DNA from: Anaerolineaceae bacterium
Lineage (GTDB): Bacteria > Chloroflexota > Anaerolineae > Promineifilales > Promineifilaceae
DNA: 64,000 nucleotides
Assembly (NCBI GenBank): GCA_002699125.1
Contig: PABI01000152.1
Coordinates: forward strand, 1-64,000
Reading direction: 5' to 3'
The notes under the pieces were generated by a model. That model saw nothing but the letters and a program-made list of their open reading frames with translations, searched no databases and was not told where the DNA came from. Position 1 is the first letter of the stretch, and every line of letters begins with the position of its first letter. Made by a program: the position numbers and the translations under genes. Shown here in pieces: positions 1-64,000 of this stretch.

Positions 1-518
1 TCGGTCAATCGTCCGATTTCCCCTTCCAATTTTTCAATTGTTTCCGAACGATTCCGAACAAGCTTGTCTAACTCGGATTCCTTCTCCCGGATTTCCCGAA
101 CGATTTCATCCAGGCTGTTTTGTGCTTCCAGCCGAACAGCTGTTTCCTTCAACTGTGCCAACAACAACTCAAAAGATAGAAACAAAGCGATTGGCGGAAT
201 GGCGGCCAGAAACTGAGCCAGCAGCTCCTTTTGGGCATGGATGATGTTCAACACCACGCTCAACAGAGTAAACACAGAAACCAAAACCCACCGATACACC
301 GTCCGCTCACGCGTTAGGTTAGCCCGCAGGACGCTCAGACTAAAAACAATAATCGCGCCGTCAATGATGGCAGGATACAACCAGGCAATCTGCTCAGCAA
401 TGCCAATCTGAACCGCCAAATCCTTGAGGGATTCAAAGGACAGAAAGAAGGCGCTGCCGGCCAGAAACAAGACCAGCAGTGCTGAAACAAGGGAAATGAG
501 GTGATTAATGCGCTGCAT
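1..518 (-). CDS. DUF2637/winged-helix membrane protein, copy A (3' part outside window)
   Basis: The reading frame runs from an ATG at 518 off the left edge, so only about 172 residues are visible. It is collinear with the six other copies here: four hydrophobic helices in the first ~125 residues, then a charged coiled coil. The usual winged-helix end lies outside the window. The ORF track shows only shadow frames, probably because this ORF has no stop inside the window. The start is the one shared by all copies, preceded by AGAGGTGA a few bases upstream. It follows the signalling operon on the same strand. Function is unknown; a membrane-anchored DNA-binding protein is inferred from the domain order of the complete copies. 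Confidence 0.85.
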   Translation of the reverse strand, partial: MQRINHLISLVSALLVLFLAGSAFFLSFESLKDLAVQIGIAEQIAWLYPAIIDGAIIVFSLSVLRANLTRERTVYRWVLVSVFTLLSVVLNIIHAQKELLAQFLAAIPPIALFLSFELLLAQLKETAVRLEAQNSLDEIVREIREKESELDKLVRNRSETIEKLEGEIGRLT

Positions 519-600
519 GATTCACCTCTGTTTTCTCTGGATAAATGGGGAAAGTTAGGCTGAACGGGAAGTTCGTTTTGGTTTGATATTTGCGGGTAGA

Positions 601-622
601 TTGCTATCACATTGTTAGCATA
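601..622 (-). promoter_or_regulatory. Tandem 11-bp repeat upstream of copy A (putative operator)
   Basis: TTGCTATCACA is followed directly by TTGTTAGCATA on the plus strand, about 82 bp upstream of the copy A start. The second half has one change from the family consensus TTGTTAGCACA. The 11-bp spacing is one helical turn, as expected for two protomers on one DNA face. Regulation by the winged-helix protein itself is inferred. Confidence 0.5.
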
Positions 623-809
623 ATGCGATAAATACCAACTTTAATTTTAACTTAGGCAACTGTTGATGATGTTCTCGGCTGGGAATTTAGGATTCGTTTG
701 GGTCTCAATTTACACTGCTATGGTTTTCAAATTAGCTCTCCCTTACCAGGTATAATGTGGGCGTCTATTTGTTTTGTACACCGCCTGATTGAGTTGATCT
801 TCCAAGATC

Positions 810-2768
810 CTAAATGTTTAGCTTGAAGCCTCGGCCTCGAACCGTGATAAGGTATTTTGGGTTTTTACTGGTGACTTCAATTTTATAGCGTACTCGACCA
901 ATCAATGTATCTAGAGTGTTCTTACTCCAGACAGGCTCTTGTGCATCACTCCAAACATGGCGCGCGATATCATCACGTGCACATAATTGATTCTTATTTT
1001 GATAGAGGAAATCAAGAAGCGCATATTCCTGTGGTGTAAGGTCAATTTTTTCCCCTTTTACCCACACACATTTGTCCTGCATGTCCAACCAAAGTCCATG
1101 GTGAGCCTCCATAGGTAGTTGCCGACCAGATTCAGATTGTACAGCTAAATTATCACACAGCATCACAAGTGAAAGCAGCGAATGTGCATAGGACTCCAAT
1201 TCACCACGTCTGTAGCGGATCGCAGGATCGAATGTGCTAAAATAGCTTAGAGTGTAGGCACACAAACCAAGTAAATACGGCTTAAGATTAGGGTCCAGAT
1301 TATGGGTTGCCAATCTACGCAAGTAGGTGATAATAACAAAGGCTTTTGCCATATTAACCGGTAAGTCTTCCTTCTCTTCTGATTCTTCTGGCTTTTTTCT
1401 AGATATGAGGCGTTGCTCAAGCAGGTAGCGGTCTGCAACTGAAACAGAGCGCAACCAGGCAAACTTGATATGGTTTTCTAGTCGAGCAAAGTCACGCAAC
1501 AATACCCCATCTCCGGCCTGAGAGAAATTAATTAGCCACGTTGTCCCGTCGAGGCCCACTCTCACACTGTGCCCATCAACACATCCATGTACTATGCCAC
1601 ATAAAACTTGTTGTGGAGGAAGTGAAATGAGCCTATGATGTGTTGGTAATTGGTACGAGATAGGTGAATCACCGGCGATTTGTAGTGACAATCGTCCTGC
1701 TGTGCAATTCAAGAGCGCAACACCGGCGGACATGGCTTGCTTACATAGGGCCTCGATTTTTGTTTCTAATAAATCGTCAAATTTCGTGGTATCAAATGAC
1801 ATACTTGTCACAAAGTCTGGCAAAGTGTATTCTTTTTGGGATAAACCTCCCTCGTGCCATGCAGCTAGCGTTACATGATACAGATGATCTAAAGCCTGGA
1901 TGCTAGCTTGTGTATTATTATATCGATAGAAAGTTGAGAATGAGGTCATTGCCTCCAAGTCCCCTTCGACTAAATTATAACCAGAGATAGCAAAGCGCAG
2001 TGTTTTGACAAATGATAATTCTCTGGCCCAACGAGTACTACCTATCCCCTTTCCCGTTGGGAGTGATTCGCTGCGTTTACGTTCATTAACAACCAATGAA
2101 CGCCTACCAATAGAAATGACATATTGTGTTTCTTTATCCAATGCATTATAAGCAAATACTTCTAGAATCACATGGCCAGGCAAAGTCGACAAAATGCGCC
2201 CTAGCGTGACTTGTTTGAAATTATAGAATAACTGCCGAATAAGGTCTTCGATTTCTTTTGCACGTTCTTCGAATAAGAATGGGTCGGTACTTGGCTGAAT
2301 TAAACTGATCAAGTGGTTAGGTGAGTAGGTTGGGTTCCACCGTATGATAAGCTCCCAATTTATCTTAATCTTCTCAGAAAATGCTTTGGAGATTGCTCTG
2401 TGAAGTACTTCTGGTCCGTCGGGTTTAGTAACGAAGTCGACAATATTAGCCCTTTCATCCAAAATCAATTTCAATGCCTCGCTAATATGATCCTTGGGAT
2501 AAGCAGTCAAGATAATTTTTGGTATGGATCGATATTTCTTATTTTGTGCCCAAAGTAAGCCACTCACGTCTTCTGGGTGGGTCTCATCTTCCATACGAAT
2601 ATCCGAAATGACAAGATGAACCCGCTTTTCCTGTAACAGTTGATTGGCGCGATCTATAGATTCCGCTTTAAATACTCGATATCCTTCTTCAATCAGTGAT
2701 TGTGCTTGGACATCAAGATATGATTGTACATTGTCTACCAAGAGCAGTGATTGCTTCTGACGGGACAT
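810..2768 (-). CDS. Response regulator: receiver, degenerate kinase-like domain, OmpR-type winged helix
   Basis: This 652-residue protein starts with a receiver domain (about 6-130; phospho-acceptor Asp in VISDIRMED, Lys in FVTKPDG). It ends with an OmpR/PhoB-type winged helix (about 548-652; LTPQEYALLDFLY, then TVRGRGFKL). The long middle resembles the phosphotransferase-like domain of bacterial conflict systems (TCAD9-like, recalled family): VHGCVDGHS near 396 and WLINFSQAG near 411 sit where an active enzyme would have HGD....N and D-F. Those acidic residues are missing, so it is probably a pseudokinase or nucleotide sensor. It is the last gene of the four-gene operon, 11 bp after the REC/two-TM gene. 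It is the only operon member with a DNA-binding domain and so the probable output. Family naming of the middle domain is tentative. Confidence 0.8.
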   Translation of the reverse strand: MSRQKQSLLLVDNVQSYLDVQAQSLIEEGYRVFKAESIDRANQLLQEKRVHLVISDIRMEDETHPEDVSGLLWAQNKKYRSIPKIILTAYPKDHISEALKLILDERANIVDFVTKPDGPEVLHRAISKAFSEKIKINWELIIRWNPTYSPNHLISLIQPSTDPFLFEERAKEIEDLIRQLFYNFKQVTLGRILSTLPGHVILEVFAYNALDKETQYVISIGRRSLVVNERKRSESLPTGKGIGSTRWARELSFVKTLRFAISGYNLVEGDLEAMTSFSTFYRYNNTQASIQALDHLYHVTLAAWHEGGLSQKEYTLPDFVTSMSFDTTKFDDLLETKIEALCKQAMSAGVALLNCTAGRLSLQIAGDSPISYQLPTHHRLISLPPQQVLCGIVHGCVDGHSVRVGLDGTTWLINFSQAGDGVLLRDFARLENHIKFAWLRSVSVADRYLLEQRLISRKKPEESEEKEDLPVNMAKAFVIITYLRRLATHNLDPNLKPYLLGLCAYTLSYFSTFDPAIRYRRGELESYAHSLLSLVMLCDNLAVQSESGRQLPMEAHHGLWLDMQDKCVWVKGEKIDLTPQEYALLDFLYQNKNQLCARDDIARHVWSDAQEPVWSKNTLDTLIGRVRYKIEVTSKNPKYLITVRGRGFKLNI

Positions 2769-2779
2769 ATTCTCCCCTT

Positions 2780-3613
2780 TTATTCCTCAGTGTTAGTTAT
2801 TTGGCTTGTTGTGAACCATCTATTCGCTGCCGACATGATGACCGCGGCTTTAGTTGACACTTCGGTTTCTCCTGGCAAGTGTTCACTTGCAGACAATAAA
2901 ATTTCCAATCCATATAACTGCATCAGTTCTCGATGATAGAGATCAACACGCTGGTTAGCATAATCCAAACGAGAATAGAATAGCAGCACTAATGCCTCAA
3001 GTAAAACACCACTGACCATGCTTGCAACAGCAATGGTCGCTTCATTTATCAACACCAATCCGATGCTAATAATAATGACAATAAATCCGACCACAGCGGC
3101 TACCAATGCAATACGATCAAGTAGGTTTGCGTGTTGCCGCGCCACAGCATTGTCATGCTGGATTTGTGCTGCGGCCTTAATCGTTGATTGACGTAGTTGA
3201 TGCCATGTGATAAGGCTATCCTCGATGGCTTTTAGTAGTGGACCAGGGCCTTCCTCTTTACCTACGATAGTCATTACAGAAGGTAATTCGCCGCGTGCAA
3301 ATCCTGTGGCCTCCCGCCAACTCTCATTTGAGACAGCATGTCCTGTCAAAATAATCTTGGGAATATGCCGAATAGATTCTTCGCGTGCTAGGGTAATGCC
3401 GGTTTTGTCGTCCGGATCATTCCTTAATTTCAAGTCGATAATTGCCAAATCGATTGCTTGTTCGTGCATGAGAGACAATGCTTCCTCTGGAGTCGATGCC
3501 AGAATGACAGTATAACCCTCAGCTACCAACGAGTCTCGCCAGGAGCGCCGATCAGATTTGTCATCATCAACAAATAACAGAACCCCTTTTGTGTTCACTT
3601 TGGAACTCCTCAT
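2780..3613 (-). CDS. Receiver domain fused to a two-helix membrane domain (TRADD-N-associated type)
   Basis: The protein has 277 residues. Residues 11-135 form a receiver domain with acidic pocket (VDDDKSD), acceptor Asp in IIDLKLRND and the KIILTGH strand. A linker then leads to two adjacent transmembrane helices at about 168-214 and a short helical tail containing NQRVDLYHRELMQLYGLE. The helix pair and tail resemble the membrane module annotated as TRADD-N-associated (CyanoTRADDas_TM-like, from memory), which occurs in predicted immunity and cell-death proteins of multicellular bacteria. There is no signal peptide, so the receiver should be cytoplasmic. It overlaps the 3' end of the giant kinase gene by 4 bp (ATGA type), implying translational coupling. 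A phosphorylation-controlled membrane effector or scaffold is inferred. Confidence 0.75.
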   Translation of the reverse strand: MRSSKVNTKGVLLFVDDDKSDRRSWRDSLVAEGYTVILASTPEEALSLMHEQAIDLAIIDLKLRNDPDDKTGITLAREESIRHIPKIILTGHAVSNESWREATGFARGELPSVMTIVGKEEGPGPLLKAIEDSLITWHQLRQSTIKAAAQIQHDNAVARQHANLLDRIALVAAVVGFIVIIISIGLVLINEATIAVASMVSGVLLEALVLLFYSRLDYANQRVDLYHRELMQLYGLEILLSASEHLPGETEVSTKAAVIMSAANRWFTTSQITNTEE

Positions 3614-6600
3614 TCAAATGGAAGTTGAACAAAAAATCGAGCGCCATCAGAATAAGTGGCATCGTGTTCAACAGTACCACCATAGGTTTGTGCAATTGCG
3701 GCTGCTTGCATTAATCCGATGCCAGCTCCTTTTTCGCCTGGCTCTTTTTCTATCCGGTCTTGAAAGAGCTGTGATTGGATTTCAACAGGAATACCTGGAC
3801 CATTATCTTCAAAAGTAATCGTGACTGTACTAGTATCGCACTGTGTACGTACTGTGAACCGGGCATTAAGTGTCTGTGCATTCATCATGGCCTCAATGGA
3901 ATTATCGCTTACGATCTCACATAGTTGCCGCAGCCAAGCACGGCTGGCGCGAATGGTTCCGTGGGCATCTACATCCTTTGCCAATAACAGTTGAAGAGAA
4001 ATACTTTTGTCGCGATGCTGTGAATTTTGCCAACGGTGTGCGAAATATTCTGACAGCTCTTTGTTAAGGGACAACGATACTATGGCTTTCTCCGATGTCA
4101 GAGGCTCGGTCAATGGAATCTGCAAGATATCATCAACCGCTTCGACTAATTCGGTTAGCTTAGCAAGTGCAGCATGATTATTCTTACGAGCCAATTGCTT
4201 GTTAAGTAAATAGGCGTGGTTTTTAACCTCGCCGATAGCCCTCCTGATATCATGTCCCCAGCCTAGACTGACCATCTCCATCCACTTTATAGCATTGTGT
4301 GACCCAACGAAGCCCTTGATACGACGTATTTCTTCCACGTACTGTGCATGACTAATCGCCACGGCTGCTGGTGCTGCCAACGCCTCCAAAATCCGCTCAT
4401 GCCAATCAGTGAATGCATCGACTTCCTCATGTTCAGCTACAATGAATCCGATAATTTCTTCCTGATATTTTATGCATATCGCCATCGCCGAACGGGTTTC
4501 TTCATGCGATTTAAGAAAATGTGGATTTTTGCGCACATCTGGCACGCGTTGGTTTTTTCCGGTTCGATATGCATGTCCTGTAATTCCGTATCGGCCCTTG
4601 ATTCCGGCTTCCCAATCAATATGTGAACCTAGTTTTTCGTGAATCTCCCCCAATTTTTCTTGTGGGTAGGCTGATACAATTTCACCTACGCTACCATCAG
4701 CTAACAAGATGTCGCAAAATAATGCGTTCTTCTCTTGTACTTTCGCTAATTTCCATGCACGTTCAGCAATTGTGTCTAAAACTGCTTTAAGGTCTAAGGA
4801 ACTCATCACGGCCTTGCTGGCGTCACTAAGGGATTCAAGAGTCCCTGCTCGTTTGCGTTCCCGTTCGTATAAAAGTGCGTCGTGAATGGCAACTGCAGCT
4901 TGATCGGCGAAAAGTTGGATGTTAGCGATCTCTTCGCCGGCCAAAGTACGCTGATGGCGATAGTTAATAAACAAAACACCTACTGATTCCTCTTGAATGC
5001 GTAGGGGAAATGCGACAAGGGATTTGATGTCTTCATCCTCAGTGAAACGACGGTTTTGGAATTTCGGGTCTTCTGTCGTATCAGAGCAAAGATAAGGTTC
5101 TGTGCGCTTAAGAATCTCAAAAACGATAGAGCTGTCGGGGATCTGTTTATATCTGCGAACCCGGCCTTCAAATATGACACCCTCCATTTTGGGCGGATAT
5201 TCAAAACAAGCATTCTCGGTGTCGTAGACATAGAGAACAACAGCATCACAGCCAAAAACATCAATTGCACCTTTTACAACAGCTTTCAGTGTAGCATCCA
5301 AACCTTTATCGACATTCAAGCGAGCAATCAGCTTGGCCGTATCGTACGCATGCTGTACTTTGTCTAACAAACGAGCCTTCTTGAGGGCAATGGCTGCATG
5401 ATTGGCAAGGGTAGTGACATTCCGACGCTCTTCGGCGGAAAAGTCCCTTGGATTTGCGTAGTCGACGAACAAAACACCCAGTTTCTCGTCTCCTACACTC
5501 AATCGCACACCCTGAAAACTACCCACACCATTAAGTTGCAACATTTTACGAGTCTTCTTCCCAAGAAAACTATAGCGCGTTTCATCGCTTACATCCTCAA
5601 TGTCAATAACGTCGGTGTTGTTAATCACAATATGCGTTGTGTGTCCACGATGCAAATCGTGTTTATTCGCCTCCCATTTTGTGACATTTACGGCGACTGC
5701 TTCATCACGTACAAATTGGTCGCGCATATCATCATAAGACAAAATTGCCGCAGATTTGGCGTGGAGAACTTTGACTGCGCTCGCCACAATTTGATGTAGA
5801 ACTGCTTCGACATTGTTTGTACTCGATAAGGATTCGGCCGCTTCTTGCATATATTGCAAAGTTTCGATCTTGCGGGCCTGATCATATGCAGCAGCGGCCT
5901 GCTTGGCATAGAGCATTAAGGTAGCAATCTCGGCATCCTTGAAAGTCCGTGGCTTATGGTAATGTACCCACATGACACCGACATGCTCATTGTGTACTGT
6001 AAACGGTAAGCATACAGCAGCTTTAGCTTGCTTGTTGGGCATACGAGGGTTAATATCCGGATCATTCTCCGTATTGGAGCAGACATGGGGAATGCCTGTT
6101 TGTTTAACACGGACTGAAATGCCGCCGTTTGGACGCACGATGTTTTCCACGTCTCTTCTCCAACCTTCACCCGAAAAATGGAGGGCGGTTGCTCGATTTT
6201 GGTTGTCTAGTAATACAACCCCAGCATTTAGCGCACCGTTAACGACCTGAGCGCGCTCTATGGCTGTCTCAAGTACGACCCTTGGATTTTCGGCTACAGC
6301 TAGGGCAATACTTGCTTCAAAAGAGTCTTTGAGTTGTTTCCACGCGAGTTGCTCATTTTCCAGTAACTTTGAATTCTTGAGGGCAATGGCGGCATGGTCA
6401 GCAAACATACGCAGTAGACGTACATCTTCGGCCGAAAACTCCCGTCCTACTTTATCCTCGATGAATAATACTCCAACAATCTCATCGCGCCATTTGAGCA
6501 ACACCTCTAGAATGGCCCCAAATTGGCGTTTGTCCTCGTAAGTATTGGCTCGTCCATCCCACTGAGCGTAATCGCTTACGGTCATGTAGGGTTCGCCAGA

Positions 6601-9216
6601 CTGGACAAGTTTTCCGGCCATTCCTTCACCGATTTTTAATCTCCGACCAACTATACTTGGGTGAACGTCTGAGTAATCAGCAATTACACAAAGAAGATTG
6701 TGCTCATTGTCATACTCGTAGATACCACCATTAGTGGCGCTCAACAGATCAATTGAGCGTTCAATGATTGCTTGTAATAAAGACCTGCCTTCACTTTGAG
6801 AGAGTCGTCTGATTTCCCGATTAACTCTCTCTAAATCGATGGCTTGTTGTCGCGTTTGTTCGAGCAATTGTACCCTGCTGATCGCAATAGCTGCCGTATT
6901 TGCTAGCGTGATCAGTGATTGAATAGTTTCATCTTCTATAGGATGATGATTGAATTTGTTATCGGCAACTAGAAGACCGATAACCTCCCCTCTGGAGCGT
7001 AATGCTGTAATAAGAAACGGGAAATGTGGTTCAAATTGCTCCTTAAACAAGAGTGGCAAGTGTTTGATATCGATCTCAGACTCGAGGTATTGCCAATGTC
7101 CTTCGGCTACGGCCTTTGAGAAGACATCATCCTCTTTTAACCGTATCGGGATTTCTAAGCCAACCACGCGCTTGCCCAAGGGAGTTTGGGGAATTTTTGA
7201 ATTGAGTTGTTCGCGTATTACTTTAAGATTATCGAGACCATGTTCATCCATTGACTCCCAGACCTGTTGATTCTCATCTGGATCGAAGTAACCTAACCCA
7301 ATAACGCCAATAAGTTTTTCTTCCTCAAAATCGCGCAAGAAGAGGGCTGCTCGATTTAAACCAAGCCCAAATCCTGCCGTCGCACCTGTCACTATCAGGT
7401 AATACACTTCGTCGAGTTTATCGGCGGATTGTAGTGCATCGGTAATCTGCTGTTGTAACATCGATTGGCCGGATAAGCGCTTATAACTCCGAATATCCTC
7501 GAAATGCCCTAATGCTCCTCTGTGTTCACCCAACCCATCATACAGCCAACTGACAGATAGACGGACCGGAATAGGCATACCAGTCTTGGTACGAGCAATC
7601 GTCTCGTAATCTATGAGTCGGCCATCAGGGGATGAGCGTAAACGATTACCAATGTTACTTGGTTCCTCGCTGTGATAGAATATCTCTCCTACATGCCGTC
7701 CGATAATTTCACTTTCGTCGTAATTTAATAACAGCGCAGCACGTTTATTACAGTAAGTGATTTTACCACCACGATTATTAGCTAAAATGGCCATTGGAGA
7801 ATCAGTCGTTAAGTGATACGCTTCCTCATAAACTCTCGACTTATCTATCGCAGTGGCAGCATGTGTGGCCAGGATTTGGCAAAGTTCTATTTCCTCTGCA
7901 CTGAATAGGCGCTTACGACCAATAGCATCAAGGCTGAATGAGCCCAATGGCTTGCCCTGAACGATTGAAGGCACGGCCATGATCGATTGAATATCAAATT
8001 CGAGCAGCAAATTTTTTACCTCTCCTAACTCTTCGCATGTGGCAACATCCTCAACCACTATCGGCTCGTGTCGATTAACAAGCTTCTGTTCAGCCGGAAC
8101 GCCCTCAATTTGAACATGCCGTCCCCCAATGCCAACTGCCTCCGGGTACTCTGCTACTACTCGACCTGATTGATAAGCGTCATCAAAAATCACAAATCCA
8201 CTATGCTCTATGTCAAATAATTCGACTACCGATCGACACAGCGTATTTAGAATCTCTTGTAATGTTTTCTGATTTTTCAAAGTTTCCGTAACCTGTCGAA
8301 TCACCTCCATTTTTTGCTGGCTTCGGGCGGTTTGGATGGCGGCCGCTACCTGATTGGCAAAAATGGCGATGGGGCGTAGCTCCGTTAGTGTGATCGCCTG
8401 CCGGCTTTGGATATTGTCAACCCCGATCTTGCCAATGACCTCATCCTCTACAACCAGAGGGATGCAGCCCCATTCGGTCAAACTGTCATCATGTTCAAAT
8501 GGAGCTGGCTTGCCTGGCAGATATGGGACAATGATAGGACGTTGTTCCTCAAATAGGGTTTGAATATTAGGATGCTGTTCCACCGGGCTGTAGTGGCCAA
8601 CAAAATCTGGGGACATGCCAAATTGAGCCCGCCCAACAAGATATTGACGATCATCTGACAAATGATAAAGACGAACACGATCAAAACCAATAGCGTGGAT
8701 CGCATGGAGGATAGTAGTTTGAATATCCTCGAGTTTTGCATCATTGAGTAACAGGGGACTTGTTTCCATCAACTGTTCCATGATGCGCTTCTCGACTGCT
8801 GTTGTTTTCAATCGACCAAATTCAGATGCCTGCCGGACTAAATAACCAATTTCATCGGGATCGAAAGTCGCTTTCTTGACGATTCGAAAGACCCCATGCT
8901 CCATTGCTTGCCAATCCTTATCCAATCCCCAACCAGTCAAAAGTATAAATTCTGTATAGGCGCTTATTTCGCGAATCGCATGTACTAAATCGAGGCCAAG
9001 TCGTTCGGGTTCGCTATCGGCTGAACGCATCAACATATCGTCTAGGAGAGCTACGTCAAAAGTTTGCTGTCTGCTTGCTACTGCATTCAACGCTTCGTCG
9101 TAGTTTGCGGCTTCAACGACCGCAAATCCGAAATGCTTACGTAGGTAGTCTGAAAGCGGCGTCCGTAAACTGGCCTCATCATCGACAAATAGGACCGAAA
9201 GAGGATTATGTGTCAT
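3610..9216 (-). CDS. Giant hybrid sensor kinase: receiver, multiple GAF, one PAS, histidine kinase
   Basis: The track ORF starts at 9240, but an ATG at 9216 (MTHNPLSV) has AAAGGAAG about 9 bp upstream and leaves a 2-bp gap after the preceding stop, so it is preferred (1868 residues). Order by track numbering: receiver (about 14-135, Asp in VALLDDMLMR), two GAF domains, a PAS domain near 480-600 (ITYCNKRAALLLNY), then about six more GAF domains to near 1630. The C-terminal kinase has a phospho-acceptor candidate His in GWGHDIRRAIG (near 1662), an N box EIVSDNSIEAM, DNGPGIP (near 1813) and GAGIGL (near 1838). No transmembrane helix or signal peptide is seen, so it should be a soluble multi-input sensor. 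GAF counts are by eye. The receiver at the N-terminus suggests input from another kinase, possibly the S1-containing one encoded just upstream. Confidence 0.9.
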   Translation of the reverse strand: MTHNPLSVLFVDDEASLRTPLSDYLRKHFGFAVVEAANYDEALNAVASRQQTFDVALLDDMLMRSADSEPERLGLDLVHAIREISAYTEFILLTGWGLDKDWQAMEHGVFRIVKKATFDPDEIGYLVRQASEFGRLKTTAVEKRIMEQLMETSPLLLNDAKLEDIQTTILHAIHAIGFDRVRLYHLSDDRQYLVGRAQFGMSPDFVGHYSPVEQHPNIQTLFEEQRPIIVPYLPGKPAPFEHDDSLTEWGCIPLVVEDEVIGKIGVDNIQSRQAITLTELRPIAIFANQVAAAIQTARSQQKMEVIRQVTETLKNQKTLQEILNTLCRSVVELFDIEHSGFVIFDDAYQSGRVVAEYPEAVGIGGRHVQIEGVPAEQKLVNRHEPIVVEDVATCEELGEVKNLLLEFDIQSIMAVPSIVQGKPLGSFSLDAIGRKRLFSAEEIELCQILATHAATAIDKSRVYEEAYHLTTDSPMAILANNRGGKITYCNKRAALLLNYDESEIIGRHVGEIFYHSEEPSNIGNRLRSSPDGRLIDYETIARTKTGMPIPVRLSVSWLYDGLGEHRGALGHFEDIRSYKRLSGQSMLQQQITDALQSADKLDEVYYLIVTGATAGFGLGLNRAALFLRDFEEEKLIGVIGLGYFDPDENQQVWESMDEHGLDNLKVIREQLNSKIPQTPLGKRVVGLEIPIRLKEDDVFSKAVAEGHWQYLESEIDIKHLPLLFKEQFEPHFPFLITALRSRGEVIGLLVADNKFNHHPIEDETIQSLITLANTAAIAISRVQLLEQTRQQAIDLERVNREIRRLSQSEGRSLLQAIIERSIDLLSATNGGIYEYDNEHNLLCVIADYSDVHPSIVGRRLKIGEGMAGKLVQSGEPYMTVSDYAQWDGRANTYEDKRQFGAILEVLLKWRDEIVGVLFIEDKVGREFSAEDVRLLRMFADHAAIALKNSKLLENEQLAWKQLKDSFEASIALAVAENPRVVLETAIERAQVVNGALNAGVVLLDNQNRATALHFSGEGWRRDVENIVRPNGGISVRVKQTGIPHVCSNTENDPDINPRMPNKQAKAAVCLPFTVHNEHVGVMWVHYHKPRTFKDAEIATLMLYAKQAAAAYDQARKIETLQYMQEAAESLSSTNNVEAVLHQIVASAVKVLHAKSAAILSYDDMRDQFVRDEAVAVNVTKWEANKHDLHRGHTTHIVINNTDVIDIEDVSDETRYSFLGKKTRKMLQLNGVGSFQGVRLSVGDEKLGVLFVDYANPRDFSAEERRNVTTLANHAAIALKKARLLDKVQHAYDTAKLIARLNVDKGLDATLKAVVKGAIDVFGCDAVVLYVYDTENACFEYPPKMEGVIFEGRVRRYKQIPDSSIVFEILKRTEPYLCSDTTEDPKFQNRRFTEDEDIKSLVAFPLRIQEESVGVLFINYRHQRTLAGEEIANIQLFADQAAVAIHDALLYERERKRAGTLESLSDASKAVMSSLDLKAVLDTIAERAWKLAKVQEKNALFCDILLADGSVGEIVSAYPQEKLGEIHEKLGSHIDWEAGIKGRYGITGHAYRTGKNQRVPDVRKNPHFLKSHEETRSAMAICIKYQEEIIGFIVAEHEEVDAFTDWHERILEALAAPAAVAISHAQYVEEIRRIKGFVGSHNAIKWMEMVSLGWGHDIRRAIGEVKNHAYLLNKQLARKNNHAALAKLTELVEAVDDILQIPLTEPLTSEKAIVSLSLNKELSEYFAHRWQNSQHRDKSISLQLLLAKDVDAHGTIRASRAWLRQLCEIVSDNSIEAMMNAQTLNARFTVRTQCDTSTVTITFEDNGPGIPVEIQSQLFQDRIEKEPGEKGAGIGLMQAAAIAQTYGGTVEHDATYSDGARFFVQLPFE

Positions 9217-9218
9217 CT

Positions 9219-11573
9219 CTAATTGCTTCCTTTGCCACAAATTGGAATTTCAATCTGAAACGTCGTTCCCAAATGGATCGGGCTGGATTCGATCTTTATC
9301 GTCCCACCGAACATTTCGACGAGGCTGCGTGCAATGTATAATCCTTGCCCAGACCCGTCAGTGCGTGATGTATACCCCAATAAAAACACCTTTTCCCACA
9401 GCTTGCGATGAATGCCCGGCCCATTGTCCGTTACTAAGATACGAACAATAGGTTTTTGAACAGTGTGTATTTCTTTCGACTCAATACTGATTAATCCATT
9501 ACGGTTGCGTACTGTAGGGATTTGCTGTACTGCATTAAGTATTAGGTTGAGTAAAACTTGGTGCAATGCTGTAGTATTGCCCACCACTGTCGGTAAATTA
9601 GAGGCAATATCAGTCTTGATCTCGATATGTTGGTAACGGGCCAGAGGCGTAGCCACTTTTAGGGCTTGCTGTATAGCTCGATTAACATTAGCTGCTCCTT
9701 CCTCATCTTGGGCCATCAGCTGTTGGAACAGAGATACTGTTTTACGTAATCCTTTAATTGTTTTCAGAACGCTGACCAGAGTTTTTTGCATTTGGTTATA
9801 GGCCACTGAATCCGACAAACCAGGATTATCATTTTGTAATGCACTGCATTCTTCTTGCAGACAGCTCACACTTAGGTTAATGCTAGACAACTTGTTGTTG
9901 ATTTCATGGTGTAATCCTGTTGCCACTTGCCCGGTTAGCAACAAAGCATTAAGTTGTTGCATGCGCTTGGCAAATTGATCTTGTTCAATGACTGTTGCCA
10001 ACAATGTTGCACTAGCCATTGCGTCGCGCATTCGATATTTATGAAATGCTTTTCGATCCCGATGGAATATAAACAAAGCGTAATCAGCACTGGACTGAGT
10101 CGGGATCGGGACACCAATGCAAGAGCCAAATGGAAAAAGAGCCAACAACTTTTCAAAGCGCAATTTACCGATTGTATCTGCACTGTTTTCTATAACCGGT
10201 TGCTGTTCCCGAACCACATCCCCAACAGGGCTTTGGTGTAAGCTGTAAAGAGCTCCATCATTGAATATACAGTTACCGATTTGAGTCACAATCGATGTAG
10301 TATTGGCGAAGCGAGCAAGCTGGAAAATAATCCCATTTTGTGCATGAGTTGTTTCAATCAACGACATCAAAATCTTATGTAGACGTTGATCAGTTGTGGT
10401 ATCAGCCGGCAAACTGGTCGTAAGGGTGGCGATATCAGGCACACCGCTAATGGCTGACTGTTCCTCCGGACGCCAAGTCTCCACTTCCCCAGCTTCAATT
10501 TGTCGCAAGATGTCCACGATTTCGTCTGTATCTAGTGGTTTGGGCAAAACGGCAATTACATTAAGGGCTTCAATTTGCGAACTGTGTGCGGCTAAAGTTT
10601 CAGAGTCGCTCATAACAACAATCTCAGTATTGGCCAATTGCTTAGCCATTTCCGCGACAAACTGTAGACCATCATCCCAGTGTATTTGGATATCTACTAA
10701 GAGAACAGCATATGATCGCTGGGACAACGCATCACGTGCCGACTCTAAGTTCATAGCTCCTTCTGCTTCATAGCCTAGATGTCGCAAATGTTGCACTAAC
10801 GGCTCACAAATCCCAATTTCATCGTCAAGGATAAAAACAGGACCGAGTTTCGGCATGGGTATTGGCCAATTGTCAAGTGTAGTGTCAGCTTCGGGATCAT
10901 AATCAGGCACCTCTGTTTGTATGGTTTGTATACGTTGCCAGACTTCGGCTGCTTCATTGATTTGGCGAATGCGCTGACGCATGCTTAAGCGTATGCGACG
11001 TTCTTTATGATCAATGTAAGTAATGATTGCCTCTACCTGATCGCCAACCCAAACAATGTCTTCAGGTTTATCAACAGGTTGCAAAGCTAGCTGATCGCGT
11101 GTTATGAGACCATCCACGCCGGGGACGATCTCAATAAAAACACCGAACGGTTCCAAGCTCTTGACTATACCGCGTATAAGTTGTCCTGTTTCATGTTTCT
11201 CTATGAATGATTCCCATGGGTCGGGAATAACAGCTTTAAGACTCAAGCGCAACGATTGATCTCTGGTGGGCAGCTCGATTACAATAGCACTAACAGTTTG
11301 ACCTACAGTGACCAATTGGCGCGGGTCACTAGACCCTCCCCAAGACACATCTCGACGATGGACATAACCGATTGAACCATCCTTCATACGGACAAAGACA
11401 GCGTATGGCAGCGTTTTTTCTACAGTAACTTCTACCTGTTCCGCAATTACGTAAGGGGCACCTCTACTCACCATAACATTTTTTACCTTTAAATAATGTG
11501 TGATACCTTCAGCATAACAGGAAATCGAGTAGAAAAACTCACAGCTTTTCAACAATTTGCTCACATTTTCCAA
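9219..11573 (-). CDS. S1-S1-receiver-GAF-histidine kinase fusion protein
   Basis: Two S1-type OB-fold RNA-binding domains occupy about 35-205 (VRMKDGSIGYVHRRD; then LIRGIVKSLEPFGVFIEI). A receiver domain follows at about 243-360 (acidic pair LDDE, acceptor Asp in LLVDIQIHW, Lys in VLPKPLD), then a GAF-like region to ~545. A histidine kinase ends the protein: phospho-acceptor His in GLHHEINNKLSS near 556, N box LNLILNAV, DNGPGIH near 718 and GQGLYIA near 741. The track ORF has 784 residues. An internal ATG at 11474 (MVSRGAPYVIAEQ) begins just before the first S1 domain and has AAAGGT about 10 bp upstream, so the true protein may have 751 residues. It is the first gene of the operon. S1 domains on a two-component kinase are unusual and suggest sensing of RNA or ribosome state. 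Confidence 0.85.
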   Translation of the reverse strand: MENVSKLLKSCEFFYSISCYAEGITHYLKVKNVMVSRGAPYVIAEQVEVTVEKTLPYAVFVRMKDGSIGYVHRRDVSWGGSSDPRQLVTVGQTVSAIVIELPTRDQSLRLSLKAVIPDPWESFIEKHETGQLIRGIVKSLEPFGVFIEIVPGVDGLITRDQLALQPVDKPEDIVWVGDQVEAIITYIDHKERRIRLSMRQRIRQINEAAEVWQRIQTIQTEVPDYDPEADTTLDNWPIPMPKLGPVFILDDEIGICEPLVQHLRHLGYEAEGAMNLESARDALSQRSYAVLLVDIQIHWDDGLQFVAEMAKQLANTEIVVMSDSETLAAHSSQIEALNVIAVLPKPLDTDEIVDILRQIEAGEVETWRPEEQSAISGVPDIATLTTSLPADTTTDQRLHKILMSLIETTHAQNGIIFQLARFANTTSIVTQIGNCIFNDGALYSLHQSPVGDVVREQQPVIENSADTIGKLRFEKLLALFPFGSCIGVPIPTQSSADYALFIFHRDRKAFHKYRMRDAMASATLLATVIEQDQFAKRMQQLNALLLTGQVATGLHHEINNKLSSINLSVSCLQEECSALQNDNPGLSDSVAYNQMQKTLVSVLKTIKGLRKTVSLFQQLMAQDEEGAANVNRAIQQALKVATPLARYQHIEIKTDIASNLPTVVGNTTALHQVLLNLILNAVQQIPTVRNRNGLISIESKEIHTVQKPIVRILVTDNGPGIHRKLWEKVFLLGYTSRTDGSGQGLYIARSLVEMFGGTIKIESSPIHLGTTFQIEIPICGKGSN

Positions 11574-11697
11574 TGCTTTATGGGAAATCTATTGATCTGC
11601 TCCCAAAAATTGATTCTTGGGGATTGGTAACCATCCCTTAAACTCGAGCCAACTATAATTGGACTCCTTGCAAATGATGAGCATCTAACATATAGAG
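11574..11697. other. Gap between copy B gene and signalling operon
   Basis: This short gap lies between the stop of the copy B gene and the start of the kinase operon. It is the obvious place for the operon promoter, but I see no clear -35/-10 pair. The left-end repeat found beside copies C, E, F and G is absent here. Confidence 0.5.
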
Positions 11698-12528
11698 TCA
11701 CCGGGCTAATCTTATCGCCACACCTGTCAGAACCCTCCAGCCAAACCTATCTTTTTCAATAAACCCAGCGGCCTGCAATTCGGATAAATAACCACCAACT
11801 GTTGATTTCGACCGTCCGATTCCCACCGCCAATTCGGACAATGTCGCGTTCGGTCTTGTTCGGATAACTTCCAGTAGCTGTTGCATGGCTTCCTGCTTTT
11901 TGGACGTTCGTTGTTGCCGTGCCAATCCGATTGTGTCAGATTCGGACGGTTTTGAGCCACTATTTCCATTTGAGTGCGATTGAATCTCAATTTTCAGTTT
12001 GCCCTTTTTTTCGGTCAATCGTCCGATTTCCCCTTCCAATTTTTCAATTGTTTCCGAACGATTCCGAACAAGCTTGTTCAACTCGGATTCCTTCTCCCGG
12101 ATTTCCCGAACGATTTCAGCCAGACTGTTTTGTACTTCCAACCGAACGGCCGTTTCCTTCAACTGCGTCAATAACAGCTCAAAAGAGAGGAATAAAGCCA
12201 CCGGCGGAATGGCGGCCAGGAACTGAGCCAGCAGCTCCTGTTGGGCATGAATAATATTCAACACCACACTCAACAGTGTAAACACAGAAACCAGCACCCA
12301 AGGATACACAGTCCGTTCTCGCGTAAGGTTAGCTCGCAAAACGCTCAAGCTAAAAACGATAATCGCACCGTCAATGATGACTGGATAAAGCCAGGCGAGC
12401 TCCTCAGCCACACCAATCTGAACCGCCAAATCCTTGAGAGATTCAAAGGACAGAAAGAAGGCACTGCCGGCCAGAAACAACACCAGCAGTGCCGAAAACA
12501 GGGAAATGAGGTGATTAATGCGCTGCAT
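11698..12528 (-). CDS. DUF2637/winged-helix membrane protein, copy B
   Basis: This complete copy has 276 residues. Four hydrophobic helices lie at about 5-125 (ALLVLFLAGSAFF; LYPVIIDGAIIVFSLSV; VLVSVFTLLSVVLNIIHA; AIPPVALFLSFELL), matching the DUF2637 pattern. A coiled coil follows at about 128-178, then a basic stretch (RQQRTSKKQEAM) and a winged helix at about 215-265 (ATLSELAVGIGRSKSTVGGYLSELQ). After the shared GWRVL the tail TGVAIRLAR is unique to this copy. No signal peptide is seen beyond the first helix, so the winged helix is expected in the cytoplasm. The gene is directly upstream of the kinase operon on the same strand. Confidence 0.85.
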   Translation of the reverse strand: MQRINHLISLFSALLVLFLAGSAFFLSFESLKDLAVQIGVAEELAWLYPVIIDGAIIVFSLSVLRANLTRERTVYPWVLVSVFTLLSVVLNIIHAQQELLAQFLAAIPPVALFLSFELLLTQLKETAVRLEVQNSLAEIVREIREKESELNKLVRNRSETIEKLEGEIGRLTEKKGKLKIEIQSHSNGNSGSKPSESDTIGLARQQRTSKKQEAMQQLLEVIRTRPNATLSELAVGIGRSKSTVGGYLSELQAAGFIEKDRFGWRVLTGVAIRLAR

Positions 12529-12779
12529 GATTCACCTCTGTTTTCTCTGGATAAATGGGAAAAGTCAGACTAAATGGGAAGTTCGTTTTGGTTTGATATT
12601 TGCGGGGAGATTGCTATCACATTGTTAGAACAATGTAAAAATTCCATAGTCCCAAGCCAGCTTGATTTTGGACCCAGGCGAGTGTTTGTACTGTTTTCTG
12701 CCTGGCATTTTCGCTCTCTTTGATGTCTCAGTTTACACTGATTTTAGCGTCCAAATAAAACGCCCAAATTACACTCTGG
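11728..12779 (-). repeat. Dispersed direct repeat, copy B
   Basis: Homology to the other copies starts at CAGAACCCTCCAGCC and runs through the gene and upstream arm to about 12779. The outer box here is GCGTCC, one base off the common GTGTCC. No 90-bp left-end repeat is present, so this copy is shortened on that side at the same base position as copies D and F. Confidence 0.8.
12611..12632 (-). promoter_or_regulatory. Tandem 11-bp repeat upstream of copy B (putative operator)
   Basis: TTGCTATCACA is followed by TTGTTAGAACA, about 82 bp upstream of the copy B start. The second half has one change (C to A) from consensus. Confidence 0.5.
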
Positions 12780-13163
12780 AAAATGGTCGATTTTGTGGCA
12801 ATAGAAAGGCGCAAAAATGGATACTATGAATTTTTACGGGTCAATAAACCTAAGCACATTCTATCTCCAGGGAATGACTTTCCGTTGCCGGGCTGATTCT
12901 TGCTTTTCTTCTTGGTTTCAAAGGTTGTGCTACCTCTTAACTTCCTATGTATGCCAGCTCACGAATATTCATAGTATCTGATTTAACCCGAGGGGCATTT
13001 TATGCTATCATGTTGAAGAATCTGCACATTTGCGTTTTGTACCGTCTTTACCGATAGCTTCAAACTTTTCTGAGTGGTCACCTCTGCCCATAGAAGTCAT
13101 CGCGAATCACCTCTCTGTCCTCTTCACTTTGATGATTTGTGGCTCAACCGATAGGGAGACTTC
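12780..13163. other. Intergenic region before the PKD-like gene
   Basis: About 380 bp lie between the end of repeat copy B and the ATG at 13164. No convincing ORF or RNA gene is visible. It should hold the promoter of the PKD-like gene. The only clear signal is an AGGGAG ribosome-binding site just before the start. Confidence 0.5.
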
Positions 13164-14660
13164 ATGTGCGACATCCAAATCATTCAAGTCATTGGAAATA
13201 ATCCCGACCTTTCCTCTATCACCGTTTACGGGACCATCGAAGATTGTTTTGCCAACGTTGAAGGTCAGCGGCTCCATGTCCAGGTTGGTTGTACACCGGA
13301 AACCATTATTGGATTCAATCCGCAAGATGAGTTTCTCGGAACGTTCGTTGATGCAGATGAACTATTTATTGACCTCGATGGAAATTGGTATGCGGTATTC
13401 AACAACCCTGAGATTTGCCGTTGTGGAAGACAGATTGTTGTTAAAGTCAGTTGCGAAACCAATGAAGATTGTGTTGCCACACTCGTTGTAGATTCTCTGC
13501 CTTGTGTTGAATGTCCGGATATATTTAATCTGTCGGATGTTGGTGACGATGTTGTGCCTTCTCCGGTTCCAACTTGCAATCCCGACGGCACGGCGACCGT
13601 AACGTTAACACGCCAGGTCGAAAACGATACGAGCATGGCTGTGCTGTTCCAAATCATCCCTGGCCATCCGGATGGGGTAATTGAAGCGGGAGGAACGGCC
13701 GCGTTTAGCCCAGGCGAAAGCGGTTCCGTTTCCGCAACCATCCGCTATCCCACCCTCAGCACCCCGCAACCTTACATCGTCATTCTCGATACAGCAGGCG
13801 AGCCGCTCGGATGTCCGCCTGTGCCCATAGAAGTGGCGCAAATGCCCTCGTGCTGTCCCGATATCGAAATCAACAGCATCGAAATCCGTGAGTGCCTCGT
13901 CATCGTCAAAATCGAGCCGACATCCTTGCCCGAAGGATGCACGTTCATCTGGGACTTCGATGCTGATAACCCCGACAGCCAGCAGGAGTATGGGGATATT
14001 GGCCAGAGAAACCACACGTACGCTCAACCAGGCGACTACCGCATCGTTGTTCGCGTCTCTTGTGGAGAATGCCTAAACGAGGCTGAAACAGAAATCGAAA
14101 TAAGAGCCTGCCAGAGCGACGACGACTGCTCGTGGTGGGACCCACGATGCTGGGACTGGTGCGCCATCTTGCGCGTGATGCTCATTGTCTCTATGGCAGC
14201 CGCGTCATTTTTGTGGTTTGTTGTGGCGTGCGCGCCGGGCGGAGCGGCTCTTGTTAAAGTGGCGATAGCTGCTTCGGCTGCAGCGGTCGTTCTGGTCGGC
14301 GTCTGGTGGGCTTTGTGTGGAGACCAGTGTGATTGGCTCCTTATCTCCTGGCAGGTTCCGCTTATCATTGGCATCGTCGCGCTGTTCTTGGCTCCCTGCT
14401 CATGCACATGGTTGCTTTGGGCCGGGTTAGGTTTGGTCTTGTTGGCAATGGTGGACTTTTTCCTGTGGCTCGATAAATGTGAACCCAGTCGATGCAAGAT
14501 TGTTCAGGAGCTGCTCTTTGTGTTTGCAACAGGTGCGGTGACAGCGCTTACCTCCGTAGCGAACTATGCACCTTGCGGAAATGACACTTTGGCAGATTGG
14601 GTAGCGTATACGGCCGCAGCCCTGGCAGCAATCGAAGTGATTGGCTGTGGCGAAGATTAG
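13164..14660 (+). CDS. Cys-rich protein with PKD-like domain and C-terminal membrane helices
   Basis: This protein has 498 residues and is uncharacterised. Residues 1-330 look like beta-rich, Cys-rich domains. One near 235-315 is PKD-like (FIWDFDADNPDSQQEYG; NHTYAQPGDYRIVVRVSC), with the usual WDF and Y-pattern. From about 332 there are some five hydrophobic segments (AILRVMLIVSMAAASFLWF; VKVAIAASAAAVVLVGVWW; WQVPLIIGIVALFL and two more). There is no N-terminal signal peptide, so either the Cys-rich part is cytoplasmic or it is translocated through the C-terminal helices. It starts at an ATG with AGGGAG about 6 bp upstream. A second gene begins 12 bp after its stop but is cut by repeat copy C. 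Its role cannot be assigned. Confidence 0.75.
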   Translation: MCDIQIIQVIGNNPDLSSITVYGTIEDCFANVEGQRLHVQVGCTPETIIGFNPQDEFLGTFVDADELFIDLDGNWYAVFNNPEICRCGRQIVVKVSCETNEDCVATLVVDSLPCVECPDIFNLSDVGDDVVPSPVPTCNPDGTATVTLTRQVENDTSMAVLFQIIPGHPDGVIEAGGTAAFSPGESGSVSATIRYPTLSTPQPYIVILDTAGEPLGCPPVPIEVAQMPSCCPDIEINSIEIRECLVIVKIEPTSLPEGCTFIWDFDADNPDSQQEYGDIGQRNHTYAQPGDYRIVVRVSCGECLNEAETEIEIRACQSDDDCSWWDPRCWDWCAILRVMLIVSMAAASFLWFVVACAPGGAALVKVAIAASAAAVVLVGVWWALCGDQCDWLLISWQVPLIIGIVALFLAPCSCTWLLWAGLGLVLLAMVDFFLWLDKCEPSRCKIVQELLFVFATGAVTALTSVANYAPCGNDTLADWVAYTAAALAAIEVIGCGED

Positions 14661-14671
14661 GAGGGAAACTG

Positions 14672-14842
14672 ATGGAACAATCAGAACAAGCTGCTAACAA
14701 TCTAATAAGGGTATTTTGTACGTCTTCAAATCTCTGGGGCACTTCGCAGCAAAAATATGATAGACTTATCCTAACAAATACTTGGCAAATCATTCTAGAA
14801 ATCCTGCAGAACCCTCCAGCCAAGTTCATCTTTTTCAATTGA
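14672..14842 (+). pseudogene. 5' stub of a gene cut by repeat copy C
   Basis: An ATG at 14672 with a strong GGAGGG ribosome-binding site follows the PKD-like gene by 12 bp. It encodes MEQSEQAANNLIRVF and then runs into the left-end repeat of copy C, where the reading frame continues as element sequence to a stop at 14842. The good ribosome-binding site and operon spacing suggest a genuine second operon gene that lost everything after about 14 codons when the element arrived. The identity of the lost gene is unknown. Confidence 0.45.
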
Positions 14843-15607
14843 TCGAGCCACCTGCAATTCGGACAAATACCCACCAACTGTTGATTTCGACCGTCCGATT
14901 TCAACAGCTAATTCGGACAATGTCGCGTTCGGTTTCGTTCGGATAACTTCCAACAGGTGCTGCATGGCTTCCTGTTTTTTGGTCGTTCGTTGTTGCCGAG
15001 CCCGTCCGATTGTGTCAGATTCGGACGCTTCTGAGCCATTATTTCCGTTCGAGTGTACTTGGATCATGGTTTTTAGTTGGTCCTTTTGTTCTGACAATCG
15101 TCCGATTTCTCCTTCCAATATCTTTATGGTTTCTGAACGCTCTCGTATGATTTCGTCTAGATTAGTTTCCTTCTCTTGAACTTCCCGAACGATTTCATCC
15201 AAACTGTATTGTGCTTCTAGTCGGACAGCTGCTTCCTTCAGCTGCGCCAACAACAACTCAAAAGAGAGAAACAAAGCTACTGGCGGAATGGCAGCCAGGA
15301 ACTGAGCTAGCAGCTCTTTTTGAGCATGAATGATATTCAAAACCACACTCAACAGAGTAAACATAGAAACCAGCACCCACGGATAAATTGTCCGCTCTCG
15401 CGTCAGGTTGGCCCGCAAAACGCTCAGGCTGAAGACGACAATCGCACCATCGATGATGGCAGGATACAACCAAGCAATCCCCTCAGCCACACCAATCTGA
15501 ACCGCCAAATCCCTGAGAGATTCAAACGAGAGAAAGAAGGCACTGCCAGCCAGAAACAAGACCAGCAGTGCCGAAACAAGGGAAATGAGGTGATTAATGC
15601 GCTGCAT
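14795..15607 (-). CDS. DUF2637/winged-helix membrane protein, copy C
   Basis: This complete copy has 270 residues. Its coiled-coil region is the most diverged of the set (KETNLDEIIRERSETIKILEGEIGRL). The winged helix is at about 212-262 (ATLSELAVEIGRSKSTVGGYLSEL) and the tail after GWRVL is QDF. The start is the family ATG before AGGTGAACC on the coding strand. It is convergent with the PKD-like gene and divergent from the phosphotransferase-like gene at 16009. Confidence 0.85.
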   Translation of the reverse strand: MQRINHLISLVSALLVLFLAGSAFFLSFESLRDLAVQIGVAEGIAWLYPAIIDGAIVVFSLSVLRANLTRERTIYPWVLVSMFTLLSVVLNIIHAQKELLAQFLAAIPPVALFLSFELLLAQLKEAAVRLEAQYSLDEIVREVQEKETNLDEIIRERSETIKILEGEIGRLSEQKDQLKTMIQVHSNGNNGSEASESDTIGRARQQRTTKKQEAMQHLLEVIRTKPNATLSELAVEIGRSKSTVGGYLSELQVARSIEKDELGWRVLQDF

Positions 15608-15689
15608 GGTTCACCTCAGTTTTCTCTGGATAAATGGGGAAAGTAAGGCTAAATGGGAAGTTTGTTTTGGTTTGATATTTGCGGGCAGA

Positions 15690-15711
15690 TTGCTATCACA
15701 TTGTTAGCACA
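15690..15711 (-). promoter_or_regulatory. Tandem 11-bp repeat upstream of copy C (putative operator)
   Basis: TTGCTATCACA is followed by TTGTTAGCACA, the exact family consensus, about 83 bp upstream of the start. Confidence 0.5.
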
Positions 15712-16008
15712 ATGCGATCAATTCATAAACCAACAGCTAGCTTGCATTTGGATTCAAACAAGTGTTTACTCTGTTGTCTGATGGGCATTTTGGCATCCTT
15801 GTTAACTCGGTTTACATTCATTTTGGTGTCCAAAAAAGTGACCGCACTGCAATCCATTCTTTGTCCGTAGACGAAGAACAGCCAAAGAATCTGTGGCCAT
15901 TGTATACTGTGTTAATCTCGCTGGAACAATACTGGAAGGAAATGCGCATCACCTTTCAGGAACGGCCATTAGCGTTGCCGCTATGTGGTTCAGGCAAAAC
16001 GGTATTTG

Positions 16009-18510
16009 ATGATGCTCATAGATTTGCAAAATCTCTCTAACATCCATAACGCACAAGCAATAGCTTCCGGCGGGAAAGCCCGCGGGCTTTCTAAGCTGCT
16101 GGCTGCCGGTTTTCCGGTGCCGCCAGGGTGGGTCGTTCTGCCAACGGCCTTTGCTGGAGACAATTTAACGGCTGGCGCTCGTCAGCAAATAATATCAGTC
16201 ATTACCACCCATCTTGCCCAGCAGCCCGACGTCACCTTTGCCGTTCGTTCCTCCGGTGCAGATGAAGATTCTGCGACGGCTGCCTTTGCCGGGGTGTTTC
16301 AAACTATCCTTAACGTCGCTTCGCCACAGGCTATACTGGAGGCGGTAGAAACCGTTTACGCTTCGCGCCGCGAGGCCGCCTCTTATCGCCGCGCCCACGG
16401 GCTGGACGAAGCACAAATCATGGCGGTCATCATTCAGGAACTCATTCCCGCCGATTGCGCCGGGGTCTGCCTGGCTGTTGACCCGGTGGCGCTGCGCGCC
16501 GACCAGCTGGTGATCAATGCTGCATGGGGCCTGGGTGCCGGCGTAATGGACGGCCGGGTTCCCAGCGATACCTACTGGCTGGAAACGCCTACATCAATCA
16601 CAACCAGGCAGCAAATTGCCGCAAAAACCACTCAGCTTTCATTGGTAGAGGTCGGCATCGGGGAAACGGCCGTTCCCGCCGACCGGCACCGTGTGCCCTG
16701 CCTGCCACCCGCCTGGCGGAAGCGCATTGCCCAGTTCACATTGGCCCTCACTCGCCACTTTGGCCAGCCCCAGGAAGTCGAGTGGGCAATTGCCCATGAG
16801 CAGCTCTGGATTCTACAAAGCCGGCCGCAAACGGCGCTGCCACCGGCGCTCAACCACGTGTCGCCGTTTCCCGTTACCTGGGAGCCTGAGGCCGCCCGAG
16901 ATTTTTGGCAGTTGATGGAATACAGCCAGGACCAACTGCCGCTGCCGCTGGAACACGATACCATGCACGTGCGGGAAAGCATCCGCGAAGAAACGTGCCG
17001 GATAATGGGTGCCGACAGGAATATGGAGATGCGCATTTGGAACGGCCGGGCTTATTCTCGCCGCTTGCCCCTGAACATCACGGACGCCGACCGTCGCATT
17101 CGGCGCGCCGCCGCAGCCGATCTCCGCCAACGGTTGCAGCAGCAGGGCCAAACAACCTGGGAATATTGGGGGCCTGAAATTATCAGCGCCGTCGAACGGC
17201 TGCGCCGGTTTGACCGGGAGTCGGCCGCTGGCCCGGCACTGGCGGACCATCTGGCAGAAGCACTGGCGGTGCTGCGCCGCCACGCGTCGCTGCATCCCCG
17301 GCTCACTATAAAGCCTCCAGACAGCTATTTTGCCGCATTTTCGGCCGTTTCCGGATTAAAGGATGATGAAGCGAAAACGGCCGCCTATCACCTGCTCGAC
17401 AGTGAAGAAAACAGCCTTACCCGGCTGGTGGACAGCCTCTATGATCTGGCCGTCGCCGCCCGCCAACATCCGACCGTAGCCGCTCTGGTGGCTGACCCGC
17501 CACCACAAGTTGTGGCTCAGCTGGCGGCTCTGCCGGAAGCTAAAGAATTTCTGCAACAATTTTCAGAGCTGCTGACCGTTTACGGTGAACGCCTTGGCGA
17601 AGGGTATGGATCGGAAATGAGCGTGCGCACGCCTACCTGGCTGGAAGCCCCGGCGCGACCGGTGCGCCTGGTTACCGTGTTTCTGGACCCGACCATCCCC
17701 GATCCTGCTGATGTACGAGGGCAAGCGCGTGCCCGGCGGGATCAGCAAGTGACAGCGTTGTGCGCCGACTGTGAGGACGAAACGGCCGTCGCTCATTTTC
17801 GACAGGAGTGGGCCTATGCCCGCCAAATCCTGGTGGTCTTGGAAGACCACAATCACTGGATCGAGCAGGCCACCGGCGGACAGGTGCGGCTGGCCGTAAT
17901 GGCTGCCGCCCGCTGGCTGGTCGGACAAAATGTGCTGCCGGAACCAGACACAATCTTCTGGCTGACTTTTGATGAAATTCTCGGCGCTTTACGCACCAGT
18001 GTGCTGGAAACTGACCTCATTGCTCAGCGGCAAACCCAGTATGCTCATTGGGCCACACTGACCCCGCCACCCATCCTAGGCGTGCCAACAGTCTTGCTGC
18101 CCTCCCGCCCTGAGATGGCAGATATACCAGTTGAAGAGGAAAATGAGGTAGAAGATGGCCGCTTACACGGTCTTGGCGCCAGCGCTGGGCAGGTTCAGGG
18201 GCAGGTGCGCGTTTTATCCAAAGCGGATCCACAAATGGATATCCAGCCTGGGGACATATTGGTGGCCGTTAACGCCGGACCCTTATGGACGCCGTTTTTT
18301 CCCATCTTGGGCGGTCTGATTCTGGAAGAAGGCTCACTTGGTCAGCATGCCGCCGTCACTGCTCGTGAATATGGCATTCCCACGGTTATACACGTTCCCC
18401 TTGCTACTCACCGCCTGACCGATGGCGAGTGGGTAACCGTTGACGGCACAAATGGTATTGTATTCCATACCTCAGTTGAGGATTTGGTAGTGAACGAAGG
18501 CGACTTATGA
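16009..18510 (+). CDS. Rifampicin-phosphotransferase-like enzyme (PPDK ATP-grasp plus His swivel domain)
   Basis: The track ORF begins at a GTG at 15985, but the conserved part starts at the ATGs at 16009/16012, so the protein has about 833 residues. The N-terminal third is a PPDK/PEP-synthase ATP-grasp domain (GGKARGLSKLLAAGFPVPPG; FAVRSSGADEDS; VEWAIAHEQLWILQSRPQT). The C-terminus is the mobile His domain (PGDILVAVNAGPLWTPFF; phosphorylated His in GSLGQHAAVTAREYGIP, near 786). The PEP-binding TIM barrel of true PEP synthase is missing, and a long helical domain lies between. This matches the rifampicin phosphotransferase order and length. The substrate is not readable from sequence; rifamycin or another small molecule is possible. 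It lies between repeat copies C and D. Its last 6 bp overlap the convergent copy D gene. Confidence 0.75.
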   Translation: MMLIDLQNLSNIHNAQAIASGGKARGLSKLLAAGFPVPPGWVVLPTAFAGDNLTAGARQQIISVITTHLAQQPDVTFAVRSSGADEDSATAAFAGVFQTILNVASPQAILEAVETVYASRREAASYRRAHGLDEAQIMAVIIQELIPADCAGVCLAVDPVALRADQLVINAAWGLGAGVMDGRVPSDTYWLETPTSITTRQQIAAKTTQLSLVEVGIGETAVPADRHRVPCLPPAWRKRIAQFTLALTRHFGQPQEVEWAIAHEQLWILQSRPQTALPPALNHVSPFPVTWEPEAARDFWQLMEYSQDQLPLPLEHDTMHVRESIREETCRIMGADRNMEMRIWNGRAYSRRLPLNITDADRRIRRAAAADLRQRLQQQGQTTWEYWGPEIISAVERLRRFDRESAAGPALADHLAEALAVLRRHASLHPRLTIKPPDSYFAAFSAVSGLKDDEAKTAAYHLLDSEENSLTRLVDSLYDLAVAARQHPTVAALVADPPPQVVAQLAALPEAKEFLQQFSELLTVYGERLGEGYGSEMSVRTPTWLEAPARPVRLVTVFLDPTIPDPADVRGQARARRDQQVTALCADCEDETAVAHFRQEWAYARQILVVLEDHNHWIEQATGGQVRLAVMAAARWLVGQNVLPEPDTIFWLTFDEILGALRTSVLETDLIAQRQTQYAHWATLTPPPILGVPTVLLPSRPEMADIPVEEENEVEDGRLHGLGASAGQVQGQVRVLSKADPQMDIQPGDILVAVNAGPLWTPFFPILGGLILEEGSLGQHAAVTAREYGIPTVIHVPLATHRLTDGEWVTVDGTNGIVFHTSVEDLVVNEGDL

Positions 18511-19323
18511 TGACATATTACTCAGAACCCTCCAGCCAAACTCACCTTTATCAATAGATTCAGCTACCTGCAATTCGGACAAATAACCACCCACAGTCGA
18601 TTTCGACCGACCGATTTGAACCGCCAATTCGGACAAGGTCGCGTTCGGTTTCGTTCGAATAATTTCCAACAATCGCTGCATGGCTTCCTGCTTTTTGGAT
18701 GTTCGTTGGCGTCGTGCCCGTCCGATTGTGTCAGATTCGGACGGTTTTGAGCCACTATTTCCGTTCGAGTGTACTTGAATCTCGGTTTTCAGTTGGCTCT
18801 TTTGTTCATTCAATCGTCCGATTTCCCCTTCCAGTTTTTCAATCTTTTCCGAACGCTCCCGTACGATTTTCTCCAACTCGGATTCCTTCTCATGGATTTC
18901 CTGAACGATTTCATCCAGACTGTTTTGAGCTTCCAACCGAACGGCCGTTTCCTTCAGCTGCGTTAATAACAGTTCAAAAGACAAAAACAAGGCAATTGGC
19001 GGAATAGCAGCCAGAAACTGAGCTAGCAGCTCTTGTTGAGCATGGATGATGTTCAACACCACACTCAGTAAGGTGAACCCCGAAACCAGCACCCATGGAT
19101 ACATAGTCCGTTCCCGCGTCAGGTTGGCCCGCAGGACACTCAGGCTGAAGACGATAATCGCACCGTCAATGATTGCCGGATACAGCCAGGCAATCTGCTT
19201 AGCAATGCCAATCTGAACCGCCAAATCTCTGAGAGATTCAAAGGATAGGAAGAAGGCACTGCCGGCCAGAAACAAGACCAGCAGTGCCGAAACAAGGGAA
19301 ATGAGGTGATTAATGCGCTGCAT
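18505..19323 (-). CDS. DUF2637/winged-helix membrane protein, copy D
   Basis: This complete copy has 272 residues with the four-helix DUF2637 N-terminus, a coiled coil (KIVRERSEKIEKLEGEIGRLNEQ) and a winged helix (ATLSELAVQIGRSKSTVGGYLSEL). After GWRVL the tail SNMSS is encoded by flanking DNA that also holds the end of the phosphotransferase-like gene; the two genes converge and overlap by 6 bp. The element thus uses a stop codon supplied by its neighbour. Confidence 0.85.
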   Translation of the reverse strand: MQRINHLISLVSALLVLFLAGSAFFLSFESLRDLAVQIGIAKQIAWLYPAIIDGAIIVFSLSVLRANLTRERTMYPWVLVSGFTLLSVVLNIIHAQQELLAQFLAAIPPIALFLSFELLLTQLKETAVRLEAQNSLDEIVQEIHEKESELEKIVRERSEKIEKLEGEIGRLNEQKSQLKTEIQVHSNGNSGSKPSESDTIGRARRQRTSKKQEAMQRLLEIIRTKPNATLSELAVQIGRSKSTVGGYLSELQVAESIDKGEFGWRVLSNMSS

Positions 19324-19560
19324 GGTTCACCTCTGTTTTCTCTGGATAGATGGGAAAAGTCAGTCTGAACGGGAAGTTTGGTTTGGTTTGATATTTGCGG
19401 GCAGATTGCTATCACATTGTTGGCACAATCCGTAACCCAACAACCAATATGAATTTGAACTTAGGTAAGTGTTCACGCTGTTTTCTTCTGGGCATTTTTG
19501 ACATCCTTATTGTCTGAGTTTAAACTAACCTGGGTGTCCCAAAAGCACCCCACTACAAGG
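18523..19560 (-). repeat. Dispersed direct repeat, copy D
   Basis: Homology begins at CAGAACCCTCCAGCC, 13 bp after the stop of the convergent phosphotransferase-like gene. It ends near 19560 after GGTGTCCCAAAAGC and CACTACAAGG. The 90-bp left-end repeat is absent, as for copy B. Confidence 0.8.
19406..19427 (-). promoter_or_regulatory. Tandem 11-bp repeat upstream of copy D (putative operator)
   Basis: TTGCTATCACA is followed by TTGTTGGCACA. One A to G change in the second half is shared with copy F. Confidence 0.5.
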
Positions 19561-19640
19561 CGAATAACAGCATCTCAGATCCAACTTGGCCGAAAATTTA
19601 CCCAAACGACCGTGTGTGACAGAACTGGAGGTTTCGCCCG

Positions 19641-20999
19641 ATGCCTACCAAAAAAGTGAGTTTTACACAACTAACCCATGATGTCGTTTACAAGTCACCT
19701 GAACCACTTCCGTTTGCAGAAATCATGGCCAGGGTAAATGGTATCGCCCCAATTACCACCAAGAACCCTAAAAACACTATTCGTAATGCCGTTTCCCAAA
19801 GCCACATGATTGTCTCTACAGGCGACGGCCGTTTTGACTGGAAGCCCCGAGTTATCAACGGCTCCTTGATTCGGCACACAATTCAGACTGCAGAACTCCA
19901 CCAGAATCGACTGTATTGGGATGAAGATTTACGCGATGCGCTGTGTCCCACTTTTTTTGCCCCGCAAACGTATAAAGATCGGTCACCTGCACAGGTGACA
20001 TGCCCTAACGGTACAACGACAGCTTTCTCTTTGGAAATGTTTGCCCCAAGAATTTGGGGCACACCGGCTGTGCCTGAATTTTGGGAATGGTTTCACAGCA
20101 TGAAGGCTCATTCTGGCGATCATCTATTATTCGAAGTAGTGGACGGCGAAGCCAGACAGTATCGCCTAATTTTCCAGCACCGGAGTGATCGGGATGAAAC
20201 AATGATTGCAACCCGCAATCAGGAACTGGTAGCAATTGGCTTGAAACTTGTTCAGCAACGGCCGTATGGCATTTCATCGTGGGATTTCACCACCTATTTA
20301 CTGGCTACCGGCTTTTACCGCCATCCAGTCCCCCCGGATCCCTTCAGTGAATTGTGGCACGAGGTCCTATATGGCGAAGAATCAGACTCTGCCCAGTCTG
20401 AACCCGATCCGTTGGCCACTGAGCTATTTGGCGAGGCTGCGCAGGAATATAACTTTGAAAATCCCCCGAATTTACCCCGCGAATATGATCCCAGATACGG
20501 TCGTCGCCACACCCGTCAATCACGTAGTGCCCGCAGCCGCAGCATCACCAGCTTCCTTTTGCGCGTTAACCATCGGGCTCTGCCAGAGGTGTGGCGTGAC
20601 ATAGAACTGGCTGAGGACAATAATTTGGAAGACCTACATTTGCTGATTTAGTCTGCCTTCAGGTGGGGAGATGACCATCTTTACTCCTTCTTCCTTAGCG
20701 GCGATGCCACAGATGGCCGCAGTGAAATCGGCAGCCCCTGGTCAGATACAGCGCTGCATACACATCAGATACAACTAGCGCAACTGGAATTGCAAGAAGG
20801 CCAAACCTTTCTTTACTACTTTGATTATGGAGACAGCCACGAGTTTGAGGTGACTGTGTTAAAAATCGATCCGCTGGCTCCAAAAGCAGCCTATCCCTAC
20901 ATTCTGGAGTATCATGGACTGGCCCCACCTCAATATCCAGATTACGATGAGGAAACTGGTGAATTGAGTTGGGACCCGTACCGACATTGGCATCCGTAA
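19641..20999 (+). pseudogene. HARE-HTH / pRiA4b ORF-3-like protein interrupted by an in-frame amber codon
   Basis: The track splits this into 336 residues (19641-20651) and a 69-residue ORF at 20790, but both are in one frame. The only interruption is TAG at 20649-20651, in LHLLI-stop-SAFRWGDDHLYSFF. The N-terminus (about 5-70) resembles a HARE-type winged helix. The C-terminal part (RVNHRALPEVWRDIELAEDNNLEDLH, then FLYYFDYGDSHEFEVTVL) matches the plasmid pRiA4b ORF-3-like fold, which normally continues across this position. A single C-to-T change from CAG would explain the stop. Downstream codons look intact, so the mutation is recent or the codon is read through. The gene lies 24 bp upstream of the SNF2 helicase gene. 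Confidence 0.75.
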
Positions 21000-21023
21000 C
21001 AGATTTGACCCACTAAAATTTAG

Positions 21024-24000
21024 ATGCAAGTTCTTCACCTTCATTGGCTGACACCCACCCAACCGGGGCAAAACGGCCGCTTCTTCATCTGGACCGAAAC
21101 GACCGCCGCCAACCAACCCAGCCGCGACCGGCGGAAAAAATCGGCTCAGCCGCATCCTTTTGCTACCGACACCACGGAACTGCGCCAGCTGCTAAAAGAA
21201 ATCGGTTGGGCGGGTAAACTACCGGTCGAAGTGCTGTCGCTTTGGCTACCGACCAATCACTTTGGCCCCATACCATCTCCTGACCTGCCCCATAGTTGGG
21301 AAACGGATGATGCCCCGCCGGAACTGCTGCCGTGGACCATCGCTGGGTTGACGCTAGGACCGGTCCACGCCTTAACCTTGCTCACTTATTTACACGAGAA
21401 CATCCTGCCTCCCGCTGTGCGATTGGGCGAAGACGGCCGTTTCTGGCAAAATACCTTCGCTTTCATTCTGGAACTGCTGGCCCGACAGATGTATCGTCCC
21501 ACACTGGTTGAGACACACACCAAAGAAGGGCTGCGTTTTGAGGCCCGCTGGCAGCCATTGCTGGACGGCGAAGATGAGGCCCGTCGGGCAGCACAGCTCG
21601 CCGCAGCCATACCTCCCATCTGCCGTGCCGACGCCGAAAATCCGGAGGAGACACTGCCGCCCCGCGCCATCCTAGACAGCTTTCTGAACTACCTAACCGA
21701 TACGGCCGTACGCCAATGGGCCACCAGTCAAGAATTGTATCTTCCCACCAGCAATGACCCCGCTGTTGCCTGGTTACGCGCCCTATTTGCCGCTGATCCC
21801 ACCGTCCAGGCCAGCGCCGGACAGATGCAGCACTTCGCCAGCAGCTTCCGTGCCTGGGAAAGGGCGCTCACGGTCGCCGGAGACCGACACTATCGCGTCG
21901 CTTTAAGACTGCAGGCGCCCACCCAGCAGCAGGTCAAACAAACGAAAAAAGGAGCAGCTGCCTGGCAGCTGCATTACCTGCTGCAAGCCCGCGACGATAC
22001 CAGTTTACTGGTACCGGCCAGCGAAGTGTGGCGAAGCAAAAGCAGCGTGCTACAAGCATTGGACCGTCAATTCGAAAAACCGCAGGAGCGCTTGCTGACC
22101 GGATTGGGCTATGCCGCCCGCTTTTTCCCGCCGCTGCGGCGCAGTCTGCAGCAGCGCAGTCCTAGCAACATGATGTTGACAACCGACGAAGCCTACACTT
22201 TTTTGCGCCAATGTGCGCCGCAGCTGCAACGGGCCGGCTTTGGCCTCCTCGTCCCGCCCTGGTGGAACAAGCCCGGTACGCAGCTGGGTGTACGGCTGAA
22301 ACTGGGCTCCACATCAAAGTTAAAGGGGCAAACGGCCGTTTCCACCGGGCACATGAATCTAGATAACCTGGTGCGCTACCGTTGGCAGCTCTCATTGGGC
22401 GATACCGAGCTCAGCCGGGAAGAGTTCGACGCCCTGGTGGCGCTCAAATCGCCGCTGGTGCAAATTCGCGGCCAATGGGTACAGTTAGACCCCGAGCAAA
22501 TCGAAGCAGCCATCCGCTTTTGGCAGGAGCAGGATTGGGAAGGCGAGCTATCCTTGTTTGAGGCCATGAAGCTGGGGTTGAGCAGCGAAGACCAGCAACA
22601 CAGCGGCCTCCAGGTAGAAAGTGTCAAGTTAGATAATTGGTTGCAAAGCTGGCTCAACCGGCTGCAAGGGGATGAAAAGCTAGAGATGCTGCCACCGCCA
22701 GATGGATTGCAAGCGGAGTTACGACCGTACCAACAATATGGCTACGCCTGGCTGCATTTTGCCCGTCGCTGGGGCATGGGCGTCATCCTGGCTGACGACA
22801 TGGGGCTGGGCAAAACGATCCAGACCCTCGCGCTCATCCAGCAGCTCAAAGAAGAGCACGGCAGCCTGCCCGGCCCCGTTTTGCTCGTCTGTCCAACATC
22901 CGTAGTAACGAACTGGGAATTGGAGAGGCAAAAATTCACGCCCGGCATAAACGCGCTGGTGCATCAGGGCGGCGACCGGCTGCGGGATGAGGCCTTGATC
23001 GAAGCAACCCAGGATGTGGATATGGTGCTCACCAGTTATGCTCTGGTGCGCCGGGATGGCGACACGCTCAAACAGATCGACTGGTTCGCCGTGGCGCTGG
23101 ACGAGGCGCAAAATATCAAAAATGCCAGCACCAAACAAGCCCAAACCATTCGCAAGCTGCCGGCAGATTTCCGCCTGGCGCTGACCGGGACGCCGGTAGA
23201 AAATCGACTGTCGGAGCTGTGGTCGATTATGCACTTTTTGAACCCCGGTTTTTTGGGCGGGCAGAAGCAGTTCCGCCAGGATTTCACGCTGCCTATTGAG
23301 AAGTACGGCGATGAGGAAGCCGCTCAAAAATTGCGTAAATTAACACGGCCGTTCCTCCTGCGCCGCGTCAAAACAGACCCCACCGTCATCCAGGATTTGC
23401 CCGACAAGCAGGAGATGAAGGTGTATTGTCACCTCAGCGAAGAGCAAGCCACTTTGTATGAAGCAGTGGTGCGGGATGCGCTGGCGGCCATCGACGAGCA
23501 GGAGGAGGCTGGCATTGCCCGCAAAGGGTTGGTGCTGAGTATGCTGATGCAGTTAAAGCAGGTGTGTAACCATCCGGCCCAATATCTGCATGAGACGGAG
23601 GCGTATCAACCAGGGGAGGATAACGGCCGTTCGGGCAAACTCCAGCGCCTTAATGCCCTGCTGGACGAAATTTTGGCCGAGGGGGACCGGCTGCTCATCT
23701 TCAGCCAGTTCACCGAAATGGCCGACTTGCTGCAAAAATATATCCAAACCCGCTTTGGCGTACCCACACTCTACTTGCACGGCGGCGTGCCTGCCAAAAA
23801 GCGAGCTAAGTTGGTTGAACAGTTCCAACGAGAAGATGGCCCGCCTATCTTCTTCCTCTCGCTTAAAGCAGGCGGCACCGGGCTGAATCTCACCCGCGCC
23901 AACCACGTCTTCCATTTTGACCGCTGGTGGAATCCAGCCGTAGAAGACCAGGCCACCGACCGCGCCTTCCGCATTGGGCAGACGAAAAACGTGCTGGTGC

Positions 24001-24158
24001 ACAAATTTGTCTGCCTGGGAACGCTGGAAGAGCGCATCGACGCCATGATTGAAGACAAAAAAGCCCTGGCCCAAAGCATTATCGGCAGCGGTGAAAACTG
24101 GCTGACTGAGATAAGTACGGCCGACTTGCGGCACTTAGTCGCGTTGAGAAAGGATTGA
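21024..24158 (+). CDS. SNF2/RapA-family DEAD/DEAH-box ATPase
   Basis: This protein has 1044 residues. The first ~540 form a variable N-terminal region ending in the bacterial SNF2-associated domain (near 535-575). The motor follows: motif I DDMGLGKTIQT (near 591), motif II LDEAQNIKN (near 692), motif III ALTGTPVENRLSELWSIMHF, then helicase C with LLIFSQFTEMADLLQ, LKAGGTGLNLT and ATDRAFRIGQTKNVLVHKF. DEAQ rather than DEAH is common in bacterial SNF2 proteins. It is predicted to be a DNA-dependent ATPase that remodels protein-DNA or RNA polymerase complexes. The SWIM-domain gene follows after 1 bp, the usual pairing, so the two probably act together. The true biological target is unknown. Confidence 0.93.
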   Translation: MQVLHLHWLTPTQPGQNGRFFIWTETTAANQPSRDRRKKSAQPHPFATDTTELRQLLKEIGWAGKLPVEVLSLWLPTNHFGPIPSPDLPHSWETDDAPPELLPWTIAGLTLGPVHALTLLTYLHENILPPAVRLGEDGRFWQNTFAFILELLARQMYRPTLVETHTKEGLRFEARWQPLLDGEDEARRAAQLAAAIPPICRADAENPEETLPPRAILDSFLNYLTDTAVRQWATSQELYLPTSNDPAVAWLRALFAADPTVQASAGQMQHFASSFRAWERALTVAGDRHYRVALRLQAPTQQQVKQTKKGAAAWQLHYLLQARDDTSLLVPASEVWRSKSSVLQALDRQFEKPQERLLTGLGYAARFFPPLRRSLQQRSPSNMMLTTDEAYTFLRQCAPQLQRAGFGLLVPPWWNKPGTQLGVRLKLGSTSKLKGQTAVSTGHMNLDNLVRYRWQLSLGDTELSREEFDALVALKSPLVQIRGQWVQLDPEQIEAAIRFWQEQDWEGELSLFEAMKLGLSSEDQQHSGLQVESVKLDNWLQSWLNRLQGDEKLEMLPPPDGLQAELRPYQQYGYAWLHFARRWGMGVILADDMGLGKTIQTLALIQQLKEEHGSLPGPVLLVCPTSVVTNWELERQKFTPGINALVHQGGDRLRDEALIEATQDVDMVLTSYALVRRDGDTLKQIDWFAVALDEAQNIKNASTKQAQTIRKLPADFRLALTGTPVENRLSELWSIMHFLNPGFLGGQKQFRQDFTLPIEKYGDEEAAQKLRKLTRPFLLRRVKTDPTVIQDLPDKQEMKVYCHLSEEQATLYEAVVRDALAAIDEQEEAGIARKGLVLSMLMQLKQVCNHPAQYLHETEAYQPGEDNGRSGKLQRLNALLDEILAEGDRLLIFSQFTEMADLLQKYIQTRFGVPTLYLHGGVPAKKRAKLVEQFQREDGPPIFFLSLKAGGTGLNLTRANHVFHFDRWWNPAVEDQATDRAFRIGQTKNVLVHKFVCLGTLEERIDAMIEDKKALAQSIIGSGENWLTEISTADLRHLVALRKD

Positions 24159-24159
24159 T

Positions 24160-25008
24160 ATGGGCTGGTACTACGACTATAAACCAACAATTGAAACAGA
24201 TAAGGGCATCAAGGCCAAGAGCAAGCGCGGCGACTTTGTCAAAAATTGGTGGGCGACGCGCTGGATTGCGGCCATGGAGCGAGTCATGGATCGCGGTCGT
24301 TTGCAGCGAGGGCGCCGCTATGCGCGCAAGGGGCAGGTTCTCTCCTTGGAAGAAGGTAAAGGGCGGATAATGGCCAAAGTGCAGGGGTCGCGGCGCACGC
24401 CTTACAAAGTGACCATCGAGCTATCGCCGCTTTCGGAGAAGGATTGGGAAAAGGTGCTGGTAGCGCTGGCGGAACGGCCGTATTTCGTGTCCCAACTGTT
24501 GGCTGGGGAAATGCCGCAGGAAATTGAGGAAGCATTCCAGGCAGCAAAACTGGACTTGTTCCCCAGCAGGCGAGGAGTGATACAAGCGTGCAGCTGCCCC
24601 GATTCGGCCGTCGTATGCAAGCATCTGGCAGCGGTGCATTACATTCTGGCCGAACGGTTCGACGAAGACCCATTCCTCTTGTTCCGCCTACGGGGCAAAA
24701 CACAGGAAGAGATTTTGGCTTCTTTGGGTACTGAGGAGGATGAACTAGAAACGGCCGTTTCCCCAGAATACAGTCCTGCATCCCCTTTATCTGAATCGGT
24801 GAACAACTTCTGGCAAATTGGCCCAGAACTGGAAAGTTTTTCGGTGCATATTGCCCCGCCTGAAGAACCATATCCCTTACTGGAACGGCTGGGCGAACCC
24901 GACTTCTTCCCCGAATCCCGCCGCTGGTTGGTTAAAGCATTCGATCTCGTTTCGGAAACGGTCGTGCAAATCGCCTTCCAAATAGAGGAACCTGCAAGCG
25001 GACTGTAA
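24160..25008 (+). CDS. SWIM zinc-finger protein, partner of the SNF2 ATPase
   Basis: This protein has 282 residues. The SWIM zinc site is CSCPDSAVVCKHLAAVHY (near 144-161), with the CxC...CxH ligand set. The N-terminus (YARKGQVLSLEEGKGRIMAKVQG) matches the usual bacterial SWIM family. The C-terminal ~90 residues are acidic and low in complexity, possibly a protein-interaction tail. The ATG lies 1 bp after the SNF2 stop, implying one transcript and coupled translation. SWIM domains bind DNA or protein; a targeting role for the helicase is inferred from the conserved pairing. Confidence 0.9.
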   Translation: MGWYYDYKPTIETDKGIKAKSKRGDFVKNWWATRWIAAMERVMDRGRLQRGRRYARKGQVLSLEEGKGRIMAKVQGSRRTPYKVTIELSPLSEKDWEKVLVALAERPYFVSQLLAGEMPQEIEEAFQAAKLDLFPSRRGVIQACSCPDSAVVCKHLAAVHYILAERFDEDPFLLFRLRGKTQEEILASLGTEEDELETAVSPEYSPASPLSESVNNFWQIGPELESFSVHIAPPEEPYPLLERLGEPDFFPESRRWLVKAFDLVSETVVQIAFQIEEPASGL

Positions 25009-25213
25009 CTGTCTGACCTTGATAGCGGACAGATTATTTAAGAACGGCCGTTATCGAGAAAATGACTGCCTGAGGGACTTGATTTGCCTGAACAAACTCT
25101 TGCTCCACCGATTACTGAGCCGTGATTTTTATACGGTTGTTATTGCCCGATACGGGACTTTAGTTGCTTAAATCGATTTCGACAACAGCACCATTTTTTA
25201 CGGCTTCACCTCT
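25009..25213. other. Convergent intergenic gap
   Basis: This gap separates the plus-strand SWIM gene from the 3' end of the giant-protein operon. It includes one AACGGCCGTT palindrome at about 25043. No strong hairpin with a T run is seen. Confidence 0.5.
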
Positions 25214-27043
25214 CTATCTGGATTGCTGTTTTTGTACTAGCGTATCGAACGCAAGCCCACTGGTTGACGCTCCACCGCGACCGGTTTGACGATGGTGCCC
25301 TTGCCAGAGCACTACAGCCCCGTTTCGCCAGCGGCAGCGTTGCCATTTTGTCTCGACAACCGTGCCCGCCCGCTCGACCTCCTCCTCGGCTATATAGTAC
25401 GATTCGCCGGGCTCCGTTTCGAGGCCAACCCGGACCAGCCGGGTGCGCGGCGCGATCTTCTCGGGGATTATCCCCACTTGTCCTTCTAGCAGCCGCGGCA
25501 TGGCGGCTCGTTGTAACTGGATCTCGTGGTTGTCGTTCTCTAGGTGAACGGGGATGAAGGGTATCCAATGCTCGGCCACTGAAGTCATGAGCGTATACTG
25601 CACCTTGGCATCGTTCTGGGGCGCCGGCGGAGGCGGCGTAATGGCGCTCTGATATTTGCCATGGAGTTCCAGTGCCACCTGGCGGCCCTGCCGTGATTGG
25701 CCGTCGGACAGTTGCACGATGGTCTCAATCGCCCAGACCATGTTTGAAATCTCGTCGCGGACGAAGCTGACGCGCTCGACAGCCTCACTCTCTAGCCCGG
25801 CCGGTGTTGTGGCCGGCAAGAACAATCGTCCGTCGCTTGCACCTTTGTCGGTCAACCGGAACATCTGCCAACTCTGGGTGGGTCCGGCCGGGTCAACCGC
25901 CGGCTCGATCCAGAATCGCTCGCCAAACACATTGGTGACAGCAATACCCTGGATGCCGGTCAACGACCCAACCGGTAAATCGATCGGCATCAAGAACCAA
26001 TCGTTAGCGTATACCAGGCCAAATTCGATCAATAGCAACTTGGCGATATCGGTTGTGTCGGGGTCTATGTCGCCGAAGTTGATGACAGCTTCCTCGAATG
26101 CCCAGTGGCGCGTATTGGGCATGCCGTCGAATTGAATAGTCGCCGGCATAAAGCTGCTGACATTTATCGCGCCCGGCGCGCCTCCGCTATGGGAATCATC
26201 CGCTGCAACGGCGTCGAAATTAAACCAGTCCATTCGGCCGCCTCGATACTCAGCCGCCTCCAACGCCGCGGGCTGCTCACCACTGGGGGCAGAAAGCGCC
26301 AGGCTGTAGGCCAAATGCCGCGCATTCCAGGCCTGAAGCGATTCGTCCGGCTGTAAGAATTGTCGCTGCGCCCAGTTCAGCAACTCATCGCCCAGCGTGT
26401 CGATGGCCGACTTTTCTGGATCGACCATGCTCAGCCCGTCGGAAGCAAGCGCACCAGGCTGTAAGAGGTGGTGAACAAGCGCACCACCGTCGATGGCGCG
26501 CCCGGCGATGGCCGCATGCATCTGCCAGGCGGCGGCATGGGCCGTGATAGCGTTGTCGGCTTCTACGGTTTGGTCAGGCGCGATAAACGGGTAAGCATCG
26601 CGAAAATCGGTCATGCGGCCGCTATGGCCATTGTCGGTGAGCATCCTCTTCCAGCGGCGCCCGATGGCAAGGCGCAGATCGGTGTTGTAAAGGCGGCCCG
26701 CCAGGGCCAAGGGTACATCGCGCGCCTCAATGACCGCCTCGAGGGGTAAGTCAGGGTTATATGGCTGGATCGCGCCTCCCGGCATATGCAACTCGGTTAC
26801 CTCATCGGTGGTCCAGGCGACTTTCGCCTCAAGCGGCGATCCGGCGTCCTCGGCAATAAACTCGCCCATTTGCCATTGCCGGGCCAGCAGCCAAAGGGGA
26901 TCGCGCACCTCCGCTTGCAGAGCCCTTGTGAAGTCGGGGCGTCGCGGACGGCCTTCAAGACGGTTCCACATCAGTGTTGTCGGCACCCGCACCTTTCGCG
27001 TGAACACAGCTTCAATATTTTCCGTAACCACGTATTGATTCAT
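25214..27043 (-). CDS. Uncharacterised 609-residue protein, last gene of the giant-protein operon
   Basis: I do not recognise a family. There is no signal peptide and no transmembrane helix. The N-terminal ~150 residues look like a compact domain with many aromatic and charged residues (RDPLWLLARQWQMGEF; RRWKRML); the rest appears beta-rich. The start ATG is preceded by GGAGGT and overlaps the stop of a 26-codon ORF (ATGA). Base composition is GC-rich, like the four genes upstream. Because it is always read from the same strand with tight spacing, it probably works with the 1877-residue protein. Confidence 0.8.
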   Translation of the reverse strand: MNQYVVTENIEAVFTRKVRVPTTLMWNRLEGRPRRPDFTRALQAEVRDPLWLLARQWQMGEFIAEDAGSPLEAKVAWTTDEVTELHMPGGAIQPYNPDLPLEAVIEARDVPLALAGRLYNTDLRLAIGRRWKRMLTDNGHSGRMTDFRDAYPFIAPDQTVEADNAITAHAAAWQMHAAIAGRAIDGGALVHHLLQPGALASDGLSMVDPEKSAIDTLGDELLNWAQRQFLQPDESLQAWNARHLAYSLALSAPSGEQPAALEAAEYRGGRMDWFNFDAVAADDSHSGGAPGAINVSSFMPATIQFDGMPNTRHWAFEEAVINFGDIDPDTTDIAKLLLIEFGLVYANDWFLMPIDLPVGSLTGIQGIAVTNVFGERFWIEPAVDPAGPTQSWQMFRLTDKGASDGRLFLPATTPAGLESEAVERVSFVRDEISNMVWAIETIVQLSDGQSRQGRQVALELHGKYQSAITPPPPAPQNDAKVQYTLMTSVAEHWIPFIPVHLENDNHEIQLQRAAMPRLLEGQVGIIPEKIAPRTRLVRVGLETEPGESYYIAEEEVERAGTVVETKWQRCRWRNGAVVLWQGHHRQTGRGGASTSGLAFDTLVQKQQSR

Positions 27044-27120
27044 CCGTTACCTCCTGCGCGATTACCTGTCCCGGTCAAGCCCTGCCTCTCGGCCCGACGC
27101 ATCGAATTTTGCGCACTCAT
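27040..27120 (-). CDS. Possible 26-residue small ORF between the 1877- and 609-residue genes
   Basis: The 82-bp gap holds an ORF starting MSAQNSMRRAERQG, with the ATG 5 bp after the upstream stop. Its own stop overlaps the ATG of the 609-residue gene as ATGA. The position would allow translational coupling across the gap. It is too short to judge by coding statistics and could be a leader or chance; no family is known to me. Confidence 0.3.
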   Translation of the reverse strand: MSAQNSMRRAERQGLTGTGNRAGGNG

Positions 27121-27125
27121 CGTCG

Positions 27126-30100
27126 TCAGTCCTCGTTCTGCAATGCGATATATACCTGATTATTGAAACTGAAGTTCAGCATGGCGGTGATTGGGTATAC
27201 GGTCACCGCGGAGAGCACCGCCGGCAACAAGGTTCCAAGCGCCGTTCTGTCCAGATCGGCCGGTTCAACGGTGCGTAACTGAGCGAAGTCCAGTGTCTCA
27301 TGCAGCGTCGCCACCAGATCGTCCCAGCGCCACTGGCCGCGGAATGCCGGCGGTGTAACCAGTAGGACAGCCTGCGGGGCCTCTGAATTAGGGCGATTGT
27401 AATGGAAGGCCAGCCCGCTGGTAACAATATCGGCCGGGATGACTTCGACCCATTCATCAAGCATTAGTCCAGTGTACGTCTTGCTAACAACAGCGGAGTC
27501 GATCTGGGCACCGGCGCCAAAATGAGCGCTGTAGAGTAGCTTGTCTTCGTCGAGTTCAAATGGATCGCCGTTGGCGAAGGTTTCCGGGAACTTAAGCCCT
27601 AGCCAGACATCATGTGGCCGATGGGGAAACTGCAGTGCCTCAAGGGTCACTTCGCCGGCCGCGCCCAAGGCGTTACCCAGCAGGTCTACCTGTTCCAACC
27701 AGCGCATCCGTTCCCGCACGCGGGCCAGGCCGTGCAACCAATCCTCCACCGGATAGGGAGTTGCATCTGGGCCGGTCATCAAATGTGTTAGCAAGTCCGC
27801 CCGATTGGCCCAGGCATTCTCCCACTCCGATAGCCGCTCTATGGAAAGGACGAACTCCGGCAAAACCATAAAAGCCTCGCCCAGCAATGCGTGCGCCGCC
27901 TCTTCGACGGCTGTCTGTGCCTTGTCATCGACCAGGGTGGACGCATTGGCTATGGCGTCTGTAGCCGTCGTTATCCGGCGATTTATGTCCTCGCTGAGAA
28001 AGCTGGCCTTCTGCTGCAAAGATTGCACGAGGGCAAACACGCTGTCACGGAACGGCGCGAGGTCCAAGGTGGCATGTTCTATCAGGGCAATGATTGGCAA
28101 AAACGCGGTTATATCGCTCAGTGTGGCGCCCACTCGAACGGCGCCATCTCGCAGCGCTTGCAAATTACCCAGTTCTGTGTCGAGCAGGGCGCGCAATGCT
28201 GGGACATCGGTCTCGAGGGTAGCGATTGGCGGCAGCGGCGCGATCACCTTGGTTGACACGATGCGTCCGGCGCGAATCAGCAAGGCCTGGCGTTCCTCGT
28301 CTGTCGCTGCAACTGGCAAGGCGGCGTACTCCGCCATGACATCGTCATAGTCGGTTTGCTTGGTTTGCCAGCTGGCGATCAGCTCGTCAAGCGCCTTAAG
28401 CATGGCAGCGAAGGGCGCCCGACGCCCCTCGGTTGCGGTGGTGAGGCTCGCCGCCTGAAGGCCGAAAGGCAACAACGGCCGCACACAGTCGGCATACTCG
28501 AGGATCCACTGGTCGATATTGTCGCGGGCTGCGTCGCGAGCTACTTCCGGGTCGATGCCCTCCGCCGTTGCCACGTCAAGCGCCGTTACCAATGCATCTA
28601 CGGCAGGCAAAGTGGCTTGCAGCTCGGCCAGGACGGCCGAGGCTTTGTCCGCTCGCACAATGAGGCCAACGTCCTCGCTTCGACTCGCCTCGTTTTGTAG
28701 CGCCAGATCGGTGGGACGCAACGGCCGCGCGCCCAGCAGGACACCGCGCAAGGCGCGGATGAGCGGCGCAAGCTCAAACAATGTCAAGCCGGCGGCACCT
28801 TCCGGTTTGTATTCCAGCATAAAGATGGCGTTGTCACTTGGTGAGGGAACACCGTTGACCGTGGCATAATCGATCAACAGGTCGTCAAAACCGGGCATGT
28901 CGCGCGCGCCGCCGGCGTCGACGAGATAGAAGAGATCGACAGGCGCCAGGCCCAGATCTGTCATGGATGGCGTTAGCGAATGATCGGTCGCCGTCGCCTC
29001 GTCACGCCAGGTGACGCGGGCGAATATCGTGTTGGTGGCTGGCATCTGTCCTGCCAGCCACTGCGCGATCGCGGGCTCCCCTTTGGCGCGCGGCCTGGTG
29101 TTGATTGGGTCGCCGGGCAAGAGCCCCCCTTCCAGATGCAACCCGACCCGATGGGTCAAGGTCTTGCCGCTGCGCGGGGTTTCCACCACCTGGGGCTCTG
29201 GGGGGTGCGTGCCCTTGCCGAAGGCATCGAGCGCAGCGCCGGCTCGCTCGTAGTTGCCGCGCACGACCTGGAAAACGCCCTCGGCCACAGCAAGATCGCC
29301 GACGGCATCGCCGATACTCCGTATCTTGGCTACGTGGCCATCGATCAGCGCTCCAATCTCGGCTGAGCTGGGAAGACCCGGCCCGCTGAACTCAGATAAC
29401 GGCGGTAGGTTGCTTAGGCCATAGGGATAGCTGGTCACGCCGGTCTCGGCAATATGATTCATGAAGGCCTCGCCGTCCACCACATTGCGTGCTTCCACCT
29501 GCGTGATGCTGTCCATCGCCGGTTCGGCGGTTTCCCGCGTGCGGCGGATGCGGTTGCCGGCCAGCGGGAAGGCCTGGCGCAGGTCATAGATCAAGCGATC
29601 GAGAAACAGATCGGGCTCGTCATGCAGGGCGCGTTCCAGTTGATAGCCCAGCAGCGCCCCAAGCGATTGGCTAGCGCGTATTCCTTCAATAGTATACGTG
29701 GCCAGGCGTACACGCTCCGAGGACAGGTCAACGGCCAGAAGATCGGGTTCGTCGGGTGTAGCATTTGCCAGATGGCCGTTGCGCAAGATCGCTGCCGTCA
29801 CGGCCTGGTCGAGCGAGGGCGCATGTATATGACCGTAATTCGCGCTGTCATGCATCAATTCAGGCTGGTCTTGCGGCGCGAAAATAGCGGCAAGTTCATC
29901 GTCAAGCTGCACGGGGCTCACGGTGTCTGGAGCGGGGCTGACATCCTCCAGCCAGCCGTAGGCGCCGATGTAAATACCGTCCCGGCTGAAACCCTCGTCC
30001 GACTCCCCGCGCATGTATCCGAGTTGTGCGGATTGCAGACCAAGCCGCCATGCATCCAGTCGGTAACTGAGACAGTCGATGTGCTCCACGAAGGCGCGTT

Positions 30101-32759
30101 CGAGCGCCGCCGTGCTGGCGTTTTTCAGGACATCCAGGGCATTGAGCTGCTCGTTAAAATAAGGGTTCTGTTGAACCAGGATGCTCGAGATATAGTCACC
30201 CAGGTGCAGCACATTGTCGCCGGTGACGGCCGGCTCCGCCCGGTACAGTGACTCCCAGCGGCTGGCCGACTGGCTGGCCGGCGCAGCGTCGTCAATATAA
30301 AGGAACTTGGGCTCCTTCCGCTCGGCCAGATAGGTGGCGTCGCTCCAATCCAGCGCTTCACGACGCAGTTGCAGCCCCGTATCGATAAAGCCCAGGTCCA
30401 GGGCATGACGCAGCATGCTGTACAGCAGCGCACTTGGCACGCCATCGGTAAAGCCTTCCTGTTTGCGTAACGTGTCATGCGAGGTGCGGGCGGCGCTCTG
30501 TAGCCAGGCGATGTAATTCAGGCCGTCGGCCCGGCTAACGGAAAGAGTCTGGGTCTCGGACAGCTCCGCTTCCACCAGGAAGCCCTTCAGCAGGCTGGCA
30601 TCCTTGAGGAAGATTTTCTCAAGCAATTCTGGCAACTCGCCATCGGGTGGCATCTGCCAGCCTAGTTCGGACAGGGCAACGAGGCCGGCCGTAATCCAGC
30701 GCATCGCAGCGGCCGTCAGCGGCTCGCTGACAGGCTCCAACGCGAAGCCCAGCGTATTATAATATTGCGTGAAGCTCTGCGAGTAGCGTTGATAGAACTC
30801 GGCCGAGGTCGGGTGCAAGCCGACGATATCGAGCAAAGTTTGCTGCGGGTCGTCTCCTGGGTCGCCGACATGGGCTGCGTCACTGGCCAGGTTCGTCCAG
30901 AGGGAGACACCCTGTTCTAGCAAGGCGAACAATCGTTCGTAGAAGCTCGTCCCCTGATTCAAGGCAATGCGATCGTCATGGCCATCCCTGCGCCACCAGG
31001 CCATTTGCGACCAGACGGTGGCGGGGAGGATGCCGTATGGTTGCCGGCCGACTCGCACAAGCGGCAGTGTACCGCGACCGATGACAAAACGATTGAAGAA
31101 ATCGCGGGTGTGGTACACGGTCTCTTCCGAGAACACCGGCTCCATCATCTGTTCCATGTAGTAACCGAGCGTCGCCGGCCATAGGGCGATGTTCATGGCC
31201 CGAGCCTCAGCCTGGTCCGTACCGTGGTAGTTTGGCGATGCCCGTAGGATGGCGGGATCGACGCCGAGAAGCCCTGCGAGCCAGGCGCCATCCTTGCGAG
31301 TACGCCAATGGCCTGGATCGTCGGTAGGGTCGGTTTCAAAAAAATGCGTGTAGCTCTCATCGGGGTCCACCCACCAGCTGTAGGCGGAGCTGTCGGCGTC
31401 GGTGTTGTTGGTCGCCCGGCCTTGCGGCAGGATCTCGAAACCATTACGGTTGGCTTGATGATGGCTGATAAGCTTGCCGAGTTCATCCCTCCCTTCCGTC
31501 GCGTCACTGTGCAGGCGCACACCGAGTACGAAGAGGCGGTCGAACTTCGGGACGATATCACGCTGGGTGAGGTTCACCCGGAAGCCCATTCCCTGCGCCA
31601 CAGCCGCCTCGAAATCCACCATCCACTGCAGCGATTCCGGGTAGACGATCTCTTCGCCGTCCGCCTGTATCTGTTCGCTTTCATCGGCGGCCGGATCGGG
31701 CCCCACTTGCAAAGTCGCTGGGATGGAGCTGCCCACTTCTTGCAAGACCTGCTCGCCATCCCGAAAGCCCAACAACACCAACCGTTCAGGCAGCAGCCAG
31801 GTGGTCGCACCCCGGGTCCAGTCTTCGGCCGATACCGGCAGCGTTGCTGGGACCGGCAGGTCCAGGAAGACAACGACAGGAATCAGCGTGTCGTCTGGCT
31901 TGATGGCAACGTCGTAGAGATTAACCGGGACAAGCTCGGCCTCCACCGTTGCCGCCCTTGAGGGACCGAGATCAGTCTCGAGGTCGGCGTAGGCCGCGTC
32001 GCGGTCGCTGCCGCCTGACAACCAGACCCGGCTCCAAAACGTGGCAATGAGTTCTTTTTCGCCATCGGGTACCGGCGTCAGTGGGCGTATCATCAGGATG
32101 TGTTCGTTCGGACCGGCTACCGGTTCATCTTCCGGGTTGCTGGGTGCATATTGCTCAATCAACCACCAGGCGCGGCCCGCGCCATGGCTTCTGACCAGCG
32201 CCGCCCATGCCGCGCGACGACCGTTTGTGTCGCCGCCTGCGCGCCACCAGTTGGTCCAGAACAATATGACGTTTGCCAGTTCGGTTTCGGAAATCTCGGG
32301 CTGAAAAGTGTCGACCAGAATGTCGTCGGGAAATACCCGCACCCACATTTCCTGTTGAGGCGCCCCATTGCCGGGCACGGTCTTGAACCGGGTCTCGAGT
32401 CGCAGCGGGAACAAGGCCATCGGTGTGTCATCTGGCAGGAGGCTGACAGCCTCAACCGGATTGGTGAATACGGCATACTCCTTGAGTGCGTCGCGTTCGA
32501 AAATGTTTGCCTTGGACAGAGCAACGGTTTGCTCTTGGAGCCTAACCGAGGCTGCCCGGAGTTGGCCCTGGATCGCTTCAAGGCGGGCGGCCGCGCCATC
32601 ACCTGCGCCCTGGTTGGCCACCCGGGCCAGTTGTTCCGCCTCACGCCGGAGCCGTTTGACTTCCTCTCGTGTGCGGATGACCTCGGTTTGGGCCTGCTGT
32701 TTCGCGCCTTGGGCCTGGTTGTAGCGAGCGCGCGTTTCGTCAAATTCACTCACCGCCAT
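27126..32759 (-). CDS. Uncharacterised 1877-residue protein with N-terminal coiled coil
   Basis: The N-terminus (about 5-85) is a charged coiled coil (EVIRTREEVKRLRREAEQLA). The rest appears to be several globular, mixed domains rich in Trp, Asp and Arg, for example MFRVFPDDILVD-type and WWVDPDESYTHFFETDP stretches. Another helical, heptad-like section lies near 1500-1700. No signal peptide, membrane helix, nucleotide-binding loop or metal site can be picked out. The start overlaps the 3' end of the 1115-residue gene by 14 bp. The size and lack of export signals suggest a structural or scaffold component of a complex with the neighbouring proteins; this is an inference from context only. Confidence 0.85.
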   Translation of the reverse strand: MAVSEFDETRARYNQAQGAKQQAQTEVIRTREEVKRLRREAEQLARVANQGAGDGAAARLEAIQGQLRAASVRLQEQTVALSKANIFERDALKEYAVFTNPVEAVSLLPDDTPMALFPLRLETRFKTVPGNGAPQQEMWVRVFPDDILVDTFQPEISETELANVILFWTNWWRAGGDTNGRRAAWAALVRSHGAGRAWWLIEQYAPSNPEDEPVAGPNEHILMIRPLTPVPDGEKELIATFWSRVWLSGGSDRDAAYADLETDLGPSRAATVEAELVPVNLYDVAIKPDDTLIPVVVFLDLPVPATLPVSAEDWTRGATTWLLPERLVLLGFRDGEQVLQEVGSSIPATLQVGPDPAADESEQIQADGEEIVYPESLQWMVDFEAAVAQGMGFRVNLTQRDIVPKFDRLFVLGVRLHSDATEGRDELGKLISHHQANRNGFEILPQGRATNNTDADSSAYSWWVDPDESYTHFFETDPTDDPGHWRTRKDGAWLAGLLGVDPAILRASPNYHGTDQAEARAMNIALWPATLGYYMEQMMEPVFSEETVYHTRDFFNRFVIGRGTLPLVRVGRQPYGILPATVWSQMAWWRRDGHDDRIALNQGTSFYERLFALLEQGVSLWTNLASDAAHVGDPGDDPQQTLLDIVGLHPTSAEFYQRYSQSFTQYYNTLGFALEPVSEPLTAAAMRWITAGLVALSELGWQMPPDGELPELLEKIFLKDASLLKGFLVEAELSETQTLSVSRADGLNYIAWLQSAARTSHDTLRKQEGFTDGVPSALLYSMLRHALDLGFIDTGLQLRREALDWSDATYLAERKEPKFLYIDDAAPASQSASRWESLYRAEPAVTGDNVLHLGDYISSILVQQNPYFNEQLNALDVLKNASTAALERAFVEHIDCLSYRLDAWRLGLQSAQLGYMRGESDEGFSRDGIYIGAYGWLEDVSPAPDTVSPVQLDDELAAIFAPQDQPELMHDSANYGHIHAPSLDQAVTAAILRNGHLANATPDEPDLLAVDLSSERVRLATYTIEGIRASQSLGALLGYQLERALHDEPDLFLDRLIYDLRQAFPLAGNRIRRTRETAEPAMDSITQVEARNVVDGEAFMNHIAETGVTSYPYGLSNLPPLSEFSGPGLPSSAEIGALIDGHVAKIRSIGDAVGDLAVAEGVFQVVRGNYERAGAALDAFGKGTHPPEPQVVETPRSGKTLTHRVGLHLEGGLLPGDPINTRPRAKGEPAIAQWLAGQMPATNTIFARVTWRDEATATDHSLTPSMTDLGLAPVDLFYLVDAGGARDMPGFDDLLIDYATVNGVPSPSDNAIFMLEYKPEGAAGLTLFELAPLIRALRGVLLGARPLRPTDLALQNEASRSEDVGLIVRADKASAVLAELQATLPAVDALVTALDVATAEGIDPEVARDAARDNIDQWILEYADCVRPLLPFGLQAASLTTATEGRRAPFAAMLKALDELIASWQTKQTDYDDVMAEYAALPVAATDEERQALLIRAGRIVSTKVIAPLPPIATLETDVPALRALLDTELGNLQALRDGAVRVGATLSDITAFLPIIALIEHATLDLAPFRDSVFALVQSLQQKASFLSEDINRRITTATDAIANASTLVDDKAQTAVEEAAHALLGEAFMVLPEFVLSIERLSEWENAWANRADLLTHLMTGPDATPYPVEDWLHGLARVRERMRWLEQVDLLGNALGAAGEVTLEALQFPHRPHDVWLGLKFPETFANGDPFELDEDKLLYSAHFGAGAQIDSAVVSKTYTGLMLDEWVEVIPADIVTSGLAFHYNRPNSEAPQAVLLVTPPAFRGQWRWDDLVATLHETLDFAQLRTVEPADLDRTALGTLLPAVLSAVTVYPITAMLNFSFNNQVYIALQNED

Positions 32760-35700
32760 TCTCCTGATCTGGTAACAGCTCTGAAGCGTGCACGCCCATG
32801 ATGACCGGTGTCTGCAGCGCGATATAGGCCAGTTCCGCGGAACTGACGTTACTGTCCAGAGGCACGTTCACATCGTAGCCATATTGTTCGACCTTCTCTT
32901 GCAGAAGCGGATCGCCGGTCGGATCTGTCAGGGTCAGGGATGGGATATCGGCCACCTTGAGGTGGACGCCGTCGGTAAAGCCCGGCGCGATGTCGGCCCA
33001 GGCCACGTCATTCCAGACATTGATGTCCGTGTCCGGCTCGCGGGAGATGTCAAAACCAAAGCGCGCGTCGCCGGGAACCTCTTCGATGCGGAAGAAATAG
33101 CCCGGCTTGTCATCCACCGTATCATCACCGCGCGCCTTCTCGGCCGTCAAGTCGAAGCCAAAGAAAAAGATATCAGGCGCCACCCGCGCCTCGTACAAGG
33201 GCTTCATCGGCGCTTCAGACGTGTCGAACACCCGCTCTAAGGACTTGTCGATCTGCTCGTCAGTGGTTTGCCAGGCCGCCTTTTGCGCGGTGACGATGGT
33301 GTTCGGGTATTTCTTCAGCAACTCGCCGCGAATCACCAGCACAAGCTCTTCCTCGACTTCACGGCCGGCCTCTCGATTATCGTGATCTCCGAGGTCGCTG
33401 CTCGATGACCATTCGTCCAGAGGCGGGATATCTTTGAGTTCTTCTCGCGCCGTCTCGGGATCGGCCGACTCGGCGATCTTCTTGCGCACGTCCCAGAATT
33501 GGCGGAAATAGCTACCGCGTTGGTCTGTCGGATACTCGCGCCACAACAGCTCGCGGGCGAATTCGTGATTGAGCCCGACCATGTAAGCCTCGATGAAGCG
33601 CTGGTTGGTCTCCAGCAAGGTGACGCTGTCCGGTTCCACCAGGTGTAAGTTGGGGACGAACAGGTCCGTGCCAGCCTTGACTAGTGGCTCGTACATGGGG
33701 ATATCGAATTCCGGATAGGCCATCGCTTCGACAAAGCTCTCGTCGAGTTGTTCAAGGATGCGCCCGGGGATGGAGATGCCACTGAAGGTCCAGCGCGGTA
33801 CCGTAATCTCCGGTCGAGTCTCGGCCACGATGTCGGCGGCAATCACGCCGAGATCGAGGGGCACGACCGGCGGCACCTGGCCGAGATCTTTGCTGGTTCC
33901 GATCAGGCGATATTGGTCGCTCAAAGCTGCCTTGAATCGCGCCGCTTCGACATTGTCGGACTCACCTGGTTGGGCATGCACCAATGGCGGGTTGCGGCGC
34001 GGATCGAGCTCCGTAACCAGCGTGAAGCCGGCCGAACCCGGCAGGTCGGCAACGGACTCGGGGCTTTGATTCTCTTCGCGAATCGCGTCGGCCGCAGCCT
34101 GGCGCCTGGCCGAACTGACAGCTTTGCGATAGATTGCAACGGTGCCGGCGATAATAGCGGCCGCGATGCCCAGGCCCAGCAGGCCCAGGCCAAACACCAG
34201 CAGCACGGCGATGAGCACAAGCAGAAGTACTATCGCCAGCAGGCCGTTCTTTAGCAGCCACTGGCCAACGCCCACCCAGAACTGTTCGGCCGGACCCTGG
34301 GGCTCGACCGCATCGGCCAGGTCATCGGGCGTCATGATTTCGCTAGGCGGTATTTTTGGTGGGGCGGCGGTGATTTCACCGTCGTTTACCCGCGTTACAA
34401 CGGTCGCGGCTGTGCCCGGTGCCTGGAGTTCCAGCCGCTTTGCCAGCTTTCCGCCTGGACGAATAGCGCGGCGCATGGCGGTTGAGACGACCGCAGCGTT
34501 GAGCGGGCTGCGTAGTACCTGGTGACGCAGCGTGAGACCGCCCGATACGAGACGCGCCTGCATAGGCGCTGCCAATAGCAGCGCCTGACCGGCAGCGGCT
34601 CGTTGACTGCCGGCAACGTGCAGCGTGTGCAGATGCCGCCCGGCCGCTTTGGCCAGCTGTGCTTGGCGAATGCGCCGGTTGGCCTCGAGCACATCGCCGA
34701 TCTGATCCCAGGCCGCATCCATATATTCTTCCTGGTTTTTCTGCACGACTTCCGTGCCGAAGCCGGCCGCCGTGCGCCAGCGCGGGTCCAGGTTCAGGTC
34801 ATGCACCCAGTTTTCGCGGTTGTCCACATCGCTGCCATCGCGTGCTATCAGCAATCGCTCCGTCAAGGCGTGCCAGCGCCCGTAGATCGGCGGCGTGATC
34901 AACGGGTCAGGATCCGTATTCACGCTATCGTCTAGGGACGGATCGCTATTGGCCGCCGACCCCTGATCTTGATAACTGTCCGCAAGATTGACGAAGGTCG
35001 CGAGTTCCGATTGAAAATCATGTGGATAAGGGGTGGCCCACTGATCATACTTTTCGAACTCGGCCTGGTCTTCCGGCCCCAAGGTCTCAGCCGGCGCCTT
35101 CAATGCGCCGCCCAGGCGCAGGATGCCGCCCAGGTTCGCATCCGTGATGCCCGAAATGTTGGGCGCCGGATCAGCGACGTCCATATCGCGATGTCCGACG
35201 CGGCTATCGACGACCTTCGGTTGCAGCAAGCGGACAAGAGACTCGAAGTCGCCTCGCTCGGCCGTGCTGAAGTACCAGCGGTGATAGAACGGGAAATAGG
35301 TCGCGTCGGGACGATTGGCGGGCACGCCGTATTCGCCCCAGGCCGATGATGTCGCGCTCAAGGCGTTTGCTGCATCTTCAAAGAGCGGGCTCGGGTTGTA
35401 TCCCAGGCCGGCCAGCCGGCCGCTCTCAAACGCTGGGATAAGGAAGGCGTGGTAGGCCGTCTTGGGCTTGAGCTTGCGCGGGCAAAGCAGCCGCGAGTTT
35501 GCCGTATCTGGCTCCTGGTCGATGACTTGCTGCGCCTTCTCAGCGGCGATGGTTGAGTCTTCTTCTACAATAGCCGCCGAGAACTCAGCATTGAAATGCG
35601 CATGAGCCCAGGCCCACCCCTCAGATGCGTCCGGAAGCACATCGGCAAAATCGGCGGTTATCTCGATGAAGGGCAGAGGCCTGCCGGCGATGTCGGCGCC

Positions 35701-36093
35701 TTCTTTGAATTCGACGCCCTCCTCAAGCACGATGAGCGCCAGCCAGGGCAACAGCTTGCGGCCGTCCGGCAGCGCGGGGCTATAGAGCCAGGGGAAGACC
35801 TCTAGGAAGAATTCGATACTAACAAGGTAGTTCGGTTCGAAGTCGGTGACCCAATGCTCGGGCTCGATACGGCTGATCTGGGCGCGGTCGATGCCGATGA
35901 TGTCGCCAGGGCCATACAACTCGACCGTACGGCCCACAGGTTCCGTCGTCAAGCCGCCATCTTTCAACGTGCCTTCGATCTCGAGCGGTATATCGACGGT
36001 GGCCCGACCGGTCGCCGTCACGCCAATGATGTTGTTAGCAACGCCCTGGCGGATCCAGGGGACGAAGGTGTATGTGCCAACGGGTTCGCTCAT
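32746..36093 (-). CDS. Uncharacterised 1115-residue protein with central membrane segment
   Basis: The protein has no recognisable family. The N-terminal ~560 residues look globular (YTFVPWIRQGVANNI; FFLEVFPWLYSPALPDGRKLLPWLALIVLEE). A long hydrophobic stretch lies around 610-660 (LLAIVLLLVLIAVLLVFGLG, then an AAAIIAG helix), enough for two membrane passes. It is followed by basic residues (RKAVSSARRQ) and ~450 further soluble-looking residues. A central hairpin would put both large ends on the same side of the membrane. The start codon overlaps the stop of the DUF6603-like gene (ATGA). This is the only operon member with a clear membrane anchor, so it may attach the complex to the membrane. 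Confidence 0.85.
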   Translation of the reverse strand: MSEPVGTYTFVPWIRQGVANNIIGVTATGRATVDIPLEIEGTLKDGGLTTEPVGRTVELYGPGDIIGIDRAQISRIEPEHWVTDFEPNYLVSIEFFLEVFPWLYSPALPDGRKLLPWLALIVLEEGVEFKEGADIAGRPLPFIEITADFADVLPDASEGWAWAHAHFNAEFSAAIVEEDSTIAAEKAQQVIDQEPDTANSRLLCPRKLKPKTAYHAFLIPAFESGRLAGLGYNPSPLFEDAANALSATSSAWGEYGVPANRPDATYFPFYHRWYFSTAERGDFESLVRLLQPKVVDSRVGHRDMDVADPAPNISGITDANLGGILRLGGALKAPAETLGPEDQAEFEKYDQWATPYPHDFQSELATFVNLADSYQDQGSAANSDPSLDDSVNTDPDPLITPPIYGRWHALTERLLIARDGSDVDNRENWVHDLNLDPRWRTAAGFGTEVVQKNQEEYMDAAWDQIGDVLEANRRIRQAQLAKAAGRHLHTLHVAGSQRAAAGQALLLAAPMQARLVSGGLTLRHQVLRSPLNAAVVSTAMRRAIRPGGKLAKRLELQAPGTAATVVTRVNDGEITAAPPKIPPSEIMTPDDLADAVEPQGPAEQFWVGVGQWLLKNGLLAIVLLLVLIAVLLVFGLGLLGLGIAAAIIAGTVAIYRKAVSSARRQAAADAIREENQSPESVADLPGSAGFTLVTELDPRRNPPLVHAQPGESDNVEAARFKAALSDQYRLIGTSKDLGQVPPVVPLDLGVIAADIVAETRPEITVPRWTFSGISIPGRILEQLDESFVEAMAYPEFDIPMYEPLVKAGTDLFVPNLHLVEPDSVTLLETNQRFIEAYMVGLNHEFARELLWREYPTDQRGSYFRQFWDVRKKIAESADPETAREELKDIPPLDEWSSSSDLGDHDNREAGREVEEELVLVIRGELLKKYPNTIVTAQKAAWQTTDEQIDKSLERVFDTSEAPMKPLYEARVAPDIFFFGFDLTAEKARGDDTVDDKPGYFFRIEEVPGDARFGFDISREPDTDINVWNDVAWADIAPGFTDGVHLKVADIPSLTLTDPTGDPLLQEKVEQYGYDVNVPLDSNVSSAELAYIALQTPVIMGVHASELLPDQENGGE

Positions 36094-39000
36094 GTTGCCT
36101 CTCTCACTTCTGACGCCGGTATGACGTGCAACGCTTCAGCAGACTGCCAATCAGTTTTAATTTGGGCCGCGAGCGCATCTTGCGCCTGAGCCTGAGAAGA
36201 GAATGTTGCTGCGCCACCCCATGCTGTATTGTCAGCCGCGTTGGCGATGACATAACCGGGCTGCGCGGCGACGATTCCTTCGTTGAAGGGCACTTTGGCC
36301 GTCCGATTGGCCATCGACAGAGGCGATCTGGCGGTGGCGTTGCTACTTAACAACTGTCGGAACCACAGCAACCCGACATTAAAGAAATGCTGAATGTGTT
36401 CCTTAAAGTTGTTGTCGATAATGATCAGCTCATGCTTCACGACCCGTTTCACGGCATGGCTGGTGCGTACGTCCGTGCCGGGCACCGTTACGTCGGTCCC
36501 CGCCGTATAATTCTCGTAACCCGGCGCCGATATGGCATTGTCGATATCACGGAACTGGGCCGTGGCGAACGGTTCCTGCACTTCGGCTTTGGCTACCAAT
36601 CCCCCGCCGTCGACTACCTTTAGGACCGCCTTGGAAATGTCGCTGATCTTCTGGTTGCCCACCTTGCTGATTTCGAGATCCAGCGGAATGCGGCGCTGGC
36701 TGATGCGCAGGGCGCCCACCGGATGCAGCACCAGCTCCTGCGTTGGATCGATCTTACGCAGGCTGACCGATAACCCTGAACCCGATGGCGGCAGCGCCAG
36801 CCAGTTTGCGTCCGTTGTGAACTCATCGACCAGCAAGGGTAAGGCGGCGATATCGGCATTCACCGTTTCCGCAAGGTCGCCCCAGGTGTGGGAGACGGGT
36901 ACGCTGATGTCCCAGAACAATACCGAGATAGATCCTTCGCCTTCGAAGTGCCACGGCGACGTGCCCTCCAGTTCACCTCGGATACGCACGCTGAACAGAC
37001 CGGCGCCAAAGACCTTGACCGACATGGAGGCGGAGAAGGAGATGATGAAATAGAACGGCGAGAATTGGAACAGGGCGTCAAAACTTAGATGACCGCTGAC
37101 AGAGAATTCACTAAGGCCAAAGAAGAGCTCCACGGCGGCGCCGAACTGTGCGGTGTTCGAAGTCACTGCGAAGTAACCCTCGACACGAATGCGGGCGAAG
37201 CTGGTATCGAGAATCGACAGGGACACGCGCATTGGGCTAGGGAACGGCAAAGGCGGTGGATTGAACTTGGGGTGAAAGCCGCCCACGCTCAAAACGAACT
37301 CCGCATTGTCGCCCCAGGCGATTAGCAAACCCATTTCACCACCGATTGTGATGAACAGCACGCGGCTGCCATAGAGCGAGGCGAAGAACCAAAGCCGGCT
37401 TTTGTCGACCTCCAGCGCGCCAATAAACTTCACCTGCAGGACCAGCAGCGCAGCCTCTTCGTCAGGCAGCACGCACTTGAGCACACCCAGGATCGCGATA
37501 TTGCCGGGTGGAACCTCGATGATGATTCCAACCGAGGCCGTCACCAACACAGGCGTGCCCCAGCCCAGCTTAGCCATCGGCCCGATGAGGAATATCCCCT
37601 CTTCTGGTGGGAAGAAACGCCGCATGTCGGAAAGGATTTGGGCGATATTGGCGATGACATCCTGCGGGAACATCACGCTTTCCACCGCGCCAGTACGGAC
37701 GCCTTCTGCAAGCTCCTCGAGCATCATCGTGCGGTTGAGGCCCAATAGCCCGCCCACGCCTATCAACACAAAGCCAAACCCGAGCTGGATCGGCGTACCG
37801 AACTCAGCCGTGATTACGATCAGCAGCGAGTAGCCATCAGAGCCGTCAGGCATCTTGGTATTGATCAGGCCAATTGCCTTTAGCGCCAGGAACTCGGAGA
37901 ATACCAGTTCCAGGGCGCCGGCGTATTCTCCCTTTTCGTAATCGAGATATAAATAGCCGCCGCCTTTGACCGCGCCGGCATCGATACTTAGCCCGACACC
38001 GCTCGGTGGTTTGAAACTGAGGGCCAAATCTACGGGGCCGAACGCCGCATCTGCCCCGTTTGAAAAGGCGATCACTACTTCGATGCCCATACGCTCGACA
38101 GTCGCCGACAGCGGGCCGATCAAGCCAGTGATGCCGGCCGATGCTTCGAGCGCAAATGAACCATCATCGCGGATTTTCAGGATGATGTAGAGGGTATCGA
38201 AGCTGACGATACCGAGATCTTGGTGCATTGGAATGGCGATCTCAAGGCCGCCGGCCGCTTTGACCACGAGCCCTTCAGAGAGCGACCAGGCCAGGCCAAT
38301 ATCGAACACGCCCTGGATGTCGGCTTCCGCCAGCAGCGAGGCAAGGAAGTTGTCCGAACCCTCCGAACCCAAAGTCAGCGTGAGCCCTTTGAGATCGGCA
38401 AATACACCGGGATCGATCTGCACCTGCCCGGTTGTATCGGCGCCGATGGTTAGCTCGGCACCGATGCCCACATCGTTCGCCGTAAGGCCCAGCAGATCGA
38501 TGCCGCCGATGATCGTGAAGCCTTGAGCGGACGTATTGCGATTCGTTGTGATCTTGATCGCGCCGCCGGCATTTCCGGTCTTAGGTTCGACGGAGAACTC
38601 GAACGGCGGCTGCAGCCGGAAGATCGCGCCGCCGCTGAGGCTGATAGTCGATTCGAAACTCGTTCCCCACTCTTCGCTAAACTCCACCCGCTCGTTGAGC
38701 GACTGCTCCACGCTGGCAGACAGATCCAGCATGATCCCGGGCGGGCTGACCGAGCTGTCACGCTTCCAGAGAAATCCCCCGTACCGGATAAAGGCGTCAT
38801 CACCATCTTTTCCTGCTTCAATGGCGGTCTCTTCCTCGTAGAAGGACAGCACCATGTCCATGATCTCGGCCGGATCGAACTGATCCGTGCCCCAACCATG
38901 AGTCGCGGCCAGATGTGTTATCGGGTCGCTGACCAGGTCCTTTATTTGCTCGAGCTTCAGCTCCTTGCGCACATACTGCTGTGGGTTATCGTTTGATGCT

Positions 39001-39491
39001 TCGACGACCTGTAATTCGGCCAGCCCAACCAGATTCAATAAGAAGGCCAGCTGCGGCAATTCCCGGGCCAGTAGCGAGAGCACCATGTGATCGATGGTCT
39101 TGCGGGCCATCAATCCGGCGAAGGTTAGCACGGCGTCGCGCTCGGCAGCTGGCAACCCGGCGGCAGCCGCTTCGATGCGGTTGCCCATGTCCACCAACGC
39201 GTTGACAAACAGGTAGACACCCTCTACCAAACTCAAGAGCGCGCTGACCAATTCGCTCTGATCGCCGCTGACAATGGCTGCGTCCAGCTCGCTTGCCGCA
39301 TTGCTCAGTATACCGCCAGCGTCCGCCAGTGCGACGCCGGCAGCCTGTACGGCATTGTCACCGCTGACGGCCTCTGGCATCACCAGACCGAGGGCGTCAG
39401 TGTCGAGATCTTCCGTGAATCCCGTGGTGTCGCCCAGCGCGCGCGCAATCCAGGCGCCGAGTCGAGCGATATAGATCTCTTCTCCAGCCAT
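36090..39491 (-). CDS. DUF6603-like beta-rich protein, 1133 residues
   Basis: Residues from about 270 to 850 consist of a long run of alternating hydrophobic beta-strands with repeated Gly turns (FGTPIQLGFGFVLIGVGGLLGL; NIAILGVLKCVLPDEEAALLVLQVKF; SGHLSFDALFQFSPFYFIISFS). This fits the DUF6603 family as I remember it. The N-terminal ~200 residues are helical with an acidic bias. There is no signal peptide, so it is not an ordinary outer-membrane barrel. An elongated amphipathic beta structure that handles lipid or hydrophobic surfaces is one possibility, but untested. The gene starts 18 bp after the subtilase stop with GGAG upstream and is coupled to the next gene by a 4-bp overlap. Confidence 0.75.
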   Translation of the reverse strand: MAGEEIYIARLGAWIARALGDTTGFTEDLDTDALGLVMPEAVSGDNAVQAAGVALADAGGILSNAASELDAAIVSGDQSELVSALLSLVEGVYLFVNALVDMGNRIEAAAAGLPAAERDAVLTFAGLMARKTIDHMVLSLLARELPQLAFLLNLVGLAELQVVEASNDNPQQYVRKELKLEQIKDLVSDPITHLAATHGWGTDQFDPAEIMDMVLSFYEEETAIEAGKDGDDAFIRYGGFLWKRDSSVSPPGIMLDLSASVEQSLNERVEFSEEWGTSFESTISLSGGAIFRLQPPFEFSVEPKTGNAGGAIKITTNRNTSAQGFTIIGGIDLLGLTANDVGIGAELTIGADTTGQVQIDPGVFADLKGLTLTLGSEGSDNFLASLLAEADIQGVFDIGLAWSLSEGLVVKAAGGLEIAIPMHQDLGIVSFDTLYIILKIRDDGSFALEASAGITGLIGPLSATVERMGIEVVIAFSNGADAAFGPVDLALSFKPPSGVGLSIDAGAVKGGGYLYLDYEKGEYAGALELVFSEFLALKAIGLINTKMPDGSDGYSLLIVITAEFGTPIQLGFGFVLIGVGGLLGLNRTMMLEELAEGVRTGAVESVMFPQDVIANIAQILSDMRRFFPPEEGIFLIGPMAKLGWGTPVLVTASVGIIIEVPPGNIAILGVLKCVLPDEEAALLVLQVKFIGALEVDKSRLWFFASLYGSRVLFITIGGEMGLLIAWGDNAEFVLSVGGFHPKFNPPPLPFPSPMRVSLSILDTSFARIRVEGYFAVTSNTAQFGAAVELFFGLSEFSVSGHLSFDALFQFSPFYFIISFSASMSVKVFGAGLFSVRIRGELEGTSPWHFEGEGSISVLFWDISVPVSHTWGDLAETVNADIAALPLLVDEFTTDANWLALPPSGSGLSVSLRKIDPTQELVLHPVGALRISQRRIPLDLEISKVGNQKISDISKAVLKVVDGGGLVAKAEVQEPFATAQFRDIDNAISAPGYENYTAGTDVTVPGTDVRTSHAVKRVVKHELIIIDNNFKEHIQHFFNVGLLWFRQLLSSNATARSPLSMANRTAKVPFNEGIVAAQPGYVIANAADNTAWGGAATFSSQAQAQDALAAQIKTDWQSAEALHVIPASEVREAT

Positions 39492-39509
39492 TAACTGATC
39501 TCCATTGCC

Positions 39510-41714
39510 CTAGGGTGTGGCCAGGTGACTGGCTAACGCGTCCACCATGCCGCTTCCATAGGCATTCGTGACGGTTTGCGGCGGGTCAGGCGGCGCGGCC
39601 GGTCGCGCGCCTGGACGTCCCGTCGCGCCGGTTTTCAGGAGGGTCAACGCCTCGGTTGCATTCAAGTCGGGCTTTTTGTCTAACATCAGGGCCACGACTC
39701 CGGCGACCAACGGGGCCGACATGCTCGTCCCGTCCTTAGGGATGAAGCGTATGCCGGATATCCAGGCCGCCGTGCGTGGCAGAATCGGCGGCGGTTCGGT
39801 TTCACAACTCTCGGCGGCATGGATGTTCACACCGGGTCCTGCGATATCGGGCTTTATGGCAATGGGGCTAAGCGAGCCGGGCGGATCGGAGAAATCTCGC
39901 AGCGGGCCGCGGGATGAAAAATCCGCAATCGCATGATGATCGACGTGCACAGACGCGCCATCCGTGTCGTTATAAGCGGCAACCGTAACCACATGTTGGC
40001 CCAGCGTATCGACGGCGGAACTGTCCGCTGTCAGGCCAGCGGTGACTTCGGCCGGCACGGGCGCCATCACGTCCTGCATCCGATCCGCTATCTCACAGGT
40101 GACCCCCTTGTGGCGAGCCCAGCCGTGACGAAGGCACATAGCAAAAACTTCAGTGCCCGCGGGCGCTGTGATTCTTACCTCATAGATTCCGGGCAAGTAA
40201 AGGACGTCGCTACCGATCTGTTTCGGCCTCAGCAACATCATAACCCTTTGGCGGTGGACCGTCCCGGCCGGATGGGCTACCAAAGGGTTGTCTTCGTGTT
40301 CCAACCGTACAGTATGGCGTGTGGTGGTAGGCGGATGTAGTACCGTCGTAAACGGGAATGGGGGATTCACCCTGAAGCTGGTTTCAAAAGTGTCGCCGAC
40401 CTCCTGATCGGCGTTGAAAGCCGTCTGATGGGGTAGCTTTACGGCGAACTTCACGGCCGTGGCCGGCGTCGCGCGCCGGTACCAAAAAATCACGCCAACC
40501 CACGGCGCATGCGTGTTTCGACCGCAGTTCTTCCACTTTTCGTCCAGTCCGCCGCGGCTATCTTTCAGTTCGATCGGTACGATCAGGCCACCCGCCGGTA
40601 TCGTGAACTTGGCGGTCTGTCGTCTGGCCGACGTGTCAAATGGCGGACCCGTCGCGCCGGAGTTGCCGCTCGATTTCACCACGATAGCGCCCGTTGGGAA
40701 CTGCAGCAGGCCACCATCCGCGGCTTGCGCCGGATCCAGGCGCCCGTCGATCCATCTCGCTTCCTCGTCGAGTCCGTCACCCGGTTCGAAGCTGCTGCCG
40801 AAGCTCATGTTAATGACCACCGGCTTGCCTAAGGCATGCGCGGTTCGCAAACAGTAGAGTACGGCGTCCCGAAAACGTTGCCCCGAACCGACCGCCGGCC
40901 CCACCGCCCCAGACGTCCCGTAATTGATCTTTTCCGGAACGTCCAGCAGCTTGACGGCGATAATATCTGCCTCGGGTGCTACACCCACTTTTTTGGCATC
41001 ACCGCCGGCCGGGAAGCGAACGCCTCCGGCGGCGATGGCCGCGACGTGCGTCCCGTGACCGTTACAATCCCTATGCATGAGCGCCGGCCCCCCGTTTATG
41101 GCCGCGTCGATTTCGGTGTCATCATACTCCACGCCGTAAGTCAAGGGGTCTGACTCCAACAGGGAAGGGCTGGGCGAGTCCGCTGGCACCGTGGCGACCA
41201 AACCCTGGTCCCAGATCCTGAGAATGCGCGTCTTCTTAGTGGGCGTGAGTTGGCTCATGAATGCAGGATGTGTGTGATCAATTCCGGTGTCGATCACGGC
41301 CACGATCACACCCGCGCCGGTGGCGTCGGCTACCTTGGTTAGTGCCGCGTCGGTAGTTTCTTCCTTGTGCCATAGCCCATCGCCGCCTGACCCAATAGTG
41401 CCCGGCGCGGAAGCCCGCGCGCGGATATCTCGAACGGCCGTATCCACTTCGATCTCCCTATCGTTGCCAGCAGCAATCCAGAGCACGCCCGGGTGCTCGA
41501 CCAGAGCAGGAATATCCTTAAACCACACGATGCCCCTCGCCTCGTTACCATATACTGCCATGGTTTCGAAGCCAAGTGCCTCAATTGCAGCCAGATCACC
41601 CTTGAATCGCAGACTGACGGAAATCCCAGCGCTTGCATCGTGTTGGGCGCCACTCTCTTCGAATGAACGCAGCGCTTGCAGGAGATTAAAATCAAGTTTT
41701 TTGGGGTCAGACAT
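39510..41714 (-). CDS. S8 subtilisin-family serine peptidase, first gene of the giant-protein operon
   Basis: This protein has 734 residues. The catalytic triad is visible: Asp142 in VAVIDTGIDHTHP, His223 in GHGTHVAAIAAG and Ser near 665 in DGTSMSAPLVAGVV. The oxyanion Asn is in KSSGNSGAT. A long insert (about 385-610) between the Asn block and the Ser block looks beta-rich. The first ~100 residues resemble an I9-like propeptide region (ISVSLRFKGDLAAIEALGF). No signal peptide is found, so activity inside the cell or release by an unknown route is implied. The start has GGAGGT a few bases upstream. As operon leader it may process one or more of the giant proteins encoded behind it. Confidence 0.9.
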   Translation of the reverse strand: MSDPKKLDFNLLQALRSFEESGAQHDASAGISVSLRFKGDLAAIEALGFETMAVYGNEARGIVWFKDIPALVEHPGVLWIAAGNDREIEVDTAVRDIRARASAPGTIGSGGDGLWHKEETTDAALTKVADATGAGVIVAVIDTGIDHTHPAFMSQLTPTKKTRILRIWDQGLVATVPADSPSPSLLESDPLTYGVEYDDTEIDAAINGGPALMHRDCNGHGTHVAAIAAGGVRFPAGGDAKKVGVAPEADIIAVKLLDVPEKINYGTSGAVGPAVGSGQRFRDAVLYCLRTAHALGKPVVINMSFGSSFEPGDGLDEEARWIDGRLDPAQAADGGLLQFPTGAIVVKSSGNSGATGPPFDTSARRQTAKFTIPAGGLIVPIELKDSRGGLDEKWKNCGRNTHAPWVGVIFWYRRATPATAVKFAVKLPHQTAFNADQEVGDTFETSFRVNPPFPFTTVLHPPTTTRHTVRLEHEDNPLVAHPAGTVHRQRVMMLLRPKQIGSDVLYLPGIYEVRITAPAGTEVFAMCLRHGWARHKGVTCEIADRMQDVMAPVPAEVTAGLTADSSAVDTLGQHVVTVAAYNDTDGASVHVDHHAIADFSSRGPLRDFSDPPGSLSPIAIKPDIAGPGVNIHAAESCETEPPPILPRTAAWISGIRFIPKDGTSMSAPLVAGVVALMLDKKPDLNATEALTLLKTGATGRPGARPAAPPDPPQTVTNAYGSGMVDALASHLATP

Positions 41715-42145
41715 CCTCTACCTCCAATTCGAGGAAGGCCAGTGAAACAGTTGTTGAATGGGGTTGTGTTTACTTTTCTCTACTTAAAGAGATGATGTAA
41801 TGTGGAGGTGTTGAAAGATTATTGATTATTGACGCAATGTATTGGTTATAAAAAAACAAAACCGCAAATAGGGTTACTACATCGGGTATTTCTCATAGAA
41901 CTACGGACTGACAAAATCGCAGGTACAATTTTAGAACAAAAACCACAACGAAAATTCAATAGCATGGTAAAGTAAATCCATTAGCGAAGTCAATTTTGCG
42001 AAACAATTCACAATACAGACTTCTAAAATCTATCCAGTATGTACTTATCGGTCTCTCGTGAATTCGACAAGGCATTAGTAGTTCTGAACTTTGCCCGTTT
42101 TGGAGAACAATAAGATATGATACTGAGCCAAAAGGAGTGAGGCTC
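41715..42145. other. AT-rich divergent intergenic region
   Basis: About 430 bp separate the divergent subtilase operon and the ASCH gene. It is markedly more AT-rich than the operon. It should contain promoters in both directions, though I cannot place them reliably. The ORF listed on the minus strand here is unconvincing. Confidence 0.5.
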
Positions 42146-42835
42146 ATGATCTTTCAATATACGTGGCAGCTAATTCTGGATAACAAGAAAACAGCCACCA
42201 GACGATTGATTAACCCGGGTGAAGAACTGCTGGACAATCCTAGACGCCTGGAAGTAAATGACCGTACTAAATGGCAGGTTGGTCGAAGCTACGCCATTCA
42301 GACGGGTCGAAGAAAAAAGTCAGTTGGGCGAATTGAAATAACGGACATTAAAAAAGAACCTCTTGGTCAAATGACGGCCGATGATGCCCTTGCAGAAGGC
42401 TTTTCATCCCTGGACGAGTTTCAACAAACCTGGATACAAATGCATGGCCACTATGATCCAGACCTGCCTGTTTGGGTCATCACCTTCGTGAAGGAAGCTA
42501 CCCTGGAAGATAAGGCCAAAGCCAAACGCCTTGAGCAGCAACAATGGTTGAAGCAAACAACCCTCGAGCAACACGAGAAGTTGACGACCGTTGGCCACGA
42601 ACTCAGCAAATGGAAGGCAGAAGAAGAGCTCCATTTGGAAGCCCGATGCACCAGATGTGAAGGATCTGTTACCGTTCTAGCTGGAGATAGACGTTCTATT
42701 AAGTATTCCTGGCTAATGAATGGAAACAGGTGTCTTGCGGACCATCCTGCTCAAATGGAAGCTGAAAGAATTAAGCGAAGAAAACTTCTAGCCAGAGTTT
42801 ACGCCATAATTCTGTCTGAAGATTGGGGTAAATAA
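42146..42835 (+). CDS. ASCH-domain protein with Cys-containing C-terminal region
   Basis: The start is taken as the ATG at 42146, 8 bp after AAGGAG, rather than the GTG at 42137. This gives 229 residues. The N-terminal ~110 residues match an ASCH domain (LILDNKKTATRRL; KWQVGRSYAIQTGRRKKSVGRIEITDI; PLGQMTADDALAEGF), a PUA-like fold that binds RNA or modified nucleotides. A helical charged linker follows, then a short region with a Cys pair (CTRCEG) that might bind metal. A specific substrate cannot be named. It stands alone, divergent from the subtilase operon. Confidence 0.8.
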   Translation: MIFQYTWQLILDNKKTATRRLINPGEELLDNPRRLEVNDRTKWQVGRSYAIQTGRRKKSVGRIEITDIKKEPLGQMTADDALAEGFSSLDEFQQTWIQMHGHYDPDLPVWVITFVKEATLEDKAKAKRLEQQQWLKQTTLEQHEKLTTVGHELSKWKAEEELHLEARCTRCEGSVTVLAGDRRSIKYSWLMNGNRCLADHPAQMEAERIKRRKLLARVYAIILSEDWGK

Positions 42836-42851
42836 GACATTTAATGCTTGG

Positions 42852-42869
42852 TGGTCGCCTGCGCGACCA
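42852..42869 (+). terminator. Hairpin after the ASCH gene
   Basis: TGGTCGC, loop CTGC, GCGACCA forms a perfect 7-bp GC-rich stem 16 bp after the stop. Only a short mixed T tract follows, so it is a weak intrinsic terminator at best. Confidence 0.4.
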
Positions 42870-43027
42870 TGTTTGAGACACGCAATAAAACCAAAGGAAC
42901 TACACACATCGTGCATTTAAACCACTGTTCTTTTGCCAATTAAAGCTACAAATTGTGCGCTTCAATCTCTTCAGAACACTTCGCGGCCAAAAATAAGGGA
43001 GACTTGTCCTAAAAAATAGTTGGCAAA

Positions 43028-43846
43028 TCATTCCTTTACGTCATGCAGAACCCTCCAACCGAACTCATATTTTTCAATTGATCCAGCCACCTGCAATTCG
43101 GACAAGTACCCACCAACTGTCGACTTCGACCGTCCAATTTCAACAGCAAATTCGGACAATGTCGCGTTCGGTTTCGTTCGGATAATTGCCAACAGTTGTT
43201 GGATGGCTTCCTGTTTTTTTGTGGTTCGTTGCCGTCTTGCCCGTCCGATTGTGTCAGATTGGGGCGCTTTTGAGCCACTATTTCCGTTCGAGTGTACTTG
43301 GATCTCAGTTTTTAATTGGCCCTTTTGTTCGGTCAATCGTTCGATTTCCCCTTCCAATTTTTCAATTGTTTCCGTTCGGTTCTGAATAAGCATGTCCAAC
43401 TCGGATTCCTTTATCCGTATTTCTCGAACGATTTCAGCCAGACTGTTTTGTGCTTCCAGCCGAACGGCCGTTTCCTTCAGCTGGGCCAATAACAACTCAA
43501 AAGAAAGGAACAAAGCCACTGGGGGAATGGCGGCCAGAAACTGAGCCAGCAGCTCTTGGTGGGCATGAATGATATTCAACACTACACTCAACAAGGTAAA
43601 CCCAGAAACCAGCACCCAGGGATACACGGTTCGCTCTCGCGTCAGATTGGCTCGCAGGACACTCAGGCTGAAAACGATGATCGCACCATCTATGATGGCG
43701 GGATACAACCAGGCAATCGGGTCAGCAATGCCAATCTGCACCGCTAAATCCTTGAGGGATTCAAAGGACAGGAAGAAGGCACTGCCGGCCAGAAACAAGA
43801 CCAGCAGCGCCGAAACAAGGGAAATGAGGTGATTAATGCGCTGCAT
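43028..43846 (-). CDS. DUF2637/winged-helix membrane protein, copy E
   Basis: This complete copy has 272 residues. The coiled coil differs from other copies (RIKESELDMLIQNRTETIEKLEGEIERL). The winged helix ATLSEFAVEIGRSKSTVGGYLSEL carries Phe for Leu in the first helix. The tail after GWRVL is HDVKE. It is the first copy to the right of the giant-protein operon, 23 kb from copy D, the widest spacing in the array. Confidence 0.85.
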   Translation of the reverse strand: MQRINHLISLVSALLVLFLAGSAFFLSFESLKDLAVQIGIADPIAWLYPAIIDGAIIVFSLSVLRANLTRERTVYPWVLVSGFTLLSVVLNIIHAHQELLAQFLAAIPPVALFLSFELLLAQLKETAVRLEAQNSLAEIVREIRIKESELDMLIQNRTETIEKLEGEIERLTEQKGQLKTEIQVHSNGNSGSKAPQSDTIGRARRQRTTKKQEAIQQLLAIIRTKPNATLSEFAVEIGRSKSTVGGYLSELQVAGSIEKYEFGWRVLHDVKE

Positions 43847-43928
43847 GATTCACCTCGGTTTTCCCTGGATAGATGGGGAAAGTCAGGCTGAACGGGAAGT
43901 TCGTTTTAGTTTGATATTTGCGGGCAGA

Positions 43929-43950
43929 TTGCTATCACATTGTTAGCACA
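43929..43950 (-). promoter_or_regulatory. Tandem 11-bp repeat upstream of copy E (putative operator)
   Basis: TTGCTATCACA is followed by TTGTTAGCACA, identical to the copy C site, 82 bp upstream of the start. Confidence 0.5.
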
Positions 43951-44266
43951 AGCGAAAAATTCATAGCCCAATAGACAACATTAATTTGGACTCAGGCGAG
44001 TAGTAGCTTTGTTACCTGGAGGGGCAGTTTAACCCGTTATTTGACAGGCGCATCAATGATCTTCTTGGTGTATCAGTTTACACTAATTTTGGTGTCCCAA
44101 AAAACGCCCTCGTTACAGTTAAAGAGCAGCGAGAGTAAATAATCCAGTCCGAATACAAATGGTGAGGATCATTTCTACAATCATGACATTTGTCTGCTTG
44201 ATTTACCTCCCGGCTATTGTGCATAATGACGCTTGTCGCTAACAAATACGAGTTTGGGAGAATCAT

Positions 44267-45247
44267 ATGCAACGCATTTTCAATACTGTCGGTCGAGCAA
44301 GCAAATGGTATCTGGTCCGGGTCCGCAATAGAGGTGCGCGTGGCAAAATTGTCATAGGCCTAGGCCTGCTCATTGGCTTATGTATCTTACTGATCTCTTG
44401 TACATCTTCTGACCCAGTACCTGAATCGGAATCTGTTGCCGAAACGACTGACAATCGTTCTTCGAGTGAGGTTATAGATATTGTTGAATCAACTGAAACG
44501 CCGCCACCTACCAACACGCCACAACCAACAGCAACGCCTGAATCAGAACCATTAATCGAAATCGCTGTCAATTCCGCCAACATTCGCAGCGGGCCGGGCC
44601 AAGCGTATGAGCGTGAACGTGTTGCTTCTGGAGGAGAACAATTTGAAGTCCTGGCCACCAATGAAACGGGCGACTGGTACTTAATCGGCAACAATGGACG
44701 TGCTGTCGGTTGGATCGCCGCCAGCATTGTCACGCCAATCAACCCGGATGTTATCAATCAGGTAGCTGTCGCCGCTACGATACCGGCTTCTTCCGATGTT
44801 GCTCCCACAAATTCCCCGGCTACCGTTCCCCCTGCACTTACACCCACAACGGCGGTTGCCAATGTGCCGTCCACCGCGACCAGCCCGCCTGCGCCTACAA
44901 CGGCGGCAACCAGTGTGCCGCCCACCGCAACCAACCCGCCTGCGTCTCAACCCGGAGAGGTCGTCATCATTGGCGTCAATAAACGGGATGAGTTTGTTGA
45001 TCTGCAAAATTTAGGCGGCAGCCCGGTGGACCTGGCGGGATGGAGATTGGTTTCCGAGAAAGGAAATCAGGAATGTCCCCTGAGTGGTGTCATCCAGCCA
45101 AATGCAACGCTTCGGGTCTGGGCGATGGCCGAGGACTCAGCCAATAGCGGCTTCAATTGCGGGTTTGGCAACAATATCTGGAACAATAGTGATTCAGACC
45201 CAGCTGTCCTTTACAATGCCTCTGGCGTCGAAGTATCGAGACGTTAG
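44267..45247 (+). CDS. Exported SH3b and lamin-tail domain lipoprotein
   Basis: This protein has 326 residues. A basic N-terminal stretch precedes one hydrophobic helix ending in a lipobox-like LLISC (Cys45), so a lipoprotein or anchored protein is likely. A Thr/Pro-rich linker (TPPPTNTPQPTATPE) leads to an SH3b domain (about 97-160; VNSANIRSGPGQAYE, GWIAASIV). A second Ala/Pro/Thr linker follows, then a C-terminal lamin-tail domain (about 225-326; VVIIGVNKRDEFVDLQNLGG, DLAGWRLVS). It starts at an ATG with GGGAG upstream. The next gene begins 13 bp after its stop and carries another lamin-tail domain, so the two exported proteins probably share a surface or DNA/cell-wall-associated role. Confidence 0.85.
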   Translation: MQRIFNTVGRASKWYLVRVRNRGARGKIVIGLGLLIGLCILLISCTSSDPVPESESVAETTDNRSSSEVIDIVESTETPPPTNTPQPTATPESEPLIEIAVNSANIRSGPGQAYERERVASGGEQFEVLATNETGDWYLIGNNGRAVGWIAASIVTPINPDVINQVAVAATIPASSDVAPTNSPATVPPALTPTTAVANVPSTATSPPAPTTAATSVPPTATNPPASQPGEVVIIGVNKRDEFVDLQNLGGSPVDLAGWRLVSEKGNQECPLSGVIQPNATLRVWAMAEDSANSGFNCGFGNNIWNNSDSDPAVLYNASGVEVSRR

Positions 45248-45260
45248 GGTTGCGGCAACT

Positions 45261-46748
45261 ATGAAAGCCTCTCGCTCAATCTTTTTGACTGTCGCAGTAG
45301 CCATCCTGGTTTGTCTGTGGAGCCTGGTTGCTGTCGCCACACCTGGCGACCCCGCTCCGTATTTTACCGACAACCTGACTGCCACATCTGCCAGCACAAC
45401 CGTTACAAATATGGAGCAGGCATTGTTAGACCGCCTGAGTGCAGCCACCACCAGCATTGACGCTGCCCTGTATGAACTGGATAGAGTTTCAATTCGGGAC
45501 GCCCTGATCGCTGCTCACAATCGGGGCGTGCTTGTACGCGTCGTGACCGATGATGATGATGGCTATGTAGACAATGCTGTCCACTTCCAGGCATTAGAGT
45601 CAGCAGGCATCACCGTTGTCCATGACAATCGCTCATCATTGATGCACAACAAATTTATTGTTATCGACGGCCAATACGTTTGGACCGGGTCCACAAATTT
45701 AACCGACAACGGTCTGACCTTGAATCACAATAACAGCTTGCTGTTCGATGCCAGCAATGTGGCAACGATATTTACGATTGAGTTTGAGGAAATGTTTGAG
45801 AGTGGGCTGTTTGGCACGGCCAAGACCGATAATACCGTACACACCCTCACCTATGATGGCTCCGACCTGGAAATCTACTTCTCACCCTCTGATGGTGCCT
45901 TAACCGAGCTGATCGCCGAAGTTAACAATGCGCAATACACCATCGCTTTTTCCATCTTTTCGTTTACCGACGATGCCTTGCGAGACGCGCTGATTGCGGC
46001 TCGTAACCGTGGGGTGGTGGTGCGTGGTTTATGGGACACCCTTGGTGCAGGCAATCAATACTCGGAAGACGAGACGCTGTGCAGCGCTGGGGTCGCCCTC
46101 AAACGAGACACGTTTAGCGGCATTCTGCACAATAAATATATGATCATTGACGCCGGTAGCACCTCGCCAGTATTGGTGACTGGATCGATGAATTGGTCCA
46201 ATTCAGGGGAGAACAGCAATGACGAGAACACATTAATCTTCCATGATGCCGATGCGGTCGCTGCCTATGCCGGTGCCTGGGAGACGCTGTGGGATGCAAT
46301 TCCTTCAAGCGCTGGTTGTAATCTCGGTGGCACCATCTATCTCCCGATCGTTTTGTTGAGTGACCCTTCTTCAACGCCTACACCTACGCCGACGGCGCCA
46401 GCCAACGTGCAGATAACCATCATTGTCTATGATCCATCCGGCGATGATGTTGCCGGGGAGTATGTGACCATTACCAATCAGGGAGCGACTGCTGAGAATA
46501 TGACAGGTTGGGTGCTTTCGGATGTTGCCAGTACCGCTTATGTTTTCCCCAGCTTCTCGCTTGCTCCAAGTGCATCTGTTCGCGTGTGGACAAAATCCGG
46601 GACGGACTCTGTTACAGATTTATACTGGGGTCGCGGCAGTGCTATCTGGAATAATACAGGCGATACGGCCACGCTTCGAAATTCGAGCTCACAGGTAATC
46701 GACACCTGTACTTATAGTGGGGGAGGCGTATCGGCAAACTGCCCATAA
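45261..46748 (+). CDS. Secreted phospholipase D-like protein with lamin-tail domain
   Basis: The track ORF starts at 45084 inside the previous gene, but the ATG at 45261 opens with a classic signal peptide (basic MKASR, hydrophobic core, AVAT before PGDPAPYF), giving 495 residues. Two PLD active-site motifs are present: MHNKFIVIDG with GSTNLTDNG (near 127), and LHNKYMIIDAG with GSMNWSNSGENSNDEN (near 288). Both HKD sites look intact. A TIYLPIVLL stretch and a TPTPTPTAP linker lead to a C-terminal lamin-tail domain (about 385-495). The PLD fold could be a secreted nuclease or a phospholipase. The short separation from the SH3b gene and the shared tail domain suggest one operon. Confidence 0.88.
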   Translation: MKASRSIFLTVAVAILVCLWSLVAVATPGDPAPYFTDNLTATSASTTVTNMEQALLDRLSAATTSIDAALYELDRVSIRDALIAAHNRGVLVRVVTDDDDGYVDNAVHFQALESAGITVVHDNRSSLMHNKFIVIDGQYVWTGSTNLTDNGLTLNHNNSLLFDASNVATIFTIEFEEMFESGLFGTAKTDNTVHTLTYDGSDLEIYFSPSDGALTELIAEVNNAQYTIAFSIFSFTDDALRDALIAARNRGVVVRGLWDTLGAGNQYSEDETLCSAGVALKRDTFSGILHNKYMIIDAGSTSPVLVTGSMNWSNSGENSNDENTLIFHDADAVAAYAGAWETLWDAIPSSAGCNLGGTIYLPIVLLSDPSSTPTPTPTAPANVQITIIVYDPSGDDVAGEYVTITNQGATAENMTGWVLSDVASTAYVFPSFSLAPSASVRVWTKSGTDSVTDLYWGRGSAIWNNTGDTATLRNSSSQVIDTCTYSGGGVSANCP

Positions 46749-46879
46749 AAATCAGCTTGGTAGTCACGATGTTACACTCTTGATAAAGTTCAGTTCACAA
46801 TGTCAAAAGTCTTGTGTGTCATCAAAGGTTTTGGGACACTCCACGGTCAAAAACAAGGGGACTTGTCCATATGAACGGG

Positions 46880-46925
46880 TGCAAACCCAGCGGCCTGCAG
46901 ACCTTCCAATCGGGAAAATGGCTAT
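46880..46925 (-). repeat. Possible remnant of another winged-helix 3' end
   Basis: AACCCAGCGGCCTGCA matches the copy B winged-helix coding region exactly over 16 bp, then diverges. It sits just inside the left-end repeat of copy F. It could be debris of an older copy that the HEAT/membrane segment replaced; chance is not excluded. Confidence 0.3.
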
Positions 46926-46967
46926 CTTTCTAACCAGGGAATTCTATTTTGCATCGGGCTCGTGACT

Positions 46968-48530
46968 TTATGCGAATGCGCCAATTATTATGATGATAAC
47001 CATTAAGAATAGAAAAAGAACACCCAAAACCCCAATCATTGTGAAGCCCCATTTTTTCCATTTCTTTTGCACTTTCTGAAAATGCTCAACGCTGTCCCAT
47101 TGCTTGCTTCGCCAGGCCCATTCGTTGCCTTTCCAGCCTAGAAATAAGAAAGCCCCCATACTCACAAGAGGAAAGAAGAACAAAAAAGGTGATGCTATTA
47201 AGGCTAACGTGAGTGCAATCCAGGCGTTGTTGCCAATGCCCCAGATCCCACTTAACAAGAAAGCCCCCCAATTCCACTTTCCTTTGATTTCTTCCGGGAT
47301 TTCAGCCAGCTTGCCCTGGCCGGATGTGTTTGGCGACAGGGTCTGAAAGCTGTTTTTCCCTCTTTGTCTTGCCGTTCCGTGATTGTTGGCCGGCTCCCGG
47401 TGGACTTGGCCAGGCTCAGACGGGACGGGGCGCGAGGGTGGTTGCGGTGGTGGGGATGTTCGCTCTTCATGTCCGGTTCTTGAGAGCGCCCGCTGGGCGG
47501 CTAAGGACACCTTCCGGCTGTCATCATTCACAAGTTTTTCCAGGTAGAATCGCGCCGTATTGGCTTTCAGCGGGTCGTTGCTGTCGAGCAGCTGACTCAG
47601 GCCTATTATTGCTCCTTCCCTTTGCCAGCTGTGCGTGCTTTCCAACGCCTCGAGAAGTCCCTGGGGAAGCAGGTCAGGACGGGCTACCGGGTGAGGGTTG
47701 CGGGCAAGAAATATTTTTCCCTCCATTTGCAGAACCCTCCAGCCAGTCTGATCTTTTTCAATTAATTCAGCCGCCTGCAATTCGGACAAATATCCCCCAA
47801 TTGTCGATTTCGATCATCCGATTTCCCCTGCCAATTCGGACAATGTCGCGTTCGATTTTGTTTGGATAACTTCCAACAGCTGCTGCATGGCTTCCTGCTT
47901 TTTGGACGTTCGCTGGCGTCTTGCCCGTCCGATTGTGTCAGATTCGGACGCTTTTTGAACACCATTGCCGTTCGAGTGGTTCCTAATATCGGATTTCAGC
48001 TGGCTCTTCTGTTCGGTCAACCGTCCGATTTCTCCTTCCAGTTTTTCAATGGTTTCCGAACGCTCCCGTACGATTTTGTCTAACTCGGATTTTTTCTCCC
48101 GAACTTCCCGAACGATTTCGTCCAGACTGTTTTGAGCCTCTAACCGAACGGCCGTTTCCTTCAGCTGCGCCAATAACAACTCAAAAGACAGAAACAAGGC
48201 AATTGGCGGAATGGCAGCCAGAAACTGCGCCAGCAGCTCTTGTTGGGCATGGATGATGTTCAATACCACACTCAGCAAGGTGAACACAGAAACCAATACC
48301 CACGGATACACAGTCCGCTCTCGCGTCAGGTTGGCTCGCAGCACGCTCAAACTAAAGACAATAATCGCACCATCAATGATGGCTGGATACAGCCAGGCAA
48401 TTCCTTCACCAATACCAATCTGAACCGCCAAATCTCTGAGAGATTCAAAGGAGAGAAAGAAGGCACTGCCGGCCAGAAACAAGACCAGCAGTGCCGAAAC
48501 AAGGGAAATGAGGTGATTAATGCGCTGCAT
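46968..48530 (-). pseudogene. DUF2637/winged-helix copy F fused to HEAT and membrane tail, broken by TGA
   Basis: The two track ORFs (238 residues ending at 47814 and 273 residues from 47789) are in one frame separated by TGA at 47814-47816. The stop replaces the Arg codon in EIGRSKST of the other copies; copy G has CGA there, so one C-to-T change suffices. Past the stop the frame continues through the winged helix, GWRVLQ and then MEGKIFLARN into HEAT-like helices (about 250-370 of the joined frame). A Pro-rich linker and a membrane tail follow (GAFLLSGIWGIGNNAWIAL, KGNEWAWRSKQWDSVEHF). The joined product would have 520 residues. The 238-residue part may still be made as a membrane protein lacking DNA binding, and the HEAT part may restart at an internal ATG. 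Confidence 0.75.
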
Positions 48531-48612
48531 GATTCACCTCTGTTTTCTCTGGATAGATGGGAAAAGCCAGGCTGAACGGGAAGTTTGGTTTGGTTTGATA
48601 TTTGCGGGCAAA

Positions 48613-48634
48613 TTGCTATCACATTGTTGGCACA
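48613..48634 (-). promoter_or_regulatory. Tandem 11-bp repeat upstream of copy F (putative operator)
   Basis: TTGCTATCACA is followed by TTGTTGGCACA, 83 bp upstream of the start. It is conserved even though the gene carries a stop. Confidence 0.5.
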
Positions 48635-48775
48635 AGCGAAAAATTTATAATCCGATAGCCAGTTTGAATATGGACTCGGGCGAGTGTTTCCTCCGTTATC
48701 TGCTAGGCATTTTGACATCCTTGTTGTCTCAGTTTACACTGATTTTGGTGTCCAAAAAAGCGCTCGCACTACAGG

Positions 48776-49000
48776 ACTTTTTAGGTACATATCTGCGGTC
48801 TGATACTTGTAAAGTGGCGTCAACACAAGTAGAGTCCATCTTCAAAAATATAACAGACATTAGCCTAGTAGAAATTTGACAAATCGACTATAGTATTTGG
48901 CATACATTACTGAAGTCGTGCTGGTTAAAATTATCTTTACGGTAACTGAATTTCGAATTATGAACATGAAGCTACCCTATTCAGAATTGCAGTCAATATA
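48776..49000. other. Intergenic region before the split gene
   Basis: About 225 bp of AT-rich DNA lie upstream of the ATG at 49001. The promoter of the interrupted gene should be here; no clear hexamers or structure are seen. Confidence 0.4.
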
Positions 49001-49138
49001 ATGAAAATTTCAGTTAAACAAGGCAACGCTTTAAACTTCAAAGCCGATGTGCTGGCTTTAAAGTATGCGCAGTCTCTATATGGTGTGGAGCAGGTAATTG
49101 TTACCCAGTTATTGAGAGCATTCGGAAATTCAAGATAA
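49001..49138 (+). pseudogene. 5' fragment of a gene split by an insertion sequence
   Basis: An ATG at 49001 opens MKISVKQGNALNFKADVLALKY and runs 45 residues to a stop formed at the edge of the insertion sequence. The N-terminus resembles a family of uncharacterised proteins that I recall from Chloroflexota and cyanobacteria and whose later part looks like the ORF at 50238. The two pieces therefore look like one gene separated by about 1.1 kb of IS DNA. This piece is too short for the ORF track. Confidence 0.6.
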
Positions 49139-50209
49139 GGTTCTCATGGCCAAGACCTTGGTCCGAGAACCGGCTAAATCAGGACGTTGCAATCGATGAG
49201 CCGTCAAAGCAACACCGAGCATAACCGCATAGACCAAAGCAGTGTGCTGATAGGCAGCTACCCAACCAGACCAGCGCGCCGACTCCAGGCCAAAGTAACG
49301 CTTGGCCCAGGCAAAGTGGCGTTCAATAATCGCCCGAGGACCCATGTGAAAATGCCATTGGTCCAAAAAGAACAAAGTAGCCAGAAACCGTTTGCCGCGT
49401 CGCCTCACATTGTAATCAATCATGAAGCTGGCCCGCAACGTAACCCGAATAAAGGTCATAATCGGGGCGGTGAAATAGCCAGAGTCAGCCCGAACCAGGG
49501 TGATGGGCAGGGCAAACAAGACGACACTCAAAGCCAGCAAGGGAATGGCGGCGATGGATTCTTGGCGATTGGCCGGGGTGATAAGGAAAAGAATCGGCAA
49601 CTGCGACCAGCGGCACAACAAGGTATGTACCTTGTAGCCCCACACCGACCCTTTCCACGGCTTGGGAAAGCTCCAGCCAGCTTCTGGGTCTTTGTGAAAC
49701 CAGATGCGCAGCGTTGTTCCATCCAAAATCACGTCGGTTCCCTTGATTACGCCCAGGCGCAGCAACTGCCAGACCATGGCCACAAAGAAAAACCAGAACG
49801 GTCCAATGCCCAGCGCGCGGCGGCGTTCCCAATACTGGCTGACGCCGATGACCTGTCCCGGTGGGAAACCAGCCGCCTGTGCCGCTTGAGAATGCGTGCG
49901 AAAGTAATCCACCACTTCCTCGTAACTCATCTGCCAGGCCACATGAACCAGGGCCATGACGATAATGCTGCTGTCTTGATAGACCTGCTTACGACCCCGA
50001 GTGGTCGGTGGCGGCAAAGCGGGATGCCAGGATTGGGCGATAGTCAAAGCCCATTGGGCCAGGGTCAAGGCATGAACCAACGTCAGAAACTGGGCCGGGC
50101 TAACCCACAAGCGTTTGCTCATTTTGGCAGGAAACAGACCCAAATCGGTATCGGGCCATTGCAACGAGTTTGGTCTATTTTGGTAAAGTGCTGTAAATTT
50201 AGTCAACAT
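49130..50209 (-). CDS. DDE transposase (IS4/IS5-like)
   Basis: This protein has 359 residues. The RNase H-like catalytic core shows Asp in VILDGTTLRIW (near 162), Asp in VRADSGYF (near 242) and Glu in ERHFAWAKRYFG (near 298), the order of DDE transposases with the last acid in the Y-x-R/E-type helix. The N-terminal ~140 residues contain a helical DNA-binding-like part (EEVVDYFRTHSQAAQAAGF). The length is normal for the group, and no frameshift is seen, so the element may be active. The exact IS family was not assigned. The long plus-strand ORF opposite it (49187-50233) is a shadow. Confidence 0.85.
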   Translation of the reverse strand: MLTKFTALYQNRPNSLQWPDTDLGLFPAKMSKRLWVSPAQFLTLVHALTLAQWALTIAQSWHPALPPPTTRGRKQVYQDSSIIVMALVHVAWQMSYEEVVDYFRTHSQAAQAAGFPPGQVIGVSQYWERRRALGIGPFWFFFVAMVWQLLRLGVIKGTDVILDGTTLRIWFHKDPEAGWSFPKPWKGSVWGYKVHTLLCRWSQLPILFLITPANRQESIAAIPLLALSVVLFALPITLVRADSGYFTAPIMTFIRVTLRASFMIDYNVRRRGKRFLATLFFLDQWHFHMGPRAIIERHFAWAKRYFGLESARWSGWVAAYQHTALVYAVMLGVALTAHRLQRPDLAGSRTKVLAMRTLS

Positions 50210-50225
50210 TGGGGACCTCCAATTA
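49130..50225 (-). mobile_element. Insertion sequence, single transposase gene
   Basis: The element spans roughly the transposase ORF plus a few bases on each side. Candidate imperfect terminal inverted repeats are AAGGTTCTCAT on the left and GAGGTCCCCAA (reverse strand) on the right. A CAAG on both flanks might be a target duplication, but neither end is certain. The insertion splits an uncharacterised gene. Confidence 0.65.
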
Positions 50226-51365
50226 GCAAGTAACGTTTTGTGTGATGACTTGATTTTACTCGCTTTTGGTGGTCCCTTTTACTTTTTTAATTACCGAATA
50301 CTCTCGTTATTAGATAATGGTATTGATCTATCCGACTCCCTCCCTGAGATTTCTGAGTTCCTATTGGTGAACTCCAGAAACAGTATTGCTGCTGACGCAG
50401 TATTGTTTGTTGGGGTGAATCCTCTTAGCAATTTTGGATATCCAGAGATTAGAGCATTTGGAAAAAAAATTCTCGCTGTATTGGCTGAAGAAGCACCTAA
50501 ATCACAGCACATATGTATTACAATCCATGGAGCAAATTATGGATTAGACGAGGTTCAAGCATTAGAAGCAGAAGTAAATGGTCTAATTGATGCTATTGAG
50601 GAGGGTGAATTTCCAAGAAATCTTAAAGCGATCACAATTATTGAGCAAGATAATGCAAGAACCGAGCGTTTAAAGATTGCACTTTCCCGCTTATTTCCTG
50701 ACGGAAACATTAAAGCCGTAAAATACGAAAAGGAATTAAATAGTACGATTGTATCTCTTTTAATTACCTCAATTAGTTTCGTCAACCAATTGTTTAATAA
50801 GAATGTTGATGCCAAACAAAGCCAAAAACATATCCTTAAGCAAGAATTTATTCAAGACATAATCAGTCAGGCCAATCAATGCATCTCTGATCTATTAACA
50901 AAGTTACCCGACATGGTTGAGGAACCCGTTTTTAGTCACATGTCCGAAACCATACGAGAAATTCAGACACAATTAGATGTGCTTAGTCAGACAGTCAACG
51001 ACCAAGCTTTGGACGAAAGAGAATCTATCGTGCAATTAGTTGTAACAACCTTGAATCCATTTCAAGTTAGTGTAGAAGTTGCTAAATTGAGATTACATGA
51101 TTATGAGCATAAGGAAATTGGATGGTGCTGTTACATAATCGGAATGGGCACATTATTTGCTTATTATGATTATCTTGAACAAGATATTCATTTCTTGCGA
51201 CTGAATCTTGAGCAAGCTATAAAAGCCGCACAATTTCGTATTCTCAATGAGGTCGGGCTAAAGTTGATACCCCAAGACGAGTTCCCTTGGGATCAAGTTA
51301 AGTATTTATTGCTATTGGAGAATGCGGAGGATCTACTAAATTTGTATGAGAATTCGGGCGGCTAA
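50220..51365 (+). pseudogene. 3' fragment of the IS-split gene
   Basis: The frame is open from the IS edge. The track start at 50238 is a TTG with no ribosome-binding site, so it is probably not a real start. It encodes about 375 residues: an alpha/beta N-terminal part (AADAVLFVGVNPL, YPEIRAFGKKILAVLAEEAP, ICITIHGANYGLDEVQALEAEV) and a helical C-terminal half (about 190-375). I recognise the first part as the continuation of the family seen at 49001, but know no function. A leaderless or IS-driven product is possible. It is directly followed by repeat copy G. Confidence 0.6.
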
Positions 51366-51501
51366 ATTTCTATCTTATTTAACACCAATGGGTAGCCCAA
51401 CAGGCCGCTGTGGCGAACTGCCTTGTGCGTCTTCAAAGGTTCTGGGACACCCTAGGGCCAAAAAAGCGAGACTTGTCCTAATAAATAATTGGCAAATCAG
51501 C

Positions 51502-52314
51502 CTATACATCTTGCAGAACCCTCCAGCCAAGCTCATCCTTTTCAATTGATCTATCTGCCTGCAATTCGGACAAATAACCACCCACAGTCGATTTCGATCG
51601 TCCAATTTCAACCGCCAATTCGGACAATGTCGCGTTCGATTTTGTTCGGATAACTTCCAGCAGCTGTTGCATGGCTGCCTGCTTTTTGGACGTTCGCTGG
51701 CTTCGTGCCCGTCCGATTGTGTCAGATTCGGACGGTTTTGAGCCACTATTTCCGTTCGAGTGCACTAGAATCTCAGTTTTCAGTTTGCCCTTTTGTTCGG
51801 CCAGTCGTCCGATTTCTCCTTCCAGTTTTTGAATTGTTTCCGAACGCTTCCGGACTATTTCATCCAATTCGGATTCTTTCTCCCGAACTTCCCGAGTGAT
51901 TTCATCCAGGCTGTTTTGAACCTCCAACCGAACGGCCGTTTCCTTCAATTGCGCCAACAACAACTCAAAAGAGAGAAACAAAGCCACCGGCGGAATGGCA
52001 GCCAGGAACTGAGCCAGCAGCTCCTGTTGGGCATGGATAATGTTCAACACCACGCTCAATAGGGTAAACACAGAAACCAGCACCCAAGGATAAACAGTTC
52101 GCTCTCGCGTGAGGTTGGCTCGCAAAACGCTGAGGCTAAAGACAATAATTGCACCATCAATGATGGCTGGATACAGCCAAGCAATCTGCTCAGCAATGCC
52201 AATCTGAACAGCCAGATCCTTGAGAGATTCAAACGAGAGAAAGAAGGCACTGCCAGCCAGAAACAAGACCAGCAGTGCAGAAACAAGGGAAATGAGGTGA
52301 TTAATGCGATGCAT
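51502..52314 (-). CDS. DUF2637/winged-helix membrane protein, copy G
   Basis: This complete copy has 270 residues, starting MHRINHL instead of MQRINHL. Four DUF2637 helices, the coiled coil (KRSETIQKLEGEIGRLAEQKG) and the winged helix (ATLSELAVEIGRSKSTVGGYLSEL) are intact; the tail after GWRVL is QDV. It is the right-most copy, next to the defence island. Its Arg codon CGA at the site of the copy F stop shows how that nonsense change could arise. Confidence 0.85.
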   Translation of the reverse strand: MHRINHLISLVSALLVLFLAGSAFFLSFESLKDLAVQIGIAEQIAWLYPAIIDGAIIVFSLSVLRANLTRERTVYPWVLVSVFTLLSVVLNIIHAQQELLAQFLAAIPPVALFLSFELLLAQLKETAVRLEVQNSLDEITREVREKESELDEIVRKRSETIQKLEGEIGRLAEQKGKLKTEILVHSNGNSGSKPSESDTIGRARSQRTSKKQAAMQQLLEVIRTKSNATLSELAVEIGRSKSTVGGYLSELQADRSIEKDELGWRVLQDV

Positions 52315-52396
52315 GGTTCACCTCTGTTTTCTCTGGATAGATGGGGAAAGTCAGGCTAAATGGGAAGTTCGTTTTGGTTTGATATTTGCGGGCAGA

Positions 52397-52418
52397 TTGC
52401 TATCACGTTGTTAGCACA
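52397..52418 (-). promoter_or_regulatory. Tandem 11-bp repeat upstream of copy G (putative operator)
   Basis: TTGCTATCACG is followed by TTGTTAGCACA, with one change in the last base of the first half. It lies 82 bp upstream of the start. Confidence 0.5.
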
Positions 52419-52538
52419 AGGTGAAAAGTCTATAGCCCAATCACCAAGTTGAATTTTAGTCCAGGCGAATATTTGTGCTGCTTTTTGCTGGGCATTTGGT
52501 CTCAGTTTGCACTGATTTAAGGGTTTATTAAAGTATCC

Positions 52539-52679
52539 GTGTTTCAAACTGGCGGCGCGACTGTAGGGCCAGGATTGCTGCTTGAGCTGCATTGGCTGGA
52601 CATTAGCTTGACGCTGCTGGCAACGGCCGTATTTGCGTTTTCCTCCCGGCAGGAAGAACGACAGGTACGAATTGAGTAG
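52539..52679 (+). pseudogene. Possible C-terminal gene fragment beside repeat copy G
   Basis: A 46-codon plus-strand frame directly after the right end of copy G reads as a plausible C-terminus (LELHWLDISLTLLATAVFAF, then SSRQEERQ and a stop). It includes an AACGGCCGTA motif typical of the resident genes. It may be the tail of a membrane protein gene cut by the element. The evidence is codon appearance only. Confidence 0.3.
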
Positions 52680-52806
52680 AAATCCACCTGGCCCGGCTTA
52701 CAGTTAATCAGCACTGGCAGCAACAAGACCAGTTGAGGGTCATTAGATTAGGAAAACAGGTTGCTGCGAGTTGGGAAACACGTGAGCAGGAGAGTGCTGC
52801 GGCACT

Positions 52807-53616
52807 TCACGATGAAGCCAGCAATATCAATAACTGGTCTTTGCTAAACTCAGCCTGCGCTCCTGAGTCGATGATAAACGACCCAACATCTTCCATCACC
52901 AGCGACCAGTTCAAGGGTGCTATCTTTTCCCTGACAACCGTTCGCCAATTGGCTGGAGTGACAGCGTCATCATGCCAGCCGCCCTGCTGCAAGCAGTTAT
53001 TAAGATAGACCAGGTTTGGTTCTGGCCAACTTGCTTGACTCAGATACCACCACAGGTCATAAATATCCCGCCCTTTGAGATAGTCACGCTGTAATACCGC
53101 GCTCAGTTTACCGGCCAGGAGCGTCGGGGGATCATGGTGCTGCAAATTGAGGGGAACGTGCCTGGTCAGCGGGGTGGTCATCAGGCCCGCTTGTGCTGGC
53201 GGATTAGTATCAACTTCAACCTTCACCGCCAGTACCTCTTCAGCATATCCCGACAAACCAAGCTCGTGCAGCAAGCCGCGAAAACGAACAAAGGCCTTAT
53301 GAACAGGCCGCTTCACGTTCAGCTTCACATCAACCACATAGGCTTCGGCAGAAAGGTCACCCACAATTTGCTCTAAATAGGTGCGAAAATCATACGCTTC
53401 TGGATGTCGCTCCAGAGCAAAATCAAGGTCTTCCGAATACCGGGGAATGTCATAGAGAAAACGCAAGCTTGTGCCGCCATGAAAGGCCAACGTTTGCATG
53501 GCACCAGCCCGCTGCAAGCTTTGCAAGGTGCGTGCTTGCAAATATTCACGAACGAGATGGATAGCAACCAATTGGGTTGACGCCGGCGCAATGAGGGTAC
53601 GCAAATATGCTTTCAT
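52807..53616 (-). CDS. abiEii: AbiEii/AbiGii-family nucleotidyltransferase toxin
   Basis: This protein has 269 residues. The nucleotidyltransferase core is clear: GGTSLRFLYD (near 46) and RYSEDLDFAL (near 58-66), the GG-S/T plus SEDLDF signature of AbiEii. In the type IV toxin-antitoxin/abortive infection system this toxin blocks growth, in studied members by transferring nucleotides to tRNA or by GTP-dependent activity, and it is countered by AbiEi. The start overlaps the AbiEi stop by 4 bp, so the pair is one coupled unit. The length is near the family norm, with no lesion seen. It lies between repeat copy G and the Wadjet operon. Confidence 0.88.
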   Translation of the reverse strand: MKAYLRTLIAPASTQLVAIHLVREYLQARTLQSLQRAGAMQTLAFHGGTSLRFLYDIPRYSEDLDFALERHPEAYDFRTYLEQIVGDLSAEAYVVDVKLNVKRPVHKAFVRFRGLLHELGLSGYAEEVLAVKVEVDTNPPAQAGLMTTPLTRHVPLNLQHHDPPTLLAGKLSAVLQRDYLKGRDIYDLWWYLSQASWPEPNLVYLNNCLQQGGWHDDAVTPANWRTVVREKIAPLNWSLVMEDVGSFIIDSGAQAEFSKDQLLILLASS

Positions 53617-54242
53617 AGTGGCTCGTATTCTTCGGCTTCGCGATGGGCAATGGCTTCAATGATGCTGGCCGCACGTTTGAGCTTGGGTTTACCAGCTCGT
53701 TCGGCCAATCGATGCAGCTGCTCCAGATCAAGAATTTCGAGATTCTGCAGGCGCAGGGATTCGATATATTCTCTGGAATCTCCCCGTGGGCGAAAATGAA
53801 CGAGATCGAGCAGCGCTTTTTCTGGTGTGGCCACGTAGGCATATTCGTCATTGACCAACAGGCGGTACTCAATGCCATAAAATAAGGCTGGATGAATGTG
53901 CCGGTAAGAAAAACGGCCGAATTTGTTTTCATAATCTACCGGCCGCTGGGTCGTAACGCTGGTCACAACCGCCACGTGCTCTAGGATGAGGTGATAATAA
54001 CTCAATGCCATTTGCAGGCTCACATAGGAGCCCGGTACAAGACGATTGGCCACCACAAACGGATGGGGATTTTGCCCAGGAAGCGCATAAATCCCGCGCC
54101 GCAGTTGAATGACTTTCTCTTTTCTGGTCCAATCACTCAGCTGCCGTTGGGCTTGATGAGGCGTGACTTCGCCTGTCAGCAGCAGCGACGTTTCAAACAA
54201 GGGCTGGTCTTGGACAATATGCTGTAGTTGTTTCCATCTCAT
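53613..54242 (-). CDS. abiEi: AbiEi antitoxin
   Basis: The track ORF starts at 54311, but conservation begins at MRWKQLQHIVQDQPLFETSLL, so the ATG at 54242 is chosen (209 residues). The upstream 23 codons (MIPTTSEC...) look non-coding, though neither start has a good ribosome-binding site. The N-terminal ~90 residues form the winged-helix domain that represses the abiE promoter (PHQAQRQLSDWTRKEKVIQLRRGIYALP). The C-terminal domain (ALSYYHLI, PEKALLDLVHF) is the part that counters the toxin in known members. It is coupled to abiEii by an ATGA overlap. Confidence 0.85.
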   Translation of the reverse strand: MRWKQLQHIVQDQPLFETSLLLTGEVTPHQAQRQLSDWTRKEKVIQLRRGIYALPGQNPHPFVVANRLVPGSYVSLQMALSYYHLILEHVAVVTSVTTQRPVDYENKFGRFSYRHIHPALFYGIEYRLLVNDEYAYVATPEKALLDLVHFRPRGDSREYIESLRLQNLEILDLEQLHRLAERAGKPKLKRAASIIEAIAHREAEEYEPL

Positions 54243-54311
54243 GTTGACAATTATGGCAGAAATCGTTAGTTGTTGCAACGGTTTTGAGCATTCGCTGGTT
54301 GTAGGAATCAC

Positions 54312-54532
54312 CCGCAGTACGATCAGAGCCGCTCAAAGGGGACAGGCCGAGGAGCTGTTAAATCATTTAATAGACTTTGCCCCTCCCAAAGTTCCCCCTG
54401 GTATCCAAAACGATCGATGGGCTCCAGGCCCACTGCACCTTTCTGTTGGCCTCTGGATGCTCAGCCATGCAGCCGCCAAGTATCTTCCCAAATGAAACTG
54501 CTGCGATGAAAAACGGGCATTTAGAACAACGC
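54312..54532. other. Gap between Wadjet operon end and abiE
   Basis: About 220 bp separate jetD and abiEi. The abiE promoter, and the AbiEi binding site expected from family knowledge, should be here. I cannot identify inverted repeats with confidence. Confidence 0.4.
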
Positions 54533-55714
54533 CTATTCGGTTTGCTGCGACCTCATCACATTCAATTTTACCGCCTCTACGACATCGACCTGTGGAATAC
54601 GCTCCTGCTCCAGGCGCCAGTTATGGGCCACAAGCTGCCGATAAACGGCCGTTTCACCCGCATTTAGATTCACCGGTTCCATAACGCCTGTCGGGGTACC
54701 TGTTACCAGGAATTCCTGATACCTCTCCAGTGTACCTGCATCCATCAAAAGGGAGCGCGTGTGAGGCCAGTAACCGCGCACCTGCGATAGAATAGCAAAA
54801 CCTTGTGCGTCCAAATCCCCCCAATACCAGATAGCGCAGCCGGCGAGCCAGCGCATTTCGCGCAGCACGTTTACTTGAAACCCTTTGCCCCAGATGGCCA
54901 GCCCATTTTTGACCGGCGGCAGGGTGAGAAAGGTCATTTTATTTTCCACCACAAGAACAGTACGGCCGTTCATCCCCACCAACTGCGCGCAATCCGACAG
55001 CGTCAGGCTTACATCAGCGGCTGGCCAGCCCAGCTCGCGGTGTAAGCCATCATCCAATAAGCGCAGGCGGATTTGCGGCTCGTCATAGCGCAAGCCAAAG
55101 CGGCGTTCAAACTGGTTCTCGTTGTCGTGGAGTGTGGCCGGTGGCAGCAGTTCATCCAGCAAATAGCGCAGAATGGTCAGATTTTCTTCAATGAATTTTG
55201 TGTGCACCGGCACCGGCAGTTCGCGCAGATACAAGTTCGGTTGAGGGTATTGGACAAAATAGGCACACACGACCAGTAAATCGGCCCAGACGGCCAAATA
55301 AGGCAGGATGCGCTGCGGGTACTGGCCCAGCCAGCCTTTTAATTGGGGAAACTGGGTCAGGGTGTGGTGAACGGCCGTTTGCCACTGCCGGAACTCAGCC
55401 TCTTTACCAATCAAGCGCAGATAGTCCGTCTCTGTTTCAATGCTGATGCGCGCCGGGAGGGATTGGCGGCCGTAACGGCGCAGTTCCCGCTCTTCCAACG
55501 TAACCTGGTAACCAAAACCACGCTCCGTTTTGCTCCGTGCCAGTAGTTCTCCCACCCACTGCCGTAGCACCAGATAATCAGCGCTGGCCTTCGCCTTGCC
55601 AAAGCGAATCTCCAGCGGGAAAAAAGGCTCTCCCAGCACGCTGGCCCGTAAAAATGTATGGTATTTTCGCGCCGCCGCTTGCCTGATTTCATCCGGTGTT
55701 ATCATGATCATCAT
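54533..55714 (-). CDS. jetD: Wadjet JetD, TOPRIM-like nuclease subunit
   Basis: This protein has 393 residues. The N-terminal ~190 residues match DUF3322 and the C-terminal part matches DUF2220. The TOPRIM-like acidic residues are visible: Glu in VVENKMTF (near 255) and Asp-x-Asp in YWGDLDAQGFAI (near 300). In known Wadjet systems JetD cleaves plasmid DNA after the JetABC complex extrudes a loop. The start lies 25 bp after the jetC stop. All residues needed for cutting appear intact. Confidence 0.9.
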   Translation of the reverse strand: MMIMITPDEIRQAAARKYHTFLRASVLGEPFFPLEIRFGKAKASADYLVLRQWVGELLARSKTERGFGYQVTLEERELRRYGRQSLPARISIETETDYLRLIGKEAEFRQWQTAVHHTLTQFPQLKGWLGQYPQRILPYLAVWADLLVVCAYFVQYPQPNLYLRELPVPVHTKFIEENLTILRYLLDELLPPATLHDNENQFERRFGLRYDEPQIRLRLLDDGLHRELGWPAADVSLTLSDCAQLVGMNGRTVLVVENKMTFLTLPPVKNGLAIWGKGFQVNVLREMRWLAGCAIWYWGDLDAQGFAILSQVRGYWPHTRSLLMDAGTLERYQEFLVTGTPTGVMEPVNLNAGETAVYRQLVAHNWRLEQERIPQVDVVEAVKLNVMRSQQTE

Positions 55715-55739
55715 CCAAAACGCACGAAGGATAAAAGGT

Positions 55740-58700
55740 TTACCGTATCGTGTCTTTTGTGTCTCCCTGGTTCAAATACGCCAGCCTTTCCTGCCGGAAC
55801 TGCTGGATGCTCATCGTATGCACCTGCGAATGGTTACCTTCGCCATTGTTCCAGACGAAATGGCAGGCGTGGATGAACGGCTCCACGATGTGGATACCGG
55901 TTAGGGGGGTGACCACCAAAAGCTGCAAGTCCAGCTTTTGGAACAGCTGCATGGCGTAGCGGGAATTGTTTTCATCGGACCGGCTGAACGCTTCGTCTAT
56001 CACTACAAAGCGGAAGGACTCGGCCCTGGCTTTTCCCTGTTCCAGGCCAAATTGGAAGGCAATGGCCGAAGCCAGAATTGTGTAGGCCAGCTTCGTCTTT
56101 TGGCCGCCCGATTTACCCGACGAGTCGGAATAGTAATGCTTTTCGCTGTCATCGGCGCGGTAACGTTCAATAGCGGCAAAGCTCAGCCAGTGGCGCACGT
56201 CCGTTACTTTGGTTGTCCACCGCGTCTCTTCTTTAAAACGGGTGATCAGGTCACGCACTTTGGCAAAACCGGCTTCGTACGCTTCTTCGGTGCGCTGTCG
56301 CCCGACGTCCACCAGACAATCTTTGAGCATCTGACGAAACTCGCGAATTTCCGCATCGCGGCTGTTTTCCGTGAGCAGCTGTATATAAGTGTCAGGGGTG
56401 TAATCTATGGTGTGCAGTGACTGGTTCAGGTTGGCGATGTTTTCCTGGATTTCCTCCACGTATTTGTGCAGGTCGGCCTGGAAGAGCGCGATTGCTTCAA
56501 TCACTTTTTCGTCACGCATGCGGCGGAAGCGCGCTGTGTATTGGGGCAAGTCGTCATGTTCAATGCGTGCCAGTTCGCGGTTAAATTCAGGGATGGACTC
56601 AACGGCGGCGTCGAAATCGGCCGTTTCCGCCGGATAGGCGTCTTTATACTCCTGCATTAACTTGAGCAGGCGGCCCATGAAGGTGTTGGCGCGGCGCTGC
56701 TCGCTGTCGCTGGCTACCTGGAAGTGGGTGATGACATCGCGCCACAGGCGGTCTACGTTTTTCAGGGTAATGGGCACCGTCACCTGTGCCTTGATGCGCG
56801 GGGCGTATTGAGCCATCGCCGCGTCATCTGCCTCCCGCACGTCGGCCCGTGCTTCTTCAAGCTCCCGTTGGTACTGGCTGATCTGATACTCAAGTTTGCT
56901 GACGATGTCGGCCTGTTTATCTCGCTCCTGGGCGACGGCCTTGAGTTGGCCTTGAATTTGGGCAAGCTCGGTCTGGAGCTGTTGTAAGCGGTTGGAGCTT
57001 TGTTCCAGGCGGGCTTTTTGCGCTTCTAGCTGCTGAACCTGAGCCGCTTCTCGGCGCCAATCGAGTTGAGCAAAATCGGTAAAGGCCAACAGGTTGTTCA
57101 GCCGGTCCTGCTGCTGGTGGGCTTGCTGTTGGGCAGCTTTGGCCGCCTGAATTTGTTTTTTGGCCTGCTGCAGCCGCTTTTTAATGTCCGCCAGCTCTTC
57201 TTCTAACGCGCGAATTTTTTCCTTGTTGCTCCAGCCGAGAATGTAGGTGCGGCGGTCATCCAGGCGGCGGCGGTCGTCTTTTTCGTAGCGGTGGCCACCG
57301 GTTTTGCTCAGACCTGTGGGCGTGATGGCTCGGTGGGCTCGGTCAAATTCGGCCATCGTTTCGCAGCAGGTGTAGTCGTACCGCTCGATAATTTCGTTTT
57401 CCAGCCAGTCGTAATAGGGGGTATCGGGCTTAATTTCTAGCTTGTGACGCAGGGCGTGGGGATTTTCTGGTCGATGGGGATTGTATTCTCCGTCTTCCGG
57501 CACGCGGTGGAAGATGAGTCGGCCGTTTAAATGATTTTCGTTCACGTAGCGCGAGAAACGGCCGTAATGCCGATCTGGCACCAACAGCCGCAGCCCCAGA
57601 TTATGGAGCAGCCGTTCAATTGCGCCTTGCCAATTCCTCTCGCGGGCTTTTACCTGGAGCAGCTCCCCTACAAAAGGTACTTCGCCCTCGTCTATGGCCA
57701 GCGCATCAAGGATTTGCGTACGAAGGTCCAGGTTTTGCCCCGGTATCTGGCTGGCACGGCCGTGCAGGGAGGTTACTTCCTGCTGCACCTTATTCTGTTC
57801 TTGTTCCAGTTCGTTTTCGGTGATTTGTGCTTGACGCAGCTGCTCTGCGGCCGTTTCCAACTGCTTATGGATCTGTGTCGTCAGGTTGGCCGCCTGGCGG
57901 CGGTTCTCGGCAAAGGTCACCTCATCTTTGTAGAGAGACAGGCTGAGCGTGCGGGCAATCTGGTCATACTGTTGAGCGTCAGCCTCCTTTCGCTGCTGGC
58001 GCTGGCGCGTATGCTCTATTTCCTGGGCCAGCTCACGCAGCCGGCGGCCGGTTTCGTCGCTGCTGATGGCGATTTGCAAATCGGTGTCTTGGCGACGTAG
58101 GTGGGCGATCTGTTCGCCGAGCTGGTTGAGCTGACCTTGGGCGGCATCACGGTCAGTTTCCGCGGCTACGACGGCCGTTTGCAGCAGCTGCCACTTCTTT
58201 CCCGCAAAATAAACAGGGATGGCGGCCTGACAGCCGCGCAGTACGTCAATTTCCGCCTGGGCCGCTTCGTATTTCCGTGCTTCATCGGCCAGGGGGCGCA
58301 ACAGCGCCAGCTGCTGTTCGGCTTTTTGCATTGCCTGGTAAGCCAGCATAAGGTTCTCGTAATGTTCCTGAAGTTGACCAATCTTTTCCTGGGCATCCGT
58401 TTTTTCCAGCATGTGCTGGCGCACAAAATCGTTCAGTTCGCCAATTTCCTTGATAGTGACCGTCTGGTTGAACAGGTCGAGCGCCTTATCAGAACGCAGA
58501 CCAAATAGTTTGCGAAAATGGCGGCTGTACCGGTTGAACTGCTCTTCGAGGGTCACGCCTTTCATCTGGCGCAACTGCTTTTTCAGGTCGGCAATGGTTT
58601 CAAAGTCGGTGAACTGGTCGGCTATAGATAGGGCACAATTGGCCACAACGTAAAACTTTTTCACGCCGTCGTTGAGCCAGAAGACCTGCGCCAGCGTGAC

Positions 58701-59090
58701 GTCTTGTTGGTAGCTGTCATTGTGGAAATGGGCCAGCAGCACGCTGTACTTGTTTTTGTCTCGCAGATATTGGACCTGGGCCGTATACCCTTCGTCGGAT
58801 TGCAGACGGCCGTAAGCCCCGCGCAGATAAGTGTATTCACTTCGTTCGCGTCGTCCGGAGGCTGCCTGATTATAATTTCGCTTGGCGTTGGGTACGAGCA
58901 GCGTGAGCAGCGCGTCAACCAGTGTAGATTTACCCGAGCCGTTTTCCCCGGTGAGTAAAGCCGTAGCGCCGTGCGGCTCGATACGCCACACCCTGTCATT
59001 GAAGGTGCCCCAGTTGTACAGTTCCAGCGTGTGCAGACGAAAGCCGGTAGGGGAATCGTTGGTACGAAAATCAAAAAGTGACTGCTGCAT
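55740..59090 (-). CDS. jetC: Wadjet JetC, SMC-like ATPase
   Basis: This protein has 1116 residues with the SMC/MukB plan. Walker A is LLTGENGSGKSTLVDALL (near 47). Two long coiled-coil arms (about 230-420 and 610-800) flank a hinge-like section (about 430-600). Near the C-terminus are the ABC signature SSGKSGGQKTKLAY (near 995) and Walker B FRFVVIDEAFSR (near 1033). In Wadjet this subunit is the loop-extruding motor. The gene follows jetB by 51 bp. No frameshift or truncation is seen. Confidence 0.93.
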   Translation of the reverse strand: MQQSLFDFRTNDSPTGFRLHTLELYNWGTFNDRVWRIEPHGATALLTGENGSGKSTLVDALLTLLVPNAKRNYNQAASGRRERSEYTYLRGAYGRLQSDEGYTAQVQYLRDKNKYSVLLAHFHNDSYQQDVTLAQVFWLNDGVKKFYVVANCALSIADQFTDFETIADLKKQLRQMKGVTLEEQFNRYSRHFRKLFGLRSDKALDLFNQTVTIKEIGELNDFVRQHMLEKTDAQEKIGQLQEHYENLMLAYQAMQKAEQQLALLRPLADEARKYEAAQAEIDVLRGCQAAIPVYFAGKKWQLLQTAVVAAETDRDAAQGQLNQLGEQIAHLRRQDTDLQIAISSDETGRRLRELAQEIEHTRQRQQRKEADAQQYDQIARTLSLSLYKDEVTFAENRRQAANLTTQIHKQLETAAEQLRQAQITENELEQEQNKVQQEVTSLHGRASQIPGQNLDLRTQILDALAIDEGEVPFVGELLQVKARERNWQGAIERLLHNLGLRLLVPDRHYGRFSRYVNENHLNGRLIFHRVPEDGEYNPHRPENPHALRHKLEIKPDTPYYDWLENEIIERYDYTCCETMAEFDRAHRAITPTGLSKTGGHRYEKDDRRRLDDRRTYILGWSNKEKIRALEEELADIKKRLQQAKKQIQAAKAAQQQAHQQQDRLNNLLAFTDFAQLDWRREAAQVQQLEAQKARLEQSSNRLQQLQTELAQIQGQLKAVAQERDKQADIVSKLEYQISQYQRELEEARADVREADDAAMAQYAPRIKAQVTVPITLKNVDRLWRDVITHFQVASDSEQRRANTFMGRLLKLMQEYKDAYPAETADFDAAVESIPEFNRELARIEHDDLPQYTARFRRMRDEKVIEAIALFQADLHKYVEEIQENIANLNQSLHTIDYTPDTYIQLLTENSRDAEIREFRQMLKDCLVDVGRQRTEEAYEAGFAKVRDLITRFKEETRWTTKVTDVRHWLSFAAIERYRADDSEKHYYSDSSGKSGGQKTKLAYTILASAIAFQFGLEQGKARAESFRFVVIDEAFSRSDENNSRYAMQLFQKLDLQLLVVTPLTGIHIVEPFIHACHFVWNNGEGNHSQVHTMSIQQFRQERLAYLNQGDTKDTIR

Positions 59091-59141
59091 AAGGTTGTTT
59101 CTTTTTGCAGCCGCGAAGAAGGCATAGCCTTTTTCCGAGGC

Positions 59142-59711
59142 TTAATCCTCTTGAATATATTCTTCCAGCTGGTCGCGGATTTCCACCAGCGTATCGGCAG
59201 AGATTTTTGCTTTAATAATGCGACGGACTTCGTATAGGTCTTCGGTATCGGAACTGTTTAGCTTTTTGAGGAAGCTGACGTTTTCCACCTGGCGGATAGC
59301 GCTGTCGATGCGCCGTTCCAGCCGGGTCATATCGGTTTGTTCCGGAAAGAAAAGCTGCATCATCTCCTGAATTTGCGCCCGGCTAAGCACGTAGCGCGGT
59401 TCATCAGGGGTACGGGCATCAAACTGCTGCAGGCTTTCGCGCAGCAGCACACAGAGCAGCGTTGCGTCGTAGGTAAGCGGGATGCGGCGCACTAAACGCG
59501 GCAGGTTTGCGATCCCATCCTCGTCGTCTGGTTGAGTAAGATAGGCATACCCCTCAACTTCATCTAGGTGTATCTGCAAGCCGATGGCTTCAAAGTGGCG
59601 CTGGATGGGCGCGGCATAGCTGATCAGCTGCTCCCACTGCTTATCATCATAGTAGACGACGCCTTGGAGCAGTTTCAAAATGAGTGAAGCGTATGGTAAT
59701 GGTTCTTCCAT
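59142..59711 (-). CDS. jetB: Wadjet JetB, MukE/MksE-like subunit (DUF4194)
   Basis: This protein has 189 residues, the usual length for DUF4194. It is all-helical with tandem winged-helix character (YASLILKLLQGVVYYDDKQW; IQEMMQLFFPEQTDMTRLERRID; SDTEDLYEVRRIIKAKISAD). In the complex it bridges JetA and DNA. It sits 42 bp after jetA. Confidence 0.9.
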   Translation of the reverse strand: MEEPLPYASLILKLLQGVVYYDDKQWEQLISYAAPIQRHFEAIGLQIHLDEVEGYAYLTQPDDEDGIANLPRLVRRIPLTYDATLLCVLLRESLQQFDARTPDEPRYVLSRAQIQEMMQLFFPEQTDMTRLERRIDSAIRQVENVSFLKKLNSSDTEDLYEVRRIIKAKISADTLVEIRDQLEEYIQED

Positions 59712-59753
59712 TTTTGTTTACCATGGTGCCTACGAAGAGCAGAATGTTTTTTA

Positions 59754-61217
59754 TCATTCTCCATCTCTTGGTAGTGCATTTTTAAATACGATACGCGGTA
59801 GGCGGATTATACGGCCGTTTTCACCCAGCACGATTTCCTCCCAACCGGACTCATCAATATGGTGTGCCTCATCATCGGTGGCCAGCAAAATGTACGTGAG
59901 GAGTTCAGCCAGACCTTGCGTGAGGGGATAATGGGCGGCTATCTCTCCTAATGTCACAACTGGCCTTTGGGCCAGCAGGGTGGCAACGCGCCGACGCAGC
60001 CGACTTTTATCGATGAAAAACTGGCTGAAGAGGACCGCTAAATCGGATACCGACAAATCGAGGGTTTCCGTGGCGGGTTCCACATCGGCAAAGCTGGTGA
60101 CACTCGGTGGCGACCACAATGGTCGTTCCAGAGGCATATCAATAGCCGGTCCATCTTCGACCCAGAGCCAGGTTTTGTCGTCAAGCGATTCTACCGCCAG
60201 GCGAACGGCCATTTGTTTAATCTCCATTGTCAGATCCATTACCCGGCGGGCTTCGGCCAGATTTTGTTCATCCAGCAGTTTGCGCAGCTGCTCACCCAAC
60301 CGACGGTTAGATTCCACAATTTTGGCGGCGGCATCAACCAAGCTGCGTTTGAGGCGCCGCAGGCGCAGCGTTTGTGTCGAGTCTAGCTGCTGAAGGTCGG
60401 GAAGCTGGTAAACGGCCGTGAGCAGTTCTTGCAGCTCTTCCTGCCGCCGGGTAGAAATCAGAAACTCCCAAAAGGCATAAAAGCTACGCCCTTGGTCCGA
60501 CTCCTTTAGGGCGGCATCTGCATCCAGCACGTGGCCTACGATGTGCCCTTTACGCGCCTCCGTTGCCAACTGCTGCGTCTGTACCTGACGAGCAATAAGG
60601 CGAAAATTTTCTTCTACTTCGCGAAAGTCACCTAATAATCGACGGGCAACATCGTTCGCCTCGAAAAATCGCTCCTTGATTTGCGTTTGGGAGTATTGCT
60701 CAATCTGACCAGTAGCCTGAATCGCCTCAATTTGTGCCTGAATCTCTGCCTTTTCTTTTTCTAACTGTTCCAATCGCGTGGCTACATCTACCGTGCCATA
60801 AATAACGATTTCTTGAAGCAAGTCAAAGATACGTAAAAAGCGGGACTCTGTGCCCACAAATTCACTCTTTTGCAGATCCTCTACCCAGGCAATCGCTCGC
60901 TCGCTGTCTGGCGTCAGTTCGTAGACGGGATCGTCGCTGCTGGAATCGTAGTAACGGCGTAAAAAGCGATGCGCATCGTCGCACCAAAGCCGCAGGTAGG
61001 AAACGGCCGTGCCACTGTAACGACCTGGATGGCTTTCCTGTAATGCTTCCAGGTAAGCCGTCAGGTTCTCAAGCATTTCTGTGTGTGGAATCGTAGACCG
61101 CTGTTTCTGCTTAAATTGATCCACCAAAAAGCTGAGAATCAGGGGTGCATTCTGACTCTGTAGTAGTTTGATTGCAGCAGACTGTTGCAGGCTGGACAGG
61201 AGATCATCATGGTGCAT
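59754..61217 (-). CDS. jetA: Wadjet JetA, kleisin-like subunit (DUF3375)
   Basis: This protein has 487 residues, typical of DUF3375. The N-terminus is helical and winged-helix-like (MHHDDLLSSLQQSAAIKLLQ). A coiled coil lies near 165-190 (ATRLEQLEKEKAEIQAQIEA). The C-terminal domain (SDLAVLFSQFFIDKSRLRRRVATLL, GEIAAHYPLTQGLAELLTY) is winged-helix. JetA closes the SMC ring as the kleisin. It is the first gene of the operon. No ribosome-binding site precedes its ATG; TATAAT lies 6 bp upstream instead, consistent with a leaderless mRNA. Confidence 0.9.
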   Translation of the reverse strand: MHHDDLLSSLQQSAAIKLLQSQNAPLILSFLVDQFKQKQRSTIPHTEMLENLTAYLEALQESHPGRYSGTAVSYLRLWCDDAHRFLRRYYDSSSDDPVYELTPDSERAIAWVEDLQKSEFVGTESRFLRIFDLLQEIVIYGTVDVATRLEQLEKEKAEIQAQIEAIQATGQIEQYSQTQIKERFFEANDVARRLLGDFREVEENFRLIARQVQTQQLATEARKGHIVGHVLDADAALKESDQGRSFYAFWEFLISTRRQEELQELLTAVYQLPDLQQLDSTQTLRLRRLKRSLVDAAAKIVESNRRLGEQLRKLLDEQNLAEARRVMDLTMEIKQMAVRLAVESLDDKTWLWVEDGPAIDMPLERPLWSPPSVTSFADVEPATETLDLSVSDLAVLFSQFFIDKSRLRRRVATLLAQRPVVTLGEIAAHYPLTQGLAELLTYILLATDDEAHHIDESGWEEIVLGENGRIIRLPRIVFKNALPRDGE

Positions 61218-61223
61218 CTTTGA

Positions 61224-61229
61224 ATTATA
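61224..61229 (-). promoter_or_regulatory. Putative -10 box for a leaderless Wadjet transcript
   Basis: TATAAT on the minus strand ends 6 bp before the jetA ATG. Transcription from it would start at or next to the A of the start codon. No good TTGACA is found 16-18 bp upstream, so strength and use are uncertain. Confidence 0.4.
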
Positions 61230-61582
61230 GGCAAAACTTTGATGAGAGGATAGGAACGACTGTAGTTAATTGGTAGGATGATGTGGGGCAGGGTAAGACA
61301 GTACCTGTGGGGGGCTAATTCAGCCGCAGTTCAACGGCACGATTGACAGTGCCTTCCTGCGTGCTAAAAGATGGTATTTGGCAAAAGAAAGCACTCGAAG
61401 CCGATATTGTGACTCATTCCTTAGTTGATTCGTCGTATCTTGGCAAAAAAAGGTTGCTATGGCTGGTGGTATCTGGTTACCAATACATGTAGAAACCCAG
61501 CCACGTAGTATAATGTTAAACATAATGGAGTATGATACCTGAAAGTCAACTATGCTTCTAATAATCAGACGAGGAAAACGAT
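61230..61582. other. Divergent intergenic region between Wadjet and the small-gene group
   Basis: About 350 bp lie between jetA and the 65-residue gene. The minus-strand ORF listed here has no recognisable features. Promoters for both directions are expected. Confidence 0.4.
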
Positions 61583-61780
61583 ATGTCTGAAAAAAACCTA
61601 CGAACAATGGATGTTGATAAATTCCAGTTGTTAGCGGATGAGTTCATTGACCGCGCATCACAGGACCTGGGGGAAATGCCCGCTTCCATCTTCTTTGAGC
61701 TGCCATTTGATAAAATGGCTGAAAGTGTGACTGAAACGACAGAAGCTAAGGGCGAGATTATTATCACGCAACCAGAATAA
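61583..61780 (+). CDS. Hypothetical 65-residue protein
   Basis: The small acidic protein (MSEKNLRTMDVDKFQLLADEFIDRA) has a helical N-terminal half and a C-terminal half with no clear fold. It has GAGGAAA-like purines before the ATG. It is followed after 60 bp by the ribbon-helix-helix-like gene, so it may be part of a small TA-like group. No family is recognised. Confidence 0.5.
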   Translation: MSEKNLRTMDVDKFQLLADEFIDRASQDLGEMPASIFFELPFDKMAESVTETTEAKGEIIITQPE

Positions 61781-61839
61781 AAAACACACTCAGATTAATC
61801 CCAGCTGCCTGATCCTTTAATGCGACGTTCTGGAAAAAC

Positions 61840-62097
61840 ATGACGACGAAAGAAACGAAAAAAACAGTTGTTCAAACCGAAATCCCTGACAGGCTGTTAA
61901 TGCAGGAGCAAACTCTCATTGCAACGGGTTGGTTTCGCGATTTAAACGAACTGATGCTAGATGCTTTACGTCGCTTTCTGGAGTCTCATCGGGCCGATTT
62001 ATTGGAGGAGTTTATTCGCCATGATGTCGAATGGGGTTTGACCGGGAAGGAGCTTCATTCTGGCGGGGACAAGTTTGATGAGGAGATAAACTCGTAA
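61840..62097 (+). CDS. Ribbon-helix-helix-like small protein (antitoxin candidate)
   Basis: This protein has 85 residues. The segment VVQTEIPDRLLMQEQTLIATGWFRDLNELMLDALRRFLESH looks like a strand followed by two helices, as in CopG/ParD-type antitoxins. The tail HDVEWGLTGKE is typical of small antitoxins paired with a toxin. The next gene starts on its stop codon (TAATG), so translation is coupled. The partner does not look like a PIN or RelE toxin, so the toxin-antitoxin reading is tentative. Confidence 0.6.
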   Translation: MTTKETKKTVVQTEIPDRLLMQEQTLIATGWFRDLNELMLDALRRFLESHRADLLEEFIRHDVEWGLTGKELHSGGDKFDEEINS

Positions 62098-62339
62098 TGC
62101 TGGATTCCAAGCCACTTGCCCAGATCACGCAAGAAGCCATCCAAATTCTGTATGAGAAGCTTGGCATTGTTGATACAGTACGCTTTCTAAACCAGTTTAC
62201 AATTGGCTACGGCGATTATACGGCCGAAAGGGATGCGCTCTTTGCTGATATAACACTAGATGATATTTTGACCAACATTAAACGTAAGCGGAAACAAGAA
62301 GAGAATCGGCTGTTGATTGATCTCGATAACCAATCGTAA
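62097..62339 (+). CDS. Hypothetical 80-residue protein coupled to the ribbon-helix-helix gene
   Basis: The protein is alpha-helical (ITQEAIQILYEKLGIVDTVRFLNQF, YTAERDALFADITLDDIL) with a basic tail (IKRKRKQEEN). I recall similar short proteins in Chloroflexota and cyanobacteria, without a function. The 1-bp overlap with the upstream gene suggests the two act as a pair. Confidence 0.6.
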   Translation: MLDSKPLAQITQEAIQILYEKLGIVDTVRFLNQFTIGYGDYTAERDALFADITLDDILTNIKRKRKQEENRLLIDLDNQS

Positions 62340-62397
62340 CGTCAGTGCGATATATCCTTGCCAAAAACCGATTAATGCCTTGGTAAATCCTCACCAA

Positions 62398-62946
62398 TTA
62401 TACATCGCCAAAATGGCGCATGATCCCAGATACCTGCTCAGTCACATAATCCCCATATCCCCACCCCATCCAGCCTGCGTCACGTGCCAGGCGGGGCAGC
62501 CGGAGGGACAGGTCTCCTTCTTCGTATAAATGGGGGTTTGCCAGTAACAAGTCACGGAAATCGTCGAGCATTAATTCAAGTCCTTCATAAAACGGCTCAT
62601 CAATATCGCCATACTGTGTCGTAAAGCGCGTACCTGTCTCGACAAAAGTCAGCATTAAATCCAGTGTGCCCAGAGCATCACCGGTTAGCTGCCGATAGTC
62701 AGCTACAGGACGAGCGGCCAGCAGCATATTGGGTAGATCTGGCATCCCCCAAGTATCAGTCGTGAAGAACATCTCTACGATACGCTGCCGATATTTTGCC
62801 AAAAGTGATTCATCGCGTTGGCTCTCAGCGGCCAGCTGCTGCCCGCACCAGGGACAATAAGGGAAAGGCGCTTCTGACAACAACTCTGCCAATGCCATGC
62901 GGTGGGTTTGCCAATGGGCGCAGGTACAGGTAATGTTTTCGGTCAT
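62398..62946 (-). CDS. Hypothetical protein with N-terminal zinc ribbon
   Basis: This protein has 182 residues. The N-terminus has Cys pairs CTC...CPWC separated by about 24 residues, probably a zinc ribbon. The remaining ~140 residues are mainly helical (LMLTFVETGTRF, LELMLDDFRDLLLA) with a Trp/Gly-rich end (DAGWMGWGYGDYV). Family unknown to me. It is 3 bp downstream of the 139-residue gene, likely one operon. Confidence 0.65.
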   Translation of the reverse strand: MTENITCTCAHWQTHRMALAELLSEAPFPYCPWCGQQLAAESQRDESLLAKYRQRIVEMFFTTDTWGMPDLPNMLLAARPVADYRQLTGDALGTLDLMLTFVETGTRFTTQYGDIDEPFYEGLELMLDDFRDLLLANPHLYEEGDLSLRLPRLARDAGWMGWGYGDYVTEQVSGIMRHFGDV

Positions 62947-62949
62947 TTA

Positions 62950-63369
62950 TTACTCCAGATACACAGCTGACGCAGCAAAAGCGTCTTCCGGCTTGCCGAT
63001 GAAGCTGCCGTCGGGAAACACGGAAAGTTCGTACTTTTCATGGCTGTAGGTGTAAAAGGCAAATCCCCATTCATCGCCGCCAAAATAACGCAGTCGGCAC
63101 AGGTGCGTGGGCGTGTTGCGCAGTCGTTCCATCATTTCTTCGCGGGTTTCCGGCCAATCTTCGGGCGGCCAGCCCTCACTCAGATTTGGTTCGGTATAGG
63201 CGTCGATGTAGCAAAACTGGCCGCGGAAGCGAATATCTAGCCGGGTATACTGCCCGGCATAGTTTTCAGCAGCAAAATTCTCAATTCGCTGTGTCACTTC
63301 TTGTTTTTTGCTTTCCGGAATCTTTTTTCCACCGGAATTGGGAGCAAACACCCACTGCTTTTGGGGCAT
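62950..63369 (-). CDS. Hypothetical 139-residue protein
   Basis: This is a soluble protein with an alpha/beta appearance: a basic N-terminus (KKIPESKKQEVTQRIE), a strand-rich middle (LDIRFRGQFCYIDAYTEP, LCRLRYFGGDEWGFAFYTY) and a final strand-turn (LSVFPDGSFIGKPEDAF). It looks like a conserved hypothetical of bacterial genomes; no function is known to me. It has GGAGAGTAAG before the ATG. The zinc-ribbon gene follows closely. Confidence 0.65.
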   Translation of the reverse strand: MPQKQWVFAPNSGGKKIPESKKQEVTQRIENFAAENYAGQYTRLDIRFRGQFCYIDAYTEPNLSEGWPPEDWPETREEMMERLRNTPTHLCRLRYFGGDEWGFAFYTYSHEKYELSVFPDGSFIGKPEDAFAASAVYLE

Positions 63370-63615
63370 TTCTTACTCTCCTTACCGCGTTTAAGATGCA
63401 CTTAACGGGATAGTTTTTCTGCTGGGTAAAACGACTGTTTTCCAAACTCTATATCATGCGCACATTTTCTATCCAATAGTGACAAGTCGCAAGCTCTCAG
63501 TTAAAAACAGATCTCCGAACAATCTATGTCTATATTGTCATGCACACTTTTTTGTGCATCCAAGTTTTCAGATTCTCGCCTGGGTGGGAATGACAGCCGC
63601 AATTTTAAAAAAGTC
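63370..63615. other. Intergenic region near the right edge
   Basis: About 245 bp contain no supported gene. The plus-strand ORF at 63479 has no ribosome-binding site and is mostly antisense to the next gene. Confidence 0.4.
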
Positions 63616-63984
63616 TCATACCAGTTCTGTAGCCGCATTGCTTCGATACATCCCTAACAGCATTTTCCCGAGTTCATCCACCGAAAAAGCAAAGTCTAAA
63701 ATATACTCCCCCTCTTCTCGCGATATTTTGTGTTTTTCAGGTTCCTGTCCAAGTTTGAAGTCAAATTCCAGCATCAGTTGAGTGGATTCGATGATAGAAG
63801 TTACTTCCCGCGGTAGGCGTTCTCCCCATTTGAAGCTGGTAAGCTCAGTCAATATTTTCATTCGCTCTTTGGGCAAGAAATATAGCCAATTGGCTTTCAA
63901 ACGGTGCCAAAAAAATTCATGGTTAGTGAAGTTATGAAGAGCAGTTTTGGCCATACGTTTTTGTCGCTCATTGTCTCGTTGCAT
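63616..63984 (-). CDS. Hypothetical protein, possibly with its start outside the window
   Basis: The track gives 122 residues from an ATG at 63984, but the frame stays open upstream to the window edge (DYLEY before MQRDNERQ), so the 5' end may lie outside. It is helical and charged (WHRLKANWLYFLPKERMKILTEL; EEGEYILDFAFSVDELGKMLL). No family is recognised. Confidence 0.55.
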   Translation of the reverse strand: MQRDNERQKRMAKTALHNFTNHEFFWHRLKANWLYFLPKERMKILTELTSFKWGERLPREVTSIIESTQLMLEFDFKLGQEPEKHKISREEGEYILDFAFSVDELGKMLLGMYRSNAATELV

Positions 63985-64000
63985 GTATTCAAGATAGTCG

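Follow-up and report, generated by a model that had tools for sequence, protein, structure and literature searches.

The minus-strand open reading frame at 9219-11573 of the window (the whole 64,000-nucleotide stretch of Anaerolineaceae DNA analysed here) encodes a histidine kinase with the domain order S1-S1-REC-GAF-HisKA-HATPase, and it is the first gene of a conserved operon. This operon is a predicted histidine-kinase relay with a bS1-like input, sharing parts with bacterial conflict and cell-death systems. With a probability of about one half, the S1 kinase is the input of a Chloroflexota phosphorelay operon that would convert an RNA or translation cue into gene expression or cell death. 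No paper describing an S1-fused histidine kinase was found among the open-access papers searched.

A histidine kinase with two S1 domains

The open reading frame is real, and the fusion of S1 domains to receiver, GAF and histidine kinase domains that a first-pass annotation had proposed for it is borne out. Pfam matches S1 (1.1e-22, in two stretches), Response_reg (9.5e-13) and HATPase_c (6.3e-18), together with a weak GAF match (7e-4) that lies slightly under the cut-off in the window copy. The same S1, Response_reg and HATPase_c matches are found in all 23 aligned homologues, and GAF_2 in 16 of them. The start at TTG 11573, on the other hand, is not retained. The homologues align with the listed frame only from about residue 34 onwards and the ATG at 11474 has AAAGG about 11 nt upstream, so by sequence this ATG is most likely the start and the protein most likely has 751 aa. 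Full-length homologues in 28 other genomes rule out an assembly or reading-frame artefact, or chance. The features of gene 1 are as follows.

9219-11474, minus strand: gene 1, S1-S1-REC-GAF-HisKA-HATPase histidine kinase, probably 751 aa (Pfam, homologues)
11235-11441, minus strand: S1-1 domain, with family-invariant Arg41 followed by Glu/Asp42 (PF00575, alignment columns, model)
10977-11198, minus strand: S1-2 domain, canonical bS1-type, preceded by a DPW linker (PF00575, bS1 match, alignment)
10506-10838, minus strand: receiver domain with family-invariant D261 and K312 (Pfam, alignment)
9990-10391, minus strand: GAF domain (Pfam)
9705-9977, minus strand: DHp/HisKA-like helices with the putative phospho-His H523, codon 9906-9908 (model, alignment)
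9243-9578, minus strand: HATPase_c domain (Pfam, alignment)

Gene 1 has the sequence hallmarks of a two-component histidine kinase, and kinase activity is predicted. Across the 23 aligned homologues, H523, the N box and the G1/G2 boxes are invariant or nearly so, and receiver residues D261 and K312 are invariant. In its H-, N- and G-box and receiver residues the protein resembles hybrid REC-GAF histidine kinases; unlike them, it has an S1 input and fixed partners, namely a multi-GAF kinase and a REC-APH protein.

The tandem arrangement of S1 domains at the N-terminus, also claimed at first pass, was examined by structure prediction. The AlphaFold2 model contains two OB-type domains (pLDDT ~90), and Foldseek matches the pair to the NMR structure of D3-D4 of Vibrio vulnificus ribosomal protein S1 (7a05, E 1.7e-15) and to bS1 in the 30S mRNA delivery complex (9gut), which excludes a non-S1 fold. 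Each of the two domains scores above the PF00575 cut-off, and the sequence matches to Escherichia coli bS1 (E 4.8e-50) cross the inter-repeat DPW linker. The pair thus resembles bS1 repeats D3 to D6 in its tandem S1 OB folds and DPW linker. Unlike bS1, gene 1 has two repeats only, fused to a histidine kinase; it carries an R-E motif in S1-1, and the RNA-face His is replaced in the window's clade.

Mean pairwise identity within the gene 1 family is 47% for HATPase, 39% for S1-1, 39% for S1-2, 36% for GAF, 31% for REC, 26% for HisKA and 13% for the linker. The S1 domains are therefore second only to HATPase in conservation, indicating that the pair is under strong purifying selection and arguing against a vestigial appendage. 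The N-terminal S1 domains are truly tandem and of the RNA-binding bS1 type, which makes it reasonable to suppose that they sense RNA or the translation machinery; RNA sensing would be the likeliest role of the pair.

The RNA face of S1 domains consists of two aromatics, His, Asp and Arg. In S1-1, the family signature R-(R/E)-R-E (Arg41 in 23/23, Glu or Asp at position 42 in 23/23) sits on the strand of the usual RNA-contacting His, which is Arg in most members. In S1-2, the corresponding residue is Thr in the window, Pro in most of the window's clade and His mainly in the other clade. The Arg-Arg/Glu-Arg-Glu motif of S1-1, together with a charge balance (22 K+R vs 23 D+E) that gives the pair no net positive charge, would suit a protein-docking module anchoring the kinase to the ribosome, to RNA polymerase or to the partner kinase, RNA not being the signal. 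Docking is the main rival for the role of the pair because, while D3-D6 of bS1 bind RNA, D1-D2 no longer do so and bind protein instead (PMC10931766). However, the pair and its linker resemble the RNA-binding repeats D3 to D6 rather than D1-D2, and an aromatic, Asp and Arg are retained in S1-2 of most members. We regard docking as rather unlikely.

The operon and its receiver-APH protein

Downstream of the S1 kinase the operon continues on the same strand.

3610-9213, minus strand: gene 2, REC followed by ~8 GAF/PAS domains and a histidine kinase; start at ATG 9213 (listed frame from TTG 9240)
2780-3613, minus strand: gene 3, receiver plus CyanoTRADDas-type protein with two TM segments, outside the conserved core
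810-2768, minus strand: gene 4, receiver, degenerate APH-like (TCAD9) domain and OmpR-type winged helix (Pfam, model, alignment)
1302-1613, minus strand: TCAD9/APH C-lobe of gene 4, with catalytic HGDxxxxN lost (alignment)
819-1055, minus strand: winged-helix DNA-binding domain (Trans_reg_C) of gene 4 (Pfam, model)

Gene 2 starts 5 nt past gene 1, genes 2 and 3 share 4 nt, and 11 nt separate gene 3 from gene 4. Within the operon, promoter-like sites were as numerous as in shuffles and are therefore uninformative. Wherever a homologous locus has 1 kb or more of DNA downstream of the S1 kinase (25 loci), the following gene encodes a multi-GAF histidine kinase; the L055 giant is counted from one locus survey and falls outside the distance filter of the other. 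The next core gene encodes a receiver-APH-like (TCAD9) protein in 20 of the 22 loci with enough DNA, as well as in the window. The two exceptions have EAD7-REC-CHAT (L049) and a 251-aa receiver protein (L055) in this third slot.

The TCAD9 (PF19974) score of gene 4 is 33.4 bits against a Pfam gathering cut-off of 40, which homologues from the other clade pass, and several homologues have Pfam APH matches. A structure search with the gene 4 model returned maltokinase, homoserine kinase and APH(3'), in addition to OmpR-type winged helices. TCAD9 thus looks, on the model, like an APH-type kinase fold, and gene 4 resembles the TCAD9/APH superfamily in this fold; unlike typical members it is fused to a receiver and, in the window's clade, is a pseudokinase with a winged helix. 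HGDxxxxN and the ATP-site Lys are lost and a winged helix is fused in gene 4 and six other members, whereas 14 other third-core proteins have HGDxxxxN intact and no winged helix. The APH domain of gene 4 is accordingly classed as a pseudokinase from its motifs. All seven winged-helix/pseudokinase loci fall within one clade of 13 sequences in the kinase tree (support 98/98), so the motif may have been lost in a single event.

Outside this clade, third-core proteins are fused to TIR (L066), to CHAT and then TIR (L060), or to caspase (L074). A TIR gene lies directly upstream of the S1 kinase at L056, and AAA/nSTAND-winged-helix genes are found downstream in other loci. TIR/CHAT carriers occupy three of 22 third-core slots against a genomic base rate for TIR plus CHAT of ~0.2% of genes, giving a rough p of 1e-5 (1e-4 at the highest genomic rate seen), a value to be read with the shared ancestry of the loci, which are not fully independent, and the small number of events, the caspase fusion lying outside the base-rate comparison. 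PADLOC models gave no match for genes 1, 2 and 4 and a weak one for gene 3 (2.4e-4, 18 bits); the TIR/CHAT-bearing homologues of the operon proteins do match.

Distribution, related operons and surroundings

Of 396 genomes of the class, 24, the window's genome included, carry a full-length gene 1 homologue; in another Chloroflexota class 5 of 158 genomes do, two of these copies being cut by contig ends. The family therefore has a patchy distribution over two Chloroflexota classes, comprising 28 genomes besides the window's. Three same-genus genomes yielded no full-length match, one of them (G003) having only partial matches to the S1 kinase. A pattern scan of genome contigs with a single-protein query gave no match; with a 3-row alignment it gave three Chloroflexota loci (a Caldilineales MAG and two Chloroflexi MAGs), which are probably the same records as G209, G058 and G051. 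Outside Chloroflexota the search consisted of such pattern scans, which would miss the second clade. The plasmid search gave no place that spans 80% of the protein, the matches listed being to the receiver-to-kinase part, and matches in viral contigs are confined to residues 514-747, the kinase end. In the kinase tree, families f1, f22 and f46 are each placed at more than one spot. Together with the patchy spread, this suggests horizontal transfer or repeated loss of the S1 kinase.

Two related operons of the window's genome, on contigs C34 and C166, lack an S1 kinase. The C34 operon (298-11751), a paralogue, has the ribosome-rescue gene smpB upstream of a 2631-aa kinase with 12 GAF domains, followed by a receiver-TCAD9-winged-helix gene whose product is 33% identical to gene 4. 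That on C166 (4495-16629) encodes an AAA-multi-GAF kinase, a receiver-APH protein and an nSTAND-winged-helix protein, with a NACHT-FGE gene upstream; the receiver-APH C-terminus has a weak SIR2-like match below the cut-off. An operon of the C166 type is also present in G003. In a further genome (G326, contig C3, 8083-16703), genes for a class II (alanyl-type) tRNA synthetase domain, a GAF kinase, receivers, receiver-TCAD9 and receiver-CHAT form one run, in which receiver-CHAT again lies beside receiver-TCAD9 without an S1 kinase. Given these related operons, the S1 kinase seems to be an input module that has joined a wider signalling family built on receiver-APH proteins.

A gene encoding DUF2637 and a winged helix occurs in eight copies, all on the minus strand and with 83-93% protein identity to the query copy.

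3-518, 11698-12528, 14795-15607, 18505-19323, 43028-43846, 47727-48530 and 51502-52314, and contig C154 68195-69010, minus strand: DUF2637-winged-helix copies

The copies lie in a direct repeat of ~1 kb, consisting of the gene and ~200 bp upstream, and within the genome this repeat is confined to the 74-kb contig that holds the window, bar one weak partial match. The repeats separate unrelated cargo operons and flank the S1-kinase operon on either side, so that the region looks like a repeat-flanked cargo island. The cargo between repeats at 21024-41714 of the window comprises a SNF2 helicase, 1877-aa and 1115-aa proteins without a Pfam match, a DUF6603 protein and a subtilase, its last genes forming one tight minus-strand run. 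It could be another mobile or conflict cluster.

Possible function and relation to known systems

In the proposed mechanism, the bS1-like pair would bind either single-stranded RNA or a component of the translation machinery that is bound to RNA, and its occupancy would alter the dimeric gene 1 kinase. The kinase would then phosphorylate its own receiver as well as those of the multi-GAF partner kinase and of the last protein of the operon, as suggested by the invariance of the His/Asp residues and the constant order of the genes. The window's relay would end in the receiver-pseudokinase APH-winged-helix protein, which should change transcription. In related operons, receiver-APH proteins with an intact APH motif may carry or adjoin TIR, CHAT or caspase effectors. 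Because the outputs appear to be transcription or these effectors, the system is most likely a stress or conflict response; the window copy, whose last domain is a winged helix, does not itself point to cell death.

Phage attack, raised at first pass as a possible trigger, gains indirect support from the operon partners that, in other genomes, bear TIR, CHAT or caspase domains. We only tentatively entertain the stronger version, a bacterial immune two-component system in which a bS1-derived sensor would detect an arrest of translation, or RNA that is foreign or abnormal, and signal through the multi-GAF kinase and the receiver-APH adaptor to interchangeable outputs (transcription, TIR, CHAT/caspase protease). 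The chief rival on the purpose of the system is an ordinary stress or growth-state regulator devoid of a defence role, in which the GAF domains would sense nutrients, redox or light, the S1 domains would modulate the response by translation state, and the winged helix would regulate housekeeping genes. Such a regulator is quite possible, if short of even odds: the window's clade combines winged-helix output and pseudokinase without a death effector, the partner kinase is GAF-rich, and a related S1-less operon adjoins smpB, although the fusions to TIR, CHAT and caspase seen in sister operons and the patchy distribution crossing families argue against it. It is also conceivable, if highly improbable, that the S1 pair mimics ribosomal protein bS1 and, as a decoy, senses phage proteins engaging bS1, as in a guard model. 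The pair is bS1-like, the operon partners resemble conflict systems, and phage factors such as T4 RegB use bS1 (PMC10931766); however, Chloroflexota phages are not known to target bS1, and an identity of only 28-32% to the host's own S1 proteins would make for poor mimicry.

TCAD9, the APH-type kinase, receiver, EAD7, CHAT, caspase, TIR and the TRADD-N-associated TM component are common to the operon family, the vWA-MoxR ternary systems (VMAP/TERNS3) and the TRADD-N systems (PMC7159879; PMC8195603). The vWA ternary systems have active APH kinases and receivers as effectors, and histidine kinase domains were not found among the vWA-associated effectors (Kaur et al., 2020, PMC7159879). Some TERNS3 systems have effectors with OST-HTH and multiple S1 domains (PMC8195603). 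None of the window's four operon genes has a Pfam match to vWA, MoxR or VMAP. As the operon is without vWA/MoxR and is built on histidine kinases, we do not file it as a member of the vWA ternary systems.

Histidine kinases are known to respond mainly to small molecules, light, membrane cues and proteins. If a bS1-type RNA-binding pair serves as a conserved input, the state of RNA or translation would be tied directly to a phosphorelay. The operon also links histidine-kinase signalling with the APH/CHAT/TIR/caspase conflict toolkit, a link whose absence among effectors the main survey of those systems had noted, and its three-gene core is small enough for testing in a laboratory host.
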